Assembly (NCBI RefSeq): GCF_014647495.1
Contig: NZ_BMPH01000021.1
Span: forward strand, 1-37,027
Source: Glutamicibacter protophormiae
Lineage (GTDB): Bacteria; Actinomycetota; Actinomycetes; Actinomycetales; Micrococcaceae
Reading direction: 5' to 3'
Length of the DNA stretch: 37,027 nucleotides
Translations under genes and position numbers: made by a program
Notes under the pieces: model-generated
The model's database searches: none
What the model was told of the DNA's origin: nothing
Seen by the model: only the letters and a program-made list of their open reading frames with translations
Part shown: piece after piece, positions 1-37,027 of the stretch
Layout: each line of letters begins with the position of its first letter
Numbering within the stretch: the stretch's first letter is position 1

Positions 1-16
1 CTTTAATCGTGGAAGT

Positions 17-60
17 GTCACCGATGTCCTGATACAGAACTGTCACCGATGTCCCGATAG
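17..60. repeat. two 20-base direct repeats, probable insertion-sequence end
   Basis: TGTCACCGATGTCCTGATAC at 17-36 is followed four bases later by TGTCACCGATGTCCCGATAG at 41-60, with two mismatches. Tandem copies of TGTCACCGATGTC are familiar to me from the outer ends of actinobacterial IS481/IS3-like elements, so the body of an element probably lies left of the window. The family assignment is from memory and cannot be checked here because no transposase is visible on this side. Confidence 0.5.
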
Positions 61-541
61 AAAACAGAATAAAAGCACATGTCAAACTGTTAAAGCATGG
101 TGTCAAAACTTCTTCGCGGATCATTCAAAGACCGGGGGAGGCAAAAAGATGTCTCCATATAATATCTAGTCAATCCGGCTTTTAAGTTTAGACTGTGCCT
201 ATCGTTGGGGGAGTGAACCCTACTGATCCTGCAAAGGGCAAATCTTCTCAGGAATTGCGGAGCTTAAAGGAGATGTAACCCCTCGTAATCTGATTGTTAT
301 AAGGATTTGAAGGGTCGCGCCAGTCGTTTCGAGAGGCTCCGGTAGAGCGGAGGGAATTCATTGGTGCGACCCAGCTGGGCCAGCACGCAATATGTAGCGG
401 TGCAAGCCGCCGTTCTGCGCCCAAGTTTTCTAGTCCCCGCAGATTGTCGTGTGCCGCCGGTTGCGCGACGCTGGATTCCCTGGCACCAACAACACCGTCA
501 GCAACAGCGGCAAGACCGGTCCCAAGAAGGGCAAGCTAACC
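61..541. other. stretch without a supportable gene
   Basis: This 480-base stretch between the IS-like repeats and the transposase remnant is of mixed composition and carries only short open frames with no recognisable domain. A 155-codon plus-strand frame starting at 361 is rich in Arg, Gln and Cys, has no convincing ribosome binding site and runs across the decayed transposase frame, so it is not called as a gene. The region reads as mobile-element debris. Confidence 0.5.
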
Positions 542-661
542 ATGAAGCAAGCAGAAACTGCCCGGCTGAAGAAGCAGTTGGCGAGCAGTGCGTAGAAGCT
601 GGCCGCCACGCAGGTCACCGTGGAGATCGGGAAAAGCATATGCGCTCTTGGAGTAAATATG
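542..661 (+). pseudogene. decayed transposase OrfA-like fragment
   Basis: Reading from the ATG at 542, the frame gives a leucine-zipper-like piece (MKQAETARLKKQLASSA), an in-frame TAG at 593, then KLAATQVTVEIGKS. This resembles the C-terminal coiled part of IS3-type OrfA/helper proteins, where an ARLRxELA heptad pattern is followed by LxxTQxALEIMGKAHALLE. Only about 40 residues remain, there is an internal stop, and no DDE catalytic domain follows. With the IS-like repeats at 17-60 it suggests an old insertion. The similarity is short, so the family call is tentative. Confidence 0.35.
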
Positions 662-770
662 AAAAGAGATCGGGTTCCAGGGAGATGTGCGCAGCCTGCT
701 CGACCGCGCCTACTAGTACCTGGCTGGCGACGGGACGCCCACCCGACAAGCCAGCGCCGTGGCATGCCAA

Positions 771-802
771 AAATGCCGCTGTCAATCGAGCCAGCGGCAT
801 TT
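771..802. terminator. hairpin, possible bidirectional terminator
   Basis: AAATGCCGCT (771-780) and AGCGGCATTT (793-802) form a perfect 10-bp stem with a 12-base loop. It lies between the transposase debris and the histidine kinase operon and could stop transcription from either side. No long T-run follows on either strand. Confidence 0.5.
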
Positions 803-854
803 CGGTTGCGATGTGCGGCCGCTGCTAGCTGGACACTGGCGTATTCGACATCGG

Positions 855-892
855 CGACGGCATTCCCCGGAACCTTCTGGGGAATGCCGTCG
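855..892 (-). terminator. terminator of the lipoprotein/two-component operon
   Basis: CGACGGCATTCCCC (855-868) pairs perfectly with GGGGAATGCCGTCG (879-892), a 14-bp GC-rich stem with a 10-base loop. It lies 15 bases beyond the stop codon of the histidine kinase gene, where the minus-strand operon should end. There is no U-tract, which is common for actinobacterial terminators. Confidence 0.75.
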
Positions 893-907
893 TTGCCTGG
901 CGGGTCG

Positions 908-2179
908 CTAGTCGTCGCGCACGGGGCGTGAAGGCCCCGGCATTGACGCGGGAGCCTGAAGCTCCAGCTCCACCAGGGCGCCGCCGTGGTTGGACAGTTT
1001 CATCGCAGCGCCCATGGCCTGCGCCTGTCCGCTGGCGATGGTCAATCCCAAACCGATGCCGCCGCCCTTGGATACGAAACGCTCCGGACCGGTTTCGAGG
1101 ATGCCCTGCGGAAAACCTGTGCCGTGGTCGAGGACGCTGATGGACCTGCCGCGGGTGCCGATGACGATGGCCCCGGTGCCATGGGTCGAGGCGTTGCTGA
1201 TCAGGTTTTCCAAGATGCGCTCAAGACGCTTGGACTCAACCAGCACCGTGCCGCCGCCGGCCTGCAGCCGCAGCTCGAGGTTTGCGCACTGCTCGGGGCG
1301 CCGTTCACGGATCCGCCCGATGATTTCGGCGACGCAGGAATCCAGTTCCAGCTCGGAGAGCCGGGCCGATTCCACCTGGGACTCCAACCGCGAGACCTCC
1401 AGCAGGTCCTCGACGAGGCTGCGTAGCTTGGCGACCCGGTCCTGGACAAGCTGCGTGGGGCGTGACTCGGGAAGCAGGCTGGCGGCGGTGACCAGCCCGG
1501 TCAGCGGGGTGCGCAGCTCATGGGCAAGATCTGCGGAGAAACGCTGCTCGGCGGCGATTTTTGCATTCAGCTTCTGGGCCATGGCGTCCACGGCCTCGGC
1601 GAACTGGTCAACCTCATCCTTGCCGCCGAAGGGTTTGCCGATCGCGTCTTCCACCAGCACCCGGCGCTGCCCGGAGGCGATGGCGCGCGCCGCCTGGGAA
1701 CCCTTGGACAGCCTGAGCACCAGACGCGAAACAATGAGCGTGCCGAATGCCGACACCAGCACCAGCGTCGCGATGCCGGCCCAGATCAGGGCGGTGTCAA
1801 CGCTGTGCCGCATCTGCTGGCTGTTGGCCCAGGACACCGACAGGGACAGGACCGCCGGCTGGGTGCCCAGGTTGACCGGTGCGGCCGCATAGACGACCTC
1901 CTGGCCCTCCAGCTTCGCGCGGTACGTGATGTAGTGGCCGGCCACGGCGGCGTCCCGGGCTTCGGCCGGCAGCCGCGGGTCGTTGACCGTGGCGCCCAGG
2001 ATGCTGATGCCGGTCTCGTCCAGGATCCGCACCGCCTGCTTCAGCGAACTGGTGGCTTCGTCGCGCAATCGCTGTTCCTCGGTGATCGTGATCATCTGGC
2101 GCACCAGCAGGGCCGAGACGACCAGGGTCAGCAGGACCGACAGGATGGTCATCCCGGTGATTTTCCAGCGCAGGCTCAT
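908..2179 (-). CDS. sensor histidine kinase
   Basis: A 423-residue membrane sensor kinase that should autophosphorylate on histidine and pass the phosphate to the response regulator encoded just upstream. Visible order: transmembrane helix at about 7-27, extracytoplasmic sensor region 28-129, second helix 130-152, HAMP linker, HisKA box FSADLAHELRTPLTG with phospho-acceptor His220, N box LERILENLISNAS, G1 box VLDHGTGFP and G2 box GGGIGLGLTIA. All catalytic boxes are intact. The ATG overlaps the regulator's TGA (ATGA at 2176-2179), so the two are translationally coupled. With the lipoprotein gene the arrangement recalls the CseA-CseB-CseC cell-envelope system of Streptomyces; the signal sensed cannot be read from the sequence. 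Confidence 0.93.
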   Translation of the reverse strand: MSLRWKITGMTILSVLLTLVVSALLVRQMITITEEQRLRDEATSSLKQAVRILDETGISILGATVNDPRLPAEARDAAVAGHYITYRAKLEGQEVVYAAAPVNLGTQPAVLSLSVSWANSQQMRHSVDTALIWAGIATLVLVSAFGTLIVSRLVLRLSKGSQAARAIASGQRRVLVEDAIGKPFGGKDEVDQFAEAVDAMAQKLNAKIAAEQRFSADLAHELRTPLTGLVTAASLLPESRPTQLVQDRVAKLRSLVEDLLEVSRLESQVESARLSELELDSCVAEIIGRIRERRPEQCANLELRLQAGGGTVLVESKRLERILENLISNASTHGTGAIVIGTRGRSISVLDHGTGFPQGILETGPERFVSKGGGIGLGLTIASGQAQAMGAAMKLSNHGGALVELELQAPASMPGPSRPVRDD

Positions 2180-2886
2180 GACGGGTCGTCCTGCAAGCGG
2201 TAGCCGAAACCGCGGACGGTCTCGATGCGGGACGCCCCGATCTTCCGGCGCAGCCGCTGCACATGGACGTCGATGACACGGTGGTCGGCATCCCAGGTGT
2301 AGCCCCAGACGTCGGAGAGGATGTCGCCGCGTGACACGACAACCCCCGGGTCCTCGCTGAGCATCAGCAAGATCTTCATCTCGGTCGGAGTCAGGTGGAT
2401 CTCCCGCTCGTCCAGCGCCACCACGAGCCGGTGCGGATCAATGTCCAGCCGCTCCGGTCCCCGCACGGGGTCTTCGCGAGGGCCGTCGTCAAACGGCCGC
2501 ATCGCGGTGCGCCGCAGCACCGCCCGCAGGCGGGCATCGAGCACCTGCAGGTCGAAGGGCTTGGCCAGATAGTCATCCGCTCCGGCATCCAGCCCGGTGA
2601 CCATGTCCAGGCCGTCGCCGCGCGCCGAGAGCATGATGACCGGTACGTCGCTGAAGCCGCGCAGCTGGCGGCAGACCTGGGTACCATTCATCGTCGGCAG
2701 CATCACGTCCAGGAGGACAGCATCCACCGGGTCCTCCTGCTGCAGCCGCCGGAAGAGCTCCAGTCCTTCCAGGCCGTCCTCGGCGCCGAGGACGTGGTAG
2801 CCCAGCCGTTCAAGGCCGATGCCCGTGGCCTCCCGGATGACCGCGTCGTCCTCGATCATCAGGATGCGGATCCCCGGGGCCCTCAC
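2176..2886 (-). CDS. OmpR-family response regulator
   Basis: A 236-residue DNA-binding response regulator. The receiver domain has the acidic pocket IEDD at 11-14 and phospho-acceptor Asp60 in LLDVMLPTMNG, plus the conserved Lys in AKPFDL. The C-terminal OmpR/PhoB winged helix ends in RVIDVHVQRLRRKIG and VRGFGYRL. The open frame extends far upstream, but that part is the shadow of the lipoprotein gene. The start chosen is the GTG at 2886, which overlaps the lipoprotein stop as GTGA (2886-2883) and puts the first receiver strand at residues 6-11. It is the cognate regulator of the downstream histidine kinase. Confidence 0.92.
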   Translation of the reverse strand: MRAPGIRILMIEDDAVIREATGIGLERLGYHVLGAEDGLEGLELFRRLQQEDPVDAVLLDVMLPTMNGTQVCRQLRGFSDVPVIMLSARGDGLDMVTGLDAGADDYLAKPFDLQVLDARLRAVLRRTAMRPFDDGPREDPVRGPERLDIDPHRLVVALDEREIHLTPTEMKILLMLSEDPGVVVSRGDILSDVWGYTWDADHRVIDVHVQRLRRKIGASRIETVRGFGYRLQDDPS

Positions 2887-3506
2887 TGCTCGGCCCCCTG
2901 CTCCTGGGTCGGATCGAAGGGGCTGGAGAAGGAGTCGCCCTGGACAAAGTGCCCGTCCTGGTAGCGGAACATGCGTACCGACCAGCCCGAGGGGCAGCAC
3001 ATGGGGTCGTCGGGTTTGTAGACCGCTTCCTGCGCGACAAGGCTCCCTTCCTTGCCCGCGCTCAGGTACACGTCGGAGCCGCCGACTGCGAGCGCGACCT
3101 GCGGTTTTCCCCGGTCGTCGCGGATGGCGAAGGAGGCGAAGCTGTAGGAGTCCCCGGCGGTGCCCACGGAATAGATCTGGAACTTTTCGCCCGCCGTTTC
3201 GTAGCCGGGCAGAGCGATCAGGCATTTGTCGCACTCGGTCAGGTATTCGCGGATGTCCGCTTCGGAGTTCTCCTGGGTGCCCACGGCGCTCAGGTCCGTG
3301 GCCAGCAGGACCTCCCGGACTTGCGCGGGGGAGAAGGGCTGTTCCCAGGCCTGCCACTCACTGGTGCTGGGAATGGAGGATTGCGCGGCAGGCGTGGTCG
3401 GGGCCGCCGGGGATTCGATCCGCAGCGGCTCGTTCGTGCTGCACGCGCTGGCGCCAAGACACAGCAGCAGTGCGCAGAGCATGCCGAGTGCACGCCTTAA
3501 GGCCAC
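2883..3506 (-). CDS. LppP/LprE-like lipoprotein of the two-component operon
   Basis: A 207-residue secreted lipoprotein. From the GTG at 3506 the protein starts with a short hydrophobic signal (ALGMLCALLLCLGASAC); the lipobox is LGASAC with acylated Cys22. An AAAGGGA ribosome binding site precedes this GTG, which is why it is preferred to the ATG at 3563, which would add 19 basic residues. The mature domain has several cysteines including CDKC and a CCPSG motif near the C-terminus, which I associate with the mycobacterial LppP/LprE family. As first gene of the operon it probably modulates the sensor kinase from outside the membrane, as CseA does in Streptomyces; that role is inferred from position. 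Confidence 0.82.
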   Translation of the reverse strand: MALRRALGMLCALLLCLGASACSTNEPLRIESPAAPTTPAAQSSIPSTSEWQAWEQPFSPAQVREVLLATDLSAVGTQENSEADIREYLTECDKCLIALPGYETAGEKFQIYSVGTAGDSYSFASFAIRDDRGKPQVALAVGGSDVYLSAGKEGSLVAQEAVYKPDDPMCCPSGWSVRMFRYQDGHFVQGDSFSSPFDPTQEQGAEQ

Positions 3507-3576
3507 GAGGATCCCTTTCGATGGTCTGCTGGAAGTCCGCTGCGTGCGGACCGGCATTGCCAATTATGCCCGTACC

Positions 3577-3597
3577 TTTCAGCCGCGACGCCTGAAA
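3577..3597. promoter_or_regulatory. inverted repeat in the divergent promoter region
   Basis: TTTCAG (3577-3582) and CTGAAA (3592-3597) are inverted around a 9-base spacer, between the minus-strand lipoprotein operon and the plus-strand acyltransferase. On the minus strand a CATAAT box lies about 15-20 bases further toward the operon, a plausible -10. The symmetry could serve the operon's own response regulator. This is suggestive only. Confidence 0.25.
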
Positions 3598-3686
3598 CTG
3601 CCGTCGTTCAATCTGTCGATTGTGTAACAAAATCGATGGAATGCCGATAGACGGTCGGGAGCCGCCCGTCGTTGCGGGTTGGAAAC

Positions 3687-5597
3687 ATGGCAACCGTGAA
3701 TCAACCAGTCTCCCTCGCAGCTTCAACAGCGGGCGCAATCGACCCCGTCGCACAGGCGCCGGTCCGCAACCTTGCCCTGGACGGCCTGCGCGGCATTGCG
3801 GTGCTTGCCGTGCTCGCTTACCATTTCTGGCCCGGGGTTTTGCCCGGGGGATTCCTCGGGGTGGACCTGTTTTTCGTCTTGAGCGGGTACCTCATCACCA
3901 GCGGCCTGCGCCGGGGTGCGCGAAGCGGTCGATTCCCCGACCTGCGCAGCTTTTTCAGCCGCCGGGCCCGGCGCCTGCTCCCGGCCATGATGCTGGTGCT
4001 GGTGGTTTCCACGGCCTTGGCCCTGCTGGCTGCGGGGCAGCTTCCGGCCGGGCTGCGCTGGCAGTGGGTGGGCGCCGTGACCTACACCAGCAACTGGATG
4101 CAGATCGCCCAGGGCAGCAGTTATTTCGCCTCGATGGAACCGTTGTATTTCCAGCATTTCTGGTCCCTTGCCGTCGAGGAGCAGTTCTACCTGCTGTGGC
4201 CGCTGGTGCTGGCCTTGCTGGCTTGGCTGCTGCGCAGCCGCCGGGCCCTGGCCGGGGGAATCCTGGTCTTGGCCGCGGCCTCCGCGGCGAGCATGGCTTG
4301 GGGGTTCGACCCGTCCAAGGACTCAAGCGTGCTGTATTTCGGAACCTGGACGCACGGCTTCGGCCTGCTGCTTGGAGCTGCGGGCGCCGTCCTCGGCGAG
4401 CGCAGCGGGTCTGCAGCCGTCGCTGTTCCACGCCGGAAGTGGACGTTGATCCAGCTGTCCCAGGTCCTGGTGCTGGTGGCCATGCTGGCCGGATTCCGTC
4501 TGCTTCCGGATACTTCTGCCACGGCCTACCGGGGAGGGATGGCGCTTTTCTGCCTGCTTGGAACGCTGCTGGTTCTCACGCTGAACATGCCCGGGACCCT
4601 GGTCCACTCGCTGCTGAGCCTGAAATTCCTGCGCTGGTGGGGCAGCCGGAGCTACGGGCTGTACCTGTGGCACTGGCCGCTGCTGTTGCTTGCCACAACG
4701 GTCTTCCCGCCCCAGGCGGCGACCGCTGCGGTGCTGTGCACCATTCCGCTGGTGATTTTGGCTGCCGAATTGTCTTGGCGGTTTGTCGAGGAGCCGATTC
4801 TGCGTCACGGTTTCAGAGCCGCCATTGCCGACTGGCACCACCGCGTCGCCGATCAGGTCAAACGGGTGTGGAATGGCGCGACGGGAAGCTTTTCCGCGGT
4901 GCTTCCGCTGTTGGCCTTGGTGCTGGTTCCGGCGTGCGCGGTGTCCGTGCTCCTTGCCTCGCCGGCGCACAGCGAGTTGGAGCAGCAGCTGGCCCAGGCG
5001 CAGGACGTTTTGGCGGAACAGCAGGAACTCCCGCCGGCGCCTGAAGCGAGCGGTGCCGGGCCAGCGGAGGCAGCCGCCATTGCGCCGCAGCAGGAAGCCC
5101 GAAATTCCGATCGCGATCCACGGACCTTCACCGGGAACGATGTCACTGCCTTGGGGGACTCGGTCATGCTCGCCTCGTCGCAGCAGCTGTTGAAGAAGCT
5201 GCCGGGAATTTCCATCGAGGCTTCGGTCGGCGCGCAGATCTGGGACGCCCCGGCACGGTTGCGGGAGCTGGAAAACGCTGGCAGGCTGCGCACAGTGGTC
5301 GTGCTGGGCCTCGGAACCAACGGGGACCTGCCCGCGGGGACCATGGACGAAGTCCGGCGAATCCTCGGGCCGAAGCGGGAACTGCTGCTGGTCACGGCGT
5401 ATGCTCCGCGGCCGTGGATCGGCAGCGTCAACAAAAAATTCCGCGCCGTTGCCGAGTCCGACGCCAGAACCCACCTGGTTGACTGGGCCGGAGCCGCGCC
5501 GGGGGTTGGCGATATTGCCCGGGACGCAATCCACCCTGGCCCCCAAGGCAGCGCCGCCTACGGGACACTGCTCTTCGAGGCGGTGGCGAAGCTGTGA
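3687..5597 (+). CDS. OafA-type membrane acyltransferase with C-terminal SGNH domain
   Basis: A 636-residue protein predicted to O-acylate a cell-envelope polysaccharide or peptidoglycan. The N-terminal acyltransferase-3 domain (about 28-400) opens with the family signature LDGLRGIAVLAVLAYHFWPG, with His46 as likely catalytic residue, followed by GVDLFFVLSGYLIT and about ten hydrophobic helices. After a last helix near 410-430 and an Ala/Glu/Gln-rich linker comes an SGNH hydrolase-like domain: block I GDSV (490-493, Ser492), block III GLGTNG and block V with Asp613 and His616. The combined architecture is that of OafA/PatB-like enzymes in which the outer domain transfers the acyl group. Start: ATG 3687; a TTG at 3672 is an in-frame alternative. 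It stands alone, transcribed away from the lipoprotein operon. Confidence 0.9.
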   Translation: MATVNQPVSLAASTAGAIDPVAQAPVRNLALDGLRGIAVLAVLAYHFWPGVLPGGFLGVDLFFVLSGYLITSGLRRGARSGRFPDLRSFFSRRARRLLPAMMLVLVVSTALALLAAGQLPAGLRWQWVGAVTYTSNWMQIAQGSSYFASMEPLYFQHFWSLAVEEQFYLLWPLVLALLAWLLRSRRALAGGILVLAAASAASMAWGFDPSKDSSVLYFGTWTHGFGLLLGAAGAVLGERSGSAAVAVPRRKWTLIQLSQVLVLVAMLAGFRLLPDTSATAYRGGMALFCLLGTLLVLTLNMPGTLVHSLLSLKFLRWWGSRSYGLYLWHWPLLLLATTVFPPQAATAAVLCTIPLVILAAELSWRFVEEPILRHGFRAAIADWHHRVADQVKRVWNGATGSFSAVLPLLALVLVPACAVSVLLASPAHSELEQQLAQAQDVLAEQQELPPAPEASGAGPAEAAAIAPQQEARNSDRDPRTFTGNDVTALGDSVMLASSQQLLKKLPGISIEASVGAQIWDAPARLRELENAGRLRTVVVLGLGTNGDLPAGTMDEVRRILGPKRELLLVTAYAPRPWIGSVNKKFRAVAESDARTHLVDWAGAAPGVGDIARDAIHPGPQGSAAYGTLLFEAVAKL

Positions 5598-5713
5598 GGC
5601 CGGAGCGAGCAGGCCAGTTGCTGCGTCATGCGCGGCGGGAAAAGAGTTCGCGGGCGTAGGCTGGGAAATGTAGCATTCATCCCCGGATTCTGCCGGGTCA
5701 CGAAAGGTGAGAC

Positions 5714-6010
5714 ATGTCGATTGTTGTCATTAATGCCCTGTCGATTCCGGGCGAAGCCGGGCCGGAACTGGAAAAGCGCTTCGCCGCCCGCAAGCATTCC
5801 GTGGATCAGGAACCGGGCTTCGAAGGATTCCAGCTGCTTCGCCCGGTGAACGGCGAGGACCGCTACTTCGTCTACACCCAGTGGGCCACCCGCGAAGACT
5901 TCGAGAACTGGCGCGACAAGCGTTCGGGCGCCGCCCATGCGCACAACGACGGCAAGCAGCCGGTCGCCAGCGGCGCGGACCTGATGGAATTCGAGGTCGT
6001 CGAACTCTAG
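5714..6010 (+). CDS. mhuD: MhuD-type heme-degrading monooxygenase
   Basis: A 98-residue ferredoxin-fold monooxygenase of the ABM superfamily, predicted to bind heme and open the porphyrin to release iron in the cytoplasm. The alignment I recall with Mycobacterium tuberculosis MhuD is close over the whole length (PGAGPELEKRF-, GFQLLRPV- and EFEVV-like blocks), and the key MhuD residues fall at the same numbers here: Asn7, Arg26, Trp66 and heme-ligating His75. The ATG has a good ribosome binding site (GAAAGGTGAGAC). It is a single gene followed by a strong terminator at 6029-6056. No heme uptake gene is nearby, so the source of heme is unknown. Confidence 0.88.
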   Translation: MSIVVINALSIPGEAGPELEKRFAARKHSVDQEPGFEGFQLLRPVNGEDRYFVYTQWATREDFENWRDKRSGAAHAHNDGKQPVASGADLMEFEVVEL

Positions 6011-6028
6011 GCACGGCCAGCTGAACTG

Positions 6029-6056
6029 CGCCCCGGCACCTGACAGTGCCGGGGCG
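6029..6056 (+). terminator. rho-independent terminator after mhuD
   Basis: CGCCCCGGCAC (6029-6039) pairs with GTGCCGGGGCG (6046-6056), an 11-bp stem with a 6-base loop, followed by TTTCCCTTTG. It lies 18 bases after the mhuD stop codon. Confidence 0.88.
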
Positions 6057-6209
6057 TTTCCCTTTGTCCTGAGGTTTCTTGGCGCGGGCTGGGTTGAGTG
6101 GCGCAGGAGGTGACTGCGCAAAACCCCGTGGCTACCCTTGGAGCAACCGCGGGGCCGCTGGCGCCCCGTACCTGCTGGTCCCAGGGACCGTATAACAAGG
6201 GAGAAGCTC

Positions 6210-7391
6210 GTGAAGCTGGTAGTTGTCGGGGCAGGACTTGCGGGGTTGCGGGCGGCCGGGGTGGCCCTCGGGCAAGGCCACGACGTCACCGTGCTGGAAG
6301 CCGCAGACCGGGTTGGCGGCCGGGTGGCCACCGAGATCATTGACGGATTCCGTTGCGACCGCGGGTTCCAGCTGCTGAACCCGAGCTATCCGGACGCCAA
6401 GCGCGCCGTGTCGCTGCGCCACCTGGACCTGCAGCCCTTCGGCAAGGGGGTGGCGCTGCGCGGGGAGTCCTCGCTGGAAGTGCTGGCCGATCCCTTCCGC
6501 CACCCGTCCCATGCCGCGCAGCTGCTCGGCGGAACCGTGGGAGCGCGGGATATCCCGGCGGTCCTGCGGTGGATCCGCATCGCCGGCAACCCGTCGCTCA
6601 CGCTGCGCCAATCCATCGACCAGGCAGGGTTCTCCGCCCCCTTCCGGGAGGTGATCGAGAAGTTCTTCTCCGGGGTCGTGGCCGATCCCCAGCTGCGGGC
6701 GCCAGCCACGCTGGCCCGCCTCTTGTCGTGGTATTTCGCCGTCGGAAGGCCCTCACTGCCAGCCCAGGGCATGGCGGCCCTTGCGCACCAGCTGGCCGAA
6801 CCGCTGCACGAGCACATCCAGCTGTCGACTCCCGTAGAGTCCGTTGCCGTGGACGGACCCGGCCGGGTGCGGGTGCTTTGCGCCTCCGGACGCGAACTGG
6901 CAGCGGAGCACGTCATCATCGCCGCCGGGCCGCAGCACAGCGCTCGGCTGTCCGGGCAGCCTGAACCGCCCATGAATTCGCTGACCACCTGGTGGTTTGC
7001 GGCGCCGCGCCGCCCCTCGACGCTGCCCTTCCTGCATCTGGACGTGCGGGACGGCGCGCTGCTCACCCATGCGGCGGTGATCTCCAATATCGCGCCGTCC
7101 TACGCGCCGGCCGGCTGGCACCTGGTGCAGGCCACCGCCGTCGGGAAACACGGGCTGGACGAGAGCACGGCGCTGGAGCAGGCGGCTGAAATGCTCGGCG
7201 AGGCGCGCCCCCAGTGGCGGCTGCTGGTGCGCCACGACATCCCGGAGGCCCTGCCGGCCCTGGCACCGGGCCGAGAGCTGCTGCAAACCAATCTGCCCGG
7301 GGTCACCCTGGCCGGGGACACCACCCAACCGTCGATCCAGGGCGCCCTGGCCAGCGGGAGGTCCGCGGCGGGGACGGCGGACCGGGCCTGA
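6210..7391 (+). CDS. FAD-dependent amine-oxidase/phytoene-desaturase-like oxidoreductase
   Basis: A 393-residue flavoenzyme with an N-terminal Rossmann FAD site (VVVGAGLAGLRAAG), the following glutamate at the end of strand 2 (VLEAADRVGGRV) and the C-terminal FAD-contact block LAGDTTQPSIQGALASGR typical of flavin-containing amine oxidases and phytoene desaturases. It is shorter than true monoamine oxidases. No partner gene points to a substrate; proteins of this kind are usually annotated only as NAD(P)/FAD-dependent oxidoreductase. The GTG at 6210 is chosen because it follows AAGGGAGAAGCTC and places the first beta strand at residue 3; an in-frame ATG at 6138 would add 24 unrelated residues. 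Confidence 0.85.
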   Translation: MKLVVVGAGLAGLRAAGVALGQGHDVTVLEAADRVGGRVATEIIDGFRCDRGFQLLNPSYPDAKRAVSLRHLDLQPFGKGVALRGESSLEVLADPFRHPSHAAQLLGGTVGARDIPAVLRWIRIAGNPSLTLRQSIDQAGFSAPFREVIEKFFSGVVADPQLRAPATLARLLSWYFAVGRPSLPAQGMAALAHQLAEPLHEHIQLSTPVESVAVDGPGRVRVLCASGRELAAEHVIIAAGPQHSARLSGQPEPPMNSLTTWWFAAPRRPSTLPFLHLDVRDGALLTHAAVISNIAPSYAPAGWHLVQATAVGKHGLDESTALEQAAEMLGEARPQWRLLVRHDIPEALPALAPGRELLQTNLPGVTLAGDTTQPSIQGALASGRSAAGTADRA

Positions 7392-7450
7392 ACCCCAGCC
7401 AGGACCCATCGGGTAAACTCTGCCAGGTCACGGCCAGTCGGCGCAGAGCG

Positions 7451-7670
7451 CAGATTTGAGCTGGCTGTGAGCCGGCAGGGGATCTGGCAAACTCTTGCAA
7501 ATCTGGCCTTTCCGGCTTACGGCATCCAGCATAATTAATATTCAAATATTTGGATCGGAGGAAGATATTCCGATCGGAAGGGAATGATGGACGCTTCAGG
7601 CGACAGTAGATGTCACAGGCCTAACCCTCTGCCCGGCAAGGATGCCGTACAGACGCATTGCGGCAGGGGG
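7451..7670 (+). promoter_or_regulatory. candidate structured 5' leader (RNA switch-like)
   Basis: The 287 bases before the first CNNM gene hold nested complementary segments. CAGATTTG (7451-7458) pairs with CAAATCTG (7498-7505), enclosing the hairpin CTGGCT/AGCCGG (7461-7466/7470-7475). GATCGGA (7553-7559) pairs with TCCGATC (7569-7575). CCCTCTGCC (7625-7633) pairs, with one G-U, with GGCAGGGGG (7662-7670), the only purine-rich ribosome binding site before the ATG at 7679, and encloses the hairpin CGGCA/TGCCG (7634-7638/7643-7647). An AT-rich block at 7530-7551 could hold the promoter, in which case only the later structures would be transcribed. I match no known riboswitch class. Confidence 0.35.
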
Positions 7671-7678
7671 TGTAAATA

Positions 7679-9025
7679 ATGGAGTGGATATCATTGCTGC
7701 TGGCCGTCATCCTGATACTGGGATGCGGACTGTTCGTGGCGGCCGAATTCTCCCTGATCACGGTCAACCGCACCCAGGTCAAGCAGGCCGCGGATGCCGG
7801 AGACCGCAGGGCCGCCGGCGTGCTGAAGGGCATGAGCACCCTGTCCACGCAGCTGTCCGGCGCCCAGCTGGGCATCACCCTGACCAACCTGGGCATCGGC
7901 TTCCTGGCTGAGCCTGCCATCGCGGCCCTGGTGGTGGGCCCGTTGCAGGATGCGGGCCTGGATCCGGCGCTGGCGCGCTCGGTGTCCGTGGCTATCGCCC
8001 TGGTCCTGGCCACCATCCTGACCATGGTTTTCGGCGAGCTGGTGCCCAAGAACTTGGCCATCGCCAAGCCCTTCGCCACCGCCAAGGCCGTGGTGGGCTT
8101 CCAACGAGGATTCAGCACCGTAACCAAGCCGTTGCTGCTGTTCTTCAACGGCAACGCCAACTGGATCGTTCGCCGCTTCGGCATCGAGCCGCAGGAAGAA
8201 CTGGCCTCGACCCGCTCTTCCGAGGAACTGGTGGCGCTGGTGGGCCACTCGGCCCGCAAAGGCGTGCTGCCCTCGCAGACCGCCGAGCTGATGCGCCGCA
8301 CCGTGGCCTTCGGCAACCGGCGCGGCCACGACGCCATGACCCCGCGCTCGCGCATGGTCAGCATCGCCGCCGAGCAGACCGTGCAGGAGGTGCTCCAGCT
8401 CGCCGCCGAGACCGGCCACTCGCGATTCCCGATCCTCAGCGACGACGGCCGCCAGGTCGACGGCCTGGTGCGCATCCGCACCCTGCTGGCCGTGCCCTAC
8501 GAGCAGCGTAAGACCACCGCGGTGGGCACCCTGGCCGAGGACGCCACGCTGGTTCCCGACACCGTGGAACTGGACGAGCTCATGGACCAGCTGCGCCGCC
8601 AGGATTTGCAGATGGCCGTGCTGATCGACGAGACCGGCGATATCGCCGGACTGCTGACCCTTGAGGACCTCGTGGAGGAAATCGTCGGCGAAGTGCGCGA
8701 CGAGCACGACCCGGAAGACGGTACCGTCACGGTGCTGGGCGAGAACTCGTGGATCCTGGATGCCGCCCTGCGCCCCGATGAAGCCAACGAACTAGTCGGC
8801 TGCCAGATCCCGCGCGACGCGGACTACGAAACCCTGGCAGGCCTCGTGACTCTGCAGCTGGGCAAGCTCGGCGAAGTCGGCGACCAGGCGACGCTGGTGG
8901 TCCCGGGCCTTCCGGGGCAGCCCGAAAAGGAACTGAGCTTCACGGTGGTCGAAATGGATGGTTCGAGGATCGCCACGGTGGAACTGACCGCGGTGGAGCT
9001 GGACGAACAGGAGCAGGAGCGATGA
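7679..9025 (+). CDS. CNNM/CorC-family membrane protein (hemolysin-like), full length
   Basis: A 448-residue protein of the CNNM/CorC (TlyC, hemolysin C-like) family, linked to Mg2+ or other divalent-cation export. Order: CNNM/DUF21 transmembrane domain (about 1-190) with opening helix ISLLLAVILILGCGLFVAAEF, the family block STQLSGAQLGITLTNLGIGF and the conserved GELVPKN; a CBS-domain pair (about 200-340) that in this family binds nucleotide; and a C-terminal CorC_HlyC domain (about 355-440). The ATG at 7679 follows AGGGGGTGTAAATA. The stop overlaps the start of the next gene (ATGA, 9022-9025), so the two are translationally coupled and probably form a heteromeric or paired transporter. Confidence 0.9.
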   Translation: MEWISLLLAVILILGCGLFVAAEFSLITVNRTQVKQAADAGDRRAAGVLKGMSTLSTQLSGAQLGITLTNLGIGFLAEPAIAALVVGPLQDAGLDPALARSVSVAIALVLATILTMVFGELVPKNLAIAKPFATAKAVVGFQRGFSTVTKPLLLFFNGNANWIVRRFGIEPQEELASTRSSEELVALVGHSARKGVLPSQTAELMRRTVAFGNRRGHDAMTPRSRMVSIAAEQTVQEVLQLAAETGHSRFPILSDDGRQVDGLVRIRTLLAVPYEQRKTTAVGTLAEDATLVPDTVELDELMDQLRRQDLQMAVLIDETGDIAGLLTLEDLVEEIVGEVRDEHDPEDGTVTVLGENSWILDAALRPDEANELVGCQIPRDADYETLAGLVTLQLGKLGEVGDQATLVVPGLPGQPEKELSFTVVEMDGSRIATVELTAVELDEQEQER

Positions 9026-10071
9026 GCGAGTTGACCGGAATCATCGTGACCGTGCTGTTGCTGGCGGCCAACTTCTACTTTGTCGGCGCCGAGTTCGCGC
9101 TGATCTCCGCCCGCCGGAGCATCATCGAACCCAAGGCGCAGGCGGGCAGCCGCAGCGCCAAGATGACCCTGTGGGCCATTGAGAACGTCTCCCTGGTGAT
9201 GGCCGGCGCGCAGCTGGGCATCACCGTCTGCTCCCTGGCGCTGGGCTACGTGACCAAGCCCCTGGTGAAGTACGCGGTGGCCGGGCCGTTCGAGGCCATG
9301 GGCATCCCGGTGTCGTGGATCGATCCGCTGTCCTATGCCATCGCCCTGATCCTGGTGACCTACCTGCACGTGGTGCTGGCTGAAATGGTGCCGAAGAACA
9401 TGGCTCTGGCCGGACCGGAGCGCATGGCGCTGATCCTAGGCCCGAGCATGGTGGTGCTGGTGAAGATCCTGCGCCCGGTGTTGTGGACCATGAACGCGCT
9501 GGGCAACCTGTTCCTGCGCCTGCTGGGCGTAACCCCGAAGAACGAGGTGGCCAGCGCATTCACCCGTGACGAGGTGGCGGACATGGTGGCGGAGTCGCGC
9601 TCCGGCGGGCTGCTGGATGACCATGACGAGCAGCTGCTGATGGGTGCGCTGAACTTCGATGCGCACAGCATCGACTCGGTGGCCATAGACTTCGACAAGG
9701 TCCGCACCCTGCCGCGCAGCAGCACAGTAGCCCAGGTGGAACAGGCCGCGGCGCAGGGCTTCTCCCGCTTCCCGCTGATCGAGGAGGGCCAGCCGGTGGG
9801 CTACGTCCACATCAAGGACGTGCTGGGACGCGGTGCCGCCGAACGCTCCCGGACGCTGGAACAGGATGCAGTGCGCGCCTTGCCCGAGTTCACAGCGCAA
9901 CAGCCGGTGCGCACCGCTTTGCAGCAGATGCAGAGCAGCGGCGCCCACCTTGCGCTGGTGAAAGACACCGCCTCCGGCAAAGTCACCGGCATCGTGACCC
10001 TGGAAGACCTGCTCGCCGAGCTGGTCGGCCAGATCCGCGACCAGACCAAGGCGGCGGGGTCGGAAGCCTAG
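9022..10071 (+). CDS. CNNM/CorC-family membrane protein, short form
   Basis: A 349-residue paralogue of the preceding gene. It has the CNNM/DUF21 membrane domain (about 1-185; ANFYFVGAEFALISARR, MAGAQLGITVCSLALGYV and AEMVPKN) and a CBS pair (about 200-335, ending GIVTLEDLLAELVGQIRDQ), but ends there and lacks the CorC_HlyC domain of its neighbour. Such long/short pairs are common in actinobacteria. The start codon overlaps the upstream stop by four bases. The operon ends at the terminator 10092-10125. Confidence 0.9.
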   Translation: MSELTGIIVTVLLLAANFYFVGAEFALISARRSIIEPKAQAGSRSAKMTLWAIENVSLVMAGAQLGITVCSLALGYVTKPLVKYAVAGPFEAMGIPVSWIDPLSYAIALILVTYLHVVLAEMVPKNMALAGPERMALILGPSMVVLVKILRPVLWTMNALGNLFLRLLGVTPKNEVASAFTRDEVADMVAESRSGGLLDDHDEQLLMGALNFDAHSIDSVAIDFDKVRTLPRSSTVAQVEQAAAQGFSRFPLIEEGQPVGYVHIKDVLGRGAAERSRTLEQDAVRALPEFTAQQPVRTALQQMQSSGAHLALVKDTASGKVTGIVTLEDLLAELVGQIRDQTKAAGSEA

Positions 10072-10091
10072 CCCGGGCCCAATGGAAAATA

Positions 10092-10125
10092 CGCTTGGAT
10101 CCGCGTCATGACGCGGATCCAAGCG
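10092..10125 (+). terminator. strong rho-independent terminator of the CNNM operon
   Basis: CGCTTGGATCCGCGT (10092-10106) and ACGCGGATCCAAGCG (10111-10125) form a perfect 15-bp stem around a CATG loop, followed by CGTTTTT. It starts 21 bases after the stop codon. Confidence 0.95.
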
Positions 10126-10943
10126 CGTTTTTGCATTCAGCGGCAGGTTGGCCACGGCATCCTTGCGCTGTCAGGCCCTGCCAAAGAGGTCTCGATTCCC
10201 GATGTGCCCTTCGACCGTCGCCACCGAGACAAGCAAGCTATTCAACCGGAGTTAGCCCGTAACCCTGAGAAGTGCTTCCAACTTAAGTGCTGCACTTGGC
10301 ATTTCAGGACTGATGTTTGACTTGTCCATAGAAACACGGAAGTAGCCCGCGATCCTGAGCGGTCCGCTAGGTACATTCTTCTTGGAACAACCCTCATAAA
10401 ATATGCAAACCAACTGAGGAGGACCAGGAAGTCCCTGTTAGACCTCCTACAAAAGTAGTATTTACAGGCTGTCGAGATAAGCCATAGGCTCGTTGGGGCC
10501 AGCGAAGCCGCTACACAAGGACGGGGGTAAAAGCTCAAGTCAAGAATCCTTCGCATCCCCGTAGCAGTTTCAGCCGCTTCTGCTCTGGTGCTGACGCCAA
10601 GCGAGCTTCCGCTGCTTCCGACGTGTCCTCAGTACAAGTAGCAAACGTCATGGCAGCAAGAAAATCTGGGTCTGCCATTGTTGCCCAGCCAGCAATCATC
10701 GTCACGTCGCTCGCGAAAAGGTGCAATCGCAGCACTTCGCTTCGCATCGGATACGATCCCAGCAAAACTACGATCATATGCAAACAAATTCGCCGATTTC
10801 CCTGAACGCCTCGAAAACCGGCAAGAGGGACCCATCATCACCGGCCTCATGGCCCTGGCGTCCCATATGACGTAGCTTCGGCAACTGCCACTTGGATTGT
10901 CATCTGCGCAGGGGTCTAAACAAGCCAACAACGTTAGGTACCA
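10126..10943. other. about 800 bases without a supportable gene
   Basis: Composition is lower in GC than the neighbours. Short frames occur on both strands, none with a recognisable domain. The most protein-like is a minus-strand frame at 10535-10783 (82 codons, containing ASDVTMIAGWATMADPDF), which has no visible ribosome binding site and no family I can name; it may be the tail of a decayed gene. The stretch reads as a decay zone between the CNNM operon and glutaminase. Confidence 0.5.
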
Positions 10944-11369
10944 ATGAGCACACTGAAGCCAACAGAAAAATTCGGACTTGGGCTATACCTATCGCTCGTT
11001 ACTCTTGCAGCTGGACTGCCAGTACTACTTGGGTTTTTCACGCCGCTGTGGTTCCCACAACTCGGTGCGCCTAAAAACGGCATCCTTCTCTGGTCGCCAC
11101 TACTGACCATAGTTTTTGTCCTGGTCATCCTGGTTCTAGGCGAAATATCCGATCGAATCGTACTCAAAGTATTCAATAGCGCGAGCAAAGTCGCGACGCA
11201 GACATTGCAAACGCTTCTATCTTTCGTCGTCTTGCTCGGCTGCTACAGGTTGGTAATGACCGAATACCAAGCGGCACTGATAGCGTCTGTCACCGCAACT
11301 GTGGGATACCTGGTTCTGTCACCGGTGATTAATAAGATGGCAGAGAAAGCACCGAGAGCCGACCCTTAG
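10944..11369 (+). CDS. small hypothetical membrane protein
   Basis: A 141-residue protein with about four hydrophobic helices (roughly 13-32, 46-65, 85-102 and 110-128) and a charged C-terminus (KMAEKAPRADP). I do not recognise a family. The frame has consistent hydrophobic segments separated by short polar turns, which favours a real gene, but the ribosome binding site (TTAGGTACC) is weak and the gene sits alone in a low-GC, decayed stretch. It could be a recently acquired orphan. Confidence 0.55.
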   Translation: MSTLKPTEKFGLGLYLSLVTLAAGLPVLLGFFTPLWFPQLGAPKNGILLWSPLLTIVFVLVILVLGEISDRIVLKVFNSASKVATQTLQTLLSFVVLLGCYRLVMTEYQAALIASVTATVGYLVLSPVINKMAEKAPRADP

Positions 11370-11439
11370 CCATTGCCGGTTGTCTCTCCACCTCAATGCA
11401 GACATCATGCTGGTGTTGCCGGTGGACAAAAAAAGGTGC

Positions 11440-11514
11440 TTTCCCCAGCGTCTTGGACGACGTGTGGTTGATGGAGTCGGCTGAAAGTGAACCGACAATA
11501 TATCCAATGTTGTA
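11440..11514 (-). pseudogene. remnant of an NAD(P)H-dependent FMN reductase
   Basis: In the minus-strand frame starting near 11535, residues 8 to 32 read YNIGYIVGSLSADSINHTSS followed by KTLGK. This is the N-terminal strand and FMN-phosphate loop of NAD(P)H-dependent FMN reductases/azoreductases, usually written IGYIVGSLSAxSINRxLAxAL. After about 25 residues the similarity ends and the rest of the expected 180-190 residue protein is absent, so this is a relic. The adjoining 11370-11635 holds no other gene. Confidence 0.6.
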
Positions 11515-11635
11515 GGTAGGCAAGGTGCTAGCCAAGCACCCGGGTCTGCATCAGTCCAGAGTGAATGGATAGCTAGTTTTCGAACCAATTCACGGCTGGA
11601 TGAACGCCGGAACCAAGGCCGAGCGTTTTGCCAAT

Positions 11636-12868
11636 TCAGGGCGTTTCCGGGTAGGTCCCGTCGCCCAGATCCGGAGCGGCCAGAACCTGCAGCGGGTCGT
11701 TGAGGAATATCCTGCGTCCATCCAAGCGCAGCCGGCGCAATCCTTCCAAGGTCATCCGGCGGGCCACCGAGGTGAAGGAGTAGGCGCGGGAGATGTCCAC
11801 CAGCACCGCGGTGCGCGAGGTGGAGGCCGCCATCAAATCCAGCAATTCGGAGGCGGCGGTGAACTGCACGTTGCCCTGCAGGACGAAGATCTCGCGGGTG
11901 GCTTCCTGATGGACGTCCACCACATCCAGCTGGCCGCTGCTGGGTGCGAACAAGTGCATGCCCATGTCGGTGGAGAGGCGTTCGAAGGCCCGGCCCGCCC
12001 GCTGGCTGTTGCCGTGGGCATCGAGCCGCGGCGAGAACGCGCCGATACCCACCTGGTCGGGAAGCACCCCGACCAGTCCTCCGGCCACGCCGCTCTTGGC
12101 GGGGATTCCCACCCGGGTGAGCCAGTCGCCGGCCGCGTCGTACATGCCGGCCACCGCCATGACGGACATGACCTGCTGGGCGATGCCCTCGCTCAGCACC
12201 CGTTCGCGGGTGCGCGGCTGCACGCCGCCGTTGGCCAGCGTCGCCGACATGAGCGACAGGTCCTCGACGGTGACCAGGATGGAGCACTGGCGGGTGTAGC
12301 CGGAGACCACCTCATGCGCGTCTGCGCCGAGAATCCCGTAGCTGCGCAGCATGTGGGCAGTGGCGAGGTTGCGGTCCGCCGTTTCCATTTCGGAGGCATA
12401 CACCGTCTCGTCGATGCACAGTTCACGTCCGGCCAGCTGGGAGAACAATTCAAGTACCCGGGCTACGCGGGCCTCGCTGCTGGCATCCTCTGCGACCAGC
12501 AAGCCGTGGGTCATGATGGCCCCGGCATTGATCATCGGGTTCTCCGGCCGGTGGGTCCCTTCCTCCAGCGACAGTTCGTTGAAGGCCTCGCCCGAGGCCT
12601 CGACCCCGACGGACCGCAGCACCCGGTTCAGGCCCCGATCCATGATGGCCGCAGCGTAGGCGAACGGCTTGGAGATGGACTGGATGGTGAACTCTTCGAG
12701 GTGGTCCCCGGCGGAATAGGTGCTGCCGGTCGCCGTAGTGACGGACAGGGCGAAGAGATCCGGGTTGGCCTGCGCCAGTTCGGGAATGTACTGGGCGGTG
12801 GTTCCGCTGGTGTCCGCCCGGAGGCTGTCGAGCAGCTCGTCGAGGTAGTCAGGAATCGGCGTTTTCAT
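11636..12868 (-). CDS. glsA: glutaminase with C-terminal STAS domain
   Basis: A 410-residue cytoplasmic glutaminase hydrolysing L-glutamine to glutamate and ammonia. The serine-dependent beta-lactamase-like domain (about 1-300) has the catalytic motif QSISKPF with nucleophile Ser64 and Lys67, plus family blocks such as NPMINAGAI and PAKSGVAGG. Residues from about 310 onward form a STAS-like domain (VLQGNVQFTAASELLDLM, VLVDISRAYSFTSVA). Glutaminases of about 310 residues are the usual short form; this longer form is known in actinobacteria. The ATG at 12868 follows GAGGAACAACCC; upstream in-frame codons back to 13009 lack a signal and overlap the terminator. It is transcribed in the same direction as the cre operon but separated by a terminator. 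Confidence 0.93.
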   Translation of the reverse strand: MKTPIPDYLDELLDSLRADTSGTTAQYIPELAQANPDLFALSVTTATGSTYSAGDHLEEFTIQSISKPFAYAAAIMDRGLNRVLRSVGVEASGEAFNELSLEEGTHRPENPMINAGAIMTHGLLVAEDASSEARVARVLELFSQLAGRELCIDETVYASEMETADRNLATAHMLRSYGILGADAHEVVSGYTRQCSILVTVEDLSLMSATLANGGVQPRTRERVLSEGIAQQVMSVMAVAGMYDAAGDWLTRVGIPAKSGVAGGLVGVLPDQVGIGAFSPRLDAHGNSQRAGRAFERLSTDMGMHLFAPSSGQLDVVDVHQEATREIFVLQGNVQFTAASELLDLMAASTSRTAVLVDISRAYSFTSVARRMTLEGLRRLRLDGRRIFLNDPLQVLAAPDLGDGTYPETP

Positions 12869-12987
12869 GGGTTGTTCCTCGTTGCTGTAGTTCCACGTCA
12901 CTGGTGCGTTGGCACCCGGTAGGACGTTCGAAGGATCGCACTTCCAACCTAGGTGTTCGCGCACAGGTCTGTACAGCGGGACATGAC

Positions 12988-13027
12988 GAAGGCGTCCATC
13001 CGGCCACAACTCCGGATGAACGCCTTC
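12988..13027 (-). terminator. terminator of the cre operon
   Basis: GAAGGCGTCCATCCGG (12988-13003) pairs with CCGGATGAACGCCTTC (13012-13027), a roughly 15-bp stem with one internal mismatch and an 8-base loop. It lies 20 bases beyond the stop of the aldehyde dehydrogenase gene and upstream of glsA, so it separates the two transcripts. Confidence 0.85.
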
Positions 13028-13046
13028 AAGTATGTACCAGCCTGAT

Positions 13047-14549
13047 CTACCGCGCCTGCCGGTGGATCGACTTGTAGCTCAGATAGGCGGCCAGTCCTTC
13101 CGGCCCGTACTCGGTGCCGAGTCCCGAATCGTGCCGTCCGCCGAAGGGGGCAGCGTGGTTGGAGGCGAAGAAGTTCACCCCGACGCTGCCGGTGTCCATG
13201 CGCTCGGCCACTGACAGGGCGTGTTCCTCGTCTGCGCCGAAGACCAGGCCGCCCAAGCCGAATTCGGTGTTGTTGGCCAGGGAGACGGCTTCGTCCTCGG
13301 AAGAATACTTCAGCACCGTGATGACCGGACCGAAAATTTCCTCGCGCGAGATCGCCATGTCCGGGGTGACGTCAGCGAAGACCGTGGGCTGGATGAAGAA
13401 CCCGTCCGCCAGGTCTCCGCCCAGCTGCGCCGTGGCGCCGCCGGTCACCGCGCGGGCGCCTTCGGCATGCCCTGCCTCCAGGTAGCCCAGCACCGTCTGG
13501 TACTGGCTGCGGTTGGCCGAGGGCCCGAAGACCGTGGCAGGATCCAGCGGGTCGCCCTGCGGGGCCTCGGCAATGGTGGAGGCCACCACGTCCACCACTT
13601 CGTCATAGCGTTCGGCAGGTGCCAGGATGCGGGTGGAGATGTAGCAGGTCTGCCCGGTGTTGCGCATGCAGGAACGGATCAGCCTCGAGCTGAGCAGGCC
13701 CAGGTCCGCATCCGGCAGCACCAGCGCGCTGGACTTGCCGCCCAGTTCCAGGGTGACCGGGCGCAGCAGCTCGCCGCAGGCCGCGGCGATTTTGCGGCCC
13801 ACCGGGGTGGACCCGGTGAATGCCACCTTGGAGACCAGCGGGTGGCGCACCAGCTCATCGCCCAGCCGCCCCGGGCCGGTGACCAGGTTGGCCACGCCCG
13901 CAGGGACCCCGGCGGCGTCCAGTGCATCCATGATGATGCGGAAGGACAGCGGGGTGGGGGAGGCAGGTTTCATGACCACGGTGCAGCCCGCCAGCAATGC
14001 CGGGGCCAGCTTGATGACCATCAGGTTGATCGGGAAGTTCCACGGGGCGATCAGTGCGCAGACGCCCACGGGGTCGCGGCGCACCAGGGACTCTCCGGCC
14101 CCATTGGGGAACGGGCGCAGGTCCTCCTTTTCCAGCAGCGGGGCCAGCGAGGCGAAGTACCGGAAGATGCCCGCGGCATTCGCCGCGGCCCCGCCGGTTT
14201 CGGAGACCGGCGAGCCGTTTTCCAGCGTATTGGTCAGCGACAGTTCGGTGGCCCGAAGCTCGATTTCCGCGGCGATGCGCAGCAGCAGCTCGGCCCGCTC
14301 GGAGGGGGAAGTTCCCTTCCATGGCGCCGAATGCAGCGCGTGGTGGGCGGCGCGGACCGCGGTGTCCACGTCCTGTGCGTCGCCGGAGGGGACCGAACCC
14401 CACACGGCGCCGGTGGCCGGGTCGGTGACCTCGATGCGTCCGGTGCCCCGCGAGCGCGTCCACCCGCCGCCGATGAAGTGCGTGTCCACATGGCGGTAGG
14501 GCAGCAGCAGTTCCTCGCGCCGGGCTGCGGCTCCGGTCAGCGTGCTCAT
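13047..14549 (-). CDS. creC: aldehyde dehydrogenase (CreC-like, 4-hydroxybenzaldehyde oxidation)
   Basis: A 500-residue NAD(P)+-dependent aldehyde dehydrogenase. Visible are the N-terminal region, the PWNFPINL and KPASPTPLS cofactor blocks, general base Glu268 in LELGGKSS and nucleophile Cys302 in RNTGQTCYIS, so all catalytic residues are present. The frame runs on upstream, but the start is the ATG at 14549 because it overlaps the stop of the HD gene (ATGA, 14549-14546). As last gene of the operon it matches CreC of the C. glutamicum 4-cresol pathway, which oxidises 4-hydroxybenzaldehyde to 4-hydroxybenzoate. The enzyme class is certain; the substrate is inferred from synteny. Confidence 0.88.
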   Translation of the reverse strand: MSTLTGAAARREELLLPYRHVDTHFIGGGWTRSRGTGRIEVTDPATGAVWGSVPSGDAQDVDTAVRAAHHALHSAPWKGTSPSERAELLLRIAAEIELRATELSLTNTLENGSPVSETGGAAANAAGIFRYFASLAPLLEKEDLRPFPNGAGESLVRRDPVGVCALIAPWNFPINLMVIKLAPALLAGCTVVMKPASPTPLSFRIIMDALDAAGVPAGVANLVTGPGRLGDELVRHPLVSKVAFTGSTPVGRKIAAACGELLRPVTLELGGKSSALVLPDADLGLLSSRLIRSCMRNTGQTCYISTRILAPAERYDEVVDVVASTIAEAPQGDPLDPATVFGPSANRSQYQTVLGYLEAGHAEGARAVTGGATAQLGGDLADGFFIQPTVFADVTPDMAISREEIFGPVITVLKYSSEDEAVSLANNTEFGLGGLVFGADEEHALSVAERMDTGSVGVNFFASNHAAPFGGRHDSGLGTEYGPEGLAAYLSYKSIHRQAR

Positions 14550-15214
14550 CGCAGCACCGCCGTGCGCAGCAGGGCCCGGGAGCGGGCCAGGTCTGCGGTG
14601 GCCATTTCCACCGCTGCCTGCGTGATCAGCTCGGGAATGATCTCGGTTTCCAGCCGGTCGGTGTACATGGCGGGGTTCTGCCCGAACCAGCCCGAAGCCA
14701 GCGCGATGCCGGCGTGGTCGAAACGCCACAGCCGGTCCGCGTCGCGCATCAGCGCGTCCTCCAGGGTGTAGGCGTTCGGGCGGGTGTCGTGCCCGTCGAT
14801 GATCGTGCAGACCTCGTCGATGAACTGCGCGTCGTAGCCCAGGGCGGGCAGCACGCGGCGGGCCACCAGGCAGCCCTCGCGTTCGTGCTCGTAGCGGATG
14901 TCCGCGGTGCGCCACTCGCCGCGGAAGCCGTCGGAGATGATCTTCTCCTGGTCCACGTGCGCCCAGCCGGTGTCGTGCAGCAGCGTGGCGACCAGCACCA
15001 AGGTGCGGTCCGCCTCCGGGTGCGCGTCGCACAGCCGGCGGGCGAAGGACAGGGAGATGGGCAGGTGGATGTCGTTGCCGCGGGCGCGGGTCTCGGGGAC
15101 CACCGCCGCCCACAGGGCCTCCAGCTGGCCGTCCGCGTGGTTGTCCAGGGCAATGGGGCCGGTGTTGATGGGGCCCGTGGCCGGCAGCGGCCGGGCGTCG
15201 TTCAGGGTTGTCAT
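14546..15214 (-). CDS. creD: HD-domain phosphohydrolase (CreD-like)
   Basis: A 222-residue HD-superfamily metal-dependent phosphohydrolase. Metal-ligand candidates are His50, His80-Asp81 (LLHDTGW), His110 (YEHE), His142-Asp143 (IIDGHDTR) and Asp158/Asp160 (RDADRLWR). In the C. glutamicum pathway CreD removes the phosphate from the oxidised alkylphenyl phosphate, for example 4-hydroxymethylphenyl phosphate; the same step is proposed here because all other partners are present in the same order. The ATG at 15214 follows TGAGGACACC; a start at 15277 would add 21 residues overlapping the upstream gene's 3' end. A close relative is encoded at 24960-25649. Confidence 0.85.
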   Translation of the reverse strand: MTTLNDARPLPATGPINTGPIALDNHADGQLEALWAAVVPETRARGNDIHLPISLSFARRLCDAHPEADRTLVLVATLLHDTGWAHVDQEKIISDGFRGEWRTADIRYEHEREGCLVARRVLPALGYDAQFIDEVCTIIDGHDTRPNAYTLEDALMRDADRLWRFDHAGIALASGWFGQNPAMYTDRLETEIIPELITQAAVEMATADLARSRALLRTAVLR

Positions 15215-15269
15215 GGTGTCCTCAGGCCTATCAAGTCGTGGGAAATCGGCGTTGTGGGGAAAACAAGTG

Positions 15270-16562
15270 TCAGGCAATCAGCGTCTTGAGCATGGTGCCG
15301 GGGTCGGCGGCCGCGGACGGGTCGATGTTCTTCCCGGCGGCCAGGGCCTGCTTCACTGCCATGAAGTCCAGCGGCGCGTTCACGCAGTCCGCGGCGATGA
15401 CCTGCCCGCCGCGGTAGTACAGCACGGTGAACTTGCCCTTCTGCGGGACCTCGCGCTTGACCGTGGAATCGAAGCCCATGGACAGGCCCGCGATCTGCAG
15501 CTTCATGTCAGCCTGGTTGGACCAGAACCACGGGATGCCGGCGTAGGCTTCGCGCTGGCCCATCAGGGCGTAGGCGGCGACCTTGGCGTGCTCCACCGCG
15601 TTGTTCACGGATTCCAGCCGGATGCGCTCGCCGTCCGGGGCGCCGGGGACCGGGTTGGGCATGTTCGCCACGTCCCCGACCACCAGGGTGTGCCCGTCGG
15701 AGGCGATGGCCGCCTCGTCGACCACGATGCCGTTGTCGACCTCGAGCCCCAGCTGCTCGCCGAGCTGGGTGTTGGGGATGACCCCGATACCCACCAGCAC
15801 GATCTGCGCGGGGATGATTTCCCCGGATTCCAGGTGGACCGCGCGGACCGCGCCGTCCCCGGCGATGCGCGAGACCCTGGCATTCAGGTGGATGTCCAGG
15901 CCGCGGGCGCGGTGCTGCTCAAGGAAGTAGGCGCTGGTGTCCTCGCCGACGGCGCGGCCCACCAGGCGCGGGCCGTATTCGATGACGGTGACCTTTTTGC
16001 CCATGGCCTGCAGGGAGCTGGCCGCCTCCAATCCGATGAACCCGCCGCCGATGACCACCACGTCAGTGGCGGCCGGGGCCAGCTCCTTGAGCTTCAGCGC
16101 ATCGTCGGCGTTGCGCAGGTAGACCACGCCGTCCAGTTCGCTGCCCGGGACCTCGAACACGCGCGGCCGGGCGCCGACGGTCAGCGCCAGCCGGGTGTAG
16201 GGGTACCGCGCCCCGCTGCGGCCGGTGGCCACACCGGAGCCGTCCGGGTTGGAGGCGATGTCTTCGATGCGTTCGCCCTTGACCAGGGTGACGTTGTGCT
16301 CGATCCAGTAGTCGTTGGAGCGGAAGATCAGCGATTCGCTGCCCACCTTGTCTTGCAGGAATTCCTTGGACAGCGCCGGGCGCTGGTAGGGGCGGTGGTC
16401 CTCGTCCCCGAGCAGCGTGATGTGCCCGGTGTAGCCCAGGGCGCGCAGCGAGATGGCCAGCTGGACCCCGGACTGCGAGGCGCCGATGATCAGCAGCCCG
16501 GTGGCGGTGCCCGCCGCGGGGGCCGGGGCGCCGCCGGTGGAGGGGAGTGTTGCGGTGTTCAT
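15270..16562 (-). CDS. creE: FAD-dependent ferredoxin reductase (CreE-like)
   Basis: A 430-residue NAD(P)H:ferredoxin reductase of the putidaredoxin-reductase/rubredoxin-reductase family. It has two Rossmann sites, one for FAD near the N-terminus (LLIIGASQSGVQLAISLRAL) and one for NAD(P)H (VVVIGGGFIGLEAASSLQAM), plus the family blocks YQRPALSKEFL and VVGDVANMPNP. It should pass electrons to the adjacent 2Fe-2S ferredoxin and on to the P450. The first glycine motif reads GASQSG rather than the common GAGxAG, a variant seen in this family. The start at 16562 lies two bases after the ferredoxin stop; the longer frame upstream is a shadow of the ferredoxin gene. Confidence 0.88.
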   Translation of the reverse strand: MNTATLPSTGGAPAPAAGTATGLLIIGASQSGVQLAISLRALGYTGHITLLGDEDHRPYQRPALSKEFLQDKVGSESLIFRSNDYWIEHNVTLVKGERIEDIASNPDGSGVATGRSGARYPYTRLALTVGARPRVFEVPGSELDGVVYLRNADDALKLKELAPAATDVVVIGGGFIGLEAASSLQAMGKKVTVIEYGPRLVGRAVGEDTSAYFLEQHRARGLDIHLNARVSRIAGDGAVRAVHLESGEIIPAQIVLVGIGVIPNTQLGEQLGLEVDNGIVVDEAAIASDGHTLVVGDVANMPNPVPGAPDGERIRLESVNNAVEHAKVAAYALMGQREAYAGIPWFWSNQADMKLQIAGLSMGFDSTVKREVPQKGKFTVLYYRGGQVIAADCVNAPLDFMAVKQALAAGKNIDPSAAADPGTMLKTLIA

Positions 16563-16564
16563 GG

Positions 16565-16885
16565 CTAGACCTGGGTTTCCGGGGTGGCGACGTTGAGGGT
16601 CTGGCCCTCGCACATCTTGATTTGGCAGGACAGGCGGGAATTCTCCTCGCGGTCCACGGCGGTGCCGTAGAGCATCTCGTCTTCCATCTCGCCCATCGGA
16701 TCCAGCGACTCGAAGTCTTCCGGGGCCACGAACACGTGGCAGGTGGCGCAGGACAGGGAGCCGCCGCATTCGCCCACGATCCCGGCCACGCCGTTGCGGA
16801 CCGCCGTTTCCATGACGGAGTCGCCGGCGGCGGCGTCCACGGTGCGGGTCTGGCCTTCGAAGTCGGTGAAGTTGATAGTCGCCAT
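16565..16885 (-). CDS. creF: 2Fe-2S ferredoxin (CreF-like, putidaredoxin type)
   Basis: A 106-residue adrenodoxin/putidaredoxin-type ferredoxin. Cluster ligands are Cys40, Cys46, Cys49 (CGGSLSCATCH) and Cys87 (RLSCQIKM), the C-x5-C-x2-C-x37-C pattern of electron donors to class I bacterial P450s. The ribosome binding site AGGAGGAACCATC directly precedes the ATG. It lies between the reductase (2-base gap) and the SDR gene (36-base gap) and is the expected shuttle between CreE and CreJ. Confidence 0.92.
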   Translation of the reverse strand: MATINFTDFEGQTRTVDAAAGDSVMETAVRNGVAGIVGECGGSLSCATCHVFVAPEDFESLDPMGEMEDEMLYGTAVDREENSRLSCQIKMCEGQTLNVATPETQV

Positions 16886-16921
16886 GATGGTTCCTCCTGA
16901 ACGGTTAGGCGTAAAGCTGGG

Positions 16922-17668
16922 TTAGATGAACTGGCGTCCGCCGTCGACGACGAGCGTCTGACCGGTGATGAACGAGGAGTCCTCGCCGGCCAGGAACAGC
17001 GCGGCACCCACGATGTCCTCCGGCTGGCTGGCGCGCTTGAGCGCCCCGCGGTCCACCCCGTAGCTGGAGGCGTTCTCCATGAGCCCCAGGCTGGCCTCGG
17101 TCAGCGTGAAGCCCGGGGCGATGGTGTTCACGGTGATTTCCCGGCGTCCCAGCTCCTTGGCCATGACGCGGGTCAGCGCAATGACCCCGCCCTTGGAGGC
17201 CACGTAGTGGGCCCACTGCTCGGAGCCGGAGTAGACGGTGGCGCTGGCCAGGTTGATGACCCGGGAGCCCGCTCCAAGAAAGGGGGAGACCGCGCGGGAA
17301 ACCATCCACGGGCCCTTGAGATTCACATTCATGACCTTGTCCCACTCGTCCGTGTCGATCTCCTCGAACGGGGTGCGGGTGACGGTGGCGTAGATGGCGG
17401 CGTTGTTGATCAGCACCGCGATGCTGCCGCCGGCGAACTCCGCCGCGTCCTTGGCCAGCGCGTCGGTGGATGCGGTGTCGGTGACATCCACCGTGAAGGC
17501 CGCCGCCTCGGCTCCGGCCTGGCGCACCAGGCGGACCGTTTCCTGCGTGCCGGCCGCGTCGATGTCAGCGGCGGCGATGGCGTAGCCGCGGGCCGCGAAG
17601 CCCAGGGCGAAGGCCCGTCCCAGGCCGCCGGCGGCGCCGGTGATGAGCACCGTAGGAGAGCTGTTCAT
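16922..17668 (-). CDS. creG: SDR-family alcohol dehydrogenase (CreG-like)
   Basis: A 248-residue classical short-chain dehydrogenase. The cofactor loop is TGAAGGLG at 10-17, Asp35 after strand 2 favours NAD+ over NADP+, the NNA motif is at 88-90, and the catalytic residues are Ser142, Tyr155 and Lys159 (YVASK). In the cre scheme CreG oxidises 4-hydroxybenzyl alcohol to the aldehyde after dephosphorylation. The ATG follows GAAAGGCACATTCC. The 138-base gap to the upstream creH gene contains two strong hairpins. Confidence 0.87.
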   Translation of the reverse strand: MNSSPTVLITGAAGGLGRAFALGFAARGYAIAAADIDAAGTQETVRLVRQAGAEAAAFTVDVTDTASTDALAKDAAEFAGGSIAVLINNAAIYATVTRTPFEEIDTDEWDKVMNVNLKGPWMVSRAVSPFLGAGSRVINLASATVYSGSEQWAHYVASKGGVIALTRVMAKELGRREITVNTIAPGFTLTEASLGLMENASSYGVDRGALKRASQPEDIVGAALFLAGEDSSFITGQTLVVDGGRQFI

Positions 17669-17707
17669 GGAATGTGCCTTTCAAATGGTGGAGAACTGTG
17701 GTGTTGC

Positions 17708-17788
17708 GGGTGCCGGCCGGGGATCGGGGGGAAAAGAACCGGCCGGCACCCTTGCGGTTCCGGAAGCTTGGGGGAACCTCCGGAACCG
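17708..17788 (-). promoter_or_regulatory. two tandem hairpins between creH and creG
   Basis: GGGTGCCGGCCGG (17708-17720) pairs perfectly with CCGGCCGGCACCC (17739-17751), and CGGTTCCGG (17755-17763) with CCGGAACCG (17780-17788). They fill the only large gap between the kinase half and the oxidation half of the operon. Partial termination or mRNA processing/stabilisation that sets different levels of CreJIH and CreGFEDC is the natural reading; neither stem is followed by a T-run. Confidence 0.55.
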
Positions 17789-17806
17789 GTCTGCGGCGCC
17801 CGGGGA

Positions 17807-19672
17807 TCAGGCGTGCGAGTGGCTGTGGGCTCCCGGCCCGGTCAGGGCCGGCTGCGCGCCCAGGATTTCCACGGTGCCCTTGGTGCCGTCAACCCGCAGC
17901 AGGTCTCCGGTCTTGATGGTGGTGGAGGCGCTGCCGGTGCCGGTGACCGCCGGCAGGTCGTATTCGCGGCAGACGATGGCCGCGTGGGACATCATGCCGC
18001 CGATATCCGTGACGGTGGCCGTGATCTTGCCGAAGATCGGGCCCCAGCTCGGCGCGGTGACCGGAGCCACCAGGATTTCGCCGGGCTGTACCTGCGTGAG
18101 CTCGTCCGCGTGCATGATGACGCGGGCCGGGCCCTCGACCAGGCCGGGGGAGGCCGCCATGCCCTTGAGCGTGCTGCCGTCCTGGGCCTCGTCCGCGCCC
18201 AGCCACTGCTGCACCTGTTCGGTGGTGATGCCCCAGAGCATGCGGGTGAATGGTTCGGTGATCGACTGCGGCGGGGTGTTCAGCGCCGGGGCCGGCCGGG
18301 CGGTTTTCAGCGCGTCCACGATGCCCTTGCGGTGGGCGATCTTCTCCGGGAGCACCACCGCGCCGATCGGGGTGCCGGAGCCGACGCCCCAGCTGGTGAC
18401 CAGGTCGAAGAGCACGTCGCGGACCTCGTTGCGGCTCAGGTAGAGCATGTCCTCGGGCTCGGCGAAGAGCCCGGCGTCGGCGAGCATGCGCCCGAGCTCG
18501 CGGACCTTGCGCCAGAAGACGCCCATGGTCCAGTGCTCGATGTAGAAGTTGTGGTTTTCCACGTACGGGTAGGCGGTGGCCGCCAGCGTGCGCTTGGCGT
18601 CGAAGACCGCGGCGACCTCCGGATCCAGCAGCTCGCGGTACTCCTCCACGATGCGTTCCTTCTCCGCGATGAGCTTCTGCGTGGGGCGCAGGATCTGCGC
18701 CCCGCCGCGGGCCCGGCGGATGTAGTCCGCGATGAAGCCCAGCGGAATCTCCTGGTGCACGTTCCAGTACTTGTCATGCGCGTAGAAGCCGTTGCCGATG
18801 GTGAAGTTGAACCACGGGTCCTGGGCCTGCTCCCACTGGGCCATCCAGCGCTCGCCGCCGGCGGCCGCGGCGATGGATGCCAGGGTGGCGGCCGGGTCGT
18901 CGGTGTTGGCGAAGTGCTCGTCCAGCTCCAGTTCCACGGCCAGCAGCGCCAGCGCCTTGAGCTCGTCGTCCGGGCGGAAGAGCTCCATGTCCACGCCCTG
19001 CACCATGGTGGCGATGGACTGGTCCGGGATGTTCGGGAAAACTTCCTTGCAGAAGTTGAAGAAGTCCAGGTAGGCGATGTAGCCCAAGTTCAGGAACTCG
19101 AAGTGGTACTGCCAGTTCTGGTAGGCCAGCTGGATCAGCCGGTCGTAGTTCTCCAGCAGGACTTCCGAGCCGTCCTTGCCCACGCCGTTCTCGATGTCCT
19201 CGAAGGGGACCTTCTCGGGCAGCGGTGCGAAGGACAGCGTCTCCATCTCCGCAATGGTGCCCTTGACCTTCACATGCCAGTTGGCCAGCTTGGTCTCCCA
19301 ATTGGCGAAGTAGTGGCCGATGCGCGCCTCGAAGTCCGGCACGCGGGCGGCGATCTGCTCTTCCGGAACCGGGATGGGCGACATGTACAGGTAGCCCAGG
19401 TGGATGCGGAAGTCGATGCCGTTGGCGTTGGGGATCATCAGGTGGCGGGCGTTGTACTGGCCCAGGCACTTCACGGCGAATTCGCCACCGATGGTTTCGA
19501 AGGGCTTGAAGACGGTGGGCCAGTGCTGCGAATCGCAGAACCAGAACTTGGCGTCTTCCTGCTCCTTCAGTGCGTCCTGGAACACCAGGTAGTACGGGTA
19601 GATCTCTTCCCATCCTTCGGCGCCGGCGGGCACCGGCAGGTCGGATGGCTTGGGGAAGGACTTCATTGTCAT
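17807..19672 (-). CDS. creH: PEP-synthase-like phosphohistidine subunit of an alkylphenol kinase (CreH-like)
   Basis: A 621-residue protein with a C-terminal PEP-utilising mobile (swivelling phosphohistidine) domain: IGGMMSHAAIVCREYDLPAV with phospho-acceptor His563. The long N-terminal region (about 1-500), rich in Trp, Phe and Tyr, should bind the phenolic substrate. The size and split from the ATP-grasp part match subunit 1 of phenylphosphate synthase from Thauera and CreH of C. glutamicum, which phosphorylates 4-cresol together with CreI. The tail ends in His-rich AHSHSHA. The ATG at 19672 follows AGAAAGGGTGCACGACC; the longer frame upstream is a shadow of creI. It should receive phosphate from CreI. 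Confidence 0.85.
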   Translation of the reverse strand: MTMKSFPKPSDLPVPAGAEGWEEIYPYYLVFQDALKEQEDAKFWFCDSQHWPTVFKPFETIGGEFAVKCLGQYNARHLMIPNANGIDFRIHLGYLYMSPIPVPEEQIAARVPDFEARIGHYFANWETKLANWHVKVKGTIAEMETLSFAPLPEKVPFEDIENGVGKDGSEVLLENYDRLIQLAYQNWQYHFEFLNLGYIAYLDFFNFCKEVFPNIPDQSIATMVQGVDMELFRPDDELKALALLAVELELDEHFANTDDPAATLASIAAAAGGERWMAQWEQAQDPWFNFTIGNGFYAHDKYWNVHQEIPLGFIADYIRRARGGAQILRPTQKLIAEKERIVEEYRELLDPEVAAVFDAKRTLAATAYPYVENHNFYIEHWTMGVFWRKVRELGRMLADAGLFAEPEDMLYLSRNEVRDVLFDLVTSWGVGSGTPIGAVVLPEKIAHRKGIVDALKTARPAPALNTPPQSITEPFTRMLWGITTEQVQQWLGADEAQDGSTLKGMAASPGLVEGPARVIMHADELTQVQPGEILVAPVTAPSWGPIFGKITATVTDIGGMMSHAAIVCREYDLPAVTGTGSASTTIKTGDLLRVDGTKGTVEILGAQPALTGPGAHSHSHA

Positions 19673-19758
19673 GGTCGTGCACCCTTTCTCAGAAGGTTCG
19701 GCACTTTGCGAGTGGCCGAGGTGTGGGGTGGAGCGTGGAAACAGCGTGGATACGTGGG

Positions 19759-20847
19759 TCAGCTGACGATCTTCGACAGGGAGGCGGTGATCGAAGAGAC
19801 GCCGCCGAATCCCAGCGAGGAGGCGTAGCCTCCGGCGGAGGCCTTGGGCACCGCGGGCTTGGAGGAGTGCACGGTTTCCGGGCGGGCCTGGAGCAGCAGC
19901 AGGTTCTCCCCGTCCGGCAGGTCGGCGTCGATGGCCCACTCGATGTCCTGCGGGGACTTGTAATGCTTCTCCGCCCGCTTGGCCAGCTGGGCCACGGCGG
20001 ACAGCTCGTCGCTGCTCAGGCAGCGCACCGTGCGGCGCTCTTCCGGGACATCCCTTTCCACCAGGGTGTTGGTGGACGGGTCGGGGATCATTTCGGCATG
20101 CTTGTCGCCGATGTGCTCGGTAATCACCGCGAGGGTGACCTTGTCCAGCTGGATGTTGTCCGGCGTGACGGTTCCGGAGACCACCATCTCGCCCACGCCC
20201 CAGGAGGCGTCCACGGTGATCTTGGAGCGGTCGCCGTTGGTGGGATCCAGGGTCATGGCCACGCCGGCGGTCTTGGCGTTGACCATCTTCTGCACCACCA
20301 CGGCCATGCACAGCCCGTCATCCGGGATGTTGTTCTTCAACCGGTAGAGGATGGCGCGGCTGGTGTACAGCGAGGCCCAGCAGGCGCGGATGTGCTCGCC
20401 GACCGAATCGAACCCGGTCAGCCACAGGTAGGTGTCCTGCTGTCCGGCGAAGGAAGCATCGGGCAGGTCCTCGGCGGTGGCGGAGGAGCGCACGGCCAGC
20501 GGGGCCTCGGAATCGAAGCGGGCCTGCAAGGCGTCGTACGCTGCCTGGGTGACCTCGCGCAGGTCGGCGGGAACCGGGCGGGAAGTGATCAGCTCGCGGA
20601 TGGCGGCGCTGGCGGCGTCCACCGCGGCGATGTCCTCCGGGTCCAAGCCGTCCAGCTGGGCTTTGATGCTGTCTTCCAGCCCGGTGCCCATGAAGGCGCG
20701 GAAGGCGGCGGTGTTCACCACGAATCCGGGAGGGACCGGCATGCCGGCGGCGGTCATGGTGACCAGCGAGGCGCCCTTGCCGCCCAGGCTGTCCAAGGTG
20801 GGTTCCTTGCCGCCGTCGAAGAATTCAATGAAGTCGTTGTTGCTCAT
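19759..20847 (-). CDS. creI: ATP-grasp (PEP synthase N-domain) subunit of an alkylphenol kinase (CreI-like)
   Basis: A 362-residue protein equivalent to the ATP-binding N-terminal part of PEP synthase/pyruvate phosphate dikinase. It has LGGKGASLVTMTAAGMPVPP near the N-terminus, LAVRSSATAEDLPDASFAGQ, and ends its domain with LLLLQARPET. It lacks the phosphohistidine and PEP-binding domains of full PEP synthase, which are supplied by the separate CreH protein, as in phenylphosphate synthase subunit 2. The ATG at 20847 is two bases after the P450 stop, with GAGG upstream. Its expected role is to split ATP and phosphorylate the histidine of CreH, which then phosphorylates the phenol. Confidence 0.87.
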   Translation of the reverse strand: MSNNDFIEFFDGGKEPTLDSLGGKGASLVTMTAAGMPVPPGFVVNTAAFRAFMGTGLEDSIKAQLDGLDPEDIAAVDAASAAIRELITSRPVPADLREVTQAAYDALQARFDSEAPLAVRSSATAEDLPDASFAGQQDTYLWLTGFDSVGEHIRACWASLYTSRAILYRLKNNIPDDGLCMAVVVQKMVNAKTAGVAMTLDPTNGDRSKITVDASWGVGEMVVSGTVTPDNIQLDKVTLAVITEHIGDKHAEMIPDPSTNTLVERDVPEERRTVRCLSSDELSAVAQLAKRAEKHYKSPQDIEWAIDADLPDGENLLLLQARPETVHSSKPAVPKASAGGYASSLGFGGVSSITASLSKIVS

Positions 20848-20849
20848 CG

Positions 20850-22151
20850 TTAAGCCTCAGATCGGGAAGTGGAGTCGGCATTCAGCTCGACGTTGACGAA
20901 GTCGGGAACGCGGAAGGACAGGTTCTTCCGGAAGGTGATGGCACCGCCGTCGACCAGTTCAAGGTTCGGCAGCGCGGCGGCCAGTTCTTCCAGCGCGATC
21001 TTGGCCTGGAGCTTGGCCAGCATGTTGCCCAGGCAGTAGTGGATGCCGAAGCCGAAGGACAGGTGGTCGCGGGCGTTGGGCCGGGTGATGTCGAAGTCCT
21101 CGCCGTTCTCGAAGCGGGATTCGTCGCGGTTGGCCGAGCCCATGAGCAGCAGCAGTTCCGCACCCTGCGGGATCTGCACGCCGCCCACCTCGGTGTCCGC
21201 CAGCGCCTTGCGGCGCCATCCCACGATGGAGCCCGAGTAGCGCAGCACCTCGTCGATGGCCTTGGGGATCTGCTTGGGATCCGCCACGACGGCTTCCCAG
21301 GCTTCGCGGTGCTCCAGCAGCACGCGCACGCAGTTGGAGATCAGCGTGGTGGTGGTTTCATGGCCTGCGAAGAGCAGCGAGTAGAGCAGCGAAGCGATCT
21401 CGTGGTCGGTGATGTCCGCGCCGTCCTTCTGGGCCTGGACCAGGTCCGCGGTGAGGTTGTCGCCGCCGGCGGCGTGGGCCTGGGCCACCTGGGCCTGGCA
21501 GCGGTTCCAGTACTCGACCAGGTTGTGCGCGTGGGGGATCTGCTCCTCGTCGCTGAGGTCTCCCCAGGTCATGGCACCGCGGGAGTCGCTCCAGCGCTTG
21601 TAGGTGTCCACCATTCCCACGTCCTCGCCGATCAAGGTGAGGATGGTGATAGTCGGCAGCGCGTAGGCCAGATCCGCCACGATGTCCGAGTGGTTGGTGC
21701 CGTTGGCGAGCATCGCGGAGATGGAGTCCTTGACGTTCTGCCTGATCATCGGCTCCAGGGCCTTGAAGCGGCGCGGGGTGAAGGCCTTCTGCGCCACGGC
21801 CCGGATGCGGGTGTGCTCCGGCGGGCGTCGGGCCGACAGGCCCGAGTAGGTGGTGAATCCGCCCTCGGTCATGATCTGCGTGGCCTGCGGGCCGCGCTTG
21901 CGCACCGGGGCTTGGGCGTTTTCCGAGGAGAAGGTCTCCCAGTTTTCGAAGACCGACTTCACGTCGTCATAGCGGGTGATGACATACAGTCCGGTGCGCT
22001 CGTCGAACATCACCGGCTGTTCGCTGCGCATCCGTGCGTAGGCGGGGAAGGGGTTCTCCATTGCGAACGGCTCGTACCCGTGGTGGTCTGCCGGGGCTTG
22101 CGCTCCGAAACCCATTGGGCATCCGCCGGAGACGGCTGGGGTGCTGGTCAT
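20850..22151 (-). CDS. creJ: cytochrome P450 (CreJ-like, alkylphenyl-phosphate oxidase)
   Basis: A 433-residue soluble class I cytochrome P450. The heme loop is FGFGIHYCLG at 366-375 with thiolate ligand Cys373; the I-helix oxygen-activation motif is AGHETT at 262-267; the K-helix ExxR is Glu301-Arg304; the PPEHTRIR block lies near 110. All are intact. In C. glutamicum CreJ hydroxylates the benzylic methyl of 4-methylphenyl phosphate and needs the phosphate as an anchor; the same is inferred here from the complete set of partner genes. The ATG at 22151 follows CCCCAAGGAGCAGATTCC; an ATG 108 bases upstream would include promoter sequence. First gene of the operon. Confidence 0.9.
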   Translation of the reverse strand: MTSTPAVSGGCPMGFGAQAPADHHGYEPFAMENPFPAYARMRSEQPVMFDERTGLYVITRYDDVKSVFENWETFSSENAQAPVRKRGPQATQIMTEGGFTTYSGLSARRPPEHTRIRAVAQKAFTPRRFKALEPMIRQNVKDSISAMLANGTNHSDIVADLAYALPTITILTLIGEDVGMVDTYKRWSDSRGAMTWGDLSDEEQIPHAHNLVEYWNRCQAQVAQAHAAGGDNLTADLVQAQKDGADITDHEIASLLYSLLFAGHETTTTLISNCVRVLLEHREAWEAVVADPKQIPKAIDEVLRYSGSIVGWRRKALADTEVGGVQIPQGAELLLLMGSANRDESRFENGEDFDITRPNARDHLSFGFGIHYCLGNMLAKLQAKIALEELAAALPNLELVDGGAITFRKNLSFRVPDFVNVELNADSTSRSEA

Positions 22152-22236
22152 GGAATCTGCTCCTTGGGGAAGTCGACGAGTCACGGTGTGACCCGTGCAA
22201 CATTGATCGACACCCAGTGTTGTCCATGGCACAGTC

Positions 22237-22269
22237 GGAAGGGAAGCAATCCCTTCCACTCAGTGGAAG
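22237..22269. promoter_or_regulatory. overlapping palindromes upstream of the P450 gene, candidate IclR operator
   Basis: CTTCCACTCAGTGGAAG (22253-22269) is a perfect 17-base palindrome with a single central base. It overlaps a second inverted repeat, GGAAGGGA (22237-22244) and TCCCTTCC (22250-22257), sharing the CTTCC arm. The site is about 100 bases upstream of the P450 start, in the 136-base gap after the IclR gene. TTCCA-n5-TGGAA symmetry is of the kind bound by IclR-family dimers. A smaller repeat, GTCAC/GTGAC (22180-22184/22188-22192), lies nearer the start codon. Confidence 0.5.
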
Positions 22270-22287
22270 CCTAGTTTTTTGGCCTGC

Positions 22288-23103
22288 TCAGCCCTCGCTT
22301 TCGGGCACGTTCATGTCAGGCCCGGAAATGATTCCCAGAAGAGTCTCCAGTGGAATATGCGAGGTGGCGGCCTCAATTCGTTTGGAGATTCCATAGAGCA
22401 CGGGCAGGTGGCGTTCCATGTTCGCGGCGTGCGAGGTGGGAATGACCAACCCGATGGAGCAGCCCAAGCGGCCGGTGTGGTAGACCGGAACGGCGATTGA
22501 ACAGGTTCCCAGCCGCACCTCTTCGCGGGTGATCGCATAGCCGTTGTGCTTGGCGCGGTTCAGCTCGTTGCGCAGCTGCACGGGGTTGCTCCGGGTGTGC
22601 GCGGTCATGGGTTCCATCGGCTGGGCGAGGTAGGCGTCCATGACCCAGTCCTCGGAAAACGCCAGGATGGCCTTGCCCACCGCGGTGGCATGCAGCGGCA
22701 GGCGCCCGCCCACGCGGGAGACCCTGGCAACCCTCCTGGTGCCGTAGACCCGGTCGATGTACAGCGCCATGTTTCCGTCGCGGATGGCCAGCTGGCTGGT
22801 TTCCCCGGTCAGGGAGAACAGGTCCTGGACGAAAGGGCGCGCGGTATCGCGCAGTTGCCGGCCGGTGTTCTGGGCGATGGCCCACAGCCGCAGGCCCAGC
22901 TGGACGCCGCCGTTGCCGGTGCGGCTGAGGATTCCGGCGTCGACCAGCTCGCCGACCAGGCGGTGCGTGGTGGACAGCGGAAGATCTGCCGACTTGGAGA
23001 TTTCGGTCAGGTTCAAGGACCTGCGAGTGGTTTCGAAGGCGGAGAGAATCGCCAAGATCTTGGACGTGACGCTGCGTCCCGGTTGTGAGCTTCCTCCGGC
23101 CAT
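22288..23103 (-). CDS. IclR-family transcriptional regulator
   Basis: A 271-residue regulator with an N-terminal winged helix (about 10-70; SLNLTEISKSADLPLSTTHR is the recognition-helix region) and a C-terminal IclR effector domain (about 85-255; LPLHATAVGKAILAF and a conserved Cys in GTCSIAVPV). IclR proteins commonly control aromatic catabolism in response to a pathway compound. The ATG at 23103 follows CGGAGGATCC; longer upstream frames are spurious. It is transcribed in the same direction as the cre operon, 136 bases ahead of the P450 gene, so it is the likely regulator. Whether it represses or activates cannot be told from sequence. Confidence 0.9.
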   Translation of the reverse strand: MAGGSSQPGRSVTSKILAILSAFETTRRSLNLTEISKSADLPLSTTHRLVGELVDAGILSRTGNGGVQLGLRLWAIAQNTGRQLRDTARPFVQDLFSLTGETSQLAIRDGNMALYIDRVYGTRRVARVSRVGGRLPLHATAVGKAILAFSEDWVMDAYLAQPMEPMTAHTRSNPVQLRNELNRAKHNGYAITREEVRLGTCSIAVPVYHTGRLGCSIGLVIPTSHAANMERHLPVLYGISKRIEAATSHIPLETLLGIISGPDMNVPESEG

Positions 23104-23710
23104 GGATCCTCCGAGGCAATGGTAGTGAATCGGGGTCGGGCCAACCCGACGGCGACAACTCAGAATACCTGTCCTGTCGCGGACGCGACATCCCGGAATT
23201 CGGTCTGCGCAGCATGCAGCAGGATTGCTGGGCAGGCCATGGCACCTTGGTTGCCTGCGGATCAAATGAATGCGGCGGGGAGCGCTGCGCGATCACCGCC
23301 GGCGCGGCGGCCCAGTACCAGCCGCGAATTCCAGACCTGAAGGTGGGAAGGGCTTGAGTCGCGAACCGGGGAAATGAAACACGAATCCACAATGCACGTG
23401 TGAGGAGGCATTTTCCTGGCCGCTTAACAAATCCGCCAAATTCGAACGCGGGCTGAGGAGAAAATTCTGGTCATGTAATGTTTTTCATGGTCATCGAAAA
23501 GGTTGAACCTGAATTCGGGAAAGCCGATTGAATTCCACGTCCGAATTTTTTCTTGGATTCAGGTGGTTGATTGTTCGGGAATCATGGCCATTCCAAACAA
23601 CAGCCGGCGCCATCGCCGCTGACCGGTCCATAACTATCGGACATCGTCTGAATTCATAGCTGGTCGCAAGACCGTAGAGTAGCCAAACGCCAAGCATTGG
23701 AGCATTCGGC
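23104..23710. other. intergenic region upstream of the IclR gene
   Basis: About 600 bases separate the divergent IclR and HdeD-like genes. Next to the IclR start are two small palindromes, GTCGGG-CCAA-CCCGAC (23135-23150) and TGTCGCGGACGCGACA (23175-23190). The part from about 23380 to 23700 is notably richer in A/T. Short frames here have no recognisable product and overlap real genes, so no gene is called. Confidence 0.6.
23175..23190. promoter_or_regulatory. 16-base palindrome upstream of the IclR gene
   Basis: TGTCGCG and CGCGACA are inverted around a GA spacer, 72 bases upstream of the IclR start codon. It is a possible autoregulatory site but differs in sequence from the palindrome at 22253-22269, so the same protein need not bind both. 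Confidence 0.3.
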
Positions 23711-24292
23711 ATGAACAAGCAGAAGATCACTACGCAGGTAAATTCCTTCAGCAACGGAGTGAGGGTCGCTTTCGGAATCAGCGGCATTGTCGCCTTGGTT
23801 TTGGGCCTCCTGATCCTGATTGCGCCCATGAAAACCGCATCGATTATCACCGCAATTGTTGCGCTCTACGCACTGGTCTCAGGCGTAATCTACCTGGCAA
23901 TCGGAATTTTTTCGCGGACCCAGAGCAACCCGAAACGCATTCTGAACTGTGTATTGGGTGCCATGTTCCTGGCCGCGGGCATCCTGGCCTTCACCGATTT
24001 GGACAACAGCACCGTGCTGCTGGCAAGTTTCGTCGCCATCATGATCGGCATCGTCTGGGTGGCCGAAGGGGTCGTGGCGCTGACAACCTTGAGCCGATCG
24101 CCAAACCGGCTGGTCAGTGGCGGCTATGCAGTGCTTTGCGTGATTGCCGGTGTGTTGGTGCTCTTCGGACCGTTTACCTTTGCTTCCATCCTGTGGCTCA
24201 TCCTCGGCATTTCGCTCATGGTGCTCGGAGCGATCCAGGCCCTTCGAGCCTTCAGCTTCAAGGGCAACGTGGTCATTATCGGCCAGAACTAG
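23711..24292 (+). CDS. HdeD/DUF308-like membrane protein
   Basis: A 193-residue protein with six predicted transmembrane helices arranged as three pairs (about 20-60, 75-115, 130-180), the pattern of the HdeD/DUF308 family. Members are linked to acid or general stress in enteric bacteria, but the biochemical role is not established. The ATG follows TTGGAGCATTCGGC. A 189-base gap separates it from the next plus-strand gene, so co-transcription is possible but not shown. Confidence 0.8.
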   Translation: MNKQKITTQVNSFSNGVRVAFGISGIVALVLGLLILIAPMKTASIITAIVALYALVSGVIYLAIGIFSRTQSNPKRILNCVLGAMFLAAGILAFTDLDNSTVLLASFVAIMIGIVWVAEGVVALTTLSRSPNRLVSGGYAVLCVIAGVLVLFGPFTFASILWLILGISLMVLGAIQALRAFSFKGNVVIIGQN

Positions 24293-24481
24293 ATTCTGCA
24301 ATGGCCGGTCTGCCGGCGGGAATGGCCGTGCACCGCGCACCGAGGCCTACGACTCAGGGTGGAGATGGAGCAGTCCGGATCTACCCCGTGCGGGCGAACC
24401 AAAGAACGCGGGCGATCAGTAGGCTGGAAACGTCCGCACCGCATCGAACGCACTGACATCACCGCCCGAGGAGCACGAAGA

Positions 24482-24949
24482 ATGCCTGTACCACCAACCG
24501 CCATCCGTGGATCTTTCGCCAAGAAACTGGCTCTGGGCGGAGCCGCCGTGGCGCTGGCCCTGGGAGCCGCCGGGTGCGGCGCCGTTGAGGATTTCGACAA
24601 GGCCACCTCGGACTCCTGGGCAGTGACCTATGAAATTACGGTCTCCGGAGGCGACGCCAGCAAGATCACCGATATCAAGTACCTTGAATCGGAAAAGCGC
24701 GGCGAAGCCGGTACGGAACTGACCTTGCCCTCCGGGGAAACGACGCTTGATGCCAAGGAGAACGCAGTCTGGAGCCTTGAAAGCATCGTGACTGCGCAGA
24801 AGGACGCGGCCATTTCCGCCATGCCGGGAAAAGAGGCCACGGCCACCTGCCGCATCCTGCTTGACGGCGTCAAGGAGATCGCTACCGAAACCTCGGCTCC
24901 CGGCGAACGCGTGGAGTGCGCGGCCACAACCCCGGCCTTCTCCAAATAG
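24482..24949 (+). CDS. MmpS-like lipoprotein
   Basis: A 155-residue lipoprotein. The signal (KKLALGGAAVALALGAAGC) ends in lipobox LGAAGC with acylated Cys32. The mature part is a small beta-rich domain with VTYEITVSG, ITDIKYLE and a CRILLDGVKEIATETSA block that parallels the C-terminal half of mycobacterial MmpS accessory lipoproteins (IxCRIxVDGxxxxExxxxG). No MmpL transporter is adjacent, so function is open. The ATG at 24482 has GAGGAG nine bases upstream; a longer frame to 24359 would bury the signal peptide. Confidence 0.75.
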   Translation: MPVPPTAIRGSFAKKLALGGAAVALALGAAGCGAVEDFDKATSDSWAVTYEITVSGGDASKITDIKYLESEKRGEAGTELTLPSGETTLDAKENAVWSLESIVTAQKDAAISAMPGKEATATCRILLDGVKEIATETSAPGERVECAATTPAFSK

Positions 24950-24959
24950 CTGCCGGAGG

Positions 24960-25649
24960 TCAGTCGGAAAGCGCCAGTCTCTGCTCAAAGAGATTGGCGC
25001 TTTCCACTGCCACGAAGGCGCTGGCCATGAATCGCGCGGCATCCGTGAAGAGATGATCGCTCACCCGGGACTCGACCAGCTGGAAAGCTTCGGAACGGGT
25101 AAGGCCGAACCAGTCCATCACGGTGTCCACACCGTGCGGGGTCAGCCTCCAGAGCTTGTCGGCATCCTTCACCAAGGAATCCTCCAGGCTGGTTGATTCC
25201 TTGCGCGAATCATGCCCGTCGATAATGAACACGATGCGCTCGCTGCGTTCGGCATCGAATCCTTCGCCGTGCAGCAGTTCTGCGGCAAGCTCCGCGCCGG
25301 ACTTTTCATGCTGCAGCACCAGTTCCTTGTTGCCGGCTCCCGGGGCGATGGCGGACAAGACCAGCTGCGGATCCACCTGCGACCAGCCAATGTCGTGGAG
25401 CAGGATTGCCGGCAGCACCACCAGCGGATCCGCCTGCGGATGATGCTTGAGCAGCGACTGGGCGAGTGACAGCGAATAAAGTGTGTGGGCGTCATTGCTG
25501 CGCACCGAAAGATAGGTCTTGGCTTTTTCCCACAGCCGGGCCAGCAGGGGAAACTGTTCAAAGACGTCGGTTTCCTTGGGCGGAATGAAATTACCGACGT
25601 CGTGGCCATAGTGGTTGGCCAAAGGCTGCAGCTTGGTCATGGGGCTCAT
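24960..25649 (-). CDS. HD-domain phosphohydrolase, paralogue of the operon's CreD
   Basis: A 229-residue HD protein. Metal-ligand candidates line up with those of the CreD-like gene: His55, His85-Asp86 (LLHDIGW), His114, His146-Asp147 (IIDGHDSR) and Asp162/Asp164 (KDADKLWR). The shared blocks LLHDxGWxxVD, IIDGHDxR and LEDxLxxDADxLWR show that the two are members of one subfamily. It lies outside the cre operon, transcribed in the same direction as a luciferase-like oxidoreductase 171 bases upstream. A second phospho-ester substrate is possible. Alternative start: ATG 25640. Confidence 0.82.
   Translation of the reverse strand: MSPMTKLQPLANHYGHDVGNFIPPKETDVFEQFPLLARLWEKAKTYLSVRSNDAHTLYSLSLAQSLLKHHPQADPLVVLPAILLHDIGWSQVDPQLVLSAIAPGAGNKELVLQHEKSGAELAAELLHGEGFDAERSERIVFIIDGHDSRKESTSLEDSLVKDADKLWRLTPHGVDTVMDWFGLTRSEAFQLVESRVSDHLFTDAARFMASAFVAVESANLFEQRLALSD
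24966..25005. terminator. long hairpin at the convergent gene ends
   Basis: GGAAAGCGCCAGTCTCT (24966-24982) pairs with AGAGATTGGCGCTTTCC (24989-25005), a 17-bp stem with one G-U, closing a 6-base loop. It lies 16 bases after the lipoprotein stop but inside the last codons of the oppositely oriented HD gene, so its sequence serves both as terminator and as coding DNA. Confidence 0.75.
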
Positions 25650-25820
25650 GTTGCCACCAGGACCCCGTCACGGGAAGCCATGTCTTCCATCCAGTGGATG
25701 CCTGCTTTCCCGGAACCGGGAATGCAGGGGGGCGGCTCGGGCGGTCGAAGCTCCGTTGCGGCGCCTAATCCACCCCCGGCCTCGTGCGCACCGCAATGCG
25801 AAGTGACGCCCTGGGGCCGG

Positions 25821-26738
25821 TCAGTCGATGAGACAGTCCGCAACCAGCTGGTAGGCATTCAAGCGGTCTTCGGGATCGTTAACCAGCGTATTGAGCATCA
25901 GCTCATCGGCCCCGTGGGACTCGGCCAAGGCCAGGAGCTGAGCGCGCACCGTGGCAGGGGTTCCGACAATCAGTGCCTGGCTGCGTTCTTGGGCACGGGC
26001 CCGTTCCTGGGCGCTCCACTGGTAGCTCGCGGCAGCTGCCGTTGAGGGGATCGGGCCGTCGTGCCCGAAATCCTTGCGTACACGCCAGAGCAGCAGGGCC
26101 TCGGCCAGTTCATGGGCTCGCTCCTCGGTGCCGGCAGTGACGAAGCGGACCGCCAAGACGGTGTGCGGCGTATGCCCGGACTGCGCTGCCGCTTCCCGGT
26201 AGGCGCTGGTTGCTGCTTCCCCGCCGACAGGACGCAGGAAGTGGCCATGGACGTACCCGGCGCCCAGTGTTCCCGGCAGCGGCGCGGAGGAACCTCCGGC
26301 ACCCAGCACCCAGATTCCACCCACCGGTTCGCCCTCTGGCTGCGGGTGGTTCGTGCCGAATTCTTGCACCAGGGATGCGATTTTCGCGGCGTAGTTCGGA
26401 TCGTTCAGCGCGGCGCGTCCCAGACCGGTATCCACCCGGCCCGGATGAACTTCAGAAAGAAGCCCCATCGTTTCGGAGACTTTTTGTGCCGGGTAGTACG
26501 GCAGGAGGATCGCTCCGGAGCCGACCCTGATCCTGCTGGTGCGTTCAAGCGCCAGCGCAGTCATCATTTCCGGCGCGGCACTGGCAAATGATCGGGAGTT
26601 GTGGTGTTCGGCAAACCAGATGCGGTGGTATCCCAGCCTGTCTGCATCGTGAGCCAAGGCCAGGCCGCTGGCTAGCGCGGCAGAGCGGGTGGGCGCGTGC
26701 TCGGTGAGTGGAACTTGGTCGAGGATAGACAGTTTCAT
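25821..26738 (-). CDS. LLM-class flavin-dependent oxidoreductase
   Basis: A 305-residue bacterial luciferase-like (F420 or FMN-dependent) TIM-barrel protein. Typical blocks are LSILDQVPL at the N-terminus, GYHRIWFAEHHNSRSFASAA, RIRVGSGAILLPYYPAQKV and RVDTGLGRA. At about 305 residues it is somewhat shorter than the common 330-340, the shortening falling in the middle of the barrel around 140-170. The substrate is unknown. The ATG at 26738 begins the family's first strand; AGGCAGGA lies upstream. An in-frame ATG about 63 bases upstream would add a His-rich stretch. Confidence 0.85.
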   Translation of the reverse strand: MKLSILDQVPLTEHAPTRSAALASGLALAHDADRLGYHRIWFAEHHNSRSFASAAPEMMTALALERTSRIRVGSGAILLPYYPAQKVSETMGLLSEVHPGRVDTGLGRAALNDPNYAAKIASLVQEFGTNHPQPEGEPVGGIWVLGAGGSSAPLPGTLGAGYVHGHFLRPVGGEAATSAYREAAAQSGHTPHTVLAVRFVTAGTEERAHELAEALLLWRVRKDFGHDGPIPSTAAAASYQWSAQERARAQERSQALIVGTPATVRAQLLALAESHGADELMLNTLVNDPEDRLNAYQLVADCLID

Positions 26739-26985
26739 GCGGCGCGGTGTCCTGCCTTTTTCCTTGTGGTGTTCGACAGCCGCATGATGGTGTCCTTTCA
26801 TTGTTGAACGATTCGTGGATGAGCTTACCCGTGATGCCCAGAGGCCACCGCATCCGCCGCATGGAGGCGCCAATCGGAAACCCGCCCTCACGCCATGACA
26901 GCACCTACTGCCGTAGGGATGATAGCTTGAAGAATAATCGAGGAAACCCGGCAGGATTGGCTTTCCCCGGCTGCCGGAATATTGG

Positions 26986-28692
26986 ATGACAGACAGGCTG
27001 GACACGATGTCAGGGACGACAGAAATCGATATGAGCGATCTCGCGATTGCCTCACGCGCGGTGCTCAAGCCAATTTCGCAGATCGCCGAAGCCGCGGGGA
27101 TCCCGGAAGAAGCAGTCGAGTCCTATGGCAGGTACAAGGCCAAGATCGACCCGTCGCATCTTCCTGCCCGCAACACCGAACTCGGCAAGGTGGTGCTGGT
27201 CAGCGGAATTTCCCCGACTCCCGCCGGCGAGGGGAAATCCACCGTCGTGGTGGGCTTGGGTGAAGCGTTGTCCGCCGCCGGAGCCAAGACGCTCATTGCA
27301 CTGCGCGAACCTTCCCTGGGGCCGATCTTCGGCATGAAGGGCGGGGCCACCGGCGGCGGGTATTCGCAGGTGCTGCCAATGGACGAGATCAACATGCACT
27401 TCACCGGCGACTTCCATGCGATCACCAGCGCCAACAACCTGCTGATGGCACTGATCGACAACCACCTGCACCGCGGCAATGCCCTGGGGATCGACCCGCG
27501 GCGGATCACCTTCAAGCGCGTCATCGACATGAACGACCGCGCCCTGCGCAATATCGTCATCGGCCTGGGCGGCCCGACCGAGGGCGTTCCGCGCGAGGCA
27601 GGATTCGAGATCACCGTGGCCTCGGAGGTCATGGCGGTGTTCTGCCTGGCCACCGGGCTGGAAGACCTGCGCACCCGGCTGGGACGCATGACCATCGGGT
27701 ACACCTATGAGAAGAAGCCGGTGACCGTGGACGACCTGGGCGCGGCCGGCGCCATGACCATGCTGCTCAAGGACGCCATCAAGCCCAACCTGGTGCAGAC
27801 CATCGGCGGCACCCCGGCGTTCATCCACGGCGGGCCGTTCGCCAATATCGCCCACGGCTGCAACTCGGCCATCGCCACCAACACCGCCCGCTCGCTGGCG
27901 GACGTCGTGGTCACCGAAGCAGGGTTCGGCGCGGACCTGGGCGCGGAGAAATTCATGGACATCAAGGCCCGCTACGCCGGGTGCGAGCCATCCGCCGTGG
28001 TGATCGTGGCGACCATCCGCGCCTTGAAAATGCACGGGGGAGTAGCCAAAGACCAGCTCAAGGGCGAGAACGTGCAGGCGGTGCGCGACGGCATGGTGAA
28101 CCTGGCCCGGCACGCCTCCAACGTCAGGAAGTTCGGGATCCATCCGGTCATCGCGGTCAACAAGTTCACGGACGACACCGTGGACGAGCTGGCCGTGGTC
28201 ACCGAGTGGGCCGCGGAAAACAACATTGAATGTGCCGTGGCGGATGTCTGGGGCCAAGGCGGCGCCGGAGCCGGGGACCTGGCCGCGGCGGTGCTGCGCG
28301 CCATCGAAGCACCGAGCGACTTCGCCCCGCTGTATGAGCTGGAGAAGCCGGTGGAGGAGAAGATCCTCACCGTGGTGAAGGAGATCTACGGAGGGGCGGA
28401 AGTGGACTACACTCCCGCCGCGAAGCGGGTGCTGGAACAGATCCATGCCAACGGCTGGGACAACCTGCCGGTGTGCATGGCCAAGACGCAGTACTCCTTC
28501 TCGGATGACCCTACGCTGCTGGGCGCGCCCGAGGGCTTCACGCTGCTGGTGCGCGACCTCATTCCGAAGACCGGAGCCGGGTTCATTGTGGCGATCACCG
28601 GTGCGATCATGACCATGCCCGGCCTGCCCAAGGTGCCGGCCGCGATGCACATGGACGTGGACGAGAACGGAAACGCGGTCGGCCTGTCCTAA
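26986..28692 (+). CDS. fhs: formate-tetrahydrofolate ligase
   Basis: A 568-residue cytoplasmic enzyme joining formate to tetrahydrofolate with ATP to give 10-formyl-THF for one-carbon metabolism. The P-loop-like TPAGEGKST is at 78-86; other family signatures are GPIFGMKGGATGGGYSQV, the INMHFTGDFHAI block, and the C-terminal PGLPKVPAA. The length is normal. The true start is uncertain: ATGs at 26986, 27007 and 27031 are in frame and none has a strong ribosome binding site; family N-termini usually begin just before DLAIAS, which favours the later ones. It is a single gene with its own terminator. Confidence 0.95.
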   Translation: MTDRLDTMSGTTEIDMSDLAIASRAVLKPISQIAEAAGIPEEAVESYGRYKAKIDPSHLPARNTELGKVVLVSGISPTPAGEGKSTVVVGLGEALSAAGAKTLIALREPSLGPIFGMKGGATGGGYSQVLPMDEINMHFTGDFHAITSANNLLMALIDNHLHRGNALGIDPRRITFKRVIDMNDRALRNIVIGLGGPTEGVPREAGFEITVASEVMAVFCLATGLEDLRTRLGRMTIGYTYEKKPVTVDDLGAAGAMTMLLKDAIKPNLVQTIGGTPAFIHGGPFANIAHGCNSAIATNTARSLADVVVTEAGFGADLGAEKFMDIKARYAGCEPSAVVIVATIRALKMHGGVAKDQLKGENVQAVRDGMVNLARHASNVRKFGIHPVIAVNKFTDDTVDELAVVTEWAAENNIECAVADVWGQGGAGAGDLAAAVLRAIEAPSDFAPLYELEKPVEEKILTVVKEIYGGAEVDYTPAAKRVLEQIHANGWDNLPVCMAKTQYSFSDDPTLLGAPEGFTLLVRDLIPKTGAGFIVAITGAIMTMPGLPKVPAAMHMDVDENGNAVGLS

Positions 28693-28706
28693 ATCGATGC
28701 TGGCAA

Positions 28707-28730
28707 AGCCCACCCTGCGTAGGGTGGGCT
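28707..28730 (+). terminator. terminator after fhs
   Basis: AGCCCACCCT (28707-28716) pairs with AGGGTGGGCT (28721-28730) around a GCGT loop, a perfect 10-bp stem starting 14 bases after the fhs stop. No U-tract follows. Confidence 0.82.
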
Positions 28731-29296
28731 GCCATCCTGCACCAGCTGGCTGTGCCGGTACAGGACCTTAGAGCCTGTTGATCGAAGCACGGAGCTTGAA
28801 TAACGAGAGTGAGCCGATGACCGTGTGCTGTGCCCATCAGGGGACATTGCATGCGCGATCAAGTGCTGGAGGCTAGGGGACTTCGTGGGGACACCAAGTC
28901 TCCGCTAGGCGTGCCAGACATCAACTCGTTGACTACCTGAAGGCTTGCCTCCCGACTTAGCCTTCCGAAACTTCCACTCCAGCACCTTGGCATTCGTGGG
29001 GAGCCGTTCATTGAAGACACCTTGACCAGTGGTTTGGTTACCGCCAACAGCTAGCTAACACGTAGAGAGTCGAACGCCATTCCCGCCGTTCCCGTTTGCG
29101 GATTCCGGGCCCGGCGTTCAGGCATCCAACGCTTCATGGATGGATCACTTCTCTGAAGTACCGCAGCGGCGCGCCTGTGCAGGCCACCGCGGTTTCCATT
29201 CGCGCATTAAAAATCCAGCGGGTTGGCCAAGAACTGGCCTCCGGGGCCCTTCGGATTCCCGCACACCACGCAGAATCTGCGGAAGCCTGCGACGGA
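28731..29296. other. about 560 bases of unassigned, probably decayed sequence
   Basis: No complete gene is supportable. On the minus strand 28905-29054 is an open frame without a start codon whose product (VFNERLPTNAKVLEWKFRKA, then a Lys/Gly/Ser-rich stretch ending VDVWHA) looks protein-like and may be the tail of a lost gene. On the plus strand 29180-29308 gives another protein-like tail (ELASGALRIPAHHAESAEA). I can name neither. The block separates the core-like region ending with fhs from the accessory region to the right. Confidence 0.5.
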
Positions 29297-30160
29297 CTAA
29301 TCGGTTGAATCGCGCTCGATAATGCCGGTGCGCGGATTCACTTGAGGCCTCTGGTAGGCCAGTTCTCCGCCATTGCGCCCACCATAAGGCCGTCCGTGAT
29401 CGGCATACTCTTCCCGGTAGAAAACCAGCCGCCAGCCTCCAAGCTCGATTCTCGCCCCGCTTCGCAGGACGTACTCTTGACCAGCATTCAACCCTGCGCT
29501 TCCCCCAACCCTATGGACGGCTTGGAGGACGTATTCGTCGAGGTCGTCCCTGACGATTCGTGCATGGACAGGTTCCAGACCTTCTAATATCAGTCCGCTA
29601 TCCTGGGCACTGCCAATAACCAAGACGTCGTCAACGAGGTTAAGCACTTTCGGCGCCTTCCCATCCCACGACTCGCTGTCCTTGACGAAGATGAGCCTCG
29701 GCCTACCGCCACGATCGGCATAATGCGTGGTGGTAGGCCGCATGCGCTGGTTCCACTGGAAGGTGGGGAACAACGGAAACAGAGTGCTCGGAATGCCCAG
29801 ACTTCCACTCCTTCGATCCTTCTGCAGCAGCCCTTTGACGTTTTTCAAAGAACCAATCCGTACGGCGTTCGATTTCATCGCGAGGCGACCGGTCAAATTG
29901 GGCTTGACGTCACCGAGCGTGACGATATTCCCTTTCGGCCCATCAATCACAATCTGGATTCCAGAGCTCTTGAGGCGATGCGCAAGCTGGTCTAGGGCAG
30001 GGCGGCTGGCACCTCTAGAGACTCGGAAAATTGAGTCTGAATCGGCTTTGATATGGATGATCCGGCCTTCGGCCGTGACAGTTCCATGTACTTGTTCCGA
30101 GTCATCAGTGCCCTCGAGTGGCTGGTCGACCGTGAAATTCAGGTCAATGTCGAAGCGCAT
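29297..30160 (-). CDS. FHA-domain protein
   Basis: A 287-residue cytoplasmic protein with a C-terminal forkhead-associated domain (about 180-260): LVIGSAQDSGLILEG, then EPVHARIVRDDLDEYVLQAV and GARIELGGWRLVFYRE. Such domains bind phosphothreonine peptides; the usual GR..S..SH residues are partly replaced (GSAQDS, VHARI), so phosphate binding is not certain. The N-terminal 120 residues form an unrecognised beta-rich part (TVTAEGRIIHIKADSDSIF and IVIDGPKGNIVTLGDVKP). It follows a small gene 12 bases upstream, with which it forms a two-gene unit. Low-GC, AT-rich DNA lies upstream. Confidence 0.75.
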   Translation of the reverse strand: MRFDIDLNFTVDQPLEGTDDSEQVHGTVTAEGRIIHIKADSDSIFRVSRGASRPALDQLAHRLKSSGIQIVIDGPKGNIVTLGDVKPNLTGRLAMKSNAVRIGSLKNVKGLLQKDRRSGSLGIPSTLFPLFPTFQWNQRMRPTTTHYADRGGRPRLIFVKDSESWDGKAPKVLNLVDDVLVIGSAQDSGLILEGLEPVHARIVRDDLDEYVLQAVHRVGGSAGLNAGQEYVLRSGARIELGGWRLVFYREEYADHGRPYGGRNGGELAYQRPQVNPRTGIIERDSTD

Positions 30161-30172
30161 CAGGCTGCCCGT

Positions 30173-30439
30173 TCACTCGCGGTACTGATCTGAACCCAGT
30201 GAGTGGTCATCGCTCGTAGTGACCCTCAGGGTGCCGTTGAACTTCCATGTAGCCCGGGGTGCATCTGGACCGATGTCCCTCGGTACTTCAACCATCATGT
30301 CCACAAGTGTGTAGTTCACAGCTGCACCACGTCCGGTCAGGTAGGACCACAATTGTTGGCCGAGATCAGACCAATCGGCAATTTGCAGATCCTCCACGGG
30401 CAAATCTTTATTCGTATTAAAATTGTCCACTATACCCAC
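30173..30439 (-). CDS. small protein of unknown function, partner of the FHA gene
   Basis: An 88-residue soluble protein that I do not recognise. It has no signal peptide or membrane segment; the composition is acidic, and a central ADWSDLGQQLWSYLTGRGA helix-like part is followed by beta-like segments (YTLVDMMVEVPRD, WKFNGTLRVTTSDD). The stop lies 12 bases before the FHA gene, implying one transcript. The ATG at 30439 is at the edge of an AT-rich promoter-like region. Confidence 0.6.
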   Translation of the reverse strand: MGIVDNFNTNKDLPVEDLQIADWSDLGQQLWSYLTGRGAAVNYTLVDMMVEVPRDIGPDAPRATWKFNGTLRVTTSDDHSLGSDQYRE

Positions 30440-30829
30440 ATTCCTCTGCTATCGAGAATGATCATAAAAACTGGATGAAGCTGCGGGACGCAGGTTCAGT
30501 GTGACATAGATTACCCGCTACCTGCGCTCAGGTAAATGATTAATTCAAATCTCAAGGTTGCCAGTTCCATCGGTGTTTTTATTGCATTACATCCCGGGTG
30601 GAGATTCTTGAATTTTGTCATATAGGCACAAGTCAAGCTGAAGAATCATGATGCCTTCGGCATGACTCTATGCGGGTCAGGTGAAGGTTGATGGCCAATC
30701 GATGAAATAGGGGAGGGCGATATTTTCAGAAATTATCTTGGAAAATAAGATTCATGAATTTAGGTGTTTCGGATAACTGACTTCTCGGTAAGTGAAATAT
30801 TCAAAATACGGCTATTTTGCGAGTTCTGA
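30440..30829. other. AT-rich gap of about 390 bases
   Basis: Markedly richer in A/T than the rest of the window, with no convincing frame. It holds the upstream region of the small-gene/FHA unit at its left side and ends abruptly at about 30830, where GC-rich aldolase sequence starts in mid-gene. The sharp change marks a recombination or deletion junction. Confidence 0.6.
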
Positions 30830-31228
30830 GGCGCGAGGACGGGCGACTCGGCCGAGGCCGACGCGACAACGCTGGTCTTCGCGATGATCGAAACCCCCGG
30901 TGGGCTGGAAAACGTTGAGGAAATCGCCGCTGTCCAGGGCCTTGACGGCCTCTACGTTGGCCCGATTGACTTGGCCCTGGCCATCGGTGCCGCCTATCCG
31001 AGGGATCCTGCCATCGGGGAAGCATTCGAGTCGGCGCTGGTGCGGATTTCGAACGCCGCGCAGAATGCGAGCATTGCAGCAGGCCTCCACAATGCAAGCG
31101 GGGAACTGGCCCAGGGGCGACTCGATCAGGGCTGCACCTTCGCCACTGTCGCCTCGGACTTGACCCACCTGGAAGCGACTGCCGCGGCGCACCTGGCCGC
31201 CGACCGCCCCTCCGTGGTCAGCGCGTAA
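30830..31228 (+). pseudogene. 5'-truncated HpcH/HpaI-family aldolase
   Basis: The frame opens after a TGA at 30827 and reads into the C-terminal half of a class II pyruvate aldolase: TLVFAMIETPGGLENVEEIA, then GLDGLYVGPIDLALAIG, to a normal end at 31228. The family's N-terminal 110-120 residues, including the catalytic His/Arg region, are missing. The first available ATG (30884) would give 114 residues and half a barrel. The remaining part is undamaged, so truncation at the junction near 30830 is probably the main lesion. It is followed by a decayed sialidase-like gene and an SDR gene in the same direction. Confidence 0.85.
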
Positions 31229-31277
31229 GACGCATCCCCATCCCACCTTCGCCAGGACATCCAAAGGACACAGGTTC

Positions 31278-32212
31278 ATGACTTTCACAGCATTCTCCGC
31301 CATTGCCACCAACGGCCAGATCCATCGGGAGGGACAGCTCAGCTACGCATGCTTTCCGGCTCCCACGGTGCAGTCGCACGCCGCGAACCTCAAGACGCTG
31401 GGGGACGGACGGTTGGGCTGCGTCTGGTCTGGCGGTACCCAGGAGGGCGTGGCTGACATCAGCATCTACTTCTCCGCCTTGGAACAGGACCCTGCAGGGG
31501 GCTGGGCCCGGGAATGGTCCGAACCGCGGCAGCTGTCCTTCGATTCCACCCGGTCCGAGCAGAACCCGATCCTCTTCACCCACGGGGAGGAACTGTGGTT
31601 GCTTTATACGGCCCAGAACGCGGGAAACCAGGACACCTCGGAGGTGCGCCGACGGATCTCGCTTGACCACGGACGCACTTGGTCCGAGGCCGAGACCCTT
31701 TTTGCAGCCACGGCACACGGTGGAGTCTTAATGCACCAGCCACCCATCGTGGTGGGGGAACGCATCCTTCTCCCCGTGTTCCGTTGCGCAACGGATCCCG
31801 ATGAAAAGTGGGTGGGGATGCCGATGATTCGGCACTGATGGTTTCCACCGACGGCAGCACAAGCTGGGAAGAACAACTGGTCCCGGGCACGGTGGGATGC
31901 GTGCACATGAACCTCGCCGTACCGGCCGATGGCAACCTGCTGGCCCTGTATCGAAGCCGTTGAGCGGATTCGATCTATGCCCCGCATTCTGAGGACGGCG
32001 GGCATAGCAGGCCGGTGCGCCGTAACCTCGAGGTCGGGGACGGGTACTGCCTCTCCAACAATTCCCGTGAAGGCCCGAACCGAGAGTTCTCCTACCCCTC
32101 GATCCACCAAGGCCGTGACGGTGCATTGCACCTTGCCTACTCCTACTTCCGGCAGGCCATCAAGTACGTGCGGGTCGATCCGTCGTAGGTCTATGAAGAG
32201 GAAACCAACTAG
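31278..32212 (+). pseudogene. decayed sialidase-like (BNR-repeat) gene
   Basis: The first frame (ATG 31278) encodes 186 residues of a sialidase/neuraminidase-like beta-propeller (SHAANLKTLGDGRLGCVWSG; FDSTRSEQNPILF; SLDHGRTWSEAETLF as an Asp box), ending early at 31838. The same protein continues in another frame (ALMVSTDGSTSWEEQLVPG to LLALYRSR), then has a TGA where the family has Trp (RSRWADSIY), a compressed segment suggesting an internal deletion, GYCLSNNSREGPNREFSYPS and FRQAIKYVRVDPS, and a TAG again in place of Trp before VYEEE. So there is one frameshift, two Trp-to-stop changes and a deletion. A short product from 31278 cannot complete the propeller. Confidence 0.85.
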
Positions 32213-32902
32213 ATGCTCAGGGCACTTGTGACCGGGGTGAGCTCCGGTATTGGGGCGGCGATCGCACTGGAACTGCTGGAATCCGGATACCACGTCACCG
32301 GGCTAAGCCGCCGGCGGCCGGATATCCCCGCGGCCCACTCGGAACCCTTCGACTGGGTCCAAGCAGATCTGGGCGATTTGGCCTCGTTGGAGGTTCTGGC
32401 AAGGGGATTACCGGTACCGCGGGTGTTCGTTTACGCCGCGGGCTTCATGCAGACCGGGGCCCTGGGCGAACTTGACCCACGGGATCTTGCCGGAATGCTC
32501 GCAGTTCACCTCCAGGCACCGTCGCTGTTGCTCAACGAATTCGCCCCGGCCATGGAACGCGGCTCGAGGGTCGTGCTCATCGGCAGCCGAACCATGGCCG
32601 GGGTATCCGGCAAGAGCCAGTACTTGGCCACCAAGTCGGCGCTCGTAGGTCTCTCACGCAGTTGGGCGATCGAGCTGGCCGACCGGGCGATCACCTGCAA
32701 CGTGGTGGCTCCGGGGCTCACCGATACGCCGATGATGGTTGATCGACGCCGCGCCGGCGTTCCGCCGCAGATGCTGCCGTTGGGTGCGCTTGTGGATCCG
32801 CGGGATGTTGCGGCACGCGTGGGGTTCCTGACGGGCGACCGCGGGAAGTCCATCACGGGTCAGGTGCTCACTATCTGTGGTGGAGCGTCGCTAAAGGGCT
32901 GA
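32213..32902 (+). CDS. SDR-family oxidoreductase
   Basis: A 229-residue short-chain dehydrogenase. The cofactor loop is TGVSSGIG at 8-15; Arg residues after strand 2 (LSRRRPD) suggest NADP(H); the catalytic Ser lies in VVLIGSRTMAG and the Tyr/Lys in QYLATK. It appears intact. The ATG directly follows the last stop of the decayed sialidase-like gene (CTAGATG), with GAGGAAACC as ribosome binding site, so it was the third gene of an aldolase, sialidase-like, SDR operon whose first two genes are dead. Its own promoter, if any, is not visible. Confidence 0.85.
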   Translation: MLRALVTGVSSGIGAAIALELLESGYHVTGLSRRRPDIPAAHSEPFDWVQADLGDLASLEVLARGLPVPRVFVYAAGFMQTGALGELDPRDLAGMLAVHLQAPSLLLNEFAPAMERGSRVVLIGSRTMAGVSGKSQYLATKSALVGLSRSWAIELADRAITCNVVAPGLTDTPMMVDRRRAGVPPQMLPLGALVDPRDVAARVGFLTGDRGKSITGQVLTICGGASLKG

Positions 32903-33054
32903 TCGTTGGCCACTGGTTAAGAACCCGACGGACGATTGCGCTTTGGCAAGCCCGCTAGCCATTGACATGTATCGAGCGACCCATACACGTTGGATCCCTG
33001 TGCCATATAGTGAATTTGAGCGCCGTGCGGCCATGTAGACCACAAGGAGACCAA

Positions 33055-35364
33055 TTGAGCGAGTTCAGTGTCGAAAGTTCGATAAGTGACTACCGGAACG
33101 GTCCCGAACCTGATTTGGAAGCGGCTGGAAGACTATTCGTCGAACGAGGATTTCGCGGGGAAGCGTCCCCGTTTTGGAACCAAACGACTTGGACTGAGCG
33201 AAACGCAACCGAACTGTTGCACCGAACTTTCGACAACTTCGACGGTGGCAAGGGTGATTTTCTGTCTAAACTGCAGGGGCAGCTGGTAGGAGCCGAACCG
33301 GACGTCATCATTTTGGCGGCGGAGCTCATGGCCTTAGTTCAGCTGCCGCTTTGCAATGTAAAAGCCACAACCAAGCGGGACCAAATCAATACAATCCTGT
33401 CCTGGCTTGATGTTGAATTTGTGTTCCCGGAGGAACTGGACCGCGGGCTGGAAGCGGGCGGAATATTCAATGGTGGTCAAGGCTACAACAGCCGGAAATG
33501 GCACCATTTTGTCTGGCTCGCGCGCTTCGTACAGCGGGTTCGCAAGGAGCCTGCGGAGGTCCTTGAAAAGGCCCTTGCAGATCCAGTAGCATTCGGAGCG
33601 CTCACGAATACGGTCGACGACCAATTTCCGGGCGTTCGTTTTGCGATCGAATACATGGTGTGGCCAAACTATTATGAGCCCGTGATCAGCCAGAAACACC
33701 GAAAGTTGCTTATCGAGGCTTATGCATGGGAAATCGGTGGGCCAAGTGGCTCGGATCAGATTGCCATCGCCAAAGATCTAGCTGCGATCCGCCGCACGCA
33801 CGATTTCAAAGCCGGACACCACGTTGATTGGTACGCAGAACCGTTCGTCAATGACTGGTTGAAGAAGACTTCCACAAAAGCTGGACAACGGGCCTGGCTC
33901 GTGCGCCAACAGCAGGGAAACCAGCAGCTGTTGGATGTTTGGTTGGAGAATAACGAAGTCTCTTTGCAAGCCTCTCACCTTGGTCCGATCGAAGCCGGGA
34001 GCGCGCTCCCGGCGATCCAAAGTGCAGTTGAATCGGGTTACGACCACGTTGACTATGCCGAGCGCAAGCAACTAGCCCATTCGTTCCATCGGTTCTTGAC
34101 CCTGATGGGTCCAAATGATGTGGTTTTCACTCGTCGTGGTGATGAATTGTTCGTCGGGATGATCGATGAAGAGGCCTTCTACCTTTCTGATGAGCCGGCA
34201 CGGTTTGTCTGTCGTGTCGACTGGCAGCTCACAGAACTGTCGGCCAATGATGTCGATTCCGCGATTCTCCAGACTTTTGACGAGACGGGCACTGTAGTCG
34301 ATGCGACGGCGGCATTGGCCGCGTTGACGGTGTTGTTCTCGGATGCCACGACGAAGGATCCCGCCCCGGAGGCTGAATGTCCTTCATCTCAGGACCGAGA
34401 TACCCACGGCGAGTACCTGCGCGATGTAGAAGAGCCCTTTGCCGCTTCCCTCCACATTGAGCGTGATGAGCTGCAAGAAGTGGTTGAATTGCTGCGAACC
34501 CGCAGGCAGGTTGTCTTTTACGGGCCGCCAGGTACAGGCAAGACCTATCTAGCCGGCAAACTCGCAAAATACCTGGCGACGGAGGAGCACGCCGACCATG
34601 TAAAGGTTGTCCAGTTCCACCCGTCATATGCCTACGAGGATTTTTTTGAGGGATACCGTCCGGCTGCCGCTGAACACGGCCAACTGGGCTTCTCGTTGGA
34701 ACCGGGCCCGCTGCGTCGCATTGCCGCGGAAGCATCCGCGGAGGGGAACCGGGACAAACCCTTCTTTTTGATCATTGACGAGATGAACCGTGGAAACCTC
34801 GCCAAAATCTTTGGTGAGCTCTACTTCCTGCTTGAGTACCGCGACCAGAGCATCAACCTGCAATACAGCCCGGGATCGACATTCAAGCTTCCACCGAATT
34901 TGTTCATTATCGGCACCATGAACACCTCGGACAGATCGATTGCGATGATTGACGCTGCGATACGCCGCCGCTTCGCCTTTGTCGAGCTGCACCCGCAGGA
35001 AGGCATGATCGAAGGACTTCTCGATCGCTTCCTGGAAGCGAACGGAAAACCCTCGCTACGGGCAGACCTGTTGCGTGCACTGAACCTGGAGATCGAGGGA
35101 ACCAACCGTGACCTGATGATTGGCCCCTCATACTTCATGGGCAAGCATGCTGAGAGCGACATCGGGCTCGAACGGATCTGGCGTTACGAACTGCTGCCGC
35201 TGCTGGAAGAGCATTACTTCGGGCGATACAGCCGTGAGGAGGTTCATAAGCGCTTCGGCCTTACGAGTATTCGCCGAAAGGCCGAGCAACTCGTTTCCCG
35301 CAGCGCCGCGGACGATGTTGCAGGGGACGGTTCTGACTTCTCGAATGAGCAGGGTCAGCTCTGA
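33055..35364 (+). CDS. mcrB: McrB-type AAA+ GTPase of a type IV restriction system
   Basis: A 769-residue motor and recognition subunit of an McrBC system, which cleaves modified foreign DNA. The N-terminal 300 or so residues are unrecognised. A small beta-rich block near 350-395 (LMGPNDVVFTRRGDELFVGM) resembles EVE/PUA-like modules fused to McrB in actinobacteria. The AAA+ domain has Walker A GPPGTGKT (490-497), Walker B LIIDEMNRGN with Asp575 and the McrB signature GTMNTSDRS from 620. The start chosen is TTG 33055 because AAGGAGACCAA precedes it; ATG 32962 has no such site and adds 31 residues. The mcrC start follows two bases after the stop. Confidence 0.88.
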   Translation: MSEFSVESSISDYRNGPEPDLEAAGRLFVERGFRGEASPFWNQTTWTERNATELLHRTFDNFDGGKGDFLSKLQGQLVGAEPDVIILAAELMALVQLPLCNVKATTKRDQINTILSWLDVEFVFPEELDRGLEAGGIFNGGQGYNSRKWHHFVWLARFVQRVRKEPAEVLEKALADPVAFGALTNTVDDQFPGVRFAIEYMVWPNYYEPVISQKHRKLLIEAYAWEIGGPSGSDQIAIAKDLAAIRRTHDFKAGHHVDWYAEPFVNDWLKKTSTKAGQRAWLVRQQQGNQQLLDVWLENNEVSLQASHLGPIEAGSALPAIQSAVESGYDHVDYAERKQLAHSFHRFLTLMGPNDVVFTRRGDELFVGMIDEEAFYLSDEPARFVCRVDWQLTELSANDVDSAILQTFDETGTVVDATAALAALTVLFSDATTKDPAPEAECPSSQDRDTHGEYLRDVEEPFAASLHIERDELQEVVELLRTRRQVVFYGPPGTGKTYLAGKLAKYLATEEHADHVKVVQFHPSYAYEDFFEGYRPAAAEHGQLGFSLEPGPLRRIAAEASAEGNRDKPFFLIIDEMNRGNLAKIFGELYFLLEYRDQSINLQYSPGSTFKLPPNLFIIGTMNTSDRSIAMIDAAIRRRFAFVELHPQEGMIEGLLDRFLEANGKPSLRADLLRALNLEIEGTNRDLMIGPSYFMGKHAESDIGLERIWRYELLPLLEEHYFGRYSREEVHKRFGLTSIRRKAEQLVSRSAADDVAGDGSDFSNEQGQL

Positions 35365-35366
35365 AG

Positions 35367-36575
35367 GTGCGGACACACTTGATTTTTGACGAGCTCGAGA
35401 CCCATCCTCAAACGGTGGAATTGAGCGCTGATGAAGCGTTAGCACTGCAAGACTCGAAGCTGCTCAACGTCTCTCGGGCATGGGGTGGCGGCTGGAATAT
35501 CTCCCCGACGGGGCTGGTGGGGGCTGTCCAAGTTGACGACCTGTTAATCGAGGTGCGTCCGAAAGCCCGGGTCGGGCTGAACCGGTTGATGTTCTTGCTC
35601 GGATATGCGGCAGATCCCGGATTTCGGGAGGACGACGTAGACGCAGAGGAGAAACCCGATTTGTTCACTGCGATCACCCATTCTTTCGTTCGGCAATGTG
35701 AGAGGGCTTTGAAAAGGGGACCGATCTCCAGCTACGTAACCGTGGACGATTCGCTGCGTGTGCTCCGTGGCCGGATTCGTGTGGGGGACCAGCTTTCGCG
35801 GCATCTTGGCCTTCCTGTCCCGCTTGAAGTGACCTATGACGAATTCACGATGGATATTGGGGAAAACCGGATCCTGCGGTCTGCCCTAAGGATGTTGCTC
35901 TGCCTGCCGGGGGGATCTCCCGAAATCAGATCGCGTCTGTCGCATCTGGACAGGAAACTTGATGGAGTTGGCTTTCTCCTGAAAGGCAATCCATTGCCTG
36001 AGTGGCAGGAAACCAAGGCAAATGGCCACTACGTGGCAGCACTGCGGTTGGCATCATTGGTGCTAAACAGCCTATCGGTGGAAGCAGGGAAAGGCGGTCT
36101 GCGAATGAGTTCGTTTGCCGTTGAGATGCAAAATGTCTTCGAGGACTTTGTGACGGTGGCCCTTGGCGAGGCTTTTGCTTCGTTCCCCGGCACTGTCCAT
36201 GCTCAATTCGAAAGCCATTTGGACGAGATCAACCCGGGAAGCAAGCCGAGAACGAAGATGTATGTTGATGCTGTCTACTGCGAAAGTGGGCTGCCACGAA
36301 TAGTTTTTGACGCGAAGTACAAGGCCTCTTTTTCGGGAAACTATTCGAATCCCGACGAGTACCAGATGCTCGCGTACTGTACAGCGCTCGAGGTTCCCCG
36401 GGCCTGGCTACTGTACGCAGGATCGGGCAAGCCACGTCTAGTGAAAGTCCGCAATACAAGTAAGGAAATCGTTCATTTTCCGCTGGACCTGTCCCTAAGT
36501 CCTGGCCGATTATTGGATCGAGTGCACCAACTTGCCGCTATTGCGCACAAGGCTCAGGCAACGGCATACGGATAG
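35367..36575 (+). CDS. mcrC: McrC nuclease subunit
   Basis: A 402-residue McrC-family protein. The N-terminal part contacts McrB (LIEVRPKARVGLNRLMFLLG is the family block near 60). The C-terminal PD-(D/E)xK nuclease fold has Asp301 (YVDAVY) and Asp315-Ala-Lys317 (FDAKYK), followed by the DEYQMLAYC helix. All catalytic residues are present. It starts at GTG 35367, two bases after the mcrB stop. Together the pair makes a complete system with no methylase, as expected for modification-dependent restriction. The left flank is a decayed catabolic cluster and the right flank an ISL3-type element. Confidence 0.9.
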   Translation: MRTHLIFDELETHPQTVELSADEALALQDSKLLNVSRAWGGGWNISPTGLVGAVQVDDLLIEVRPKARVGLNRLMFLLGYAADPGFREDDVDAEEKPDLFTAITHSFVRQCERALKRGPISSYVTVDDSLRVLRGRIRVGDQLSRHLGLPVPLEVTYDEFTMDIGENRILRSALRMLLCLPGGSPEIRSRLSHLDRKLDGVGFLLKGNPLPEWQETKANGHYVAALRLASLVLNSLSVEAGKGGLRMSSFAVEMQNVFEDFVTVALGEAFASFPGTVHAQFESHLDEINPGSKPRTKMYVDAVYCESGLPRIVFDAKYKASFSGNYSNPDEYQMLAYCTALEVPRAWLLYAGSGKPRLVKVRNTSKEIVHFPLDLSLSPGRLLDRVHQLAAIAHKAQATAYG

Positions 36576-36815
36576 TTCGAAAAGTAGTGGTTCGATCCAT
36601 CCTTTATTGAAGAACTGTCCTGAAGACTTGTTGCAGGCAGCTTAATGGCTCAACGCAGCTTGACATTTTTCGAGTCTGTAAATGCCGCAATCAGTGCCTT
36701 ATATGTTTCACGAAGTGTTTGCTCTAAGAACCATAGGTGAAGAGAAATAAAGTTCGTTTTTATGCTTGTTCTAAGTCCTCGCCTCAAGGATGCTATTGAC
36801 CATTGCGTAGATTTC

Positions 36816-37027
36816 GGGCTCTTCAGGATTGAAAGTGTAATCGCGGTCTAAACCCGCCAGTCTCCAGCAACGACCGTGCGATATAGTGCGCCAGATTCTT
36901 GAACCCCAACGCGATACCCCGCAAATGCTCTAACCGGCCATTGAGCGCTTCAGTAGGCCCTTTTGAACTGCCGACGTGGTCAAAATACGCGAGGATGTCC
37001 GTCTTCCTCCGCCGCAGGGTGCCACCG
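36816..37027 (-). mobile_element. ISL3-family insertion sequence, one end
   Basis: The element begins near 36816 with GGGCTCTTCAGGATTGAAAG, an imperfect match to ISL3-type terminal repeats as I remember them, and runs off the right edge. The transposase stop codon lies within the presumed repeat. The other end, and therefore the 8-base target duplication expected for ISL3, is outside the window. The 240 bases between mcrC and the element (36576-36815) are AT-rich and hold no gene. Confidence 0.7.
36823..37027 (-). CDS. ISL3-family transposase, C-terminal fragment at window edge
   Basis: The visible 68 residues are the C-terminus of an ISL3 (DDE_Tnp_ISL3) transposase: RRKTDILAYFDHVGSSKGPT, then EALNGRLEHLRGIALGFKNL and IARSLLETGGFRPRL. 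The catalytic glutamate of the DDE triad is the Glu in GPTEALNGRLEHLRG. The visible part is open, so the gene may be functional; the rest is cut by the window edge. Confidence 0.9.
   Translation of the reverse strand, partial: GGTLRRRKTDILAYFDHVGSSKGPTEALNGRLEHLRGIALGFKNLAHYIARSLLETGGFRPRLHFQS

Follow-up and report, generated by a model that had tools for sequence, protein, structure and literature searches.

A cre-type alkylphenol operon of Glutamicibacter protophormiae with a predicted IclR operator and a second HD-domain hydrolase gene

The cre locus and its relatives

The window, i.e., the whole analysed stretch of 37,027 nucleotides (contig NZ_BMPH01000021.1 of Glutamicibacter protophormiae), carries eight intact cre genes on the minus strand (13047-22151), adjoined by an iclR gene (22288-23103), and all their reading frames are open. 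The features are given below with identities to the Corynebacterium glutamicum proteins.

creC, 13047..14549, minus strand: aldehyde dehydrogenase (Pfam Aldedh, 2.8e-150), 69.2%; putative last step, to 4-hydroxybenzoate
creD, 14546..15214, minus strand: HD-domain phosphohydrolase (Pfam HD), 63.2%, HD metal residues kept; putative removal of the phosphate tag
creE, 15270..16562, minus strand: ferredoxin reductase (Pfam Pyr_redox_2 and Reductase_C), 67.2%
creF, 16565..16885, minus strand: 2Fe-2S ferredoxin (Pfam Fer2), 70.8%
creG, 16922..17668, minus strand: short-chain alcohol dehydrogenase (Pfam adh_short_C2, 1e-55), 72.2%
creH, 17807..19672, minus strand: phenol-binding/swivel subunit of the aryl kinase (Pfam PEP-utilizers), 76.7%
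creI, 19759..20847, minus strand: ATP-grasp subunit of the aryl kinase (Pfam PPDK_N, 1e-108), 63.1%
creJ, 20850..22151, minus strand: cytochrome P450 for phosphorylated alkylphenols (Pfam p450), 75.7%, compared with a C. glutamicum CreJ that is N-terminally short, the record reading N beyond
predicted operator before creJ, 22254..22268: TTCCACTGAGTGGAA, 117 bp before the creJ start
iclR (creR), 22288..23103, minus strand: IclR-family regulator (Pfam IclR_C and HTH_IclR)
stretch between iclR and HDup, 23104..24959: holds a DUF308 gene (23711-24292, plus strand) and a lipoprotein-like ORF (24359-24949, plus strand)
HDup, 24960..25649, minus strand: second HD-domain hydrolase (Pfam HD), a CreD paralogue
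predicted operator before HDup, 25685..25699: ATCCACTGGATGGAA, one mismatch, 50 bp before the HDup start

The initial annotation described eight consecutive minus-strand genes with the content and order of C. glutamicum creC-creJ, extending from the creC stop through the iclR ATG, and proposed that each protein be aligned with its counterpart. These limits match, the Pfam domains of all eight open genes agree with the assigned functions, and the proteins align at 63-77% identity in the co-directional order CDEFGHIJ, with gaps between neighbours of -4 to 138 bp. The designation "Arthrobacter-like" could be narrowed to Glutamicibacter, CreJ being 96% identical to that of G. soli (L003). The extent 13047..23103 holds for the operon but not for the system, to which the HDup gene and the two palindromes apparently belong too. 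Likewise, an IclR regulator gene does stand beside the operon, but this strain is not exceptional in that: iclR adjoins creJ in 68 of 80 relatives, and the eight genes are complete and in order in 76 of them. Judged from sequence, the operon as such is ordinary, extends a known pathway to this Glutamicibacter and is widespread in Actinomycetota.

In C. glutamicum the order creC-creJ corresponds to cg0637-cg0645 (table in PMC7764795), and these genes were assigned to 4-cresol catabolism via phosphorylated intermediates by Du et al. 2016, as cited in PMC12167813 and PMC7764795. The subsequent steps were anticipated elsewhere in the genome, where pobA, pcaH, pcaG and a pcaB-like gene were indeed found. 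In the profile search, NF006091 scored 501 bits (cut-off 351), TIGR02422 and TIGR02423 exceeded their cut-offs on contig C7, and a TIGR02360 match stayed below its own; by this search the genome encodes both 4-hydroxybenzoate 3-hydroxylase and protocatechuate 3,4-dioxygenase.

The aryl kinase, the P450 and the probable substrates

The swivel motif TDIGGMMSH of CreH, with His563, is identical in 85/85 CreH rows, and together with the PPDK_N ATP-grasp domain of CreI it provides both marks of a two-subunit kinase. HpeHI, CreHI and PpsAB are homologues, each an ATP-dependent phenol kinase made of two subunits and using a swivel histidine (PMC12167813), and this common family is what would favour placing the CreHI-like pair in a hydroxyphenylethanone (Hpe) or phenylphosphate-carboxylase pathway instead of cre. 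Such an assignment is practically untenable and already contradicted by the CreH tree, where the window and 84 other rows form one clade of 85 apart from the Hpe- and phenylphosphate-synthase-type kinases, including the Hpe-like comparison locus L108 (carboxylase neighbours, Cys before His) and L109, which adjoins ppcB, ppcD, ppcA and ppcG. An Hpe pathway would be expected to have the biotin-dependent carboxylase HpeCBA beside the kinase and Cys before the histidine, and PpsAB to accompany phenylphosphate carboxylase genes, as in the control L109. Among the Pfam matches of the 29 window ORFs there was no biotin carboxylase or phenylphosphate carboxylase, and CreH has Ser at the position where HpeH has Cys.

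A CreJ-type P450 is present in the window with its CreE/CreF redox partners. The best solved-structure matches of CreJ were two C. glutamicum CreJ entries, with E values of 6e-211 (5xjn; 305/405 residues identical) and 9e-211, followed by the next P450 at 5e-77. The initial annotation would have had to be abandoned had the P450 and CreHI been closest to unrelated pathways, but CreJ matched C. glutamicum CreJ and CreH fell into the CreH clade. The segments that we presume to line the pocket are nearly identical to those of the C. glutamicum enzyme: I-helix 24/24, K-beta 17/17, heme loop 15/15 and B-C loop 44/47 residues; the F-G region differs at 4/47.

The range of the window's cre system probably covers 4-cresol and other short 4-alkylphenols too. 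One may ask whether the machinery serves mainly another 4-substituted phenol, such as 4-ethylphenol or a lignin- or amino-acid-derived alkylphenol, with 4-cresol as a side substrate. The 100/405 aligned CreJ residues that differ from C. glutamicum, including those in the B-C loop (3/47) and the F-G region, speak in favour of it, as do two diverged copies in Arthrobacter sp. C2 (L006, L047), which suggest substrate specialisation. The identity of the I-helix, K-beta and heme loop argues against it, and both plasmid cre operons that were found, on Rhodococcus plasmids NZ_CP129900.1 and NZ_CP021355.1, adjoin a toluene-4-monooxygenase set. The product of toluene-4-monooxygenase is 4-cresol. We regard a main substrate other than 4-cresol as rather unlikely. 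According to two reports, G. nicotianae W1 degraded phenol and p-cresol via the ortho (catechol) pathway (PMC7373764), and Rhodococcus opacus 1CP has routes that hydroxylate the ring of p-cresol (PMC13101518), thus cre is not the sole reported route in these groups.

The conserved palindrome and the adjacent IclR regulator

A conserved palindrome with the consensus TTCCRYYSRRYGGAA occurs before creJ and before HDup. With at most one mismatch it was present in 78/85 creJ upstreams compared with 2/850 shuffled ones, a sample in which one genome is counted twice (L027, L106), near-identical relatives are not independent, and from which L014 was excluded for too little upstream sequence. At the same threshold it was found in 36/57 HDup upstreams (21/57 are without it) compared with 1/570 shuffled, in 0/578 upstreams of other cre genes, and was missing from 77/83 iclR upstreams. 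In Micrococcaceae genomes that carry creJ, 14 HDup genes are distant from it (more than 5 kb away or on a different contig), and all eight of these that were fetched keep a site with at most one mismatch. A scan of the genome gave 16 sites with at most one mismatch compared with seven for a reversed-pattern control; 15 of the 16 are imperfect, and the creJ site at 22254-22268 is the only perfect match in the genome. The single mismatch of the HDup site, the control count and the HDup and iclR upstreams that have no site weigh against the proposed system. Four of the 14 sites outside the window were examined by ORF list: on C3 the site forms one arm of a hairpin that resembles a terminator, on C14 and C13 it falls within an ORF, and on C6 it stands before an FAD_binding_2 protein whose link to the system is not evident. 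No further regulon members are claimed from these four.

We predict that the palindrome is the operator of the adjacent IclR protein. By eye it fits the IclR group-1 consensus GKTYCRYW3-4RYGRAMC-like, as given in PMC8222616. A table there lists the motif ATTCC-N7(5)-GGAAT for GenR, a paralogous IclR regulator of C. glutamicum, and this same TTCC-N7-GGAA shape means that the bound protein could be another member of the family, e.g., a GenR-like one, and not the product of the adjacent gene. This is quite improbable, for the site goes with creJ and HDup, it precedes HDup with at most one mismatch in 6/6 loci where the Sinomonas group has a detached iclR-HDup pair, and iclR adjoins creJ in most relatives. 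The conservation of the palindrome and of HDup is directly supported, as are the homology, gene order and motifs; IclR binding, the direction of regulation and induction are what we infer. A 2020 C. glutamicum study called the inducer of the cre operon unknown (PMC7764795). In the open-licence literature we found no earlier description of a concrete cre operator sequence or of a second predicted regulon member; the presence of the operator in most of the 85 promoters makes the adjacent IclR regulator directly testable.

The second HD-domain hydrolase and the proposed system

HDup lies on the same strand as cre, upstream of iclR and outside the coordinates of the initial annotation, and is 57% identical to the gene beside iclR on a Rhodococcus plasmid (L107). 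Its membership in the CreD clade was ruled out, since a branch with support 100/100 separates the 55 HDup rows of the HD tree from its 35 CreD rows. Residues H55, H85-D86, H114, H146-D147 and D164 are invariant in 39 rows, and we take those of the H...HD...D pattern to be metal ligands. In Micrococcaceae, creJ was present in 38/44 HDup carriers compared with 10/251 non-carriers (table 38/6/10/241; Fisher p 3e-32, kinship ignored); one candidate carrier, G205 (L120), was dropped because its match is CreD-like (62% to creD). HDup is absent from 10/48 creJ genomes of Micrococcaceae, and it was not found in 13/13 Corynebacterium creJ genomes, where the sole match is 34-37% identical (C. glutamicum record partly N). 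This indicates that HDup is dispensable to the core chemistry. Six carriers are without creJ.

In the window, iclR and HDup stand 1856 bp apart, far more than in L004 (about 131 bp) or L005 (22 bp). The likeliest role of HDup, in our view, is to cleave further aryl phosphates that arise in the pathway, with a different oxidation state or alkyl chain, or dead-end products. Alternatively, HDup could be a helper of the regulator that destroys a phosphorylated inducer sensed by IclR and so sets a threshold or resets induction. Its own predicted operator is consistent with such a role, and so are six fetched loci of the Sinomonas genus group (L113, L114, L115, L123, L125, L127), in which HDup and iclR are neighbours (R 65-67% identical); creJ lies elsewhere in five of these genomes, and none was found in the sixth (G037). 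On the other hand, the fetched stretches of L116, L122 and L128 show no close iclR next to HDup, and the Georgenia loci have HDup downstream of creC, with pobA as its neighbour in 2/3 of them. We regard the helper role as the doubtful option and cleavage of other aryl phosphates as the preferred one. Among ten proteins neighbouring cre-distant HDup at six loci, no Pfam family was shared between loci, apart from MFS transporters at L117 and L123.

Taken together, the locus very probably represents a cre system for 4-cresol that is complete and orthologous to the one in C. glutamicum, is controlled by IclR via both palindromes and includes HDup. In this proposal, CreHI would phosphorylate the phenol at the expense of ATP via the swivel histidine, CreJ with electrons from CreE/CreF would hydroxylate the aryl phosphate at its methyl group, CreD would take the phosphate off, and CreG and CreC would convert the alcohol to 4-hydroxybenzoate, which could be taken further by PobA and PcaHG, whose genes lie in other parts of the genome. 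The adjacent IclR protein would control creJ-creC through the palindrome before creJ, and HDup through the second copy. More speculatively, and with little confidence on our part, cre outside Corynebacterium could for the most part be a system of two phosphatases that share a single IclR switch, in which CreD releases the product and HDup edits the aryl-phosphate pool, possibly including the IclR inducer. If this two-phosphatase reading is true, the phosphate tag would act as a signal as well as a metabolic handle, and HDup raises the question of whether the cell also uses, or guards, phosphate tags as signals. The operator and HDup bear on the engineering of lignin-phenol conversion, where phosphorylating phenol pathways attract interest.

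Among known systems, HpeHI and PpsAB resemble CreHI as two-subunit ATP-dependent phenol kinases, but they form separate clades and are followed by carboxylation and not by P450 oxidation (PMC12167813). The GenR and IclR group-1 operators have the same palindrome architecture as the cre site, which differs in its centre RYYSRRY and in its tie to creJ/HDup (PMC8222616). The two Rhodococcus plasmids have iclR-creJIHGFEDC in the order of the window, but joined to a toluene-oxidising gene set and with CreJ 66-67% identical; HDup precedes iclR on NZ_CP129900.1, whereas NZ_CP021355.1 has no HDup in the fetched stretch. The closest parallel in gene content is C. glutamicum cre, with the same eight genes in the order of the Glutamicibacter window; the close relatives L104 and L105 have iclR before creJ, and L104-L106 have the palindrome there, both as in the window, whose predicted regulon differs by its second HD-domain hydrolase.

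The cre operon and its kinase

The eight genes creJ to creC and the preceding regulator gene iclR are an ordinary orthologous cre cluster, carried by a source genome of 3.83 Mb (38 contigs, 99.99% complete) in which the window is all of contig C21.

Operon features in the window
22151 to 13047, minus strand: creJ to creC, eight open genes, each with its expected Pfam domain
23103 to 22288, minus strand: iclR, preceding creJ

The initial annotation had described the catalytic motifs as intact, and the translations do contain AGHETT and the heme Cys in the P450, TDIGGMMSH in CreH, LHD and IDGHD in CreD, and YVASK in the SDR, which we take to be the named motifs of these proteins. HpeHI and PpsAB are kinases related to CreHI according to the available part of PMC12167813, and hydroxyphenylethanone, phenol and alkylphenol kinases form separate clades in that of PMC9618137. 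In a tree of 89 CreH rows (87 different; quick search, no bootstrap, long outgroup branches), 85 rows including that of the window formed one group (SH-aLRT 99%) apart from four outgroups (L108, L109, Thermomicrobium and Haladaptatus), thus the window CreH is not closest to unrelated pathways, a case that the annotation had considered. The swivel motif is the same in 85 of 85 CreH rows. Locus L108 is Hpe-like, since carboxylase genes adjoin it and a Cys precedes the swivel His, and L109 adjoins phenylphosphate carboxylase genes.

The Haladaptatus salinisoli plasmid NZ_CP085331.1 (L112, 1-8951) encodes an archaeal CreHI-like pair, 37.6% identical to CreH, next to a metallophosphoesterase, a zinc alcohol dehydrogenase, an aldehyde dehydrogenase and a Rieske ring-hydroxylating oxygenase. 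This set may be a phosphate-tag route for phenols in which the Rieske enzyme replaces the P450.

Distribution of the operon

Across 84,980 species genomes, a pattern scan returned 116 stretches encoding a relative (E <= 1e-3), and 80 loci were kept. The complete set in the order J-I-H-G-F-E-D-C is present in 76 of them (creC is cut by a contig end in L054, L066 and L075), while in the remaining four (L014, L029, L052, L082) a contig end falls inside the operon. The iclR gene directly precedes creJ in 68/80 loci; among the other 12, the upstream sequence is too short to tell in L014, L055 and L064, iclR is displaced in L025, L036 and L043, and no close iclR was found in the stretch examined in six (L010, L028, L041, L037, L039, L045). 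Of 295 Micrococcaceae genomes sampled, 48 have creJ, among them 5 of the 18 from the same genus as the window; in Corynebacterium the count is 13/242. The operon is also borne by two plasmids of Rhodococcus, of which one is typed as conjugative and the other as mobilizable.

On L107 (NZ_CP129900.1, 15667-19800) and L110 (NZ_CP021355.1, 967-5451), iclR-cre adjoins a toluene-4-monooxygenase set, and this Rhodococcus plasmid combination is a possible transferable toluene-to-4-hydroxybenzoate module; toluene-4-monooxygenase genes were absent at E <= 1e-10 from the examined flanks of all 80 genome loci. The chromosome of Arthrobacter sp. C2 has two cre operons (L006, L047), with CreJ 80% and 68% identical to that of the window. 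At eight loci from Microbacterium, Cryobacterium and one MAG (L054, L055, L056, L060, L070, L071, L074, L081), CreE is only 49-55% identical versus 66-70% for CreJ, and the ferredoxin reductase may have been replaced or be faster-evolving there. The window also holds McrBC-type restriction genes (AAA_5 ATPase and McrBC component, 32962-36575), in a region where G+C (~0.55-0.56 at 33001-36500) is below that of most of the window.

A predicted operator and a second HD hydrolase

The operon extent of the initial annotation, eight genes with iclR, stands, but the annotation missed conserved palindromes and the gene of HDup, a CreD paralogue located before iclR in many relatives as well as on plasmid L107.

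Further features in the window
24960 to 25649, minus strand: HDup, HD domain, 57% identity to the L107 protein
22254 to 22268: perfect palindrome 117 bp before creJ, predicted operator
25685 to 25699: one-mismatch palindrome 50 bp before HDup, predicted operator

CTTCC-N7-GGAAG emerged from a dyad scan in 40 of 85 creJ upstreams. The shorter TTCC-N7-GGAA was present in 66/85 creJ upstreams (dinucleotide shuffles: mean 0.5, maximum 3), in 28/57 HDup upstreams and in only 4/83 iclR upstreams (mean 0.38, maximum 2 for each). With at most one mismatch, the consensus TTCCRYYSRRYGGAA, derived from the very sites counted, matched 78/85 creJ, 36/57 HDup and 6/83 iclR upstreams, against 2/850, 1/570 and 0/830 in letter-shuffled controls. 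Because the consensus was read from the same sites, the positional control weighs more: at the same stringency there was no match in 578 upstreams of the other seven operon genes, creI to creC. The creJ palindrome is the sole perfect match in the whole genome. A site with at most one mismatch is kept in all eight HDup genes examined, of 14 lying away from creJ in creJ-bearing genomes; in the six genomes where HDup occurs and creJ was not detected, the sites closest to the consensus have 1, 1, 2, 3, 3 and 4 mismatches. The palindrome before creJ and HDup is a conserved predicted operator. It conforms to the group-1 consensus of the IclR family and is similar to the GenR motif, both given in the available part of PMC8222616, and mainly this resemblance to GenR calls for caution over which protein binds it.

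HDup lies within the examined stretch of 41/80 loci. A tree of 90 HD proteins splits 55 HDup from 35 CreD with support 100/100. HDup is probably an active hydrolase, since all 39 aligned HDup rows share the HD metal-site residues, and 16 positions at least 90% conserved within each group yet different between the groups suggest a specificity other than that of CreD. Among the Micrococcaceae, HDup was found in 44/295 genomes, 38 of them with creJ, while creJ occurs in 10 of the 251 without HDup (Fisher p 3e-32, ignoring kinship). Where both are present, they lie within 5 kb in 24 genomes, farther apart on the same contig in seven and on another contig in seven. In all 13 Corynebacterium creJ genomes HDup was not found, the only match being 34-37% identical, like CreD (the C. 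glutamicum record is partly N).

The six carriers without detected creJ are G037, G050, G051, G111, G141 and G167. G037 shows creH-creC with no creI or creJ in the part examined (L126, 4266-10411 and beyond), and G050 has broken creC pieces after HDup (L119, 8287-9014). The HDup copy of G051 is short; the G167 genome is 71% complete, and its HDup gene is cut by a contig end; G111 and G141 had no cre remnant within the 16 kb examined. A further genome, G205, has a CreD-CreC pair with the other cre genes not nearby (L120, from 7697). The G050, G037 and G205 loci are apparent decayed or partial cre systems.

A bolder alternative is that HDup could act on the inducer sensed by IclR. Such inducer-editing would suit the six loci (L113, L114, L115, L123, L125, L127) at which HDup sits beside an iclR 65-67% identical to that of the window, with the creJ operon absent from the 16 kb examined; all come from g7, the genus group that includes Sinomonas, and five of the six genomes have creJ elsewhere, the exception being G037 (L115). 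However, HDup lacks a close iclR beside it at L116, L122 and L128, and it neighbours pobA in Georgenia, Streptomyces and others, which speaks for a plain catabolic role. The pobA gene stands before HDup and iclR at L058, L059, L061, L068, L076 and L078; in Georgenia (L050, L051, L063) the HDup gene comes after creC, and pobA was detected adjoining it in two of the three. We therefore favour HDup as a second aryl-phosphate hydrolase over inducer-editing. In the window, HDup and iclR are separated by 23104-24959, where the plus strand carries a DUF308 gene and a lipoprotein-like ORF; the gap is only ~131 bp in L004 and ~22 bp in L005.

Lower pathway and comparison with known cre systems

The later steps, expected elsewhere in the genome, were located on contig C7, where a 4-hydroxybenzoate 3-monooxygenase gene (NF006091, 501 bits, cut-off 351; TIGR02360, 388 bits, under its cut-off of 538.7) precedes the beta and alpha genes of protocatechuate 3,4-dioxygenase, in that order and both above cut-off, and then a pcaB-like gene that scores under its cut-offs. 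The original cre papers are Du et al. 2016 and one in PNAS on alkylphenols. The cre enzymology is partly general knowledge. It is otherwise taken from the available parts of citing papers (PMC12167813, PMC7764795, PMC8796525). Related groups have other recorded routes for p-cresol: in the available parts of two papers, G. nicotianae W1 is given an ortho pathway for p-cresol as well as phenol (PMC7373764), and Rhodococcus opacus 1CP ring-hydroxylation routes (PMC13101518).

The nearest named relative is Glutamicibacter soli, with 96% CreJ identity across 433 residues in a genome of the same genus. All eight window proteins align with those of the C. glutamicum reference locus L103, whose CreJ is 100% identical to PDB 5xjn over 400 residues, at identities of 69.2 (CreC), 63.2 (D), 67.2 (E), 70.8 (F), 72.2 (G), 76.7 (H), 63.1 (I) and 75.7% (J). 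Window CreJ shares 305 of 405 residues with 5xjn; the segments that we take to be the I-helix, K-beta and heme loop are 100% identical, and the presumed B-C loop and F-G region match at 44/47 and 43/47. The gene order equals that tabulated in PMC7764795 from cg0637 creC to cg0645 creJ, which agrees with the cre content and order first proposed for the window. No description of an extended regulon was found in open-licence papers, and subscription papers may hold one; relative to the known cre operon, what is new within the open-licence literature is HDup together with the predicted operator.
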